This document shows positions 1-64,000 of a stretch of DNA of 64,000 nt, piece by piece. The DNA is taken from NCBI GenBank assembly GCA_030581615.1, contig JAKTTT010000010.1, positions 186,001 to 250,000 of the forward strand, in the 5' to 3' direction. Position 1 is the first letter of the stretch. Every line of letters begins with the position of its first letter. The notes beneath the pieces were generated by a model. The model was given only the letters and a program-made list of their open reading frames with translations. It was not told where the DNA came from and searched no databases. A program made the translations under genes and the position numbers. The stretch comes from Alloascoidea africana. Its lineage: Eukaryota > Ascomycota > Alloascoideomycetes > Alloascoideales > Alloascoideaceae.

Positions 1-1573
1 TAATGTTTATATTTCTTGCCGAGATGCTTTCATCAAATAATGCTTCAACATCCACCACAATAGCATCAGTTCCAAGTGTTTCACAAAGATACTCAAATCT
101 ATCCGTTATGATCAAAGATTCGACAATCGGACCTAAACACGCGGATAAAAAAGTCCACAAAATCGCAACATGATTGTATAAATTGGGGGTTTCATCCAAT
201 ACTTGTTGATATCGTGTGACCTGCCGATCTTGAGTTTCTCTTGATTTCAAATTTGGGAAAATAGAATCCGGACTCCTCATTTTCGTCCTAACTGCTTCGA
301 CGTACGATACAAAATCTGTAAACTTGTTATCGTTAATAGAACCAATTTTAAACCTAGCAGAGGAGGATGATGAATCTTGAAAAGTAGAACCGCTAGAAAC
401 AATGAGCTTTTCCAACATTGCTCGATACAAATGTTTTGTAAAAAAAATTGTCCTTTGGGATTGTGTCCAATTCGAACTTGATTGCATTGATACCATTTTG
501 GCAATTTTGGTCAAGTTATACCTCCCCCCATTATTTGCCTCTTCTGCCCCAAGAACATGCCGGTAGAAATTACTCAATGGGAATCCAGAATTGATTCCAG
601 CATTGGTCGATACAAGATTGTAACAACACCCAACGATTGAAATTGCCTTGAATTTCCCATCTGAAGTAAATGCTCTCAAGGCGTGCACAGTTAGATCACC
701 ACAGGCATGTAAACCAGTTAAAATGTACTTGTCAGGAGAAATTTGCTGGAATAATTCCATAACGTCTTTATGATGTTGAATTCTCTTGGTTAGGTAACGA
801 ATTTTACCAGAACCTGTCTGAGGCTTTAGATCTTCATGTTTACCTTGATCTCGATCCAGCTTCTTGCTTCCTCCACTTCGCTCTTCATCATCCTCAACGG
901 CATACACATCAATCCCATATTTCAAAGTCAGAGCACGGCATAGATATCCTTTGCCGCTACCCAGATCCACCACCGTACGAACTCCAGTTTCACAACAAAG
1001 ACTATTCAAATCATGCGCAAGTCGTGACACTTCATGGTTTTTCTTTTTCGACATGCCATCTGATAGAGGCCGCTGTAAAAAAGGAATTGAATCTCGATCA
1101 TGTTTCGGGATTTTCGGTGCTTTCATCAATACGTGGTCAGAAACAATGTTGAGAAAATCTTGTAATGATTTTGGAAATTTTCTATCATTAGCATTTGACT
1201 TTCGAGAGATCAAACAATCAATGACTTGATCCAATGGGACCGATTCAAAATATTCTTGCCATTCTTTTGGGACAAGAATAGTGTATAAATCCGAATCTTT
1301 GCCAATATTCCCACCAGTTTTTTGGTCTATACCATCCTCCGCCTCAGATTTGTCGAAAATGCTCTGCTTGATCCTACTATCTATGAAAAAATCAACAATG
1401 TGTGCTTCTTTTGCTAGTCTTTGTAACCAAAAATGTTTAAAAGCTTCCCCCAACGAAATTGAATATTGATGAATCTCTTCATAACTATATCTTTCTGTAC
1501 ATGCTTTGCCTTCTTGTCGTTGTGGTTGGAATTTTTCAGGTAGTGGGAATTTATGTGGTGGTGGTGTATGCAT
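1..1573 (-). CDS. METTL25/RRNAD1-like methyltransferase (C-terminus cut by window edge)
   Basis: An open frame of about 524 codons runs from ATG at 1573 off the left edge, so the C-terminus is missing. Seen: an SAM-binding motif I region (VVDLGSGKGYLCRAL), then TGLHACGDLTVHALRAF and VGCCYNLVS. This order is typical of the METTL25/RRNAD1 class of Rossmann-fold methyltransferases, whose substrate in yeast I do not know. The N-terminal 150 residues are helical-looking and include KEWQEYFESV. An Asp/Glu- and Gly/Ser-rich insert (EDDEERSGGSKKLDRDQG) follows motif I. No intron is needed. The family call is fairly safe; the substrate is unassigned. Confidence 0.8.
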   Translation of the reverse strand, partial: MHTPPPHKFPLPEKFQPQRQEGKACTERYSYEEIHQYSISLGEAFKHFWLQRLAKEAHIVDFFIDSRIKQSIFDKSEAEDGIDQKTGGNIGKDSDLYTILVPKEWQEYFESVPLDQVIDCLISRKSNANDRKFPKSLQDFLNIVSDHVLMKAPKIPKHDRDSIPFLQRPLSDGMSKKKNHEVSRLAHDLNSLCCETGVRTVVDLGSGKGYLCRALTLKYGIDVYAVEDDEERSGGSKKLDRDQGKHEDLKPQTGSGKIRYLTKRIQHHKDVMELFQQISPDKYILTGLHACGDLTVHALRAFTSDGKFKAISIVGCCYNLVSTNAGINSGFPLSNFYRHVLGAEEANNGGRYNLTKIAKMVSMQSSSNWTQSQRTIFFTKHLYRAMLEKLIVSSGSTFQDSSSSSARFKIGSINDNKFTDFVSYVEAVRTKMRSPDSIFPNLKSRETQDRQVTRYQQVLDETPNLYNHVAILWTFLSACLGPIVESLIITDRFEYLCETLGTDAIVVDVEALFDESISARNINI

Positions 1574-2093
1574 CGATGAAAAAGTCCTTACCAGGAAGCA
1601 AGTGAGGCACTTGCTCTCCTCACTTGTTCAAAAGTTCAAACAATGACAAATAATCAAACGAGAAGCAAAAAGGATGGAATGGTTTATTTAATGTTTCTTA
1701 ATCGAATATACATCACCGAGCAGTTTCCAAGTCGGTTGGCTATGTCAAATTTGCAAATACGTGCAAGTGTTAGACATTACTAGCCAATCAGTGTTGGGGA
1801 GAAGGGATAGCGTCCTCCCCCAATACTATTACCAAACGACAAAGTACATCCACAATCAATCATAATGGATGAGACTTCTCGGAAAGATGATTTGATCATT
1901 CCTATTTGATGGAAAAGAACAGAGATGTAAAACCCAGGAAGAATATCTAGGAAATGTATATACCGAGGACCGGAATTCTATAAAACGATAATTTTGGTTC
2001 ATTCTTCTATGCTATGAGACGACACACTAGTACAAAATAGTACCCCTCATGGAGGGGAGGAGGGGACAATCTCCAACAATAGAAAAAAAAAAC
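1574..2093. other. Intergenic: METTL25-like promoter and ATP5 3' flank
   Basis: About 520 bases without a convincing ORF. It contains a perfect 8-bp inverted repeat, CAAGTGAG (1599-1606) and CTCACTTG (1619-1626), just upstream of the METTL25-like start. I see nothing else recognisable. Confidence 0.5.
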
Positions 2094-2812
2094 TTAGATG
2101 GCATCAGTAAGAATCTTGTTCAACTTTGCAATTTTTCCGTAGATTGAAAGGTCAACGGTTCTGTCACCAACTTCCACAACTAGTCCTCCAAGAATGTCTG
2201 GGTTGACCTTGTTCACAACCTTCAACTTCTTGCCCTCACCGACAAAAGATGATTTGGAAATGGCGGATTCAATGCGTCTGAGGTATCTGGGCTCCAATTG
2301 CTATAAAACATTCATTCGCTTATGTTAGAAAGCTATCAAACTCGCCCTCCCAACACGCGAAAAAAGGAGTCAAATGAACAACAACAACAAAAAAAGCTTA
2401 CCTGAGCAGAGGTAACTGTGGCCTCGACAAGACCGTTGTGTGCGTCTGTCAAAATTTGGAATTGATTGGCAATAGCGGGCAAAATGTCCAGTCGGTTATT
2501 CTCCGCCAACACATTCAACAAGTTCGAAACTGATTGGTCCAGAGAGGTGGCACCGGCCAAAGTCTCAACAATGGTCTTTCTATCAGTCAATGACAGAGCA
2601 GGGTTGGAAATGATGTTGCTGACCTTGTTGTCCTTCTCGATCAAAGACTTGAGAGAAGCCAATGAGCGGGAGGCCGTTTCGATCGAGGAAGACTTGCTGG
2701 AGGCAGTGAAGAGAGCTGTTGCGTAGGTCCCGTCAACTCCGAAAAGTTGAACGGGAGGACGGACAGCCTTGGCAGCAGTAGCCAATGTTCTGGTAAACAT
2801 ACGAGAAGCCAT
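2094..2812 (-). CDS. ATP5: ATP synthase subunit 5 (OSCP), mitochondrial
   Basis: The peripheral-stalk subunit that joins the F1 head to the stator of mitochondrial ATP synthase. Two exons are inferred: 2812-2402 and 2300-2094, giving 205 aa, close to yeast Atp5 (about 212). The intron starts GTAAGC and ends in TAG. The N-terminus ([20 protein letters not shown]) is a basic mitochondrial presequence. Family sequence is clear in [29 protein letters not shown] and, in exon 2, [21 protein letters not shown]. It is divergent from RML2 across about 210 bases holding a CACGTGA site, so two mitochondrial genes share a promoter. Confidence 0.95.
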
Positions 2813-2946
2813 TTTCGATCGATGAAGGTGAAGGTGAAAGAACGGAGATCTACTGGGGTGGTTTTAGCTGACTGCGGATTTGGGAATTGTGGTTGGATTC
2901 GGAGAACTGGAGGCGGTCTCAGATTTACGCGTGGAAACACAACACA

Positions 2947-2953
2947 CACGTGA
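2947..2953 (+). promoter_or_regulatory. CACGTGA (Cbf1-type E-box) between ATP5 and RML2
   Basis: CACGTGA is seen in the short divergent promoter of two mitochondrial genes. Cbf1-like bHLH proteins bind RTCACGTG; binding here is inferred. Confidence 0.5.
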
Positions 2954-3022
2954 TTCGTTCAAAATGCTAACAAAAGTGCAAAATTCACACACCAATCACC
3001 AGCACAGAAGTGGTATATCTCA

Positions 3023-4270
3023 ATGTTGGTGGGGTCAGCTGGAAGACTGATACCGTCTTTCGCAGCTCAGATTCGGACATCTGCTAGGCTTCCCTCGGTT
3101 CTGGGCGCGTCCCGTGTGTCTGCCCAGATCTGGGCAATGAGAGCATCGTCGACGTCAAGCCATGAATCCACGGAACGAAAGCAAAGGGTGAGACCACATG
3201 GGAACCATTCCAAGTTCAGCGCTGAGGAGATTGACTTGGTGAATCAGCTTAAACAGACACTGGTGATCACTCCAAGTGCCAAAGATATAACACTTTTGGA
3301 AAAGCAAGATGAGTTGATCAAGAAACGACGAAAGTTGGCAAATGCAGTTGTGGAGTTGAAACGAATGAAACCAGTTTCTCCTGGTTTGAGATGGTATAGA
3401 GCTCCCGTGTATCCCTATCTCTGGAAGGGCAAGCCCCTTCGCGCTCTAACAGTTGCAAAAAGAGGTAAAGGAGGCAGAAATCTTACGGGAAGAATTACAA
3501 TCAGACATCAAGGTGGTGGACATAGACGTCGTATAAGAACTGTCGATTTTTCAAGAGCTGCTCCTGGCCCCCATAAAGTTATTCGCATTGAATATGACCC
3601 TGGCCGTTCCGGACATATTGCCTTGATTGAATCGTCAGAATCCAAGAAAATGACCTACATTTTGGCATGTGAGGGTTTACGTGCTGGAGACACCGTTGAG
3701 TCTTTCAGAGCAGGTATTCCAGCCTCTTTGATGGAAGAGATGGGTGGGAAAATCGACCCTGCTATCTTTGCTACGAGAACCTCTGTTAAGGGAAATTGTA
3801 TGCCTCTGTCTATGATCCCTATCGGATCTATAGTTCATAACATTGGCCTTACGAGAAATGGTCCTGGGAAAATGTGTAGAGCGGCTGGTACCTATGGGCG
3901 TTTGTTGACAAAGCTTGAAAGCAAGAACAAGGCGATCGTTCTTTTACAAAGTGGTGAACAGCGTTATGTCCACTTGGAAGCCTGTGCCACAGTTGGCGTT
4001 GTCTCCAATCCTGACCATCAGCATCGATCATTCGGTAAAGCCGGTAGATCCAGATTACGCGGAATTAGACCAACAGTCCGTGGTCTTGCAATGAACAAAT
4101 GTGACCATCCTCATGGAGGTGGTAGAGGCAAAAGTAAATCTCATAAGCTTACTGTTTCACCTTGGGGTCAATTAGCAAAGGGATACAAGACGAGAAGAGG
4201 CAAGAACCAGAATAGAATGAAGGTTAAGGACAGACCAAGGGGCAAGAAAGAAAAGATGTCCAGGAAATGA
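3023..4270 (+). CDS. RML2: Mitochondrial ribosomal protein L2 (uL2m)
   Basis: A large-subunit mitoribosomal protein near the peptidyl transferase centre. Single exon, 415 aa. The N-terminal 120 residues include a presequence ([20 protein letters not shown]) and a linker. The uL2 core follows: [20 protein letters not shown] (N-terminal OB fold) and, near the C-terminus, [19 protein letters not shown], which holds the conserved peptidyl-transferase loop histidine. The C-terminus is very basic. Start chosen at the first ATG with a targeting-like N-terminus. Divergent from ATP5. Confidence 0.95.
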
Positions 4271-4510
4271 TTGTTTTGAAAAAGTCATTGTCAAAATTGT
4301 AAATAAGTATAAAGTTACGGCCATTTTGTATTTACTAAAGGTTTTTTAAGAACAAGTTATCGAAAAGCTGTAGCTAGAGCAACAGGGTCGAAAACAAATG
4401 TTTGCACCAAGAATCTAAAAATTAGGAAACTATTTGGTCAACACAAAATAAAAAAAAAAACCAATTGGTTATACATTTCCAAAAAGATGCTAGTCCTTTT
4501 ACATATAGAA

Positions 4511-5603
4511 CTAAAAGATAACATCATCATCCTTATCGGTAATCAAGTCCGGGGTATCCTCACTTTGGGCTGCAAGTGTTTCAACCTCCTTGATTTCCAC
4601 CTCTGGCGAGGAGGCCTCTTTATCAGCAGCCTCTCTTTTTGCTCTGGCCTCGGCATCAAGCCTTGCAGTTTCCTTCTGTTTCTTATCCTGAACTTTTTTC
4701 AACCGGTAAAACTCCTCTCTATCCAATTCATCCAACTCACTGTTGATATCTAATATATTGCCAACCATCGTTAGTTATCACAAATCCAGCACAATTTTGT
4801 TGGATAGATAAGAACATACAAGCAATTGTGTTTTCTGTCCTTGGGATAATGACATGCTCAATTGCATTAACTCGCCGATTGGTGACTTTAATGACTTCGT
4901 CAAGAATAACAAATGCCGTCTTTAAAAAGGGATTAGATTAGGAAACCAAAATGGAGACATAAAAAGGAGATCTGTCACCAAAGACAAGTACCCACCTGTA
5001 ATGATGCCAGTTCCACCAATGTTTCAACAGCTCTCGAATAGATTTGTTTTGCCTTTTGAACCTGTTGCCCACCACGGCCCAAACCAGTCATTTTGAAATC
5101 ATTACTATCTTTATCAAAGTAAGCTTCAAACTGGGGCAGACGGACACCAGATACATTTTCTTGAATCGCTCTGACTTTAAACCTTGCTGTTTTAACAGAC
5201 TCTTGAACCTGATATCCAATGTTATCACCGGTTGCGTAAGAGACCTCAGCAAGGGAGAAAGCGGCGATTTGCATAACCTGGCCCATCTTTCTTTTTGCCT
5301 ATTCCCAAAAGCATTAGATATAAAAAACAGTCTTATTTTCAAAACAATAAACACAATTTACCTCATCAATTCGCCTTGTAATTTCCCGAAAACGCTTTGT
5401 AAGAGCCTCGGACTTTCTCTTCAACAGTGTGTAGCCCTGATTAGCACCCTTGAGCTTCCCTTTCATGACAGTCAAGGTCATTCGGGTCGGGAAGACCGCC
5501 TCTCTGGTTACATGTTAGGCCCTTACAGTTCCAATTATAGTGATGATCTGTCCCCCCCTCCAAAATTCCCTTATCGTGCTCACCTATTCCCTTGGCCAGA
5601 CAT
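4511..5603 (-). CDS. VMA8: V-ATPase subunit D
   Basis: Central rotor-shaft subunit of the vacuolar H+-ATPase V1 sector. Five exons are inferred: 5603-5584, 5503-5362, 5298-4996, 4919-4820 and 4749-4511, giving 267 aa (yeast Vma8 is 256). The first exon is 20 nt (MSGQGN plus two bases); it joins to REAVFPTRMTLTVMKGKLKG, matching the family N-terminus, which confirms the junction. Conserved core: AAFSLAEVSYATGDNIGYQV, VRLPQFEAYFDKD, GGQQVQKAKQIYSRAVETLV and EVIKVTNRRVNAIEHVIIPR. Intron 5'/3' ends are GTGAGC/CAG, GTAAAT/TAG, GTGGGT/AAG and GTATGT/TAG. The tail is acidic and ends DDDVIF, as in yeast. Confidence 0.95.
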
Positions 5604-5688
5604 GCTTAATCTGTTGCTGAGAAGGAACGGAGTGAACGAGCTTGATAAAAACCACCACCGCCTAAAGCCCACAATGGGGGGTGAGAAG

Positions 5689-5725
5689 CCGGGTAAACAC
5701 ACACACATTGTACAAGGCCGGGTAA
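5689..5725. promoter_or_regulatory. Two CCGGGTAA (Reb1-like) sites between VMA8 and SYF1
   Basis: CCGGGTAA at 5689-5696 and 5718-5725 is the reverse complement of TTACCCGG, the S. cerevisiae Reb1 core. The sites lie in the divergent VMA8/SYF1 promoter; function is inferred. Confidence 0.45.
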
Positions 5726-5813
5726 AATTTGAAATATAGTCTTGCTTTTTCTACGAATATCAGCAAAGTCATCATCGTCAATTACAGTGTGAAGAAGGTG
5801 TGGAATACAACCT

Positions 5814-8273
5814 ATGAATAAACATCCTTCTATGGATTTGAGTCTGATATCCGACTCGGACCTTCCTTATGAGCAGCAGTTACTGAGAGATCCGTATTCG
5901 CTCACAACATGGCTCAGATACATACGCCATAAACAAGGCAGACCTCTGCATGAACAGGTTTACCTTTACGAAAGAGCTTGCACGCAGTTGGGACGTTCTT
6001 ACAAGTTATGGATGCTGTATTTAAATCTACGGATGGATCATTTAAAAGGAGTGAATCCAGCTCTTCATCTTGACGAATACCTCAAGGTGAATGCATGCTT
6101 TGATAGAGCACTGGTTCTCCTGAACAAGATGCCCGTGTTGTGGATTGAATACCTCAAGTTTCTAATGTTACAACCTGATATTACCAAGATAAGGAGGACG
6201 TTTAATGAGGCTTTAAGGGCACTACCGCTGACGCAACATGAGCGGATATGGCCCTTATTTCTCGAGTTTGCAGAATCTGTAGGTGGATTAACAGCTGCTC
6301 TCATTTACAAGCGGTATATATCGATACATCCAGAAGAGTCAGAGCTCTATCTCGATTTTCTAGTGAAAATGAAGTTTGATGACGATGCTGCGAAAATATA
6401 CATGGATATTCTGAATAATCCCGAATTTGTGTCGAAAAAGGGCAAGACCCAGTTCGACCTTTGGGTAGAGTATGCAGAACTACTCGTGAAGAATGCGAAA
6501 AGGATCAAGGATATACCGGTGGAACAGATCATTCGAACTGGGCTTGAGAAATTTAAAGATCAATGTGGGAGACTGTATACTCAATTGGCAAGATATTACA
6601 TCAACAAAAGAGATTTCAACAAGGCTCAAGATATTTTTGAAGAAGGAGTTACAACTGTCCATACAGTACGCGACTTTACCCAAATTTTCGATAGCTATGC
6701 CGAGTTTGAAGAATCTGTACTTTCTAATCTAATGGTTGAAGTTCAAGCGAAACAGGCATCTGGAGATGTCACAGAGGAGATGAATTTTGATCTTGACATG
6801 AGACTTGCGCGTTTCGAGCAGTTGATGGATAGAAGGTTGTTTCTTTTGAATTCAGTAATGCTACGACAAGATCCAAACAATGTGGTACAATGGGAGAAAA
6901 GAGCAGGTTTATGGGGCGACAATTACGAACAGGTTGTGAAGACATATAGCGATGCGATAACAACTATTAATCCTAAACGCGCAAATGGGAAACTTTATGA
7001 ATTATGGATAAATTACGCCAAGTTTTTTGAAAAACGTGATGATTTACCAAATGCAAGGATAATTTTCGACAAATCGGTGAAAGTTCCATTTCCTTCACCT
7101 AATGATTTAGCAGAGCTTTATATTGCTTGGGCTGAGATGGAAATCCAACATGAGAATTTGGATACAGCGTTGGCAATAATGGAACGGGCTACAAGAGGAC
7201 CGAAAAAGTCAACTGTGGATTATTTTGATAATTCCGTTCCCGCACAAGCACGAATCCAGAAAAACATGAAACTGTGGTCTTTTTACGTGGACCTTGTGGA
7301 AAGCGTTGGCACGGTGGAGGAGACGAAAGCGATTTATGATAGAATCTTTGAACTGAAGATTGCAACTGCATTGACAGTGATCAACTATGCGAACTTTCTT
7401 GAAGAGAATAACTATTTCGAAGAGTCATTCAAAGTTTATGAACGTGGTGTTAATCTTTTTTCATATTCAGTCGCTTTTGAGATTTGGAACATTTACCTTA
7501 CAAAAGCTGTCAAGAGGATTAAGAACGTGGAACGTCTTAGGGATTTGTTCGAACAGGCCCTTGAAGGCTGTCCCAACAAATTGGCAAAGCCGATATATTT
7601 GCTCTACGGACAGTTGGAAGAGACCAAGGGGCTTATTGAAAATGCAATGAGAATTTATAAAAGGGCTACTGAAAAGCTTGTTGATAACAGCGATGACCGA
7701 TATGAGATTTACAATTACTATATTAGCAAAGTGGCGGAAAACTTTGGATTGCCTGCGACCAGGCCCGTTTTTGAAAGAGCGATTGAGACTTTGCCTGATA
7801 GGCATGCAAAGGAAGTTTGCTTGAAGTTTGCAGATTTAGAATTGCAGTTGGGTGAAGTTGATAGAGCAAGACTTATATTTGGACATGGTAGTCAATTTGC
7901 TGATCCTCGAGTGAGTCCTGAATATTGGGAACAGTGGAATAAATTTGAACTACAGCATGGTAACGAGGATACTTATAAAGAGATGCTTCGGATCAAACGG
8001 TCTGTTTTGGCCAAATTCAATACCGATATCAATTTCATTGCGACTCAAGCCATGGCAAGACGAAGATCTCAAAGTGCAGAAGATGATGGCAGTGGAGATG
8101 ATCACAATGAAGACGATGGGAATGTTTTGGAGCAATTAGACCAACAACAGCAGCAGCAGCAGCCAGTAGGCTTTGTTTCTTCTTCTGAACCCTCTGTCAG
8201 ACCTTCGGACCGTCCAGTTGAACAAGTAGCTCCCACAAACCCTGATGCAATCGATATTGACATTGATCTATGA
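5814..8273 (+). CDS. SYF1: Pre-mRNA splicing factor Syf1 (HAT-repeat protein)
   Basis: Scaffold of the Prp19/NineTeen complex in the active spliceosome. Single exon, 819 aa (yeast Syf1 859). Nearly the whole length is HAT half-repeats with the W/Y-x-x-Y/F-x-x-x-E/L pattern, for example LWMLYLNLRMDHLKG, VLWIEYLKFLMLQ, LWVEYAELLVKNA and LWSFYVDLVESVG. The N-terminus (DLPYEQQLLRDPYSLTTWLR) and the GHGSQFADPR motif near the C-terminus are Syf1-specific and separate it from Clf1. The last 90 residues are low complexity with a Gln run (8140-8162) and end DIDIDL. A second ATG lies six codons downstream. Confidence 0.93.
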   Translation: MNKHPSMDLSLISDSDLPYEQQLLRDPYSLTTWLRYIRHKQGRPLHEQVYLYERACTQLGRSYKLWMLYLNLRMDHLKGVNPALHLDEYLKVNACFDRALVLLNKMPVLWIEYLKFLMLQPDITKIRRTFNEALRALPLTQHERIWPLFLEFAESVGGLTAALIYKRYISIHPEESELYLDFLVKMKFDDDAAKIYMDILNNPEFVSKKGKTQFDLWVEYAELLVKNAKRIKDIPVEQIIRTGLEKFKDQCGRLYTQLARYYINKRDFNKAQDIFEEGVTTVHTVRDFTQIFDSYAEFEESVLSNLMVEVQAKQASGDVTEEMNFDLDMRLARFEQLMDRRLFLLNSVMLRQDPNNVVQWEKRAGLWGDNYEQVVKTYSDAITTINPKRANGKLYELWINYAKFFEKRDDLPNARIIFDKSVKVPFPSPNDLAELYIAWAEMEIQHENLDTALAIMERATRGPKKSTVDYFDNSVPAQARIQKNMKLWSFYVDLVESVGTVEETKAIYDRIFELKIATALTVINYANFLEENNYFEESFKVYERGVNLFSYSVAFEIWNIYLTKAVKRIKNVERLRDLFEQALEGCPNKLAKPIYLLYGQLEETKGLIENAMRIYKRATEKLVDNSDDRYEIYNYYISKVAENFGLPATRPVFERAIETLPDRHAKEVCLKFADLELQLGEVDRARLIFGHGSQFADPRVSPEYWEQWNKFELQHGNEDTYKEMLRIKRSVLAKFNTDINFIATQAMARRRSQSAEDDGSGDDHNEDDGNVLEQLDQQQQQQQPVGFVSSSEPSVRPSDRPVEQVAPTNPDAIDIDIDL

Positions 8274-8485
8274 TTCAAAAAGAATACTATGCCAGATATG
8301 TTTTAAAATTAGGTGCATTGATATATATATAAGCATCTCAAAAATAATGTATAATAAATTATGCTGGAGGAACAACAAGGTACTTTTGGCTCTATATAAA
8401 TACAGATTCATGATACTCATTCCCCATCTTCTCCTTCATGTAAAGTCAAGTATTGTGTCAAAAAAACTTTTGTTGTTCATTTTCG

Positions 8486-10183
8486 CTAATGCTGGAATTC
8501 GATCCAGTCAGTTGTAGACATTTGGTACAATCTACTTAGCGCTCTGGCAAAAGCAAATTTTTCCTCATCTCCAGCAAACATCTTGGCCTTCTTTGCTAGT
8601 TCTTCATCAAAGCCGTGTTTCGAAACAAGCTCATCTGTCTCCTTGTCCTGTGCAGCCTTGTCACCGGACTTGTCCTCGATGAAAAGGTTTTTGAAAGGAG
8701 CAGCAGATGTGACGACAAGCTTGCCGTGGCTGTCATAAAGTGCATCGATGAAATTGATAAAGCGGCGAATCAGGTCGCGCTCATTCACAGACAGATAGGG
8801 AATATCTGTGACAATAAAGGAGGAGTAGTTCCTGCAGAGCTCGAGGTAGTCGCCAGGACTCAACGGCTTACCACAGAGTTCGGCGAAAGAGTACTGGGCC
8901 ACAGAGCCAACAACAGACTTGGGCACGATGATCGGACGGCCCCAGATGGTCAGCTCAACGTTGGACTCGGGCTCGTGGCCCTGGCCAAAGTAGTTGAACC
9001 ACTCGTCGATGTGCTGCTGCGCTTTGGCCCGAAAGGTGGGGTCCGAGAGCGAAGCGCCGGGCGACGGGGAAAGATAGACGTTGGAAACAGGGCGCTCGAC
9101 CTTGCGGTAGTCCGTAGGAGAGTCCAGGTAGATGACCTTGTTTCGCTTTTTCAGAAGCTCGATGCACGGAATGAAGGATTCTCGCTGGATGCCGTTGACG
9201 TAGAGAGCGTCGGGCTCTCTGTTCGAGGTCAGGAATATCATCGTTCCGTAGGCTGGAGACAGCAAGTAGTCGATGATTCTTCTCAAGATCATGGCATCTG
9301 CCACATCGACGACCTGGAACTCGTCAAAACAGAGGACATTGGACTCGTTTGAAATCGTGGCCGCGATGATGGGGATGGCATCAAAGTCTCGGCCATAGAG
9401 CGTTTTGAACTGGTGGTTTCGCTTGTGGATGTCCTGCATGAACTGGTGGAAATGGATTCTTTTCTTTGTCAAATGGGGGGGAATAACGCTGTAAAACAGG
9501 TCCATTAGCATCGTTTTGCCACAGCCCACGTCGCCGTAGAGGTAAATCCCCAGCGGAGTAGGGTTCTCGGGGTCGTTGGGGTCGTCCGAAAGCTGTGAAC
9601 TCTGCTTCTGCTTGGACCGAAACCGGGCCATGAGACCGGACAGTCCTGCCTTGGGCTTTAGGTCCTCTGGGTCCGGAATTTCAGTCACCGGGGGGCTGTA
9701 GCTCGCGAGATGGGAGTAAAGCGATTCCAGAGAGCCGATGATCTTTCGCTGGTAGGGGTCGTTTCGTATCCGGTCGAGTGACACCAGCCGGTCATATTCT
9801 TGCAACGGAGCTGTCGAGCTTATTTGTTAGTAGATGAGCAGTAAAGCAGGTCCCTCGACATACGTACTAAGACTAGCACTCGCGGGAGCAGACTTGGCCC
9901 GTGCTCTGCCCGTTTCTTTCTCTTTCTCTGTCGCCGTCGCCGTCTCCGTCGCCGTCGCGGACGAGCGGTCCGACACAGAGGCCGACACACCGGCCGTGGA
10001 GGTTTGCAGAGCTCTGGGTCCTGGTCTCCCCGAGTGCAAGGAAGCCGATCCCCACACTCGCACCGGACCGCGACCCGTGCTCGCCCGGCTGGTGCTGAGC
10101 GTCCGCGACGATTCTGCGACGAGCGCCCGCTGCCAGGGCTGTCGCCAGACTGTGGAACTCCGGCAGATCAAGTTGCGAGCCAT
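8486..10183 (-). CDS. AFG1: AFG1/LACE1-family mitochondrial ATPase
   Basis: A mitochondrial AAA-type ATPase linked to turnover of respiratory-chain subunits. Exon 2 carries the Walker A motif in GIYLYGDVGCGKTMLMDLFY, the Walker B region in NVLCFDEFQVVDVADAMILR, a sensor-like TSNREPDALYVNGIQRESFI and the C-terminal LSRLYQMST. Exon 1 encodes a Ser/Thr/Ala-rich presequence starting MARNLICRSSTVWRQPWQRA. One intron joins them, with two frame-keeping choices: GTATGT (from 9863) to AAG with exon 2 at 9818 (550 aa), or GTACGT to CAG with exon 2 at 9810 (546 aa). A TACTAAC branch site is present. The first 110 codons are unusually GC-rich. Confidence 0.92.
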
Positions 10184-11292
10184 GTTGCTTCGTTTTTCTC
10201 TGCTCGGGACTAAAGGGAGAAGGTTGGGCGCAAGAGGCCGATTCGCACGGGCCCAAAGCAGCAAACACCCGGACGCCCATTCCTTTTCCCTTCTTCTTTT
10301 TCCTCGCTCGAGACTGATAAAACATTAAAGTGCTAGGAGTGCCGCCAATTGGACTATTCGTGTGAGTGTCTGTGTTTTCCCAGCTCTTGGATCTCGGCCC
10401 GTGCCCCGGCTTTTACTTCATCTAATTGGCATTGCCATTGCCGCTCGTTATGTGTCCTTCTTTTTCCATTTTGCTGGCGATATGGTAGCTGCAATTTGCT
10501 AGCGCTCTTTCTTTTTGGTGTCTACCCCTAGTTCTCCTTCTATTTGCAACATCTTTTTTTCCGATCAGACTTTCCAAAAGGATTTCAACTTGGATGAATA
10601 GGTTCTCTCCTATTTGCTTTTTTTCTCGTTGGTGTTGGTTCTCGTGGGGAGTCCAGCCGATCTACCACATTTTACGTACCTGACTCTCCTTTAATACTGC
10701 CCTGTTTCCGGCTCATTTTCTTCTCTTTAGCCCTTTTCACTTTGCGCAGCTCTGCATTGTTTCTTTTGTTATTCGGAAGCAAAGACCTTATAAGTGTACG
10801 CTATCTATTCATGTCGGTTTTATAGACAGGGGGCGACATTTGACTCTTGGATCACCTCCTATCTTTTATCTTTTTTACTCTATAGAAAGAGCCAGGAAAT
10901 TTCAGTTGATAAAACGCCTGGAAATTTCAGTTGACAAAACAAAAAAGAAACACAAAAACAAATTGCTTACAATAAATACAAGCCCCAGAAACGAAACAAT
11001 TGAAGAAAAAAACATTAATCTTTTTCCCCCTTATCAACTTATCCCTACAGTTCTACTTTTGTTTTCTTGCGCCGCGCCCTACGAAATATCCCCCCTCCCC
11101 CCCTTATTTTTCGACCTCGACTTCCCTCTCGTATTCCCCAAAATTAATGATCTTCTTGGGCTTTCTCATGTGTTATTTTCAAGCTTAACTAACTAACTAA
11201 CTATTTTTTTTTCTTTCTTTTCCCATTTGGTCAACACAGTAACCAAAAGCAACAATAGCTCTACATTTTTTGTTATCACACCAGGATCAAAG
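10184..11292. promoter_or_regulatory. Long divergent region: AFG1 promoter and CDC42 leader
   Basis: 1.1 kb with many pyrimidine runs. It holds a tandem pair of 21-mers (10895-10915 and 10920-10940, one mismatch) and four overlapping CTAA units (11186-11202) followed by a T/C tract and CAACACAG just before the CDC42 start. That order resembles the 3' end of a 5'-UTR intron. No conserved coding sequence seen. Confidence 0.4.
10895..10940 (+). repeat. Tandem 21-bp duplication in the CDC42 upstream region
   Basis: Two copies of GGAAATTTCAGTTGAYAAAA plus C, differing at one base, with a 25-bp period. Confidence 0.8.
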
Positions 11293-12049
11293 ATGCAAAC
11301 GATCAAATGTGTAGTCGTTGGAGACGGTGCTGTTGGAAAAGTGGGTATCGACCATTTAATCAAATCAAATCACGGCTCTTTTTTGATCTTTGATCTTTGA
11401 TTCCAAGATTTTTGTTTCTGACCAATTTCCCAGACATGTCTGTTGATATCGTACACCACAAACAAGTTTCCCTCAGATTATGTGCCCACTGTATTTGATA
11501 ACTACGCCGTCACAATTATGTATGTTTTGTCCATTCGTGGTCTCACACCTCTTGATCTATACACTTTTTGATTGAAAAAAAGAATCTAACTCTGCATATC
11601 ACCCAAGGATCGGCGATGAACCTTACACATTGGGACTCTTTGATACTGCAGGACAGGAAGACTATGATCGTCTCCGACCCTTGAGCTATCCCCAAACAGA
11701 CGTATTTCTTGTCTGCTTCAGTGTCATATCGCCTCCCAGTTTTGAAAACGTGAAAGAAAAATGGTTCCCCGAAGTTCATCATCATTGTCCCGGTGTTCCC
11801 TGTTTAATTGTCGGTACACAGGTCGATTTGAGAGATGATAGAACCGTCCATGAAAAATTGGCAAAGCAAAGGTTAAGGCCAATTACTCCCGAAGCTGGAG
11901 ACAGGTTAGCAAGAGAATTGGGTGCTGTAAAGTACGTTGAATGCTCAGCATTGACGCAAAAGGGATTGAAGAACGTTTTTGATGAAGCTATTGTGGCTGC
12001 TTTAGAACCGCCTGTTATTAAAAAGAGCAAAAAATGTGTCATTCTATAG
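11293..12049 (+). CDS. CDC42: Rho-family GTPase Cdc42
   Basis: Small GTPase that directs polarity and budding at the plasma membrane. Three exons: 11293-11340, 11434-11519 and 11608-12049, giving exactly 191 aa, the usual Cdc42 length. P-loop GDGAVGKTCLL, switch [12 protein letters not shown], switch [27 protein letters not shown] and ECSAL are all intact. The C-terminus KKSKKCVIL carries a polybasic stretch and a CAAX box ending in Leu, which predicts geranylgeranylation. Introns are GTGGGT/CAG and GTATGT/AAG; the second is fixed by the conserved VTIMIGDEPY. Leu19 is encoded by CTG, showing CTG reads as leucine. Confidence 0.97.
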
Positions 12050-12921
12050 ATTTTTTCCCCAAGATCTGTTTTATTTTTTATATTGTTGTTGTCGTTTCTC
12101 TTGATTACTTTTCTTTTTTTTTTGGCTCTCCCTCTCAGTTCATGTCAGACATTTAATTCCTACCTACCTAACAATGACCCATCTACTCTTACCCAAATCA
12201 TAGGATTATGTGTTGCACTGACTTTCTTCTCGACCCTTTCCTCTCTTTTTTTTTTTTGGTGCTTTTATTAGAATTAAACCTCTCAAAGGGTATTCGAGAA
12301 GGTACGCAAGAAGTAGTCTTCAAAAATACGGATTGCTTGCTTGTGGTTTTGATCTGTTGGGTTCGATATTGATAGACATTGATCACAATCCTAATACTGG
12401 TGCTGGTGCCGGTACTGATATACACCTCTTTGTCGTTAAAAAATGAGAATATGTGATTCTTTTTTTGTCTCTTTTTGTTCTCCTCAGGATTCTCCATCTA
12501 TTTTTTTCTGACTCTTTTATGTTAATATTTTTTTATGTGCTGCTATTCACCATTGTGTGCTCTAATAAATCCGAAAAAAAAAAAAACATAGGTTAAGGTA
12601 GTTTGTGATGTTCAAATATCGGAATCGTTTCACAGTCCATGTAAGAACAAAATGAATTGCATTCTATTCCAACAGTTGGCTCTAACAAAGCGCTTAAGAT
12701 TGAGATAATTGTCAGGTTCTAGAGTCTAGTCCTATTCCCATGTTAGGTTTACCTCCTCCGAAGGCACATCCGACATGGCCGGAAAAGCAAATGACGGAGA
12801 ATCAAGCGATATGACATCAGATACAGTGTAATGTAACATTTGGGACTAAAAACAAAGTCAAACTACTCTAGGGCATCTAAAACTGGATCAGTTCATATAC
12901 TATATAGAAGATGATGGCTAT
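12050..12921. other. Convergent intergenic region CDC42/SOD2
   Basis: 870 bases of 3' flanks with T- and A-runs. I see no gene, RNA or repeat of note. Confidence 0.5.
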
Positions 12922-13886
12922 CTAGGCAGAAAACCTCTTCTCTGCCTCCTTCCAATTGATAACGTTCCAGATGGCTTTGAAGTAGTCAACCTTGACGTTC
13001 TGGTATTGAAGGTAGTAAGCATGCTCCCAAGCATCAATTCCAATCAAAGGAACATAAGGACCAAGAACTGGGTCTTGGTTAAACTTGGTAATAACATCAA
13101 GCGCATCGTTTTCCTTGTTCTTCACAATCCATGCCCAGCCGGATCCCTGAATACCGGCCAACTTGGTATTTGTCAGCGCAATGAGGTTATCAAAAGATCC
13201 GTAGCTCTCGACCACTTTCTTGCCAAGAGGTGAGTCTAGAGCGGGAAGCTCGCCACCACCTTGGGAAACAGGTGCCAAATTTTTCCAGAAAAGAGAATGG
13301 TTAATGTGACCACCGCCATGGAAGTTCAAGTTGTCTTTCAAAGTCACAACTGATTTGGCATCGCCTTTTGCTTCAGCCTCTGCGAGTTGCTCAGTGGTGG
13401 TGTTGAATCCATTGACATAGGTCTGGTGGTGCTTAGTATGATGGATCTAGAATTTAACGAGCGTTAATAGATTAGTAATTATAAAAATTAATCACCACAA
13501 AAGAGCAAAGAGCAAAAGCAAGAAAAGTAAAGCTTGATGTTCAACGGGTGTCCTCTTCTCCAGAGTTCGGACTATGGAAAACCTTATTGCGGAATCTTGG
13601 GTTTGGATCGCGATACTGGAGAGGTCATTTCCCCATGAATTCAGAGCAATTGCCAGAGTTGAGGACAATATTTTAAGCCAATGCTTTTAGCCAATGAATT
13701 GGACATGTTTCAAATACTCACTTCATTGATTTGACCAGAAATGTAGGGCTCCAACGCACCGTAATCCCAATCGATATCGGGAAGAGTAACCTTGGAACGA
13801 GTAAAAGTGGTGGAGATGCTGGCAGCTGGCATGCATCGTCCTCCTCTAAGAGCAGCAGTGCGAATGGTGGTGGCTAAGAATGACAT
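12922..13886 (-). CDS. SOD2: Manganese superoxide dismutase, mitochondrial
   Basis: Dismutates superoxide in the mitochondrial matrix. Two exons: 13886-13722 and 13446-12922, 229 aa; intron GTGAGT to TAG, about 275 bases, the longest in the window. Mn ligands are visible: [12 protein letters not shown] (first His), [16 protein letters not shown] (second His) and [15 protein letters not shown] (Asp and His). The N-terminus [20 protein letters not shown] is a basic presequence lacking acids, so the matrix form is expected. It is divergent from the DPM2-like gene across a promoter with a CCGGGTAA site. Confidence 0.97.
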
Positions 13887-14018
13887 TTCAAATTGCTAAT
13901 TGAGTTCCTTTTTATCACTTCCGCTAAGATCTTGTCCGATAGAGAGAAAGGAATGGGAAGGAAATGAGGAAAAGATGGGGAAGATCCTGCACGTCATTGG
14001 TTAAAACCCACCGGATAG

Positions 14019-14026
14019 CCGGGTAA
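14019..14026. promoter_or_regulatory. CCGGGTAA (Reb1-like) site between SOD2 and the DPM2-like gene
   Basis: Complement of TTACCCGG, in a short divergent promoter. Function inferred from the yeast Reb1 consensus. Confidence 0.45.
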
Positions 14027-14150
14027 CACCGGTTTGGCACATCTCGCGGTGTCACCCGGCCTCTGGGAGTCTGGCTTTGAGGGAACACGGTGGCAGAGCC
14101 CACAGTGAAATACTCTTTTTCTGTTGATCATAGTCATCTCCAAGGAAAAC

Positions 14151-14585
14151 ATGGTACGGCACATTCACGCCCCTTGGTGGCGGGGACTGCAATCGCTTGG
14201 TGGGATCAGTAGCTAACTACAATGGACGCTAGGCTCTTGACAAACTAGTAGGGCTAGGAATGCTTGCGGTTGCAACAATTGTGTTTGTGTACTACACGAC
14301 ATGGACTTTTGTTTTGGTAAGCTCATTTCTTCTGTTACAGCTTACAAAAAGAATTGAAGTTGGCGTTTTGTCGAGTACTCCCCTCTCCTTCTTTCTAACA
14401 AGTGATTATATATGTAGCCCTTTGTTGATAAGGAAAACCCCATTCAGGCCTTCTTTCTACCACGAGAATGGGCTATTCGCATACCTGTTATTCTATTACT
14501 GATTGCCGTTGCTGGAGTGGGCACTTTTATCAGCTCTGTATTAATAAAGTCGGCACAGAAAGAAAAGGCCAAAAAGGCAAAATAA
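14151..14585 (+). CDS. DPM2: Dolichol-phosphate mannose synthase subunit 2 (DPM2-like)
   Basis: A small ER membrane protein that stabilises or regulates dolichol-phosphate-mannose synthase (and GPI-GlcNAc transferase) in organisms with the multi-subunit enzyme. Three exons are inferred: 14151-14153 (ATG only), 14233-14316 and 14418-14585, giving 84 aa, the length of human DPM2. Two hydrophobic segments flank PFVDKENPIQAFFLPREWAI, matching the PFID...YFLPR motif of the family. The tail is Lys-rich (KSAQKEKAKKAK). Intron ends are GTACGG/TAG, with GCTAAC as branch site, and GTAAGC/TAG. An in-frame stop just upstream of exon 2 supports splicing. The first exon is the least certain part. Confidence 0.82.
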
Positions 14586-14931
14586 TAGATGTGTTATAAG
14601 TATTTACGGTTTTACAAGTGTGTTCATGTTGTAGTTTCACTGAAAAATGCCATTAGAGTTATGAGGGTGCACGGGTGTTTGGAGCAATGGGACTTTTTTT
14701 GTTCCGTGCATGTCGAGCAGCATGGATTCTCTGCCATTACTCTCTCTCTTTCTTTCCTACTCCCGAGACTAAGCTCCCAGACTCTTCGGATTCATGGACC
14801 CAAGTCGTCTTGGTAGATCTGACCCCGTACATCGCAGCTGTCGAAAGTTGTAGAACTGTTTTGCATATTCCGAAGAACCGTTGGACCCCGCTATTGACAA
14901 ATCGGCTTGAGCAAGCTTGGCTGCTGATAAG

Positions 14932-17191
14932 ATGCTGTCTCACAACAAAGAACTGGGCAGCCATCAGTTGAACGTGCAACATGTTACAGAGACCAAGAAG
15001 AGATCCCTAAGCGATTTTGAATTTGGAAGACTATTAGGAGACGGTTCCTACTCCAAAGTATGTTTACATTTTTGATTGATTGATCCGAAGCAAGCCTTTT
15101 TGTTTTGTTGTTCCGCAATCCCCAGCAACTAAACTTCCACTACCACTTTAGGTGTATGCAGCAAAGCATGGGGTGAAAGGCCTGTATGCAATAAAGGTTC
15201 TCAGCAAAAGCCACTTGATGAAAGAAAAAAAAACAAAATATGTCACGATTGAGAGGAAAGCACTGTACCTGCTCAAGAGACATCGCGGGATAGTCACTCT
15301 CTATGACACTTTCCAAGACAAGAATTCCCTGTATTTTGTTCTGGGTTATGCCCCCAATGGGGAATTCCTGACTTTGATCCAAAAGTACAAATCGTTAAAT
15401 GAGGAATGTGCAAGGTATTACAGTGCTCAGGTGCTGGATACACTTCGGTATATGCATTCTCAAGGAGTTATTCATCGAGATTTGAAGCCCGAGAACATTT
15501 TGTTGGACCACGAGATGAAGATTATCATTACAGATTTTGGAACTGCTAAAATATTAGGTGAAAAACGCAAAACATCAGAATCTCAGCCTGAGAGATTGTA
15601 CTCATTTGTCGGTACGGCCGAATATGTATCTCCAGAAATTCTGCTTGACCTTCACTGTAGCACCAAATGCGATTTTTGGGCATTTGGTTGTCTTTTGTTC
15701 CAGATTATAAATGGAATCACTCCTTTCCATGCGAAAAATGATTTTCAAATGTTTGAAAAAATTGTTGATGCAAAGTTTTCTTTCCCAAGAGGGTTTCCTC
15801 CAAGTCTTCGAGATTTAATTTCAAAACTTTTGGTAACGGAACCTCAGAAACGATTGGACGTGGATCAAATTGAAAGCCATAGATTCTACAAATCAATAAA
15901 TTGGCAAGATAGAGAACAGTCTATATGGTCTTTACCCCCACCAAAGTTTCAACCTTACCAGCCTCCCCCTCCTCCTAGTTCTCGCAAAGCTAATGTGAAA
16001 TCCCAGCATTCTTATATACGTCTTTCAAAAAGTGCCAATTCTTCACCTTCAACGGAGTACACAAGTGTATTTCCGAAATCAGAAAAGCCAAACGACCCGT
16101 CAGCTTTGGGGAAGCGCTCGCCAGCGTTATCCAAGATAGAACCCTATGATGATGACAAGCCAATCAAGCGTCAGCCTGAATTAAAACCTGATACCCAAGC
16201 AGCATGTATTGCTTTATCTGGCGCTTTGAAGTCTTCCAAAAGCCCCATGTTTTTATCTAAAAAGATCAAAAGAAGACCACTATCCGCGCCTGTATTGCCC
16301 ACTGAGGCAATGAGCCGAACCATCAGAAGTAACTCTAATTACTGGACATCAGTGCTATCCAGTAAAGACGAATCGATAATAAAAGTTAGTGCTCTTCGCG
16401 TTATAATCTCATTCCAAAAGAATGTTTATACACTTTTTAAATCCAAAGATGCAAAGAGCACTAACGATTTTAGAGGCCTTGGTATCTCTCTATCCCCCAC
16501 CGATGATAAAAACTCTAGCGATTCTATTGATTCCGATTCTGACATTGTAATGGTGGAAGAGAAGGAATGCGTGCTGGTCCTGACAAACATGGGGAGAGTT
16601 TTAATAATGGGCAACGAAGAAATTCCAAAGGTGAAGTATGAAGTGGACATTTTATCTCCCGCAGTTACCATTGTAGTCTCCAAAGACTTTGATTTCACTA
16701 TATCTACTTCAAGCACCACTTTTAACTGTTGGGTACTAAAGACAGAAGAGGTCCTTAATGGGAACTTGCCGTTCTCGAAAATGGGATGGGTTCAAGCTAT
16801 AAAATTATTGAAAAAACAATTGATATCAAAACAACCCAAAAAAGAAAAGAAAGTTGAAAAAGTTCACTCACCTGTTCTGGTTGCTGGTCTTCCAGTAAAG
16901 AAGGAATCAAAACAAAAACCGCCACATCGTGCAACTGAAGCTCGTCGTTCTTCTTACTCGTCTCAATACATTTACACAAGTAATGGTCTTATTCATGTTA
17001 ATCCTCCAATTGGAAGGAACGGACTTCCAAGACTACAAGGGCAAAAGGAATTAGAAAAGTCGTCTTTTGCATCAATGAAAACTGCAAAGGAGAATGTTGC
17101 AAGTAGTGGTGGCAGCTCTGGCAACTCAGAGCCTCGTTCTTCGATGCAGAGACAAAGTTCAAGAATGATTATGCACAGCTTTAGAAGGTGA
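14932..17191 (+). CDS. PKH: PDK1/Pkh-type protein kinase with C-terminal PH domain
   Basis: AGC-family kinase that activates Ypk and Pkc kinases in sphingolipid and cell-wall signalling. Two exons: 14932-15057 and 15152-17191, 721 aa; intron GTATGT to TAG falls just after the glycine-rich loop (LLGDGSYSK). Seen: VIHRDLKPENILL, the DFG motif in ITDFGTAKIL, the T-loop SFVGTAEYVSPEIL and the APE-equivalent SPEIL. A Pro-rich, low-complexity stretch follows the kinase. A PH domain lies at about residues 470-590 (ECVLVLTNMGRVLIMG and later GWVQAIKLLKKQ), as in PDK1. I cannot say whether this is the Pkh1, Pkh2 or Pkh3 counterpart. Start chosen as the first ATG after an in-frame TGA. Confidence 0.9.
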
Positions 17192-17541
17192 TAAAGACAT
17201 AAATTGTGATAGTTGATGATTTGAACCTTTTTTATAGTTTAGCCGATACATAGTGGTTAGGCAGGCCTATGCTATATGACTAACAAAGGGGTTAAAAATA
17301 TAAATACAAAATACGTTTGTTATGCTCTGACAACACATTGAGAATCATGGATCTCGCAATCCTATTCTTCCTTAGCCAAGTTCTTCAACCAGAATCGTAA
17401 AAACTTTAATCCTGGGTTTTGTTGTTGACCAACATTCTCACTCCAGTTACCCTGTTTGATGATTTGTGTCCACACTTTTCAGCGCTTTTTTCACAACACG
17501 TTGGCTCACCCCTTGAAATTGCCATTTAATTACAGCACAAT
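17192..17541. other. PKH 3' flank and DBP5 promoter
   Basis: 350 bases, AT-rich; contains TTACCCT at 17448-17454, a one-base variant of the TTACCCGG core. Nothing else recognisable. Confidence 0.4.
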
Positions 17542-19121
17542 ATGACTGGTAAGAATGATTTCAACCCGATTCAAGCAATTGATCTTTGTGTTTACAAAAG
17601 AATTAATGATCTAAAATTCTAATACGGTTTTCAACACTCACAGAGAAATCAGAGGCTGATGCGGCTAATCTCCTGGCTCGTCTTTCTATAAACTCTGAAA
17701 AGAAATTGGAAGAGGCCAAGGCTCAAGACGCCAAAGCTGAAGAAAGTAAGACTGAAGAGAGTAAGCCTGGAGCAAGCAAAACTGAAGATGAAAAAGATGA
17801 TAAGAAGGATACAAAAGATAAAGAAGCAAAAGATGAGACCTCAAAGGAGAAGCCAGAAGAGGAAACAAATTTGATCCAGTCTACATATGAAGTGAAAGTT
17901 AAACTAGCAGATCTTCAGGCTGACCCCAACTCTCCACTGTACTCTGTCAAGAGGTTTGAAGATTTGGGACTCTCAGAAGAACTTTTAAAAGGTTTATTGG
18001 CAATGAAGTTTAGTAAACCTTCCAAAATTCAAGAAAGAGCACTGCCATTGCTGTTAAACAATCCACCAAGGAATATGATTGGACAGAGTCAGTCAGGAAC
18101 AGGAAAAACAGCAGCATTTGTTTTGAACATGCTGTCTCGAGTTGATCCAACATTGAATGAAGCACAAGCTCTTTGCTTATCACCTTCTAGAGAACTCGCA
18201 CGTCAAACGATGGATGTTGTAAAGGCAATGGGGAAGTACACAAATATTACAACAGCCTATGCAATTCCTAACTCGTTTGCTAAAAACGAGAAAATCAACG
18301 CTCAAATCATCGTTGGGACTCCTGGAACGGTAATGGATTTGACTCGAAGACGACAATTGAATACCAGCAAGCTCAAGGTGTTTGTTTTGGATGAGGCAGA
18401 TAACATGTTGGACAAACAAGGATTGGGTGACCAATGTGTTAGAGTTAAAAAGCTTTTGCCAAAAGAAATTCAGTTGGTTCTGTTCAGTGCCACTTTCCCA
18501 GATGCTGTGAGAGCGTATGCTGAACAGTTTGTGCCAGACGCCAATACTATTGAACTGAAACATGAAGAACTCAATGTTGATGGAATTAAACAACTATACA
18601 TGATTTGTAATCGGGAGAATCCTAAATTTGAGGTTCTTTGTGAGTTGTATGGCCTTTTGACAATTGGATCATCAATCATTTTTGTTCAGACGAAGAACAC
18701 AGCAAATGAAATATATCATGCAATGCGAAAAGCAGGACATGCAGTATCTATTTTGCACGGTGACTTGGAAACAGAAAGTAGAGATCAACTGATTGATGAT
18801 TTTAGGGAAGGACGATCTAAAGTCTTAATCACAACCAACGTCCTTGCACGAGGTATTGATATTGCATCAGTTTCTATGGTTGTCAATTATGATTTACCTC
18901 TGGACAGAAGTGGCAGACCTGATCCATCCACCTATTTGCATCGTATTGGTCGTACAGGTCGTTTTGGACGAGTGGGAGTTTCAATCTCGTTTGTGAATTC
19001 AGACAAAGACCTTCAACAACTCCAGTTTATTGAAAACTACTTTTCTATAAAGATGACTCCTGTCCCCGTGGATGATTGGGAAAAGGTGGAAAAAATTGTT
19101 AAGCAAGTGATTAAGAGTTAA
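17542..19121 (+). CDS. DBP5: DEAD-box RNA helicase Dbp5
   Basis: Nuclear-pore-associated RNA helicase for mRNA export and translation termination. Two exons: 17542-17548 (7 nt) and 17644-19121, 494 aa; intron GTAAGA to CAG. After a Lys/Glu-rich N-terminal extension comes the Dbp5-specific YEVKVKLADLQADPNSPLYS, then motif I (SQSGTGKTAAF), motif II DEADNMLD, motif III SAT, and motif VI HRIGRTGRFGR. The acidic/basic repeat region (about residues 20-65) is longer than in most homologues. It is upstream of and co-oriented with UBA1. Confidence 0.96.
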
Positions 19122-19441
19122 TGTGGGTGAAAATAGTAAAAATCGAATTTGCAAAATAAGTAAAATAATGCGAACTTTTTTCTTTAATTAGTAAGAATAA
19201 CAATCATCAGTAAAAGTAATGAAAATGGCAAATATAGGATTATTAATCGTGTCTTCCCATCGCAGGTTTTGAGAGAGAGTAAATGTGATCATGTTCAGCG
19301 CTCATAACTTGTTCAAGATATACTGAGCTCTTCACTGTGTGATCCTTCTGTTGTATTCTATCAGCTACCTCTCATTTCTAAACCTACCAGAATCTCACAC
19401 ATTTTTGTTGGAGTGTTTCACTTTTAAGCAGATCTTTCAAA

Positions 19442-22400
19442 ATGGCAGCTGTAAGTATTCCGATTTGCGATTTTCATTTCAGAGTCGAGCTTTGGTTCTG
19501 AACTAACTAACCCATCCTCGTTAGGAAAATGCCATGCAAATTGACAGTGCAGAAATTGATGAAGGCCTATACTCGCGTCAACTGTAAGAGTTTTCTCTTT
19601 TTCTAATCTCAAAGATCTTTGGTTGCTATTGATAAAAGTGCTAACTATTTTTCACACCTACAGTTACGTGTTGGGGAAAGAGGCCATGTTACGAATGGGC
19701 CAGTCCAATGTACTCATCATTGGATTAAGAGGACTTGGAGTTGAAATTGCAAAGAACGTGGCTCTTGCTGGAGTAAAGAGCATTTCCTTGTATGATCCAG
19801 CTCCTGTTCAACTTGTTGATTTATCAACGCAATTCTTCTTGACAGAAGAAGATATTGGGAAATCAAGAGCAGAAGTTACCGCATCAAAGTTGGCAGAACT
19901 GAATCAATATGTTCCTATTTCTATTTTATCAGCTGAACCGAGTCCTACGAATTTGTCCGACTTTCAAGTTGTTGTTGCCACTGAAACCTCTTTAGAAACT
20001 CAGTTACTAATCAACGATTTCACGCATGAGCACAACATTTCATTTATTTCAACAGAGGTTCGTGGCCTCTTTGGCAGCGTTTTTGTTGATCTGGGGTCTA
20101 AATTTACTGTAGTTGATCAAACGGGAGAGGAACCACTAACTGGAATCATCTCGGATATCGATAAAGATGGAAATGTCACTGTTTTGGATGATACCAGACA
20201 TGGACTGGAAGATGGAGACCATGTAAGGTTTACTGAGGTGGAAGGAATCGATACACTAAACAGTGGCGAACCGTTTAAGGTATCAGTAACTGGACCTTAT
20301 AGTTTTTCTATTGGAGATCTGTCGGGAAAAGGAACTTATCAAAAGGGAGGCATCTTCACACAAGTCAAGTTTCCAAAGGAGTTAAAGTTTAATTCGCTAA
20401 GAGAGGAGTTACAAAAGCCAACTTACCTGATTTCAGACTTTGCAAAATTTGATAAACCCCCTCAACTCCATTTGGGATTCCAAGCATTGCATAAGTTCAT
20501 TAAGGATAATGGTGCCTCTCCAAGACCTCATAATGAAGAAGATGCTGTGAAATTTATTCAGCTAGTTAAAGATCTGGCGACTCAAACCCCAGATATTCTA
20601 GGCGAAGATGAAGTGAATGAAAAATACCTGAAAGAGTTGTCGTATCAGGCACAAGGCGATTTACCCCCCATGACTGCATTTTATGGAGGTTTGGTGGCAC
20701 AAGAAGTTCTAAAGGCTTCCTCTGGAAAGTTTGGGCCCATCCAGCAATGGATGTATTATGACTCTCTGGAATCGTTGCCTGATGATCTAGTGCGAAATGA
20801 GGAAACTTGTTCTTTGTTAGGTACAAGATATGATGGACAAATCGCGGTTTTTGGTAAAGAGTTTCACGAAAAGTTGACAAACCTGAAGGTTTTCCTTGTT
20901 GGTTCTGGTGCAATCGGTTGTGAGATGTTGAAATCCTGGGCGCTTTTCGGATTGGGAAGTGGACCAAATGGGCAAATCGTTGTCACCGACAATGACTCTA
21001 TTGAAAAGAGTAATCTGAATAGACAATTTTTGTTCCGGCCAGCGGATGTTGGGAAGCAAAAGTCTGAAGTGGCTGGGCTAACTGTTATCAGGATGAATCC
21101 TCACTTAGCTGGAAAGATTGATCCCAAAACGGACAAAGTTGGCCCAGAAACCGAAGACATTTTTGATGAAGACTTTTGGGAAAACATTGATATAGTTGTC
21201 AATGCATTGGATAATGTAGATGCCAGAACCTACGTTGACAGGAGATGTGTGTTTTTCAAAAAACCACTACTTGAAAGTGGTACTCTAGGAACAAAGGGAA
21301 ACACTCAAGTTATAATTCCTGATCTAACTGAAAGTTATTCCTCGTCTCAAGATCCACCAGAGAAGAGCATACCGCTCTGCACTTTGCGAAGTTTCCCTAA
21401 TAAAATTGATCACACTATTGCATGGGCAAAGAGTCTATTCCTTGGTTACTTCACCGATGCGGTAAACAATGTGAATTTGTACCTATCTCAGCCAAACTTT
21501 GAAGAGGATACATTAAAGCAAAGCGGTGATCAGAAAGCTATTCTGACTACAATCAAGTCTTATCTTACAGACAACCGTCCCGTAACATTTAAAGAGTGTA
21601 TTGTTTGGGCCAGGCTGGAGTTTGAGACGAAATTCAATCATGATATTCAACAGTTACTGTACAACTTTCCAAAAGACGCAACAACTTCAACGGGGACTCC
21701 TTTCTGGTCTGGTCCTAAAAGAGCGCCTGATCCATTGAGTTTTGATATAAATGACCCCAATCATTTTGACTTTATTGTCGCTGCCGCAAATTTACGAGCT
21801 TTTAACTACGGACTAAAAGGAGATGACAGGCGAAGTGTGTTTGAGGAGGTTCTTAAAGAGGTGGAAATACCCCCATTTGCTCCCAAGTCTAATATTAAGA
21901 TCCAAGCAAATGATTCTGAACCTGATCCAGCAACCCTTCTATCTGTTGATGAATCTGAAATAAAGGTTTTGTACAAGAGTTTGCCACCTCCATCGACACT
22001 GGCAGGATTCCGTCTGGCGCCTGTCGATTTCGAGAAAGATGATGATACCAATCACCATATTGAATTCATTAATGCAGCCTCCAACTGTCGTGCTCTGAAC
22101 TATAACATTGAACCATCGGATAGACAGAAAACTAAATTCATTGCTGGGCGTATTATTCCTGCTATAGCTACTACAACAGCATTGGTTACGGGCTTGGTTG
22201 GACTCGAACTATATAAAGTTCTAGACGGAAAGACCGATGTTGAGCAGTACAAGAATGGATTTGTTAACTTGGCACTTCCATTTTTCGGATTTTCTGAGCC
22301 TATCAAATCGACACAACTAAAGTATAACTCGAAATCGTTTGATAAGATCTGGGGTCGCTTCGATATACATGGAGATATTACCTTGAAAGAGTTGATAAAG

Positions 22401-22649
22401 ACTCTGAAAAAGAAGGAGGGTTTGGATGTTAATATGCTATCGTTTGGCGTTAGCTTGCTTTACGCTTCATTCTTCGCACCCAAAAAGTTGAAAGAGAGGT
22501 TGTCTATGAAAATTACCCAGTTGATAGAATCAATTACAAAGAAGCCTCTTCCCTCCCATAACAAAAACATAATCTTGGAAATTTGTGCAGATGATGAAAA
22601 CGGTGAGGATGTTGAAGTCCCGATTATTATTGTTCATTTGAAAGATTAA
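19442..22649 (+). CDS. UBA1: Ubiquitin-activating enzyme E1
   Basis: ATP-dependent activation of ubiquitin, feeding all E2 enzymes. Three exons: 19442-19450, 19525-19583 and 19664-22649, 1017 aa (yeast 1024). Introns are GTAAGT/TAG and GTAAGA/CAG. The inactive adenylation half starts [17 protein letters not shown]; the active half has [20 protein letters not shown] and [20 protein letters not shown]. The catalytic Cys is in [20 protein letters not shown]. The ubiquitin-fold domain ends the protein ([14 protein letters not shown]). It looks complete, and converges on the STE6-like gene with only 82 bases between. Confidence 0.97.
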
Positions 22650-22731
22650 ACTAAAAGATAATAAAGAGCTCTATCCAAACTGTTTGGGGTATAAATAATT
22701 ATGTTCATTAAATAGAGCTTTTAAAATTCAA

Positions 22732-25700
22732 CTACTCTTCAAAAGCTGCTGAAACAATTTTGTTTAGTTCACCATTATGTCTCATTAATTCGTCAAAACT
22801 GCCTTGTTCGCAAACAATACCATCTTTCAGGGTGATTATTTTGTCTGCTGCTCTCATCATCTCTTCAGAATGTGTAATGAGAATGATAGCCATTCTGGAA
22901 AGGTCAAAGTAGGACGACTTTCTGGCATGTCCCTTACCTGCTCCAAGTTTGTTTTTTATCAGTTCACTAATTGAAGCTGTAGAAGCTGGATCTAAAGCGG
23001 AAGTACATTCATCAAGAATCAGAATCCTGGGATTCTTTAGAATTGCCCGCACAATAGATAGTTTTTGAGCTTGACCACCAGAAATCAATGCTTGGCCACC
23101 CCCAGAACCAGCAGTTGAGCCAAGATGTTGACCAATAGGCCATGAATTGTAAAAGTCTCTCAGTCCAACCAACTCTAGTAGGTCAACCATTTGAGTATCA
23201 ATAAATGCTTTTGTCTCTGGGTCTTCTGAGTCATATCCCAGTCCATATAGCAGGTTTTCTTCTATTGTTCCATCAAAAAAGGTTGGTGATTGAGATACCA
23301 CACCAATTTGACTGCGAAGATACCCTACATCTAAGTCACCAATTCTCTTCCTCCCAATAAGAACTTCCCCTTCTTCTGTCGTGTAGAGCTTAGTAATGAG
23401 CTTGGCTATGGTGGATTTTCCTGAACCCGATACTCCCACAATTGCGGTTGTTTCTCCTTCAAATGCTTTGAAAGAGATGTCCTGTAAAACTGGCACATGA
23501 GATCTTGACGGATACGCAAACTTGACTGCTTTCAGTTCTACTAGAGGATTTCTCAATTCAGGTGTAGCATCACCTTCTGGTTCCAAAGTTTCTTCTGTGA
23601 TATCTGGTAGGTTTAACAGTCGGAGAAGATGGAACCCAGCTCTTTTACTCTTTGAAACATCGGGCACTTGCGAAATGGCTTGAGAAGCTGACACCAAAGA
23701 GAAAACAATAAGCGAAAAGCAAGTGAGCACTTGTTGTTCCGTGTATTCTAGTTTTCCGATAAGATACATGCCGTAGTAAAGCAAAACGCCCTGTGCAACA
23801 TATTGCAAAAGGTTACTAAAAGCAAATCCAAAGCCAATTGATATTCCTCTTTGAAACGTTATTTTTGAGACTGTTTGCTCCAAAACCCCAAATCGACGTT
23901 GAAAATACTTGCTGACATTGAGACAGTTGATTGTTCTTATTCCTTCTACTCCTTCGTGAGTCAAATACTCCAAATTCTCAACTGCGGTTTTGTAATCACT
24001 TTCTGCTTTTTCCAATAGGACAGCAAATACAATTGAGGTTATCATAAAACCAGGAATTAACGACAATCCAACAAAAGATAACTTCCAACCAGTGATAAAC
24101 GCCCAGATAACACCCATAAAAAACAAAACTGTAGCGCTTACAATGTTACTGATGTAAATAATGATGAGATTTCTCAATTCCCTTGTATCGCTTAGGATCA
24201 GAGAACTCAGTTCTGAAATTCTATTTTCATCCCTTTGAAACCAGTCAAAGTTTTGAGATAGAATTAGTTTGAAGCACCTGTTCCTAATAGCTTGAACCCA
24301 TTTCTCACTTGCCAAACTGAGCATAAAGTTTTTGATGTATGATGAGACACCTTCTGCCACTGCAAGCCCAACAATGACCATTGACCATTTCAGCAAGTAT
24401 GCATTGTCTGTTTTTCCTGTTACACTAGGGGTAATTCCAATAAGCAATTTTGAAAAACAAAATGAGAAAACAGGACTGATAACACCATTTAGCACAGAGA
24501 ATAAAACTCCCACAGAAATGTACCATTTGTTGCTGTATTGGATCATATTTGAAATCAAAAAGCCCATAGACACCTCATTGAGTTGTTTTTCTTTGTCTTG
24601 GCCACCTTTTATAGCCATTGGTTTCTCTAAGCTTGGTTCTCTTTTCTTGAGAGCCACAGAAGAAGCTAGGCCATAATTTTGAGTAACAATTTCTTGCTGT
24701 TTTGGAGCATCATAGAATGAAATAATATCTGCCAGTGCTCTACTGGATTCTTCGTAGATCGACATAACGGATTTTCTTAAATCTAGTCTTGAATTTCGCT
24801 TCGGGAACTGGCTTTCTGGACGAGAGACAGTTTTTACTTCAGCGTCCCTTACAACTTTCATTTTTTCAGCTGTACTTTGAGCAGTTTTGTTTGACAGATT
24901 AAAGAACATGCCGTCCTGTTGCAGCAAATCCCTTTTAAATCCAGATTCACAAACAATGCCGTCCTCCATGAGATAAACATAATCATCATCTTGGATTTGA
25001 GAAAACTCATGGGTTATGATAATGGTGGTTTTACCCTCTCTCCATTCCCGAATAGCTTTGTAGATTGATTCTCTGTGTATTATATCCAAAGCACTTACAG
25101 CTTCATCCAAAATCAAAATTTGTGTATCTCTAATCATCGCTCGAGCTAAAGCTATTCGCTGCTGTTGGCCACCAGAAACTGAATTGCCTTTTGAACCAAG
25201 AACTGTGTCAAGACCATTGGGTAGTTCATCCAATAGCTCATTCAAATGTGCAAAGTTAATAGCCTTTCTCAGTTCCGCATCCGAGATATCCATAATTTCC
25301 CCAGTGCTTTTATCCAACTGTCCAAGGCAAATGTTTGTTTTTATGGTATCGTTGAACAAGATACAGCTCTGTTGAACATAAGTTACATTATTTTTCAGCC
25401 AATTCTGATCAATTGCCTTGATGTCAACATCATCAATAAATATTTTGCCATGATTAAAGTTGTAGAGTTTCACCAGAAGCGAGCCAATCGTAGATTTACC
25501 TGAGCCAGATTTTCCTACCAGAAAAGTTGTTTGTCCAGGTCTAAAGTGATAAGAGACATTCTTAATAACAGGAATTGTGGGCCTGGAAGGGTAAGCAAAA
25601 GTGACATTATTAACAACAATGTCTCCTTGGAAATTAAAAGGTATCATTGTGATTTTCTTTCCCTCAATATTTAACGCATGGGAGCGAATATTCTGATTTC

Positions 25701-26854
25701 TAGTCTTTTTCATATCATCCCATTCAATAAAATTGCAAATCTGATTCATTGCCACCTTTGCTTTTTGCATTTTGATAAAGTTCGGCATTGAATGTTGAAA
25801 TGTCTCCGCAATCATCAAACAGGACCAAAAAATTGTCATCACATCACCGGCTTGAACATTTCCCTTTGCAACCTGTTTGGAACCAAACCAAAATCCCTGG
25901 ACAAACATAACAAGCATTATAAATTTAAAGACACCCATTTGAACTGAAATTATATTTGCTCCCCGGATAAAGCTATCTGAACAGGCCGCCATAATGTTGC
26001 GAAATTTAAAGTATTCGATTGGTGACCCATTGTAAAGTTTTACAAACTCGATAGATGACAAGGACCAGTCAAAATTCTTTGAGCCAACTGCACTGTTTTC
26101 ATTTTCTGACTGGACGTGTTTGTCCAGCATTTTAGCCAGAACACCTGAGAGAATGATGACAAGAGGCGTTGAGGCCAGTAGAACCAAAGTTAAAGACCAT
26201 GAATGTATAAAAGAGGTTACTGACAACCCGATGATGGTTAAGATGCTTGTTAAGAACTGAGCTGTAGCCTCGCTTGTGCCTGCTCGAATATCTTCAGCGG
26301 CTCTGAAAATAATGTTAGCATGCTTGACCGAATATAAATGCTTAAAGCAAGTTTTCTTACCTGTTGAAGACTGTCAAATCGCCCATAACTTGTTTATTGA
26401 GATCATACCAACTGATCTCCTTTCTCATGTACGTCTCAAAAAGCAGTCTTCTTACTTGTCTTACTTGATTATCCCCAATCCAAACCCAAATGGTAATCAT
26501 AATCCAGTTCACTGCTCCAACCCCCAAACCGAGAAAAATAATGTCACAGCATGCCCATCTGGCTTTACTTATAAAAACTTTATCATCATAAATTCCCATA
26601 ACATATTTAGAAAGAATGGTAAAAACTCTACCAAGCAGAATTGTCAGACCCGGGGCTGCTGCTGCAACTGCACAAGCGCTGATAAGACCTGGAACAAATA
26701 AAAGATAATCTTTCTTTTGTGCAAAAGTGAAAATATGGTGCTTTAATTTCAAATCTAAGGTGACATTTGTGGGTGAGATGTTGAAGCTCTCTTCAAAACA
26801 CTCCTTATTTGGAGACTGATCACTAGAGTCGAAACTACTCTGGTAAGATTTCAT
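22732..26854 (-). CDS. STE6: Full-size ABC transporter, STE6/ABCB type
   Basis: Two exons are inferred: 26854-26361 and 26302-22732, 1354 aa; intron GTAAGA to CAG. Layout is TMD1-NBD1-TMD2-NBD2. NBD1 has Walker A VGKSGSGKST, signature SVSGGQQQRIALARA, Walker B ILILDEAVSALD and H-loop ITHEF. NBD2 has VGVSGSGKST, ISGGQAQKLSIVRA, ILILDECTSALD and ITHSEE, with a Gly-rich insert before its signature. The linker between halves is long, as in yeast Ste6, the a-factor exporter. The size and divergence fit Ste6/Hst6, but a general ABCB multidrug or lipid transporter is possible. I saw no TGAAACA pheromone element in the 590 bases upstream. ATG at 26854 follows an in-frame stop. Confidence 0.75.
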
Positions 26855-27446
26855 CTCCAATGTTGGTTAGTAGTACTTGTGTTGAACCGCTCAGAATGTA
26901 AAAAAGTGCAAAAGGAAAAGGAAGAGAATAAATTAACAATTCCATGGCTTTAATAAGTAAATCCATATCTAGCCAGTGTTGGACAATAGGAAAGAGTATT
27001 GAGCCTGGTATAGTCCATTCTCTCAAACCAGTATGAATATCCAAATCAAGCAACACGCATCGATGAATGCGGCAGTGCATAGACAAATGTGGAAGGTTTT
27101 GCTGCAAGTGGTTATACGAATTCCTTAAAGGGAAAGCAATGGGTAATATGTATGTAGCTGTAAATAGTTGTAAATGCCTGGGAGCTTGTAAAAAGGACCA
27201 AGTTACAGGGATTTCTTTGGGTATTGCAAAAGCCATCTTAAATGAAGAATCAATGTATTCAGAGATGCCACTGCATGACCATGTTATCTAAAATACGCAT
27301 ATGATTTTCATACTGACGATTATAACAATTATGAATTCTAAACTATTGGATATCTCTAGATGATAATGTTGCTAATACACTCGCAGTTCATTAGATAGCT
27401 TTGTGTATCAGGATGGCCTGAGGCATAAATAAAAGGCCTTGCTGAT
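26855..27446. other. Intergenic: STE6-like promoter and AMMECR1 3' flank
   Basis: About 590 bases. A 130-codon open frame on the minus strand (to 27236) has no family features. No pheromone-response TGAAACA seen. Confidence 0.4.
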
Positions 27447-28320
27447 CTATACACCTTTGCTTTTCAACTCTTGGGCATATTTCGAATAATCCGAAAAATC
27501 AATCTTAGATACTTCCCCCTTGTATCTCACCAGCTTGATATCCAACTTCGTCCAATCGACTCCATATGCTTCAGCCTTCTCGACCAGATTACTCAGCGTT
27601 TCTTCTTTGCTCCACCCTTGTTCTAGGGCCACCTCGGGAAGAAACGTAGCATCAAGCTCTTGTCCAAGATAATTGAAAAAGATTTGGATTCCATGCGTCC
27701 CAATTTCCCAATCCAACGGATCTTGGGCATTCTCAAAATCGGTCAAAAGTGTAACACTAGAAACACAGTTAGCGAGAGAGAGATTGCCATGCAGTAGAGC
27801 TGATACCTGACCTACCTACAAGTAAGGTCTGTGACCTCCCGTAACTCTATAGGATTAAATCTATGATCACGAAAAGCTCTTTAAGAGAAAAGTCAGTTAG
27901 CATTGACTTCATTTCTACTTATCTATTCATGGTCACTCTTTTGCCACACATGCTTGGCAGTACTCACGAATAATAAGTGTAATTTTTGAGTCCAGAATCC
28001 AAGTCTACTTTAGAAAAAGTCCCAATGCATCCTCTCAATCTCTCTTTTCCATTCTTAACTTTGTTCCAAGTAACAAAAAGCGGGTATCTAGAACGGATAT
28101 CGATCTCAGTGGGAATGACACTGGCAAACTGCGATAGAGTTAGTCCAGCTCGGGACTCTAACTTTGAGAGCAACACTTCAAAGGCATAGGCTGTGAATGG
28201 AGAGATAGGATGCGTCATTCTTATCACAAAAAAAGGTTCTTCTTTCCCTTGGAGTTCCTGCTGATCTTTTGAACTCCAGCCGGGAAAGCCAGATCCCAAA
28301 TCACGAGCAACCAACATCAT
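27447..28320 (-). CDS. AMMECR1-domain protein
   Basis: A conserved protein of uncertain biochemical role (yeast YOR289W, human AMMECR1). Three exons: 28320-27968, 27878-27816 and 27756-27447, 241 aa. The diagnostic LRGCIGTF motif is present (RLRGCIGTFSKVDLDSGLKN). Spliced family sequence continues as YSAFRDHRFNPIELREVTDL and CSVTLLTDFENAQDPLDWEI, then GIQIFFN, LPEVALEQGWSKEETLSNL and VDWTKLDIKLVRYKGEVS. Intron ends are GTGAGT/AAG and GTAGGT/TAG; both junctions restore conserved residues. It is divergent from RSA3 across about 130 bases with a TTACCCGG site. Confidence 0.92.
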
Positions 28321-28336
28321 CACATCAGCTCACAGA

Positions 28337-28344
28337 TTACCCGG
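28337..28344 (+). promoter_or_regulatory. TTACCCGG (Reb1-like) site between AMMECR1 gene and RSA3
   Basis: Exact TTACCCGG in a divergent promoter of about 130 bases. Function inferred. Confidence 0.45.
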
Positions 28345-28448
28345 AACATGCACAGATGAGCTTATGTTACCCTGCCATCAACAGCAAATTCATCAACATG
28401 AAATTGAAAAAAGAATAGCCGTTAATCGAGCTATCTGAACACAAAACC

Positions 28449-29113
28449 ATGTCCAAGAATATTGGAGCGGTGAGAGCCGAAAAGACGGTCAGGAATAAAC
28501 GACGACGGAAGAAGAGAAGAACAGAAGGTATGATGGACCAGATCGTGGAGGAGCAATGAAATTTTCACTAACTTTTCACTTTTCTTCTTTTTTTTATTTC
28601 ATTTCATCATGTACAGATTTTTCATCAGACTCGGACTCTTCCTCATCAGATGAAGACACCAGGGATACGAGTAATGCCTCTCATGCGATGGACGTGGATG
28701 ACGAAGTTACAGAAACGATAAATTCGGGCCATGTGACTGCAGAGATCGATGGGATAATAAAAGAAGAAGCAAATAAGAGAGGATCAACTGCGTCAGGTCC
28801 AGGGCCCTCTCTCAGCACTGAAGAGCGGGATCTTCTGAAATTAAAACTGAAAAAGTTCGACATCTACTCTGATTTACCTTCAAACGAGACTGAGGACAGA
28901 CACAACCTTCGAGCTACGCCACAGGAAAGGTTACAGCGAGCTAAAGAAGCCTATCTGCAGCTTATTACAAACGAGTTTAGCGATGACTTGGACTTGCTGA
29001 GACAGGCCTCGGATTTTGGAGGGAAAAGCATACCGATATTGGTCCGGTCTCTGAGCGATGGGGCCAACTGTTTTGACGGAAAACTGATAGATACTCTACT
29101 TAGTGAAGTCTAA
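28449..29113 (+). CDS. RSA3: Ribosome assembly protein 3
   Basis: Nucleolar factor in 60S ribosomal subunit maturation. Two exons: 28449-28527 and 28617-29113, 191 aa (yeast 220); intron GTATGA to CAG. The N-terminus is Arg/Lys-rich (VRNKRRRKKRRTED), followed by a Ser/Asp run (FSSDSDSSSSDED), which is normal for Rsa3. The family domain is at the C-terminus: FSDDLDLLRQASDFGGKSIP and VRSLSDGANCFDGKLIDTLL. The call rests on this domain and overall layout. Confidence 0.85.
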
Positions 29114-29159
29114 CTAGACCAGGCCGGCCTCTGCCACGTTATCTACGAGTAGATACCAT

Positions 29160-29262
29160 CGCGTAGCCCGCCAGCTTGCCCCAGCTCGCCCCAGCTCGCC
29201 TCATCCCACGGCCGTTCTTCCATTTCCCGCCAGCCCAGCCCAGCCCAAACACCCGGACACCC
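29160..29262 (+). repeat. C-rich imperfect repeats in the STB3 leader
   Basis: Short imperfect repeats of GCCCCAGCTC and CCAGCCCAG make this stretch far more GC-rich than its surroundings. Probably promoter or leader sequence. Confidence 0.5.
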
Positions 29263-29362
29263 ACTCGGAGTCATCCTTCCACGCTTGTTCCCCAGATTGG
29301 GGAGCAGGAGTGGAGAAATAGTCCCAGCATTTGTTATTCCATTTGTCACTCTTCACCATAAG

Positions 29363-30757
29363 ATGAACTCCAACAGCTTGTCGGCCTCGCCTGGCAACAC
29401 CAACGCTTCGTCGCTCTCGTCCACTCCGCTGTCCTCGCTCGTGTCCCATTCTCCCCCTTCGCCTGCGCACCAGCAGATCTCCTCCTCCTTTTCGTTGGCT
29501 GGGAATGGGCTCCTCTCCACGACCTCACCTTTGGGTATGGCAGCCGCTGCGGCCGTAACTCCTGAAAAACTTGCCCGTCTCTTGCTGGACCAGGGGCCTC
29601 TTGCGATCAGACACATTACAAGTCATCTTGCCATGCAGATTCCAGGTTTTGCCAACCTCTCTTTGTCGAAGCAAAGGCGGCTGATCATTGCCGCTCTGGA
29701 TGTTGGAGACACAGAACGTGGGATTATATTTGAAAAGGTTGGGTGGGGTCAGTGGGCCGCCAGAAAAGTTTCTCCAACAAGTGGAATCAAGCCCTTCTCG
29801 TCATCTTCAGTGGCCCCTGCTCCTTCTGTTGGTCTGTCCGCGTCTGTTCCAACTTCGAGAAACAGTCACCATCATCCAGGTCCTCTTTATGGTCATAATG
29901 GCCACAATCATGGGCGTTTTAAACAACACGCGAAGAAGAGCCTAAACCGTCGACGGGAATCTGTCACAAACCCAAGAACCGATCCTCATAGCACAGGAAT
30001 CCCAGTTTCACCTTCATTTAGAAATTCGTACAGAAGCACCGATAGCGAAAATGCAATAGAGGATGATGATAGCGACATCGATATTGATATTGATATCAGT
30101 ATTGACACAGTCAGTAATATCCGAAACGATAACGCCATGGAGGAGTATGAAGATGACGCCGATGATGACAACGATGACGAAGACGATGACATAGATCTTG
30201 CAGATGACGATATGATGTTTCACAATAAGCCTCTTCGCAAGTCGAAACGAAGCCCAAAAAAGACCTTGAAAAATGAAGATGATATGTTCAATATACTTGT
30301 CAATGAATCAAGAAGCTTCAGCAGCAACGCAGCTCCAAATAGCCATCGGTATTATAACAATAGTTACATTCGAAGCAGTTCATTTTCACAACCCACAAAA
30401 CCTTCCTTTTCTACATTTTCTTCTCCTCTCCCATCACTAGAGAAGCTGGGAAATAATGGACACAATTCTGTCTTTGCTCCTTCTGATACAGATGAGGAGG
30501 ATTGGAAATCAATAGGCCCCAGCCTAACAAAAACCAGAGGAAGTTCTTTTGCAACAGGAAACAGACCCCAGATATTGAGACCAACTGCTGAAAGTATACC
30601 AAATACTTTGAATGTACCAGGGTCACAATATAGCCTTGCCAAACGTATTGAATTCGAGAAGAACGAGGGAAAACAAACCCATGATAATTTTGAATCCAGG
30701 AGGAGAGAAGAAGAAGAGGCTGCGGTTTATGTTCTTGCCAATTTGAAAAGCGTATAG
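29363..30757 (+). CDS. STB3: Stb3-like Sin3-binding repressor
   Basis: In yeast Stb3 binds ribosomal RNA processing element promoters and links Sin3/Rpd3 to TOR signalling. Single exon, 464 aa from ATG 29363 (the open frame runs further upstream without an ATG). The STB3 domain is at about residues 65-135: LARLLLDQGPLAIRHITSHL, IPGFANLSLSKQRRLIIAAL and KVGWGQWAARKV. The rest is Ser/Asn-rich, with a strongly acidic block (about residues 235-290) and a short conserved-looking C-terminal helix, EEEEAAVYVLANLKSV. Overall moderate certainty outside the domain. Confidence 0.85.
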   Translation: MNSNSLSASPGNTNASSLSSTPLSSLVSHSPPSPAHQQISSSFSLAGNGLLSTTSPLGMAAAAAVTPEKLARLLLDQGPLAIRHITSHLAMQIPGFANLSLSKQRRLIIAALDVGDTERGIIFEKVGWGQWAARKVSPTSGIKPFSSSSVAPAPSVGLSASVPTSRNSHHHPGPLYGHNGHNHGRFKQHAKKSLNRRRESVTNPRTDPHSTGIPVSPSFRNSYRSTDSENAIEDDDSDIDIDIDISIDTVSNIRNDNAMEEYEDDADDDNDDEDDDIDLADDDMMFHNKPLRKSKRSPKKTLKNEDDMFNILVNESRSFSSNAAPNSHRYYNNSYIRSSSFSQPTKPSFSTFSSPLPSLEKLGNNGHNSVFAPSDTDEEDWKSIGPSLTKTRGSSFATGNRPQILRPTAESIPNTLNVPGSQYSLAKRIEFEKNEGKQTHDNFESRRREEEEAAVYVLANLKSV

Positions 30758-31293
30758 GTCATCCATCCTCAAATGGATAATAATCCTTTTTTTTTTCTTT
30801 TTCTTTTTCTTTTTATCGTTTATTTATGCCTTTATCTCTGGGACTATTGTGTTCGTCTTGATGGGTAAACAAAACCAATCCATCTTCTTTCCTTCCCTTG
30901 TTGTTTTATCCCTTTCCCTTTTTTAATTCCGTAATCTTGATCGGAAGGTATCATATACGGACTTTGTAGGCGATACTGCTATGATAAAGAGCTTGGCTGG
31001 TTAGGTCGCTATATTTATGACATTTGATTTGTTGTATCGGTCCTTTTTTCCTGTTACTGGTGGACTTTGCTCATTCGTTTTAGATTATTGGAAAGAAATA
31101 AAAATATACATAATGATAAAAAAAATGTGTTTCTGTTTGAGTTTTGTGGGAGTGGTGATGGAGTGGAAGAGCAGAGTTAAAGAAAAGAGAGGAGGAAAAA
31201 GGAAAATTTTTTTTTGGTTGTAAATTCGCGGGGGACTCGTAGAGTTTCCCAAACCACCCCCAAAAAATACAAACTACGATAAGCGGTCTCTTT
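30758..31293. other. STB3 3' flank
   Basis: AT-rich, with a (TTTTTC)n-like tract near 30786-30812. I see no gene here. Confidence 0.4.
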
Positions 31294-31608
31294 ATGTCTT
31301 TCTGCCAGAGCGGCTGTTTCACGATTTTTCTTTCATGTTTGCTCTGGTATTGGACAGCTCCAATAATCCTATTCAAATCTTATTTAGCGTCTCTCTTGGC
31401 TTCTTCTGTTCTGATTGACCCCTGGACAGGTCGTGCGCAGCTCATCTCTCTACCTGAGATTCTAAGACACCTTTCAGGAGTTCACATGAATACGAAGGAT
31501 GAGCACACGATAATCCCTCAGGATTTGTGCGATTCAACAAGTCTATATTCTATTGAGGCAAGAAGGACTTATAAAGTTACTCAGGCAGATCTTTTGCGTT
31601 CCCGATGA
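31294..31608 (+). CDS. Possible small protein, unrecognised
   Basis: A 104-codon open frame ending 28 bases before the convergent SEC7 stop codon. Translation shows a hydrophobic N-terminal half (two possible short membrane segments) and a polar second half containing LIDPWTGRAQLISLPEIL. I do not recognise it. An internal TTATTTAG followed by CGTCTC could be a 3' splice site, so the real start may lie elsewhere. Its composition is less biased than random AT-rich intergenic sequence, but coding is not proven. Confidence 0.35.
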   Translation: MSFCQSGCFTIFLSCLLWYWTAPIILFKSYLASLLASSVLIDPWTGRAQLISLPEILRHLSGVHMNTKDEHTIIPQDLCDSTSLYSIEARRTYKVTQADLLRSR

Positions 31609-31636
31609 GCATAGCAGTAGACGACATCGCTCCCCA

Positions 31637-34600
31637 CTATGCCATTGTTTGCAAGTAGACATTCCCTACCCGACCTAAAAACGTCCGCGTAGCTTGCCTC
31701 AGATCACCAGGCATATCCGAATTAAACATCCCAATAACAAGGGGATACACCTGCCTGACACTGCTGTTAAAATCCTCTCCGTCAAGTTGAGAAATCACAT
31801 CAAGAACCTCAATCATCACAGGCCTCCAAGAATTGAGAATTCGCTGTTGAGGTGCCGTGGACTTTTCCAGCTCATCATACCGCCGAATTATCTGTATACA
31901 AAAGGCAACCAGCTCTTGTCGGATCTCATCCCATTTTTCTGATTGATCTTTTTGGTCGCCTACCTCCCCACCATTTATATAAAGGCTCTTCATTATCCGA
32001 CAGTAAACTATTGCAGATACCGTCTCTTGTTTCACAAGATTTGGCATTTGCTTCATCAGTCCTTTATTCCAAAAGTTCAGTCTAAGCTCTTTATTGCTAT
32101 TAAACTCTTTTGCAAATAAATAACTTTCCTTGACCAAGGCCGTTAGTTGAAGTAGGTTCTTTTGAGGTATAGCATCACAAAATTCACGGCTACTAAATAG
32201 CTCCGATAGCATCTCCACTACCAGCACTTGTAAAACACATTTTATTATCACATTCTGTGCATGGCCTAATTTGTCTTGTTCACTTTCAGGGTTTGTATCA
32301 GCTGTAGTAGTGTCCGTAGAAATGATTTCGGGATCTGCCCCGTTACTTTCGTTTCTACTGTGTAACGACTTGACTTTTTGCAACAATTCTTTTTCGCTCT
32401 CAAACAGCTCAAACGCTCTGGTATATTCAAACAAATTTGCAAATGTATCTGTGACCAGTTCCCATTGCAGTGGCGTAAATCTGTTCATATTACCAGTGAT
32501 CAATTGCTGTAAGCAAGTTGCACCAACTCTTGCGATTGTATCGTTCTCCTGACAGATGGAATTTGTCAATAACTTCAAGAATTCTTCAAACATGTTTGCC
32601 AAACTGTTATCAAAGTAATGAGCGAAAAGTAGAACCATATTCTTCAATGCTTGGATCATCGTGGTGGAAATCCAAGCTGACCGGCTATCTGTTTCTTCCA
32701 GCTGGCCAATCTGCCATCGTGATTGCAATACTGTAAACATTGGCAAAAGCATCTGTGCAAAAATTATACTCCAGAATTCTTGTCCAAAATCATGTCCATG
32801 TTGAATCAATGCATGGAACAGAAACTTTAAAGTGCGAGACCTGACCTCTAAATTGGAGCTATGCATAAGAATATCGTGAAAGGAAGACAAAACGGGGAAC
32901 CATTGTTCTATATCTCTCTTTTCAGCATCCTCATCCAACTCTTTCTCAGAGTCATCGCTCTTTGAAGCAACCTGTTGAAGAATTTTCTGTAAGGTGTCAA
33001 CAGCAAGAAGACTCGTTGTTTGAAATTTGTCATTTTTGGCCAGACGAGAATAACAATTTGTGATATCTTTAAACATTCCTAGCTCGACCAGCTCATCAAG
33101 ATTGTTCTCTGTAATTTGTACTGCCAAGTCGTAACTTTTCTGGATAACTGCTTCTGCTGAATCATCTACAGCTGCATCCAAAGTGCTGAGCAGTGTTCTC
33201 CATCCTGATTTTATTTTACAACCTTTTTCCGAAACCATATTTCTGATTGAATCCAAAACCAGCTCTTTCACTGGTTGAGAATCATTGTTAACCAATGCGT
33301 AGTGAAAAGGTTTTAACAGCTCTTGTTGAAATTGAAAATGGGGAAGCTCATCAATCTCAAAAAATCTCAATGAAAATTGTCGCAAAGAGTCAAGAACGAA
33401 AAACACAATACGATTGTTCTCATGACAACAGGCTTCGTTGAACTGCTCGCTCATTATAGCCCATATTTTCAACCACTCAACTCTGATTCGGCTCATATTG
33501 TAATTGCATAAATCAACCATTTTCTGCAAAGAGAATAGATGTGGGGTTTCGCTCTGTCCATAATTCTTGATCTCCTCTGAGGATACATTAGTTAAAGCCT
33601 TTATAAAATCAATGATTTCATATCCTGATAACGTAGCGCTTTGAGTAAACACTTTATCTATAGATTCAACAATTTCGGGACTTTGCATTGCTTCAGCAAT
33701 CTTTTGGTAAAACTTTTTAGAAATTTCATTCTGAACGTATTCATATCGATTGTCCAGGCTGTTTCTTCCCAAAAAGCCTCCGGGTCTTGTGGAAAGCGAT
33801 CGCCTGTTTTCTATAGAGCCACGATTACCAGAACTGGGTGACGTTAAAACGGTGTCCGAATCAGCTTTACCGATCGATCGAAATCTCTCCAGACGGCTAA
33901 TACATGTGAGCACATCTAGCCAGGATGATTTTAATGAGTTTCCTTCTGTAACAGCAATTTCCAGTAGCAGCCTAAACGCCTCTATACTTTTCGATTTCAT
34001 TTCATTTGGTGTCTTAAAGCTGGCCAGTTTAGCCAAGGTTCGTATGAATAGTTGAGTAGCAGCGTCACATCCAAATCTGATTGCAATCTTTATTGACATT
34101 CTCATTCCTTCAATACATATCTGTACCGTATCATCATCATCGTCATAATCTTGGAATGGACCGGTAACAGCAGTTAGAAATGACATCCATAAAGATTCAA
34201 AAATGGTCCTGATATGTTCTATACGTGTTGCGTTGTAGAATAATCCATCAGACATTGACTTTCTAGCTTGGAGTTGGTTATTTTTACTATCAAAGGTGGG
34301 AGGTGTCAAGCCATTTAAAATGGAGTCTTCATGCTCTGAATCCAGATTGATTTCATTATTTTGAATATCTCGATAAACATCAGCCAAAAATTCCTCAGGC
34401 ATATCATCTTCATCATTGATTCCAGTATTGATTTGAATAAACTCATCCAGAGCCATGGGAGTTCTAACCCCATCATTGCTATGCAGATTTAGGTTTAGCA
34501 AAAGTACAGAGTAGGCCAAAATATAAGCTGTATCTGCATTTGAAAAATCATTCTTGGGGTTACTGGAAACGTATGCTTCCGCAAACTCAAGCAAGAGTCG

Positions 34601-36962
34601 ATCGGTTTGTTGAGAATCTTCTGGTAATCTTAAAGACTGAAGAAAATCCCGTAATGCACCTACAAAATCCATAGTACTGAAATCAAACAGTCCAATGAAC
34701 GAATGCAGAACATCGACTCTGTGGTCATCGTCACCAACCAAGAATTTCCCGATTTGAGTCTTATCGAGTCCATCTGTAATTTGCAAAAAACGTGCAATGC
34801 TAAGAGGGTTATTGGAATCTATGATAGAGTTACCCAGTAACTGTTTAATGCCTTGTTCTGGGTTGTAATTGAACAGTTGGATACCTTCCGAAAGAGTCGT
34901 CTTGGTTTCGAGTTCCAGTGGTTCATCTTGGGATGTAGGCTCAGAGGAGTATTCTGGTGATGAACAAGAGGTACTGTTGGTGTATTGGCTGATCTCATTC
35001 CTGAGCCCAATATCCTTTTGGGACCAGGTGTAAAAAGAACGCAAAATACTGACAATGCATTTCATGGATTTTTGCTTTAATGCGTACTCAATAGGGAAAA
35101 GATCCAATTGTTGGTATTGGCGTTGTATCTGTTGATGATAAGCAGGCGAAGACAAATTGTTTATGGCGATGGTTGGGAGGGAAGATAGGGAATAAGTAGC
35201 AATTGACTTTCCAAGACTCCAATCGTAATGAGATTTCTGGTTTGGTAATAGAGGAACATGCGCAGTTGTTGTCTTGGCCAGATACCCAACCAGTTTTTCT
35301 AAAATGTTGTTCATTGAAGGATCACGATCATAATTTAAATATAATTCAATGAGCGCCCGTGGATCATTACAAACACGATTGATCACAGATAGAAAATACT
35401 GTTTTTGGTGTGCCGTAGAGGTTTTCGTTTCAGCAATTGGGAAATAGATTTCAGCAAAGAACACTTCAATCTCTCTTTTAAACTGACTTCTAAGGTTGCA
35501 CAGTAACAACCAAAAAATTTCAATAGAAATTTCAAACACTGGGGGCACTTTGCTGGTTGCATTCTGTGATAAACATAGGCAGATATATGGGTTAATTGCA
35601 TCGACAAAGACTGCATCGGCTTCGCTTCCAACAAACCTGACGGTGACATTATCTGAGAGTAACAGATTCATGCGAGATTTTAAAATGGAGTGAATCATAT
35701 GAAGAGATAAAATTTTTGATTTCATGGTAGGAGATTTCATATTTGTGTTGCTGACCAAAGGCTTGATGGATCTTTGGCAAAGTGCTTTGAGAAGTAGAAA
35801 TGCGTCCTTTGCTAATACGCTATTGTCTACACATCTCGTTCCCAGGAACTCAACATCCTCATCGTCACTAGTATCAATCTTTTTCATATCTTCAAGAGTC
35901 AACTTTTCTCTCTCTTGCTCATTCAAGGTTAAATTAATTGAGGACTGTAATGCCTGAGGATATGTTCCTTTGTGATACGTTTTCACCGAGTCGAAAATGG
36001 TATCTACCATTTGAGTCAAACTGGCCTCTGCAGTTGCCTGAATTCCAGGAGAAGAAGTCAAAACGAATATATCATAAACCTGGTTAGCTATCGAGATGAG
36101 TGTTGATCCATGTATTCCAATCTTATCGTTCAACAGAATGGACATGAGAGCTTTGACCACTTGCAGTTGAACTTGCTCATTGGTGCGCTCGCCAACGAAA
36201 CAAGCGGAAATTGTGTCAATTATGTCCTTGATCAGTGCTTTTAGTTCCATGTCATTTTCAGCCGTTGGATCCTGGAGTTCAAAGTTGGTCCAGGCACAGA
36301 GCTTGCTTATGGCGTCAAGCGTCGCCACCTTGAGTTCATTATTCTTCGTCTGAGATGCGAGTTTTAAAGGCTTGAACAACACTTGTGGCGAAGGAGTCGA
36401 CTTGCTTTCCAGTTGATCTTTCCATTAATGTTAGAAAACTGCTTTAAATACAATGGATATAACTGAGCGCCTTTTCTAGCGTACCTAATGCCTCTGTTGT
36501 CGCTTTTGATAATGAGACATTCCTTTTTGTCTCTCTGCTGGTGGCTATCTGCTTCAATGCCCTTTTTATAAAAACAAGAGAAAAGGAATCGGACTTTGGC
36601 ATGGCTGCTGACGAGGAAACAGCGTGTCCTGATGTCGTTTCCTCTTCCCTTCTCGATAACGTTGGGGACGGGGCAGGGTTTGCAGCAGTGTGTGAAGATT
36701 CAGGACTATACGGCTCTCTGGAGGAGACCCGGTCGGCCACTGTGGACAGAGTGTGACTTTCCAAAGAGGATCTCGTCGGACTGGATTCGCTCTTAGAGCC
36801 CATTTCTGCAGTCTCTATAGAGGTCTCTGTAGAGGTTTCTGCTTGGCCTGTGGTGGAAACCTTGACACAGGCGTGTTTTTCTCCAGACTCCACATTCACG
36901 GGGAGATGGCGGCCCATTCGCGAGGATGGAGAAACAAGGCGCTCTGAGCCGGTTTGTGGCAT
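31637..36962 (-). CDS. SEC7: Arf guanine-nucleotide exchange factor Sec7 (BIG family)
   Basis: Activates Arf1 at the trans-Golgi. Two exons: 36962-36485 and 36417-31637, 1752 aa; intron GTACGC to AAG. Order: DCB region (NEQVQLQVVKALMSILLNDK), HUS region (RSIKPLVSNTNMKSP), Sec7 domain at about 668-855, then HDS domains (YNMSRIRVEWLKIWAIMSEQ, HDILMHSSNLEVRSRTLKFL). The DCB/HUS/HDS layout marks the BIG/Sec7 class. Odd: the glutamic finger, LPGE in Sec7 proteins, reads LPED here (codons at 34616-34621), so the catalytic Glu position holds Asp760. Motif 2, usually LNTDLH, reads LNLNLH. Exon 1 is Ser/Thr-rich and less conserved. Confidence 0.92.
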
Positions 36963-37167
36963 TTGGTTCCCACTTTACGAGGCGAGATAGACCCTATTAC
37001 GGTTTCTAAAAACAAATGAAAGGGAAAAGGGGAATGGAAGGAGAAGAGAAAGTGACGCTTGTTCAACTTTGTGTACTCGTTTCTGATACAAAAACATATG
37101 TGTGGATGTTCCGAAATCCTATGGAAAAAAAGATCGATCGAGATTTATAGATAGGGATGAAAAGGGA

Positions 37168-38112
37168 TTACTGGGAGGCCGCGGGAGCACTCTGGACGGG
37201 CTTTCCCAGATATTGTCGGATGAGCTGCTTGAAGGTGATCCAACCCTGTTTGACGCCACTGGGGGCTCCTGGATGGGCCACCAGGCCGTCGATTCTCACT
37301 TCCCAGACTCGCAGAATGTTCCGAATGAAGGCCGACTTTTCGTAGCGCAATTTGATGAAGACGACGTAAATGGCAAAGATCGCAATTGCCTTTAGGTTGA
37401 AGGTGAACACTCGCAGCGCAAGGTAGACCAGTAGCAGTAGCTCCAAATTGGCGCTGACAGCAATCGACTTGTCGTTGTAGTTTTGCACAAACGCACCAAT
37501 TGCCTGAGGCAGTTTGCTGGAGGTCGGGATTCCAAACGCTGGCACAAGATACGCGCGTGTGTAAGTCAAGACGTGAAAAAAGGAGAAGATTACGAATGGG
37601 AAGATCGTAAGCGTGATTCTGGAGTAGAGCAGCCAGACAAACGCTATCAGAAGATATTGAACGTTGTCGTCTGTCAGCATCGCCACCGGGTTGATCGAAC
37701 GGTGCTTGTACGACTGGAAAATAATGATTCCAAAGGACTCGATAACCGCCACATAGATCAGCTTATACCAGATGTTGGCGTACTTCTCGCTGGACCTGAA
37801 AGAGCTCAGATAGAGTATTGTGCTGAACAGAACAAGAAAATGGCCTAAGACAATTGTTTCGGTATGTTAGTGGCAAAGCTGAGCCCGGCAGCACAGTAAA
37901 ACTCGGGCATCGTTCTTACCTAGAAACCAGGAGAATTGAATGGTCTTTAGGCTCGGGGTTAGTTGAGGATCTGGAAGGGAAAAATTCAGGTCCACATTGC
38001 TTACCTTTGCCAGCGCAATTAGATTTTCCTTCACGTCCACTTTCGCCCTGGTCTGGCTTGCCGAGGGATGGGACGACGACGAGGAGGAAGCAGATGGCTC
38101 AGCAGCGGGCAT
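37168..38112 (-). CDS. POM33: TMEM33-family nucleoporin/ER protein (Pom33/Per33)
   Basis: A multi-pass membrane protein of the ER and nuclear pore periphery. Three exons: 38112-38005, 37944-37920 (25 nt) and 37844-37168, 269 aa. Introns GTAAGC/AAG and GTAAGA/TAG. After a Ser-rich N-terminus comes ENLIALAKTIQFSWFLGHFL, typical of TMEM33, which confirms both junctions. Several hydrophobic segments follow (YLLIAFVWLLYSRITLTIFP, FVIFSFFHVLTYTRAYLVPA). I cannot separate Pom33 from Per33. It is divergent from the NASP-like gene. Confidence 0.85.
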
Positions 38113-38502
38113 TTCTGGGAAGACGGAGTGCACAGAGGGCTATCAGAACTGAAATCAGAGGACTGCTGATAGGTGACGGAGGAAGGAAATGGGCGGTTGG
38201 GAGGAAGTTTTCTGCTGGATTCCATCCTGCTCCACCACCACAGCCCGAAGCCACAGCGGAGGACCGGCCATTGAGCAGGGGAAACCGGAGAGCTCCGGTC
38301 TCAGAGAAGGGGCACAGGCTGATGAGCACTCTTCAGGGCCAGATCCGCCATCTTGACCGCAAGCCGGCCGGTCTGGCGTTGGCTTTCTTGCTCTGATACG
38401 GGCTCTGGGGGACTCTGGAAAGGCCGGGTTACCCTCCGGGAGGGAGAGCGAGAAACGCGTTTTTAATTCTCTCCAGCGATTGTTTGACGAACACTCGCGA
38501 CG
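38113..38502. promoter_or_regulatory. Divergent promoter POM33 / NASP-like chaperone
   Basis: 390 bases, GC-richer than average. It contains CCGGGTTACCCTCCGG at 38424-38439, with TTACCCT (a near-Reb1 core) in a partly palindromic setting. No gene seen. Confidence 0.4.
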
Positions 38503-39680
38503 ATGGGTTCAGAGGAAAAGTACAGTGCCGAGGTCAAAAAGCTCATCTCGGAGGGAAACAAAAGCTATGCACAGAAGGACTATGAATTGGCTTCGGACAA
38601 GTATGCTGAGGCCTGTGAGATTTACAATACACAGACAGGCGACGACGACGCGGATTTGCTACTGCTATACGGCAAAGCTCTTTTCCAAATAGGAGTGAAA
38701 AAGTCGGATGTCTTTGGAGGCACAGGCAACGATGCTGTTGCTCCTAAGGGTATAGAAAAGGATTCCGAGAAGAGTGAGGTGGAAAACAATGGCCAGTTTC
38801 AGTTTACAGATGATGTGAACGACGCAGAGGACGAAGCGCCGGCTGAAGATGCCAAAGCAGAGGGAGAAGGCGAGGGCGAGGAAGACCAGGGATCTTCGGA
38901 CTTTGAACTGGCTTGGGAAATCCTGGATCTGACACGGAATCTGTTTGAGAAGAGAATTACGGCTTTAGAACAGGAATCGAATGGAAAGGGAAAAGGAAAA
39001 GGAAAGAAGAAGGAGACAGATGTAAGCGAAACTGGAGTTACAACGGATTCTCCAGCAATGATAGAGTTGAAAAAGAGACTGGCAGAAGCCTACGATCTTC
39101 TTGGTGAGGTATCTCTTGAATCTGGTAAGTTAATGGTTCATGCGTGAGACCTTAAATATTGACCCAATGCTAACGCCAACATTTAGAAAACTTCCCACAG
39201 GCAGCCCAAGATCTATCCTCTACTCTGAAGCTGCGGCAAGAAATCTATCCTTTCCACTCGACGTTTATTTCGGAATCCCATTACAAACTTTCCCTTGCCC
39301 TGGAATTTTGTGTTGAGGATGAGAATGCTAGAGAAAAAGCAATCTCAGAGATGGAAAAGGCAATAGCGAGTGTCACGGAACGGATAAAAGACTCGGGAAA
39401 TGACGAGAACGATGAGAGTCTTTTAAACGATTTGAGGACCCGTCTTGCAGATTTAAAAAAGTCAGAAAACGACCTGCTGCAACAGCAAAAGAATGCAATT
39501 TTGGAAGGTATAATAGGAAAAGCAGCTTCATCGTCATCAGCATTTGCTTCTACTGAAGGGAAATCGGACCTTGTTGGTGACGCCAGCACTGTTTCTGTCT
39601 CGGCAAATGATATTAACTCTTTGGTGAAGAAAAGAAAAGCGCCTAAAGCTGATGGGTCTTCTAAAAAGGCCAAAAAATAG
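38503..39680 (+). CDS. HIF1: NASP/Hif1/Sim3-family histone chaperone
   Basis: Nuclear H3-H4 chaperone. Two exons: 38503-39124 and 39187-39680, 371 aa (yeast Hif1 385); intron GTAAGT to TAG. TPR-like helices: KLISEGNKSYAQKDYELASD and KYAEACEIYN, then LLYGKALFQIGVKKSDVFGG. A long acidic insert interrupts the second TPR (EDEAPAEDAKAEGEGEGEED), the hallmark of the SHNi-TPR family. After splicing, ESENFPQAAQDLSSTLKLRQ and SESHYKLSLALEF form the later TPR. The C-terminal coiled coil leads to a basic KKRKAPKADGSSKKAKK, a likely nuclear signal. Confidence 0.88.
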
Positions 39681-40140
39681 TGTAAAACAGGCTAATTCAG
39701 TTGTTTTTGATTTTGTGTATTTGCTATTATTTAACTCTTTTCTTTTCGTCTCCTCTTTGGAGATTGAATAACAAGAACTTAATGGAATCTCTATTTACGT
39801 TTAAGAGCACTTTACGATAGACTTGGTTTGGATTATTCTTCTAGATTGTCACGAACCTATAAACTGTTCCATTTCTGAAAGAATCAACTTCCTGAGTTGT
39901 AAATGGACAAGTAATGGCAATTGACTTTTGATATAGTTTATTGTTTCATATTGTAGTCGATTGGTCGTCAAATGATTGAGCATGAGGTTTATCAGCATCT
40001 TGGAAACACAAAAAAAAAGAAAACAGATTTTTTTTTTTCTTCTAAATACTTATATGCATTAATCAGATCTTAAACAGATATTCAGAGATTTCTTGAATCA
40101 CTGGTATCCAATGGAGCCTTTCCACACCTTTATCAGAAAT
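39681..40140. other. Convergent intergenic region, NASP-like / NDUFS5
   Basis: 460 bases, AT-rich with A/T runs at 40008-40041. Nothing recognisable. Confidence 0.45.
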
Positions 40141-40478
40141 CTATTTCTCATCCTCTTTCACCAGACCTAACGTTTGTACCGGTTTTTGTTTCACAGAGAC
40201 CAAGTTCTGACCTTTTTTCAAAATCTCTTCCTTAACTCTCTTGGTTCGTATCTTTTCTTTTCGATGATGAAGACACTCAAAGTAGTCATCCAATGGTGGA
40301 CGACACTGAGAAGGCTTTTCTGTAGATGAAGATGTGTAACATTCGAGATATCTCTGCCATTCTGTCGTCGGATTGTTAGCACCCCCCAACCTTCAAAGAC
40401 CTTGAAAACAAATCAACCAGCACACATACCACCAAAGCACCTATTTGGCGCACCTGTCAGGCCATAACCAGAAGACAT
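40141..40478 (-). CDS. NDUFS5: Complex I subunit NDUFS5 (NIPM / 15 kDa)
   Basis: A small intermembrane-space accessory subunit of NADH:ubiquinone oxidoreductase. Two exons: 40478-40430 and 40361-40141, 89 aa; intron GTATGT to CAG, with GCTAAC branch site. The spliced N-terminus is MSSGYGLTGAPNRCFGEWQR. A twin CX9C motif is visible: CFGEWQRYLEC (this one is created by the splice) and CRPPLDDYFEC, which predicts two disulfides and Mia40 import. Its presence means the organism has respiratory complex I, absent from Saccharomyces. It is divergent from MSL5 across a promoter with two CACGTGA sites. Confidence 0.9.
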
Positions 40479-40582
40479 CGATGATTTCTTTCAAGTGAAG
40501 AGTTGTGTGTGAACAGTTTTGCTCAAACAGAAAAGAGTGCTAATCTGATTCACCAGCTGCTGATTCGCTATTGGATCCCGTG

Positions 40583-40603
40583 CACGTGATGTCAAACACG
40601 TGA
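40583..40603 (+). promoter_or_regulatory. Paired CACGTGA sites between NDUFS5 and MSL5
   Basis: CACGTGA at 40583-40589 and again at 40597-40603, same orientation, 14 bases apart. A Cbf1-type double site is inferred. Confidence 0.55.
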
Positions 40604-40704
40604 CCTTTTTTGTTTGGGCAAAAGCGATTTTTTGTTTCTCTTCGACCTTAACCAAAGCCAGTACGGGAAACCTTTTTTTTTACGTATTGGGGAGAAGAAA
40701 CCAC

Positions 40705-42426
40705 ATGTCCGGCGCGAACAGTTTACCCCTAGCTGGGACCCGGAGAGGACGGTCACCGGTGAGAAGTGAGAATAATGATGGGAGTACGAGAAGAAGGAAG
40801 AAGAACAGATGGAGTGCACCGGGAGCAGAAAACAGAATTGCAAATTTGATCAGTATGCCCACAAGCATATCTGGGAGTATGACCAGTGAACAACTGGAGG
40901 CCTATACGATAACGCTCAGAATTGAAGAGATTACTCAGAAGATACGAATCAACGATGTTGTACCCAATGAAGATGAACGGTCACCTTCGCCACCGCCACA
41001 GTATGACAGCAAGGGTATCAGAACAAATACTCGAGAGGTTAGATACCGCAAGAAGCTCGAGGATGAAAGGCATATGCTTGTTGAAAAAGCGCTAAAGACG
41101 ATTCCCAATTTTAAACCACCTGCGGATTATCGACGGCCTCAACAGACAAGGGAAAAGATATACATACCTGTAAAAGATTATCCTGAGATTAATTTCATAG
41201 GGCTGATTCTGGGTCCTAGAGGAAACACGTTGAAAAAAATGGAACGTGAATCGGGTGCAAAGATAAACATTCGAGGCAAGGGTTCTGTTAAAGAGGGCAA
41301 AGGTCAAGCAGACTTGGCGTTACAAAAAACTGAAGAGGATGAACTTCACTGTGTTGTGACTGCAGACACGGAGGAGAAGAGACAAAAGGCGATTGATCAG
41401 ATTAACAAAATCATCGAGACTGCTGCGTCTGTTCCTGAGGGCCAGAATGAAATGAAGCGAGGGCAATTGAGAGAACTTGCAAAGTTGAACGGTACTCTTA
41501 GAGACGATGACTTTAGTTCGACTCGTGATAGAGATTCTAGACAGAGCTACATGGCGAAAATGGTGTGTCGAGTATGTGGTGGTTTGGGACATTTGGCAAG
41601 AGACTGTAAGAATCGACCCAATAACTACCGTGGTGGGTATAATAATGGCGCACCAATGTTACAAGGCGCTGATCAAGAATACGACCAACTGATGAAAGAG
41701 CTTGGTGGTGGTGGTGGTGGAGGAGCAGGTCCAAACGATATGCCTCGACATCCCATCGGAGCCATTGAAAACCGCCCTGGTGCTGGTCCTGCACCTTGGA
41801 ACAGAGGTCCAAACCACCATGACTCACAGACTCTTCCAACAGGGCCAAGCGGCGCTGGTGGCGGCGGGCCAGCACCTTGGCAGAAACACCAAGGATATGG
41901 AGGAAATGGTTACAATAGGAACAATGATCGTGATGGGCAGCACAATGTTCATCCTTGGTCTCGAAATGATGGCAACGACAGATTTCCAAGAGATAGAAAT
42001 TCCCATTTTAACAATAACAATGGGAATCGATACAACAGAGACTATAATAGCAATAATAATAACAACAACCGAGGGCCTCCATCCCAGCCACAATTTGAAC
42101 AATCCTATTCACAATCTCCTGGTGGTGGCCGTCTCGGTGGTTCTCGTGGTTATGCCACACCTGCTCCTCCTGGTGCACATCTCCAAGACCCATCAACAAT
42201 ACCGTCAGCATCATCGTCATCACCTCCACCACCATCATTTCCTGGTTCTGGCATAGCGGGACCTCCTGGTCTTACAGCTCCACCTGGATTAACCGCACCT
42301 CCTGGTCTTTCTGGATTACCAGGGTTACCAAGTTCAAGCTCAGCTCCCCCTCCTCCTCCCGGTGGATCTCTAAATCTTCCTCTTCCTTCAAAGCTTCCTC
42401 CTCCTCCTCCTCCACCTGGATTGTGA
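40705..42426 (+). CDS. MSL5: Branchpoint-binding protein (SF1/BBP)
   Basis: Recognises the intron branch site in the commitment complex. Single exon, 573 aa from ATG 40705. Seen: N-terminal RKKNRWSAPG (the SPSP/W region that meets U2AF), helix-hairpin around SPPPQYDSKGIRTNTREVRY, KH domain FIGLILGPRGNTLKKMERES with QUA2, and one CCHC zinc knuckle CRVCGGLGHLARDC. Yeast Msl5 has two knuckles; I see one here. The rest is Gly/Asn/Pro-rich, ending in a poly-Pro tail (PPPPPPG), likely for WW or FBP-type partners. This factor reads the CTAAC elements seen throughout the window. Confidence 0.95.
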   Translation: MSGANSLPLAGTRRGRSPVRSENNDGSTRRRKKNRWSAPGAENRIANLISMPTSISGSMTSEQLEAYTITLRIEEITQKIRINDVVPNEDERSPSPPPQYDSKGIRTNTREVRYRKKLEDERHMLVEKALKTIPNFKPPADYRRPQQTREKIYIPVKDYPEINFIGLILGPRGNTLKKMERESGAKINIRGKGSVKEGKGQADLALQKTEEDELHCVVTADTEEKRQKAIDQINKIIETAASVPEGQNEMKRGQLRELAKLNGTLRDDDFSSTRDRDSRQSYMAKMVCRVCGGLGHLARDCKNRPNNYRGGYNNGAPMLQGADQEYDQLMKELGGGGGGGAGPNDMPRHPIGAIENRPGAGPAPWNRGPNHHDSQTLPTGPSGAGGGGPAPWQKHQGYGGNGYNRNNDRDGQHNVHPWSRNDGNDRFPRDRNSHFNNNNGNRYNRDYNSNNNNNNRGPPSQPQFEQSYSQSPGGGRLGGSRGYATPAPPGAHLQDPSTIPSASSSSPPPPSFPGSGIAGPPGLTAPPGLTAPPGLSGLPGLPSSSSAPPPPPGGSLNLPLPSKLPPPPPPPGL

Positions 42427-42662
42427 AGATGCTACCTTTTTTTAATATATTAAGATATCTGTTCTTTCTTTCTTTTTTTTTTTTTGAATAGTTTAGTCAT
42501 TTTCCCTTGTTCATTATTTCACTTGTTTGTTACCGTCAAAGCAAGAAGAAAAATATCTACTTGTTGTACAGTATATTATCGAGAGATCACACACCTTTCA
42601 CAGTTTATTTCCACAATTGCCTAAACATATATATACTGTAAAAGTTTGCATATGCCATGAGA

Positions 42663-42703
<41 letters not shown>

Positions 42704-42764
42704 AACTTACCAGTGCACAAAAACTTGGTAATAACAATAACAAAAAAATGAAACAAGCAACTAG
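42427..42764. other. Convergent intergenic region, MSL5 / DOP1
   Basis: 338 bases; holds a (GA)n microsatellite at about 42666-42698 and T-runs. No gene seen. Confidence 0.5.
42666..42698 (+). repeat. (GA)n microsatellite
   Basis: About 16 uninterrupted GA units between two convergent 3' ends. Confidence 0.95.
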
Positions 42765-45700
42765 CTAATGGAGTAAATCTCGTATAACATCATTTTCACA
42801 AGCTTCTAGATTAACAGGTGTTATTGAGTAATTACCCTCATAAACCTGTAAACTAAGAGAATCAAAGAAAAACTTGAGCTCATACAAGTTTGATATTTTT
42901 TTAGGATTAAAGCCAAACAACAAAGGTATTCTCTTACCTTTATTCCCAGCTTTATCCTTCATTGCGCTAACCAATGAATCATGATCACTGGATATTGGCT
43001 TAACGATGCTTAGTTCAGAAAGTCTATCAACGATACCAAATGGGGGATAATCGGGAGATCTGAAAATTGCATCCATGTTATCTGTAATGAAAAGCCATTC
43101 ATCCAGTTTAAATTCTTCATATCCAACACAAAGAAGTAGGTCCAACAATTTACAAGCACTGGCAAGTGAAGTAAGATCAAGATTTGCCTGACCTTCGTAA
43201 TCTTCAAACACTTCTGCAAACATGACCTGTAATTCGGAATAAATCATGTTCCAAACCACTGGTAAATGAGTTTCTGAAAACCTGAGAACTATGGCTCTAA
43301 GACAAGTGAAAACATCGGCTTTTATCGAGTATCGACCTGTATTTGATCCCAATACCTGGTTCAACTTTATCGTTAATTCTTTTAAACTTGTCAAAAAATG
43401 ATCTTTCTTACAAGAAATGAGTAAATAGGTGATTCTTTGAATGTTTAAACTTCTGGTTGTGGCTTCTTGATCTGACCAACCAAATAAAACATTTGTATTT
43501 GAAGAATGGGCCGAAATTTTGGCAACATAATCTGTAAAGCTTCCTGTATCCGATTCGATCCATTTTCGAATGATTGGAATCCATAATGTATTTGTTGGAT
43601 AATTTAACTTGAAAAATTGGGATTCTGAGAAAGTATCCACAACAATACTTTTCCAAAATTTCAAACTTTGTATACCATTATTTTCACCAACTGCTAAAAG
43701 CAATTTGATAAGGTAGGCTGGTAAGGATAATGGGTAGGTTTTCGATTTCATTGCAGGATGGAAAAGACTGGTTAGAATCAATGAAAGAGAATAATTCACT
43801 TTATCCGAATCTTTTAGGATAAGTCTAATGGTTGATGAAATTTCCGTCAAAGTTCCACATAAATCCTCTTGTGTAAATTTATCACTTCCACTCGTCGCAA
43901 TGGTGGTTGCGCTTGTCATTTCCAAAAAATCCGATTTCTCTTGTTGTAATTCATTCCCATTATTATCCACACTGTTATTTTCATGTAAAGATGAGGAGGA
44001 ATCCAAACCCAAATTTGTCGTTGTTGTCAAAGAAGCTCTTGAAGATAAAACTCCTGATAACAATCTTGTAAACGAATCCGAAAGTTCTTTTTGAATTTTT
44101 TTCGATTGGCCAAAATTCACTTTATCAATCTTGATAGCCAAAATGCTTGTCAATTTTAAAAAAGTTGGATATAAATGTTTAAATTGGGAAACATTTGTTA
44201 AAACCTCTTTTAAAAAAACCATCATATCGTTCCAAATGTCCTCTATAGCATCGGATTCTAAAGAACTTGTATAATCATTTAAAAAAGTTGCCAAAATTGA
44301 ATCTGTAAGTTCGGTCAAGGTTGATTTTATCTTGATCATTTCATTTCGATTCATTCCTGCTCTACTCATAATTGAATGAAACAATGGTGTTACTGTAATT
44401 CTTGGTCTTGCACCATCCAAAATATGGAAAATTTTGAAAACGTGAGAATTCCCAGTTGTTTCATTCACATATCCAACCTCAATCAACGTTTCCAACATAT
44501 CCACAGTTTCCATTTTATACAAATTTTCAAGCAATTTTTTGGAACGAAATTTAAGTCTTGAAGAATGATAAATAACCGATTCGTTCGTTTTGCTAAGTAA
44601 CCAAGTAGGATTATTTGATTCAGCCCATAACCAAATCAAATATGCCGTTTTACAAGCATGTTGGAAACAAAGTATAACCGTCAATCTATTACTCAAATCT
44701 TTCCGATTTGCATGAGGAGATTCAACGGATAAAACTCCTGAAATCACCCCGAAAAACCCCCCAGTTGTTCCTTGATCAACAGGTTGTTTTGTTTGAATAT
44801 TTTGGGATTCATGTTCCAATAATCGATCATGTGCAGCTTCAAGTATTGTTTCCAATCCATGGAAAAGTGAAAAAATAACCTGGTCAAAATCAATTGTATC
44901 TTTTACAAAAACTTGGTTATCCGATGATGATGTTGTATCATTGGAATCATCTGAAAAAGCCATTTTCAAATTATCGAAATGAACAATGATTTGAGAACAG
45001 AGACAATCAACCAATGGGATCAAATTTTGGAAACATGAATCATTAGAATAGGTTAGAATATCAATGTATAAACCAATCCAACTGTTTAGGACCATTTGGT
45101 TTACAGATGTGGAAAGTCCTTCCACCAAAAATTGAACCTGATCATTTGGTAAATTCCGATCATCACTATCCATTTTGGCAAAAATCCTTGGTAATGCATC
45201 ATGAGTTTTCAAAGATGAAACTTTGAGAAATCGAGATAACGATTTTAACAATTCGATTTGTAAATAGGCACAATTGTGTTTATTGTTATATGAAACAATT
45301 GTCGTTATCAAAGTCCCCACGATTATTTCAAAGTATGGTTCATTACCATCAACCAACAATTCAACAAGATCCAAACAACACTTGTTAATTTTGCCAAAAG
45401 TTTGGATAAAAACTTTTGATGGTGGGTTGTTATTATTATTATTCAAGGGCAATTTCGAAGTGATTATACTTGTGATTAAACTTAACAATACACCTTTATA
45501 AGTCGAATCTGTGATTTTGGAAGAATGATTTGGATGAATAATTGCTTTAAGAGCCGGATCTGTCGTTGCAATCAATTCAGTTTTAAAAGATTTTTGAACC
45601 AATGTACTATTTGTTGATAATAGTACAAGACGAATAGTTTTCATATAATAAAAAAGCATATTCAAATCATCATCTTCTTCTTTCAATTGGGTTCTCATCA

Positions 45701-48391
45701 ACAATGGGAATTTTGTAATTGGAGAAACAAGTGCATTGTATAAACGATTTGCAGAACCTGAACCTGAACGAACCGTTGATTCTATCCATGAAACCACAGC
45801 CATTGATTCTTCATCATCCAAACCATTATTATCCAAATAATCCAATAATAAAAACAATGGACGTGTCATTATAAGACTATCTGAATTTGTTCTTTCAATT
45901 CGATGTGTCCATAATGCACCAAAACCCCTTGTTTTTTCATAAATTGTGAATTCATTTGATAAAAACAATTTTGAAATGATTGCTTCAATCAATCGATTAT
46001 CTTCCAATTGATCTTGAATTTGCCATAACAATTTCACAACATCAACTTGAGAATTTCCGGAAAGTTCAATTAAATGATACCATAACAATTTTGTAATTGT
46101 TATTAAAAGATTTGTCTTTTCTGCAATTGTTAAACCAGAAGAAATACTTTTGAAAATTTTGGTCAAACCAAAGGTATAATTTGAATTTTGAACAATATTG
46201 TTATCAATTTCAAATAAAGTTGAAACCAAAAGTTCATTTTTCCAATTTTCAATAGATGGGATTTTTTCAACAATTGTTTGAAATAAATCGCCCATATAAT
46301 TCAATTCCATTGAGGATTTTTGATTTCCTTCTCCTTCTCCTTCTCCTGCTGTTGCAGTTGCTGTAAGTACAATTCTACTTGTGACTCTTGAAATTGTATT
46401 TAAAATCAATAATGAAATAGTTGCATGTTGGAAAGGAGGATTTGTCGAATCATTATTACTATTATTGTCATCATCACGTTTATAATAATCGTTGATTTTA
46501 TCCAATATTTCATCATCATTGTTAAGATCAAAATCGTTTTTTTTAGGAGCATGTTCAACGGGGATAAATGCACGTTCAGGAATCAATTCAAGAACAGTTT
46601 TTGTACATTTGAACCATTCTGGATTATTCGTTATTGAATTCCGTTTGTTTGTTAAAATGAGTAAAGATAATAGGATTAATGGTAAATGATTCACAACCAT
46701 TTCTTCATCATTAACGTTAAAATTTTGTAAAATGTAAAATAACAAGCCCAAATCCGGCTCCTCATCATCTTGTTCTCGGGATTTTTTATTGATTATAAGT
46801 TTGAAACAATCACTCCAAATATTCATTGCTTCAACACCATCGAAAAAAGATGATGCACTTTTAATAATCTCATTCATTTCTTCCTCAGTATACAATTGTT
46901 TCTCATCCAATTTTTGTAAACTTTCCATTATAGGCATTAAAACACATGGAACAATTTTACTTCCAATTTCCCATCTATCCATAAGACTTAGAGAGATTTT
47001 GAAAGGTTTTGTGATTTCTGAAACGGAGGTGATTTGACCATTATTTGAAATTTGTTTCAATAATCCATTTGTCAATGGTAAATATCCATATTTTGCAAAA
47101 TACTGTTCACATGTGAGTGAATTTGAAAATGTAGCAGAAACAGGAGTCGCAATCGGAGTCATAGTAGTCGTGGTCGCAGTGGTAACGGAGGAGGCACCGG
47201 GACCCGAAGATTCTGAATGATCTAGAGGATTTGGACCAAGTAACCAATTCCATAAACGTCTATTTAAAGACATGTCTTTTTTCAAAACTGTTGAACAACA
47301 ACTCATAACCAACAATTCCAAATTATTTGCGGATGATAAGGATTGTAAAACACCACTGTTTAAATGAAGTTTTTTCAACATTAGATCGAAAAAACCTCTT
47401 TGAACCAATAGTTGAGAATCTTGTAAACCTTTACGAAATGCAGTGATCATAAGGCCAGGGTCTGGTGAAACTGCTGCTCTTGCTTCATAAGTCAAGGAAT
47501 CCAAAATTGCCAGTTTTTGTCTTTGATTACTCCACCCATCATCGAAATGATCAGGTTCAGATTCTGAATCCTTTTGTGCAAGTGTACTGCTGCTGTTGTT
47601 GAAAGAAGGTAGTCTCCTATTTGCAAAAATCAATGCCCCTAGTCTTCTATCCTCGGACGTAATCACAACCAAGAAAAAACATTGCCAAAAATGACTATCA
47701 TCGTTAATTTTCGTTTTAAAATCATCGATCAATTGGAAAACCAGATCGAATGATTCACTTGATTCATCATCTATACCGGGCAATAACGATAATAATATCG
47801 ATTTGAGCAAGACACGTAGACATAAGGGAGGCAATTCCAAGATATATTTTCGAAATAGTTCAATTAATGGAGGTTTTACATTAATACTTGCATAGGACAT
47901 TAATGGTAATAAACCTGGAATCCATATACTTATTGATTGAGAAAGTTGTTCATGACCCAAAGTTTCGAAAATGAGATTGTAAACTTGTAATGTCTTTTGA
48001 TGAACACCACTTGGTAATGATGGATTTAAACATCTTGATAATCTTTTACCGACTTGGAAATCTGCAGGAATCCAATTTGGAATTGTTGGATCATGATTAT
48101 GATGTGTTTTCAAAGCTTTTGCCAATTTACCAAGAAATGAAATATAATCTGCCCATTCTTCAACGTTATCGAATAATGTCAGAGCTCTATCCACTGCAGC
48201 GGCGTATTTTCGATCTTTGTGATTTGTATGTTGTGCTACCCCAAAACTGTTAGTGATGATGATGATGATGATGATTTAGAGTATGTCCAAATGAAAATAC
48301 AAGACATGCCATCAATTGCCCGGTTATGCCTAAACGGCATAGGGAATTTGGAGACACCGGTTTGGGATGGGTTTGCCGAGGAGGAATCCAT
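42765..48391 (-). CDS. DOP1: Dopey-family protein Dop1
   Basis: Large endosome/late-Golgi protein that works with Mon2 and the flippase Neo1. The main exon is 48235-42765; it reads AQHTNHKDRKYAAAVDRALT then NVEEWADYISFLGKLAKALK and FQVGKRLSRCLNPSLPSGVH, the conserved Dopey N-terminus. No ATG lies in frame, so an upstream exon is needed. My best choice is 48391-48358 (MDSSSANPSQT), giving 1834 aa with GTGTCT/TAG; a GTATTT site near 48300 also keeps frame. The C-terminal Leu-rich Dopey repeats are present (LASACKLLDLLLCVGYEEFK). A CACTAAC branch site and an (ATC)n run sit in the intron. Confidence 0.9.
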
Positions 48392-48572
48392 TGACCACAG
48401 TGTCTGTGAGCTCTGGTCTCTGTGTCTGAGTCTGAGTCTGAGTCTATCTTGATGGTGAAGAGAGATGCATGGGTGAAGAGAAGTGACTGACGTGGACAAT
48501 AACCAGCCAGCCTATTAACACTAAATATGTATAGAGAATATATCATGTTAAACATTAAAGAAGGATTGGGTA

Positions 48573-49285
48573 TTACGATGTTGGTTGTTGCTTCAACGTC
48601 AGAGGAATTCTCATTTTGAACTGGTCAGCATCATCATCACTGGTGCCTTGAGGCGGCAGACGGAAACCAGCAGAGTCATCGGTTGTCAACAAATCATTCA
48701 TTGGCCTCTCCCAGAGAGATCCCAGGTCTGCCGGGGTCATGATCATTGATCATTGATCATTGCTCTGTCTCTGTCTCTCCGGGAGCCCGGCATGATCGAT
48801 GGGGCGGTCAGTTTCCTAGCCATTGGCTTGCCAAAGGAATTGATAGTGGTGGTGATCTCGTCATCACAATCAACATGGTGATCCGGATAGGCTCTACGCA
48901 AGGTATTCTAGCCCCATACGGCAGCAATCGAGCAGATCTGACAGGCGCTCCGTGCGGTTTCGCTGGTAGATACGTTGACGACGGGATTCTGTGGGAAAGT
49001 CGTACATGTATGAAGTCAACGAGCTGGTTCACGGACTGGTCTGCGGATTTGAAGCGTCGATCGGCACTGTAGATGACGTAGTCGGAGGACGTAGTCGGAG
49101 GAGTGTTCAATCAGGTCTTCAATGTAGCCGTCAAGCCGCCAAAGCCGCTGAGGTTTGTATCCCCAGGGGCTCGCCCCAGCAGCTAGACCGTGACGACCAG
49201 GTAGAAGCCGCCCACTCGGTTGGCGGCCTCGGTCGACGTCTCGAACAGGACGTGGTTTCGCTCAGTTGCGAGAAGACGGGGCTAG
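48573..49285 (-). pseudogene. GSY: Glycogen synthase relic, internally deleted
   Basis: Scattered blocks of fungal glycogen synthase occur in the correct order on the minus strand. N-terminus at 49260-49202: NHVLFETSTEAANRVGGFY. Then TNLSGFGG (49165-49141) and GYIEDLIEHSSDY in a different frame; [17 protein letters not shown] (49065-49015); [20 protein letters not shown] (48989 on); a trace of the PLSVPGSPRD region; and MTPADLGSLWE (48742 on) near the C-terminus. The jump from about residue 25 to about 500 (yeast Gsy2 numbering) removes most of both Rossmann domains. Stops and frame changes separate the blocks. No function is expected. Whether another intact GSY exists elsewhere is unknown. 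Confidence 0.85.
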
Positions 49286-50272
49286 AGAGGACTAGAGAGA
49301 AGAGGATGAGTACCCAGTGAGGCTATCTATCTATCTATCTATATGGCTATCCAGATTGATATCCAGATGGACATGGAGATGGATATCGAGATGGACATTG
49401 TGGGCCGGGCGTGGGCCAGGCGCGCTGAGAGACCCGGTATCTGCGCGTACTGTAATCAGGGCAGCCCCGGACGTGCCTCCGGGTGCCGGGTGCGGCCCAC
49501 CACATGGCGGCAAGTAGCAAAACAGATGAAACTGGCCTCAGAAGCTCGAAGCTCGAAGCTCGAAACGAGAGACGAGCATCAGAAAGCGAAGCTCGAAAAC
49601 GGCAAGGGACAGGAAAAAAACCAGAGGCAGAATCCCAGGGTCCGCGAGACAAGGGTGCCCAGGAAGCCCAGGAAGCCCAAGCTTTGCCGGGAAAATACGC
49701 CCAGAGGACCCATTTTTGCGTTTTTGGTCCTGCCATCCTTACTCTTATTCTAATTCTTAATTCTCAGCCTTGTGATTCTTATCTTGGATACTGCTCAATA
49801 GCATTCGGGCTCGCCAGGGTGTTTGCAAAGGTTTGTGTCCAGTCCCTCGGCCGCCGAACCCCCAGCGAGAGCCCGAAAGACCGAGAGACCAAGAGCCCGA
49901 AAAAGCGTGTTTCGTACCGCGGGCGGGAATGTTGAACAGCTGGAAAAGCTCTGCTGAACAGCTGCAAACAAGCGAAAAGGCAAAAAAGAAAAAGCTTCGT
50001 CCTGGCCCGTCGACGATGACGAGATCGATTTGCGGCTGGTGGGCGTGAGGATCTGGATTGGTGCTCGTCTGTTCATTTTCATTTTCTTTTTCTTTCGCCT
50101 GGTCGTGTGGCCTTTCCCTTTCCCTTTCCCTTTCCCTTTCTTCCTCTTTCTCTGGTTTCTCCTTCTCTTTCCCCATGGCCCTGGCTGTTCGCTCCCGTTG
50201 AACAACATCCACGTCCACGTCCACGTCCACCTCTCCTAGTTCTCCTAGCTCTCCTTCTTCTCGGCTCACACC
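49286..50272. other. GC-rich intergenic region upstream of AUR1 with simple repeats
   Basis: About 1 kb without a credible gene. It contains (CTAT)n at 49322-49341, tandem AGCTCGA units near 49538-49562, (CCTTTC)5 at 50111-50140 and (CACGTC)n-like repeats at 50208-50231. Long open frames here are by-products of high GC content. Confidence 0.5.
50111..50140 (+). repeat. (CCTTTC)5 hexamer repeat
   Basis: Five perfect hexamer units upstream of AUR1. Confidence 0.9.
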
Positions 50273-51790
50273 ATGCCTCCGCGCTCCCTGCTCAAAACCA
50301 TCCCCTGCCGCATCTACTCGACCCTCACAAACGGCCGCTCGCCCTGGGGCCTCGTCCGCAACTTTGCAAAAAACTTCTCTCTCATCTTCCTCTGGCTCTT
50401 CATCTTCAAAAACGCCGGCGTGATCCCCACAGAATGGCGTCCGCACATCTTCGTCAGCCTGATACCGGCCCTCGAGTCTCTCGTCTTCGAGGGCTTTTCC
50501 GGCCTGCTCTTTGGCGCCCTCATCACCGCAGCAGGCTGTCTGCTGGCCCTCTTCATCCGCTCGTCCCTGCCCGCAACCAAAGCCCTCCCCCAGTCCCATC
50601 AAAACAAGACGACCTGGCTCAAAATGCTGCCCTTTGCCCTCGTCTGGCTCTATCTCAACCTGGACCACTTCTTCTCCACTGAAAACTACTACACCCCGGC
50701 CCTGGACATCGCCGCCTGGCTGTCCTACGTGCTCGGCCACATCACGGCCCCCATCGTCACCGCCGTCTACCTCTATCTCTTCTGTCCACCAGGCATATGC
50801 GGCCTGTTCGGCCTCGCCCTGGGTCTCCAGAACCTCATGGGCGTCTTCACCCATCTCGTCTTCCCGAACGCTCCCCCTTGGTATAACGAGCTCTACGGTG
50901 ACATGCCTGGTAATTACTCCATGCCCGGGTACGCTGCTGGACTCACAAGAGTCGACCTGGCCCTGGGCACCCATCTCAACTCAAAGGGCTTCCACATGAG
51001 CCCCATAGTCTTTGGCGCAGTCCCTAGTCTCCATTCCGCCTTTGTCTGTATGATTTTCTTGTTCCTGGTCAGATACGATAATTGGAAACTCAACATTACA
51101 ATCGCTACAATCTATCTCAACTGGCAGTGGTGGGCAACCATGTATCTTAGCCATCACTACCGGATCGACCTCATTGTGGGCCTTGCCTATTCCCTAATCT
51201 CCTATTCCATCTTCTTACCGAAACTGGTCCGTAAAGAACAAAGTTTTTTATCGGATTCTCAGGCTAAAACTGGTGGAATGAGGTTGTTTGCTGGCACCTT
51301 TTTAGAACCTTTTTTCAACTCTTTGGGTTATCTTTCAAATAGATACGTTTACATCCGTGATGACGAGGAACAGCAACATGCTCATGAATATTCCTACCCT
51401 GATGGTGATGTCTATATCAACATGACAAGCGCTGTACAGTTTTCCTCATCATCTGCAACTTTGGCAGGATATGATGAAACATCAAGTACAAATAAAAATG
51501 TAAATACAAAGGATCAGCGGCGGCAACAACAAAACTATAATAATAATACTAGTGATGATGATGATGATGATCTGACGTGGTCTAAAGGAGCAACACAAAA
51601 AAATGAACTTTCATTGGGTATCTATTCAAATTCAAATTCAAGTGATATTAACCTTATGGAGAGACAAATCATAAGTTCAAGTTCTCTTTTCGGTTCAGAT
51701 ACTGAAAATGAAAATGAAAATGAAAATGAAAGTGGAAGTGGATCATCTTTTTCAGATTCAAATACGAAAACAAATCAACCCAAATTTTGA
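50273..51790 (+). CDS. AUR1: Inositol phosphorylceramide synthase catalytic subunit
   Basis: Golgi enzyme that moves phosphoinositol from PI to ceramide; target of aureobasidin A. Single exon, 505 aa (yeast 401). Several membrane helices; the lipid-phosphatase-like active site is visible in GAVPSLHSAFVCMIFLFL and MYLSHHYRIDLIVGLAYSL, which hold the catalytic His, His and Asp. The upstream LGLQNLMGVFTHLVFPNAPP motif is Aur1-specific. From about residue 310 the protein becomes a low-complexity tail with Asp, Asn, Gln and ENENE runs, about 190 aa, longer than usual. Codon usage shifts from GC-rich to AT-rich near 51240. Confidence 0.95.
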   Translation: MPPRSLLKTIPCRIYSTLTNGRSPWGLVRNFAKNFSLIFLWLFIFKNAGVIPTEWRPHIFVSLIPALESLVFEGFSGLLFGALITAAGCLLALFIRSSLPATKALPQSHQNKTTWLKMLPFALVWLYLNLDHFFSTENYYTPALDIAAWLSYVLGHITAPIVTAVYLYLFCPPGICGLFGLALGLQNLMGVFTHLVFPNAPPWYNELYGDMPGNYSMPGYAAGLTRVDLALGTHLNSKGFHMSPIVFGAVPSLHSAFVCMIFLFLVRYDNWKLNITIATIYLNWQWWATMYLSHHYRIDLIVGLAYSLISYSIFLPKLVRKEQSFLSDSQAKTGGMRLFAGTFLEPFFNSLGYLSNRYVYIRDDEEQQHAHEYSYPDGDVYINMTSAVQFSSSSATLAGYDETSSTNKNVNTKDQRRQQQNYNNNTSDDDDDDLTWSKGATQKNELSLGIYSNSNSSDINLMERQIISSSSLFGSDTENENENENESGSGSSFSDSNTKTNQPKF

Positions 51791-52756
51791 TTCCCTCATT
51801 CTTCTTCCATCAATCTCATCATCGTCATCATTTGTTATTGATTTTTTGGACCACTCTCCCCCCTCCTCATAATCTAATCTAATCAATCCATAATCAGCAT
51901 TATCCATAGCTAGATCTATATATCTTTTTTTCTTTGCATTCTGTACATGCAGAACCATTAATACCTGTGTTGTTTTTTTTGGTTTTTTTTTTGGTAGTTT
52001 TGTTTTATCCCACATTCATTCATTCATACATTCATTCTATCAAACAAAAACAAAAAAGAAATTTTAAAAACTATCTATTAGGTCTCTCGTAATAGTGGCA
52101 ATACATGTATGTTACAATGAAAAAAAAAAAAAATGGAAACATGTGGTGCAGATGATGAGAAACATGGCTTAGACAAAAACCATAAAGAAAAAAAATCTCA
52201 AAAAAATGTGAAAAAGCTAAAGCAATAGCAAAAGCAAAAAAAGAAACAAATATGATAATGATAATGCCTTTTCTTTTCTTGGCTTGTCCCGTTTTAACCT
52301 CCTTGGGGGGTCTTGGCCTTTTTCATCTTGACTTAAGCTAACTAACTTACCGTGACGTAATCTTGCTCACCCCAACTTCATCAATTCATCCTCATATTCA
52401 TATTCATATTCATATTCATCCTCTTTATCGTCGTCATTCAATGACGCTAAAAGACTAGAAAAGAAACTTTTCCAAATTTCTTTTTTTGGTGGAGAAGGGA
52501 AATTGGAAATTGGAAATTGGAAATTGAAATTTTTGGCTTTGGGTCCCTTTGGTCCCTTGATAGCTTAATTCTTCATTTGCTCTTTACTACAATACTACTA
52601 CTACACTCTTCTAAAAAACTTTTTTCAAAATTTCTTGTTAAACTCCAAATTAATTACATCTCAAAACAAAGTCAAAAAAAAAAAGAGCATAAAAATATCC
52701 AGATCAGATCATTTGTGAATCTTCTTTTTTGTTGTACACTACACGGATCATTCCAT
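51791..52756. other. Convergent intergenic region, AUR1 / HSP70
   Basis: 966 bases, AT-rich with many homopolymer runs. Includes (ATTCAT)n near 52393-52420 and four AAATTGG units at 52500-52526. No gene recognised. Confidence 0.5.
52500..52526 (+). repeat. AAATTGG tandem repeat
   Basis: About four 7-bp units. Confidence 0.85.
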
Positions 52757-54736
52757 TTAATCCACTTCCTCCACCGTGGGACCATCTGCTCCACCGCCAG
52801 GAGCACTTGCACCACCACCTGGAGCACCACCGGGGAATCCACCTGGTGCTCCACCTGGGAATCCGCCTGGTGCTCCTCCGGGAACTCCACCGGGTGCACC
52901 ACCATCCTGATAGAACTTCATCATGATTGGATTTGCAACCCCTTCCAATTCCTTCTGCTTATCACCAAACTCCTCTGTTGTAGCGGTTTGGTTATCATCA
53001 AGCCATGCAATTGCATCATCAATCTCTTTCTCCAATTTGGTTCGTTCCTCTTCTCCCACCTTCTCCTTAAACTTGTCCTCGGATAATGTATTCTTGAGCG
53101 AATAGGCATACGATTCAAGTCCATTCTTGGCAGAAATACGGGATGCTTCTTTATCATCCTCTTCTTTGTACTTCTCCGCCTCGGAAACCATTCTCTCAAT
53201 GTCTTCCTTTGATAGACGACCCTTGTCATTTGTAATTGTAATCTTGTTGGATTTACCTGTTCCCTTCTCAACTGCAGAAACGTTCAAAATACCGTTTGCA
53301 TCAATGTCAAAAGTGACCTCGATCTGGGGAACACCACGAGGAGCAGGTGGGATACCAGAAAGCTCAAATTTACCCAACAAGTTGTTGTCCTTGGTTCGAG
53401 CACGCTCACCTTCAAAGACCTGGATCAATACTCCCGGTTGATTATCCGCGTATGTAGAAAAAGTCTCCGATTTCTTGGTAGGGATTGTGCTGTTTCTGGG
53501 GATCAGTTTGGTCATAACACCACCTGCAGTCTCGATACCGAGAGACAATGGCGCAACATCGAGAAGAAGTAGGTCCTGGGTCTTGGAAGATGTGTCACCG
53601 GTCAAGATCGCTGCCTGGACCGCAGCACCGTAAGCAACCGCCTCATCAGGGTTGATTGATCGGTTAGGTTCCTTCCCGTTGAAATAATCAGAAACCAATT
53701 TTTGTACCTTGGGGATACGAGTGGAACCACCAACAAGTACAATTTCATGAACAGATGACTTGTCAATCTTGGAATCCCTTAAAACTTTTTCAACAGGATC
53801 CAAAGTTGAGCGGAACAAATCCTGACACAATTCTTCAAATCTGGCTCTTGTGATTGAGGTGTAAAAATCAATTCCTTCGAAAAGAGAATCAATTTCAACA
53901 GAGGTTTGTGCAGATGATGATAGAGTTCTCTTGGCACGTTCACAAGCGGTTCTCAATCTTCTAAGAGCTCTTTGATTCGTAGACAAATCCTTCTTGTTCT
54001 TTCTCTTGAACTCGTTAACAAAATGATTAACCAATCTGTTATCAAAATCTTCACCACCCAAATGTGTATCTCCTGCAGTGGCCTTAACTTCAAAGATACC
54101 ATCCTCAATTGAAAGTAGAGAAACATCAAAAGTACCACCACCAAGATCAAAAATCAAAACATTCTTCTCGCCTTCATCCTTCTTGTCCAAACCGTACGCA
54201 ATTGCAGCGGCTGTGGGTTCATTGATGATTCTCAAAACGTTGACTCCGGCAATGAGACCGGCGTCTTTAGTGGCCTGACGTTGAGAATCGTTAAAGTAAG
54301 CAGGAACAGTGATTACCGCATCGGTGACTTTAGAACCCAAAAAGTTTTCAGCGGTTTCCTTCATCTTGGTCAAAATCATTGAAGAAATCTCTTCTGGAGT
54401 AAACGTTTTGGTCTCGCCTTTAAACTCAACCTGAATATTTGGCTTTCCAGATTTGTCAATAATTTTGAAAGGGAAATGTTTAGCATCACCTTGAACTTCC
54501 GGATCATTAAACTTTCGTCCAATTAATCGCTTAGCATCAAAAACTGTATTAGCAGGATTCATAGCTGCTTGATTCTTGGCTGCATCTCCAATTAATCGTT
54601 CTGTATCGGTAAATGCAACAAATGATGGAGTTGTACGGTTGCCCTGGTCATTTGCAATGATTTCAACTCGATCATTGGCAAAATGTGCAACACATGAATA
54701 GGTTGTACCCAAATCAATTCCAACGGATTTGCTCAT
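52757..54736 (-). CDS. SSA: Cytosolic HSP70 (SSA type)
   Basis: Cytosolic chaperone ATPase. Single exon, 659 aa. Seen: [20 protein letters not shown], the second signature [19 protein letters not shown], third signature [20 protein letters not shown], linker region [20 protein letters not shown], and the C-terminal EEVD tail that binds TPR co-chaperones. The C-terminal lid ends in repeated GGAPGG/GGFPGG units. Highly conserved and intact. No ER (HDEL) or mitochondrial signal. The promoter has a TATAAAAG box and a GAATCTTC heat-shock-type element. Confidence 0.97.
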
Positions 54737-55939
54737 ATTTGTATGTGTGAATGTACAGAAGTAATAATATAAGAGAGAATAAAAATAGAAAGATGAGGGA
54801 GGATTGACAAGAAGAAAAGAAAATAAACGGAAAAGTAGTTCGCTTTTATACCCCGGAACCCACGTTCCGAATCTTCGACCGTTTTCGACGCACGGAAGGT
54901 GGAAGAAAATTATAGAGGTCTGTGTGGGTGTATGGGTTTATCCCCCCCTTCGGGGCTTAAAACGGCAGATTGCCGTATTGGGCCAAAAACAAAAACACAG
55001 GGCACGTGAGCTTCACACAGTAAAGTTTAACATGAAATACAAAATCATGAGGTATGGAAGGAACTGGAAGTTGGAATATATAATTGCATCATAGAATCTG
55101 GTTGCAGATGTCGGTCTGAGTTGGTATTCTTTATTGGTATAAAGTATGTGTTTTCTACGGTCTGCTATTTTTCCAATAGCAGGGTAGACAGCATGTGTTT
55201 TCCGTGTAAGTTTAGCTCTCATAATCTTCCAAAGGTTGAAATTTTTTGTTGTTTTTCTCTCTTGGGAATAACAACCAACCTTATGTGAAGTGTCACCAGT
55301 TGGATAAGTTTTGCTGGAATCGAGTTTTCAAAAGCAGATTTTACCAGGAGGACATTCGAGAATATCTGCCAAAATTTCGCTTCTTGGTTGAAACAACAAG
55401 TTGAATCAAATAAATGAAAGCAACATTATCACAATCGGTACATATTCATAATGGCGCTGATTTTAGTTAGAAAGTGGAATTGATATGAAAAGGGAGATAT
55501 CCTCCTTTAAGCGCGTCTACGAATCACGGGGATACAGACAACCAACTTTTACAGTTTCGTTCTTATTCTTTTCATATCAATACTTTATCTATGGGGCCGA
55601 AGCAAACGTTTGAAACAATATATCTTTTTTTTTTTGATACTTGTTAAAATTCGCCCAGCTTTGCTTCTGATGAAACGCTTTCCGTGCCACAAATAGGGAG
55701 AAATACAATTACAAGTATTTGCTGAAAATGCGATGGACCCAACACACAGTAGAATTGTATTAAAGATTTTTTTGATGTGGAGTACAGTTACCCAAAAGTG
55801 CCAAGAGGTACTTGATCAGCTGGCTGAATGCGATCTCACAGAATCGTCAATATGATTAACATATAAGACCCAGCTATTTTTCAGAAAGGAGGTCTTTTTC
55901 TCTAGACAGAATTGTACAGGCATATACCCTTTGCCCATC
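54737..55939. other. HSP70 upstream region without genes
   Basis: About 1.2 kb. Holds the HSP70 promoter and, at about 54960-55010, a module with TTGGGCCAAAAAC and CACGTGA that recurs near 56870-56920. The rest, about 55020-55940, shows no gene. Confidence 0.45.
54843..54876 (-). promoter_or_regulatory. HSP70 promoter: TATA box and heat-shock-type element
   Basis: TATAAAAG on the minus strand (54843-54850), 107-114 bases upstream of the HSP70 start, and GAATCTTC (54869-54876), the nGAAnnTTCn unit of a heat shock element, with further GAA/TTC units nearby. Role inferred. Confidence 0.6.
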
Positions 55940-56300
55940 CTCGATCAGACTCTGCTTTCTACTCGGGATCTTCTTTACGTTCGCGTCCTACAATTTCCCT
56001 ACAAGATTGATGCTTCCAAAGAAGCCCTTGCAAACACTTTGGCTGTACGTAAGTACATCTAGCAGCACTACAATGCTGTCAACCCTCCGTCTTCTCGACC
56101 TCTCCAAAAAGGCGAGTTGATCCTTCTCTTTGATTCAGTTCGAGGTAAGCCAGAGGAGCATAAACTCAAAGACCGCTGGTTGGGACCTTACATCATTTTC
56201 TAGCAGTAAACGGCAATGACACCTACAAATTGCCCGAACTAAATGGAGTTCCTATGGAGAAATCCCGTACCGGGATTCATCTTAAGCTTTTCTAGTCAGT
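55940..56300 (+). mobile_element. Ty3/gypsy-type retrotransposon fossil (integrase C-terminal part)
   Basis: A broken remnant of the pol 3' end. The recognisable part resembles the C-terminal GPY/F module of Ty3/gypsy integrases, including RWLGPY. No gag, protease, reverse transcriptase or clear terminal repeats were identified. It carries several breaks and looks old. Edges are approximate; flanking sequence to about 56850 may include further decayed element DNA. Confidence 0.6.
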
Positions 56301-56993
56301 TGATTCGCCCTCAATACATAAGAGTCTTCGTCAATCTGAACCTGGTCGCGTCACTACCTTTGATGGAAAATAGATTAACACATCCATGGTTTGATTCTTC
56401 TCCAGTTTGTTCTTCTTTTTGCCTTCGCTTTTGCCGCCTTTAAATTCTTCCTAAATTTTCCTTCAATTTCTCTAACTTGTGACTCTTCATATTCCTACTT
56501 GAACCCTCATATTCCCTTATTACCTTCCAATACGCGCTTTGTCTTCCTTTATACTTCTCTGCCTTTGTTCTCTTTCCTCAGTTTCAGTAATTTCAGTCAG
56601 CGTCGTGTGCTGCTGACCACTGATGTTTGGAGGCTAGTTTGGTGTCGTGTGGCCCTGACTGTTTTGAGCACTCCATAGGTTAGATGCCTGACCAGTCGAT
56701 AGAGTTTGTTTCCTTGGTTTGAGTGTTAATTGGTAGTTCGTTCAGTTCAGTGCGCTTTTCCTCGTTTCCCCCATCTTTTAGTTGCTCTGGCCATAGCCTT
56801 CAGGACATAGTTCCTAGCTTTTGGCTTTCTCTGCCGACAGTTCTTCTAGGTTAGCTGTCATGTATTCGAAAACAGCATACTTCCGCATTGGGCCAAAACC
56901 AAAACATATGCACGTGACGATGTTTGGGATGGAAAGTAGAGTTTTTAACGCTGCCAACAGCGTGTTTTTTGCACATAGTAATAACAGCTAGAG
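56300..56993. other. Region between retroelement fossil and the next gene
   Basis: About 700 pyrimidine-rich bases with no gene. Near its right end lies the second TTGGGCCAAAA/CACGTGA module (56873-56917), about 80 bases before the next start codon. Confidence 0.4.
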
Positions 56994-57764
56994 ATGAAGA
57001 GGAGCAGAGAAGTCGAAATTGGATTTGGAGTCGGGATTGAGAATTGTTCTTCGCCATTGGGGTTGAAATTGGAACAACAGCGCCCTTTCAAGAGATGTAA
57101 GACACGACCTTCTTTCATCGCGAGCCCATCCCGTTCAGACTTCATATTGGACACAGTTAGTGCAGACCAAGTCTTGGGACTGATCACACGGCGGAGGAGC
57201 TCAGACTCGACCGTTGCAGTGAAAAGTGATATCCAGTTATCAGAGTTGAAGGCTGGCAAGAATGGAACGTTTCTGCTCTTTATTGGTGCTATTCAGTATG
57301 ACTATTTGAAAACCGTTAGGTATGAAAGTTTGGACTCTTTTTTCACTGTTCACAAACACTAACTGCTAGAGAGATAGCGAGGCTTATCATAGTCTTAAAA
57401 CTATTCATAACTTGGAGATATACGGTGTGGCTGTGAACTCGCCAGCGAATCACAACTTTTCCTTCCCCATAGGTTCGTATACTGGTCGTTCAAAAGAAAA
57501 AAGTCAAACGAACACTTTGCTAACAACAGCACGATATTTGTGCTAGTTCATGATAAAAATCGATTGTTGACCAAGTTTTTCGACGCGTTTGATCCTTTAG
57601 GAGGCGGTCATTTCCCAATTGCATCTCTGGGATTACTGGATGGATCAGGTAGGAAAAGGTCATATCTACCAATTGGTTTCGGGAATGGGATAATGAAGCC
57701 CATACCTTCAAACAAAATTCTTGATTTTATCATGGATTGTACGGATTATCTTGCAAAAGAGTAA
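56994..57764 (+). CDS. Unrecognised three-exon gene
   Basis: No family recognised. Exon 1 starts at ATG 56994. Exon 2 is in the frame giving EAYHSLKTIHNLEIYGVAVN; it ends at 57476 with GTATAC, and exon 3 (57530-57764) follows CTAACAACAG. The first intron is ambiguous: GTATGA (57320) to GAG (exon 2 at 57372), or GTTAGG (57315) to TAG (exon 2 at 57370); products are 221 or 220 aa. The N-terminal 60 residues are basic (RPFKRCKTRPSF). The rest looks like a compact alpha/beta domain with TIFVLVHDKNRLLTKFFDAF and DPLGGGHFPIASLGLLDGSG. A CACGTGA site sits 77 bases upstream. Coding is supported by matched phases and composition; function unknown. Confidence 0.6.
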
Positions 57765-58611
57765 TAAGGGTTGTTGAACGAGTTTTGCGACAATGAAACA
57801 AGTTGAACTCAAAAATTGCAAACGCAACTAATTGAGCAAAATGCTAACCTCTTTTTTTGCAATCATTAATGCCAACACAACACATATATATCCAACATCT
57901 TGTATAGTATTTCACACACACCCAGTTGGTCTTATGGTGTTTAATCACGAGTGAAAAAAAGGAAAATTTAGGAGTTGTAGTTAACGAACTAGGATACATA
58001 ATTGCTAACGAATGGTTCAAAAACCCACATTATTGTTTTGCAATGAGGATGGAAATGTGACACTGATTGCTACCCGTTGTCACGGCGGTGATTTATTCAA
58101 CACAATAATTTTCTGAAAAGTCACAAAAATATAAACTGCTATATTGATTTTTGATGGTAGCAGGGTTCTGACCTTCAACTATATGAGGAAGGGCCTCCTC
58201 TTATATAGTTCTTTCTAAAATAAAACCTACTTCTGTCTTCCATTCTTCCAAATACGTCTTTATCTGTTCATCATGATTCCTATTCCTTCATTCTGAAGTT
58301 CTGGTAGGACAAGGAAACGCCAAACATGTACCTTTGGTTTATCGTGACATATATGTAAAACTCTTCATAGGCCTACACTCATTTCTATCCAACCCCTTCT
58401 TTTCCCAAAGGGCAAAATTTGATGATTTTTTTCTCTGTTAAACTCCTCCACAATCAGCATCGCGAGCAAAATTGAAAAGATGTTGGAGATCTTGGTTGGT
58501 TTCTCTCTTCTTCCTCTCCATGCCCATATTACCCGGCCACAAAGCCATGTTCCAGAATATTTATTGTTCTACGTTCAGTGCTCACGAATTATCTATCATT
58601 TTCTATTTATA
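57765..58611. other. Intergenic region before cactin
   Basis: About 850 bases. It contains an imperfect palindrome (58177-58210, arms of about 16 with AACTATAT at the outer ends) and TTACCCGG at 58529-58536. No gene seen, though the cactin frame is open back to 58480. Confidence 0.45.
58529..58536 (+). promoter_or_regulatory. TTACCCGG (Reb1-like) site upstream of cactin
   Basis: Exact core 76 bases before the chosen start codon. Function inferred. Confidence 0.4.
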
Positions 58612-60168
58612 ATGAGATCGAGCTATAGATCACGAGGCCATCAGCATTCTCACCATGGAAATGGCAACAGGTATAGGAGTTCAAGGTCTCGGTCTCCTAT
58701 AAATCGGAATCGTAATGAGCAAAGATACAAAAGCCGAGGACCTAATGGCCGAGTTACCAACACTGAAGATAACGATCAACTACAGAAATGGTTAAAAGAA
58801 GAGGACAACTTTGTATCACAACAAAAGTTTCGGGGTTGTTTGTTACGGATAGCAGATAGGAGAGATACTCCAATCGATCGAGTGGCGGTACTTTTGAAAC
58901 TGATACATCCAGAGTCCAACATTACAGATATAGAAATGACGAGTAACGACCGGTTCGAGACGCCCCAAATGCCAGATCTGATATACTCGTTGAGTCTAGA
59001 TGAAGTCGATAAGCTCATAACTACAGATATCCCCGATTTCCAAGAATCGGACAAATCCAGCCTAGGCATTCAATATTGGAAGATGGTACTGGTAATCTGT
59101 GAAAGCCGTAAACGAAAGCTGAGCAACATACAGGCTATGGAATCCAGATTAGTGGAACCAGTAATGCAAGACATTGAAAACATACTTAACGGAAAGTCTC
59201 TGGATGAGCTAAGTAAACTGGAGCAGAAAGTACAGGAAACGCTGGCTTCAGATGCTCCTATAGACCGCGATTTTTGGTCCGAATTACTTAAAGAACTGAC
59301 CTTGAGAAAGGCAAGCACGGTGCTTTCGAACATGTATAAGCTGGCTCAAAATATACGGAAAGAAGAGTTTATAATTGCTCAGTTTAATGAATCAACAAGA
59401 GCAAAACGAACTGTAGAGGAAAAATGTAAAGATGATACCAGGATAGGAAAACCTGTGGAATATAATGCGGATTATGAGAGTTCAACAACAACATTACAGA
59501 CATATCCAACAGTTGAGTGTGCCAACAAAATGGATTTATCCGAGTTTTCCACCAGTCTTGAAAATGAAAGACAAAGCGTGAAAGCAAGAGTTTATGTACC
59601 CCATTCTCGATTTAGAAAGCAGTTGGCAAACGCAAACGACCAGGACAAAGAGGATTCACTAGGGATGGCGGTTAGAGACAATGAAGGGGCGTCAATGCCG
59701 CTTGGAGAGAATGAGCAGGATTTTAACAATGAAGAAAAGATAAAAACCAATTCAAACAGGATAAAACCCAGATATTTCAACCGCGTCCAGCTTGGATTTG
59801 AATGGAACAAATATAACCAAATCCACTACAGTTCTGAAAACCCACCGCCAAAAGTAGTCCAAGGTTATCGATTCAACATCTTCTATCCCGAATTGGCACG
59901 ATCAGATAAAGCCCCCTCTTACAAGATCATCCGTGATAGAAAAGGCGCTACAGAGCAGCAGCAGGATAATGCAAATGCAGACCATAATAATGAGAAAACT
60001 TGTATCATTCGGTTCACCTCTCCACCGCCATATGACGATATTGCCTTCCGTATTGTGGATAGAGAGTGGGACTATTCTGCTAAGCGATATTTTGGTTTTA
60101 AAAGCAAGTTTGAGAACGGTGTATTACAATTGCATTTCCGATTCAAGCGAAATTTCTATAGGAAGTAA
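58612..60168 (+). CDS. CACTN: Cactin (spliceosome-associated protein)
   Basis: Cactin is a nuclear spliceosome-linked protein (S. pombe Cay1) absent from S. cerevisiae. Single exon, 518 aa from ATG 58612; an in-frame ATG at 58480 would add a hydrophobic, unlikely N-terminus. N-terminal RS/SR-rich tract (YRSSRSRSPINRNRNEQR), mid helical region (QQKFRGCLLRIADRRDTPID), and the diagnostic C-terminal domain: RYFNRVQLGFEWNKYNQIHY, NPPPKVVQGYRFNIFYPEL, PPPYDDIAFRIVDREWDY and a final LHFRFKRNFYRK. The domain looks intact. It is shorter than animal cactins (about 750 aa). Confidence 0.93.
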   Translation: MRSSYRSRGHQHSHHGNGNRYRSSRSRSPINRNRNEQRYKSRGPNGRVTNTEDNDQLQKWLKEEDNFVSQQKFRGCLLRIADRRDTPIDRVAVLLKLIHPESNITDIEMTSNDRFETPQMPDLIYSLSLDEVDKLITTDIPDFQESDKSSLGIQYWKMVLVICESRKRKLSNIQAMESRLVEPVMQDIENILNGKSLDELSKLEQKVQETLASDAPIDRDFWSELLKELTLRKASTVLSNMYKLAQNIRKEEFIIAQFNESTRAKRTVEEKCKDDTRIGKPVEYNADYESSTTTLQTYPTVECANKMDLSEFSTSLENERQSVKARVYVPHSRFRKQLANANDQDKEDSLGMAVRDNEGASMPLGENEQDFNNEEKIKTNSNRIKPRYFNRVQLGFEWNKYNQIHYSSENPPPKVVQGYRFNIFYPELARSDKAPSYKIIRDRKGATEQQQDNANADHNNEKTCIIRFTSPPPYDDIAFRIVDREWDYSAKRYFGFKSKFENGVLQLHFRFKRNFYRK

Positions 60169-60748
60169 ACACCAAGGCAAGAAGGTAATTGGACTCTATA
60201 GGAAACACATAAAAAAAAACTACTAGCGTATAAAGTGCTTGATATCCCAGACAGATTTCAATGAAACAGGCTTTAGGCTGTGGTTATTGTTATTGATTCA
60301 TCTTTTCGTGTTTGATTTTTGATTGCTTCGCTTTTTTTTTTTTTTTTTGGTGTTGTCGGGTTTTATGCTTGTAGTCATCATCACCTCACGTTGACTTTTT
60401 CTGTTACGCTTTCCCAACGACATTGTCACCAACAGACCAGTTGTAAACCGGCAGGCAGTAAACGACCATTGGACACTAACAGTCTCCGATTACAAGCAAA
60501 CAACAGACAGAAAAATAAAAAAGAAATTTGTAAAAAAAAAGAAAATGCTATCGCAGGCGTCGGAGATGGTCTTGTTTCAGAGTCAGTATTTTCCCAATAA
60601 ATGTTGCGTACTGGTGTTGTGAGCCAAGCTGACCGATCTGACACGGCCTACTTTTGGAGACTTTCCTAGACAACGGAGATCAAGCCTCTAGTTCTGTTCC
60701 AAGGGAATTGTATGTGGGGAAAACACTACATTTAATGAAGGGAAAGGG
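60169..60748. other. Intergenic region, cactin / AT-hook gene
   Basis: 580 bases. GTATGT at 60709 and CTAACC...GATAG at 60770-60787 could bound an intron leading into the AT-hook gene, so part of this may be its leader. Nothing else recognisable. Confidence 0.4.
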
Positions 60749-61360
60749 ATGAATACGATGCTAACCTTTTGCGATAGAGAGTACTCCCATGAATTGCTTC
60801 AGCAGCCACTTGCACCGCAGCAAACAGTGAAACGGGGAAGAGGAAGGCCTAGAAAGTATCCGCTGCAAGCACCCAAACCACCTAAAGTGCCAGGTCGAGG
60901 CAGAGGCCGACCAAGAAAAGAGGACAAATCTCTGCCATTGGCATTGCAGAACGTGGAGAGAGCGCTTCAAGAGACTGCGCCGCCGACCATGTCGGCCGAT
61001 CAAGGCATGATAGGGGATGGATCTTTGATAATATCTGCAATTCAAGATTCAAACACTGACAATGCTGCTGAACCAATTGTTCAACCAGGAAAAAGAGGAA
61101 GAGGTAGACCACGGAAGATCATCACGGCTGACACCACAACTTTTCCATCCAGCATGACTGTATCTCGACAGAGAGGAAGACCACGCAAGAATTCAGATAC
61201 AGACTCTGGGGATTCTTCCACCACAAAACGAGCAAGGGGCAGACCTCGCAAGTTAATAAACAGCACGCCGATGGACTCTCCTCTTACAGCTCCTATAGCA
61301 AAGCGCGGTAGAGGCCGACCAAGAAAAACACCTGTACAAGACACAGCTGCAGTTTCTTAA
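60749..61360 (+). CDS. AT-hook (HMGA-like) DNA-binding protein
   Basis: 203 aa from ATG 60749, with six AT-hooks: KRGRGRPRKYP, GRGRGRPRKED, KRGRGRPRKII, RQRGRPRKNS, KRARGRPRKLI and KRGRGRPRKTP. Each GRP core should sit in the minor groove of AT-rich DNA. The linkers are Ser/Thr/Ala/Pro-rich with no other domain. It resembles animal HMGA or fungal hook proteins in layout only, since AT-hooks are too short to prove descent. The N-terminal 25 residues may be replaced by an upstream exon (see GTATGT at 60709). A chromatin or transcription role is inferred. Confidence 0.75.
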   Translation: MNTMLTFCDREYSHELLQQPLAPQQTVKRGRGRPRKYPLQAPKPPKVPGRGRGRPRKEDKSLPLALQNVERALQETAPPTMSADQGMIGDGSLIISAIQDSNTDNAAEPIVQPGKRGRGRPRKIITADTTTFPSSMTVSRQRGRPRKNSDTDSGDSSTTKRARGRPRKLINSTPMDSPLTAPIAKRGRGRPRKTPVQDTAAVS

Positions 61361-61733
61361 CAATGGTGATAATCATTAGATATGGCACGAATCAAAGGGT
61401 AAAACAAAAAAAGAGCATTCGTTTTTTTTTTCGGATATTCGTTGACGAAATGGGAGAGCAGTATCCCTTGTAGCTAAATTGATATCGCTTGATGAATTTA
61501 CAAACTTTCTTTTTCTCTGGTGTGTGTTTAATTATGATTATGCCCTTCATCATACATTTTTCAAAAAATGCTTGTATTTGGTAATGTGATTTTACTCTAC
61601 TCTGAATCATAGCATTTGCCCTTATTTTGCATCTATTTCTTTGAAAATGTATGAAAAATCGAAAATAACTTAAATATAACTGGTTTGTGTTCCTAATCTT
61701 TACTTTTTTTTTTGGTTTTGTTTTATTGTCTGA
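61361..61733. other. Convergent intergenic region, AT-hook gene / MET3
   Basis: 373 AT-rich bases. Nothing recognised. Confidence 0.45.
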
Positions 61734-63984
<2,251 letters not shown>

Positions 63985-64000
63985 ATGAGTAAGCAAGTGG
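63985..64000 (+). CDS. Possible start of the next gene (window edge)
   Basis: ATGAGTAAGCAAGTGG at the edge could be a start (MSKQV) or a 4-nt first exon followed by a GTAAGC donor, as several genes here have tiny first exons. Too short to judge. Confidence 0.15.

Follow-up and report, generated by a model that had tools for sequence, protein, structure and literature searches.

Identity of the remnant

Is the short minus-strand stretch at 48573-49260, lying between DOP1 and AUR1 with its N-terminal end at the high coordinate, a dead gene for glycogen synthase (GSY), which makes the storage sugar glycogen, and if so, how did it come to be there and what would its loss mean? A first-pass annotation of the window (the whole 64,000-nucleotide stretch of DNA analysed here) had described it as a glycogen synthase gene in decay, with an internal deletion. 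We compared pieces of the stretch with Pfam and with solved structures in the PDB. Two of the five pieces submitted to Pfam matched the Glycogen_syn family (PF05693; E=1.4e-13 and 1.7e-6; 50.8 and 27.4 bits against a cut-off of 27), and the other three, each submitted alone, matched no family. The PDB search returned Saccharomyces cerevisiae Gsy2, which we take to be a GT3 enzyme, as the top match for three of six pieces (E=2.1e-10, 9.2e-6 and 3.8e-5), and the remaining three, each searched alone, gave no Gsy2 match.

The minus strand was then subjected to a frameshift-tolerant alignment with S. cerevisiae Gsy2 as the reference. The results revealed three collinear stretches, corresponding to Gsy2 residues 6-28, 528-607 and 615-677 (Table 1). 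The N-terminal block scored 88 against a maximum of 31, and the block of residues 528-607 scored 228 against a maximum of 41 (100 dinucleotide-preserving shuffles each). The C-terminal tail reached 80, whereas none of 200 shuffles exceeded 43. Additionally, a provisional Gsy1 sequence was used as a tblastn query against the whole window, and the locus (E=1.8e-17 and 3.3e-4) was the only one in the window below 0.05. The next-best match (E=0.057, in a helicase gene) and weaker ones were set aside as chance level.

The Pfam family, the PDB matches, the alignment scores against shuffles and the tblastn result all bear out the first-pass description, with significant homology lying in order on one strand. 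The translated comparison with fungal Gsy that it had proposed, made here with Gsy2 and the provisional Gsy1, was significant at the locus, and the minus strand carries both diagnostic words that it had named, each in a frame of its own, RNHVLFETSTEAANRVGGFY within 49195-49260 and the second within 48897-48983. The C-terminal tail (615-677) was absent from that annotation and extends its observation. Beyond the tail, the frame running on from the MTPADLGSL word is presumed to be the old C-terminus of GSY; its stop at 48573 is the left edge of the feature as originally noted, and the piece 48576-48743, searched alone against the PDB, gave no Gsy2 match. Judged by homology and lesions, the remnant is well supported as a dead glycogen synthase pseudogene (GSY, PF05693). 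The event is of an ordinary type, and the relic is well preserved. No long open frame marks it, so gene finders could usefully be tested on it.

Table 1. Coordinates of the GSY remnant, its parts and lesions, and the GC-rich patches of the window
Feature	Position	Strand	Basis
GSY pseudogene (well supported), whole remnant	48573..49260	-	Pfam and PDB matches, frameshift-tolerant alignment, tblastn
N-terminal block, Gsy2 residues 6-28, 16/23 identical	49192..49260	-	PDB match, alignment
Main deletion junction, with in-frame TAG and most of a possible PWGY word	49159..49191	-	Alignment coordinates
Gsy2 residues 528-607, 56/80 identical, spanning three frame-changing inserts	48900..49158	-	PDB matches, alignment
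Perfect 13-base tandem duplication, shifting the frame inside the SDYVIY word	49075..49100	-	Sequence
C-terminal tail, Gsy2 residues 615-677, 26/59 identical, frame change and stop at 7-base repeat	48708..48898	-	Alignment
Continuation of the MTPADLGSL frame as far as its TAA stop, the presumed old C-terminus	48573..48707	-	Reading frame
GC-rich patches	8801-9300, 9401-10400, 29001-29700, 36701-37000, 38001-38600, 41601-41900, 48901-51100, 63501-63900		GC in 300-base windows

Lesions in the remnant

The largest lesion is a deletion in which 33 bases stand in place of 499 Gsy2 residues (29-527). A PWGY word at 49157-49168 (Gsy2 residues 510-513) is, from its position, a possible leftover of the deleted part, and if it is counted the gap shrinks to residues 29-509; the tblastn piece containing this word had E=9.7. 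The earlier estimate that residues of about 25-500 were gone was therefore close, although the aligned gap starts at residue 29 and ends at 527, or at 509 with the PWGY word. The missing residues, 29 to about 509 or 527, make up almost all of the catalytic core, and this GSY copy is therefore dead; the complete core with its nucleotide-sugar site that characterizes a functional glycogen synthase is absent. The deleted middle was found nowhere else in the window by tblastn with the provisional Gsy1, and since nothing else fell below E=0.057, the missing part was not relocated within the window.

The remaining parts are also broken. No in-frame ATG precedes the N-terminal block as far back as the nearest stop, which lies eight codons upstream of the first matching residue. 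The alignment of residues 528-607 requires inserts of 8, 7 and 4 bases, all of which fall inside or beside conserved words, and the middle (7-base) insert coincides with the 13-base tandem duplication; the 6-base discrepancy would correspond to a stretch that is two codons short of its Gsy2 counterpart. By the alignment coordinates, a deletion of about 20 bases separates residues 607 and 615, and the frame change and stop in the tail occur at a 7-base repeat present in two perfect copies (48745-48758). The lost start, the stop, the frame breaks and the large deletion bar a full product. Compared with Gsy2 (PF05693, PDB 6u77), the relic is alike in keeping the three stretches in order, arginine-rich stretch included, but some 480-500 residues, the catalytic core among them, and the start codon are absent from it; it also carries several frame breaks and is not an enzyme.

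Genomic setting and origin

The order at the locus is AUR1(+), GSY relic(-), DOP1(-), with AUR1 at 50273-51790 and the DOP1 open frame at 42765-48275. The placement between DOP1 and AUR1 in the first-pass annotation stood; both neighbours are open and supported by Pfam (Dopey_N E=1.4e-120 and DOP1_C 1.6e-108 in DOP1; PAP2_3 E=8.9e-15 in the product of 50273-51790). We take this PAP2_3 gene to be AUR1, the name given by the earlier reader, which fits. A GC-rich patch at 48.9-51.1 kb (window mean 0.416) extends from the relic, of which it covers the upstream half (0.52 of the length), across the spacer to the end of the first half of AUR1. Third-position GC was 0.91, 0.74 and 0.59 over three relic blocks (23, 23 and 29 codons) going away from the AUR1 side, and in AUR1 it fell from 0.79 in the first half to 0.34 in the second half. 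A fall in both directions from the spacer suits an old divergent GSY-AUR1 pair, with the three blocks of 23-29 codons being few data.

The remnant is very probably a dead, native glycogen synthase gene that decayed in place. The homology, the order of the blocks, the deletion, the broken frames, the missing start and the open neighbours are seen directly. The surviving blocks reach from Gsy2 residue 6 to residue 677 and so include both coding ends, in keeping with decay of a whole gene where it stood, and the case for a native place rests on these two surviving ends together with the GC gradient from three short blocks. The ancestor would have had the order AUR1(+), GSY(-), DOP1(-), with a GSY that once worked at this locus and was divergent from AUR1 across the GC-rich spacer. 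Constraint would have been lost, followed by a deletion of about 1.4-1.5 kb that took almost all of the catalytic core, while small inserts, the tandem duplication, a short deletion and the short-repeat frame change would have broken the remaining GSY parts; this order of events is the one we infer. The remnant yields no enzyme and, apparently not taken over by anything, would now be spacer between DOP1 and AUR1. It is plausible that the decay is recent, given that one block retains agreement with Gsy2 at 56 of its 80 codons, but that block is conserved. The two better surviving blocks, about 70% identical to Gsy2, are in the range of an intact enzyme from a distant yeast but are conserved, so "recent" can be taken only qualitatively.

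Two other origins are far less probable. That the piece is a stray duplicate which never functioned at this locus is unlikely: both coding ends are kept in order around the missing middle, and the third-position GC gradient continues toward AUR1. Less probable still, and rejected on the frames and the missing core as read from the sequence, is that the blocks are exons of a shortened protein expressed after splicing, a possibility that the first-pass annotation had raised against its own reading. Short introns do seem to occur in genes of the window, going by candidate sites. However, the frame changes sit within continuous conserved words at small inserts, one of which lies on the perfect 13-base tandem duplication; an in-frame ATG is missing ahead of the N-terminal block, and the catalytic core is absent. 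Because the breaks lie inside conserved words, the blocks are not exons, and no single frame opening with a start codon appears to connect them. A branch-site search at one spacing (CTAACNNAG) gave 5 matches compared with 5.31 expected, which is chance.

Consequences for glycogen

Two consequences are compatible with a native gene that died in place. The first, to which we give slightly less than an even chance, is that one of at least two GSY genes was lost, that an intact GSY still makes glycogen and that the effect is little. S. cerevisiae carries GSY1 and GSY2, as described in PMC5812513, whereas the same source describes a single glycogen synthase gene in Yarrowia lipolytica, suggesting that the relic may have been the only GSY. 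The open cactin gene in the window also faintly hints at a lineage outside the duplicated clade. To our knowledge, S. cerevisiae has no cactin.

The second, standing equally near to even, is that the only GSY was lost and glycogen is no longer made, in which case branching enzyme, glycogenin, phosphorylase and debranching enzyme would be missing or decaying too. A precedent is provided by a clade of four Starmerella species, which are reported to have lost GSY1, GPH1 and GDB1 (PMC12322030), so that GSY loss in budding yeasts has been described previously. In both cases a glycogen synthase gene has been lost in a budding yeast; the difference is that the gene is reported there as lost, in a main text that does not use the word "pseudogene" (PMC12322030), whereas here a readable relic persists. 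In Y. lipolytica, YlGSY1 is described as single copy, non-essential and 67% identical to the S. cerevisiae enzymes (PMC5812513), and it is a functional gene, unlike the relic. Among the 20 proteins of the window scanned with Pfam, none was a glycogen enzyme.

We suggest tentatively, as something a little short of an even bet, that a budding-yeast lineage outside the Starmerella clade lost glycogen synthesis wholly and recently, with the relic of its only GSY still readable between DOP1 and AUR1 and the remaining pathway decaying to varying degrees. If the relic was the only GSY, this would be a naturally glycogen-free yeast, caught while a widespread storage pathway decays, and comparison with relatives could reveal the first pathway gene lost and the replacement of glycogen. 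If another GSY copy exists, the relic would reflect routine duplicate loss.

Other observations in the window

The long frame of DOP1 has its first in-frame ATG at 47900, downstream of much of the conserved N-terminal domain, which begins at residue 19 of the open frame starting at 48275. At 48236-48391 on the minus strand, a candidate first exon of DOP1 (ATG 48391) and a 74-base candidate intron would join this frame without a break; the intron signals are GCATGT as a GC donor, CACTAAC as the branch site and TAG as the acceptor.

Eight GC-rich patches (at least 0.54 in 300 bases) occur in the window, several of them around gene starts; one cause may be GC-biased gene conversion at hotspots of recombination. 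The cactin gene (PF09732, PF10312) is open at 58426-60168 on the plus strand, and other splicing factors are a SYF1/CLF1-type HAT-repeat protein (5814-8273) and an MSL5/BBP-like protein (40705-42426). From an HSP70-like frame (named by eye) to cactin, a stretch of about 3.5 kb (54938-58425) has a longest stop-to-stop frame of 125 codons. Scans of the whole window for tRNA and Rfam families returned nothing, 54938-58425 included for Rfam.

For the OSCP piece, the best-scoring solved structure was 5lqx_U, presumably from Ogataea/Pichia angusta, and for UBA1 the best-scoring ones were 6nya/3cmm chains, which we take to be from S. cerevisiae. By-eye counting placed 11 of the 17 CTG codons of UBA1 on leucine of the 6nya/3cmm chain, and the other six on V, V, I, S, Q and F. 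The organism is likely a budding yeast that reads CTG as leucine.
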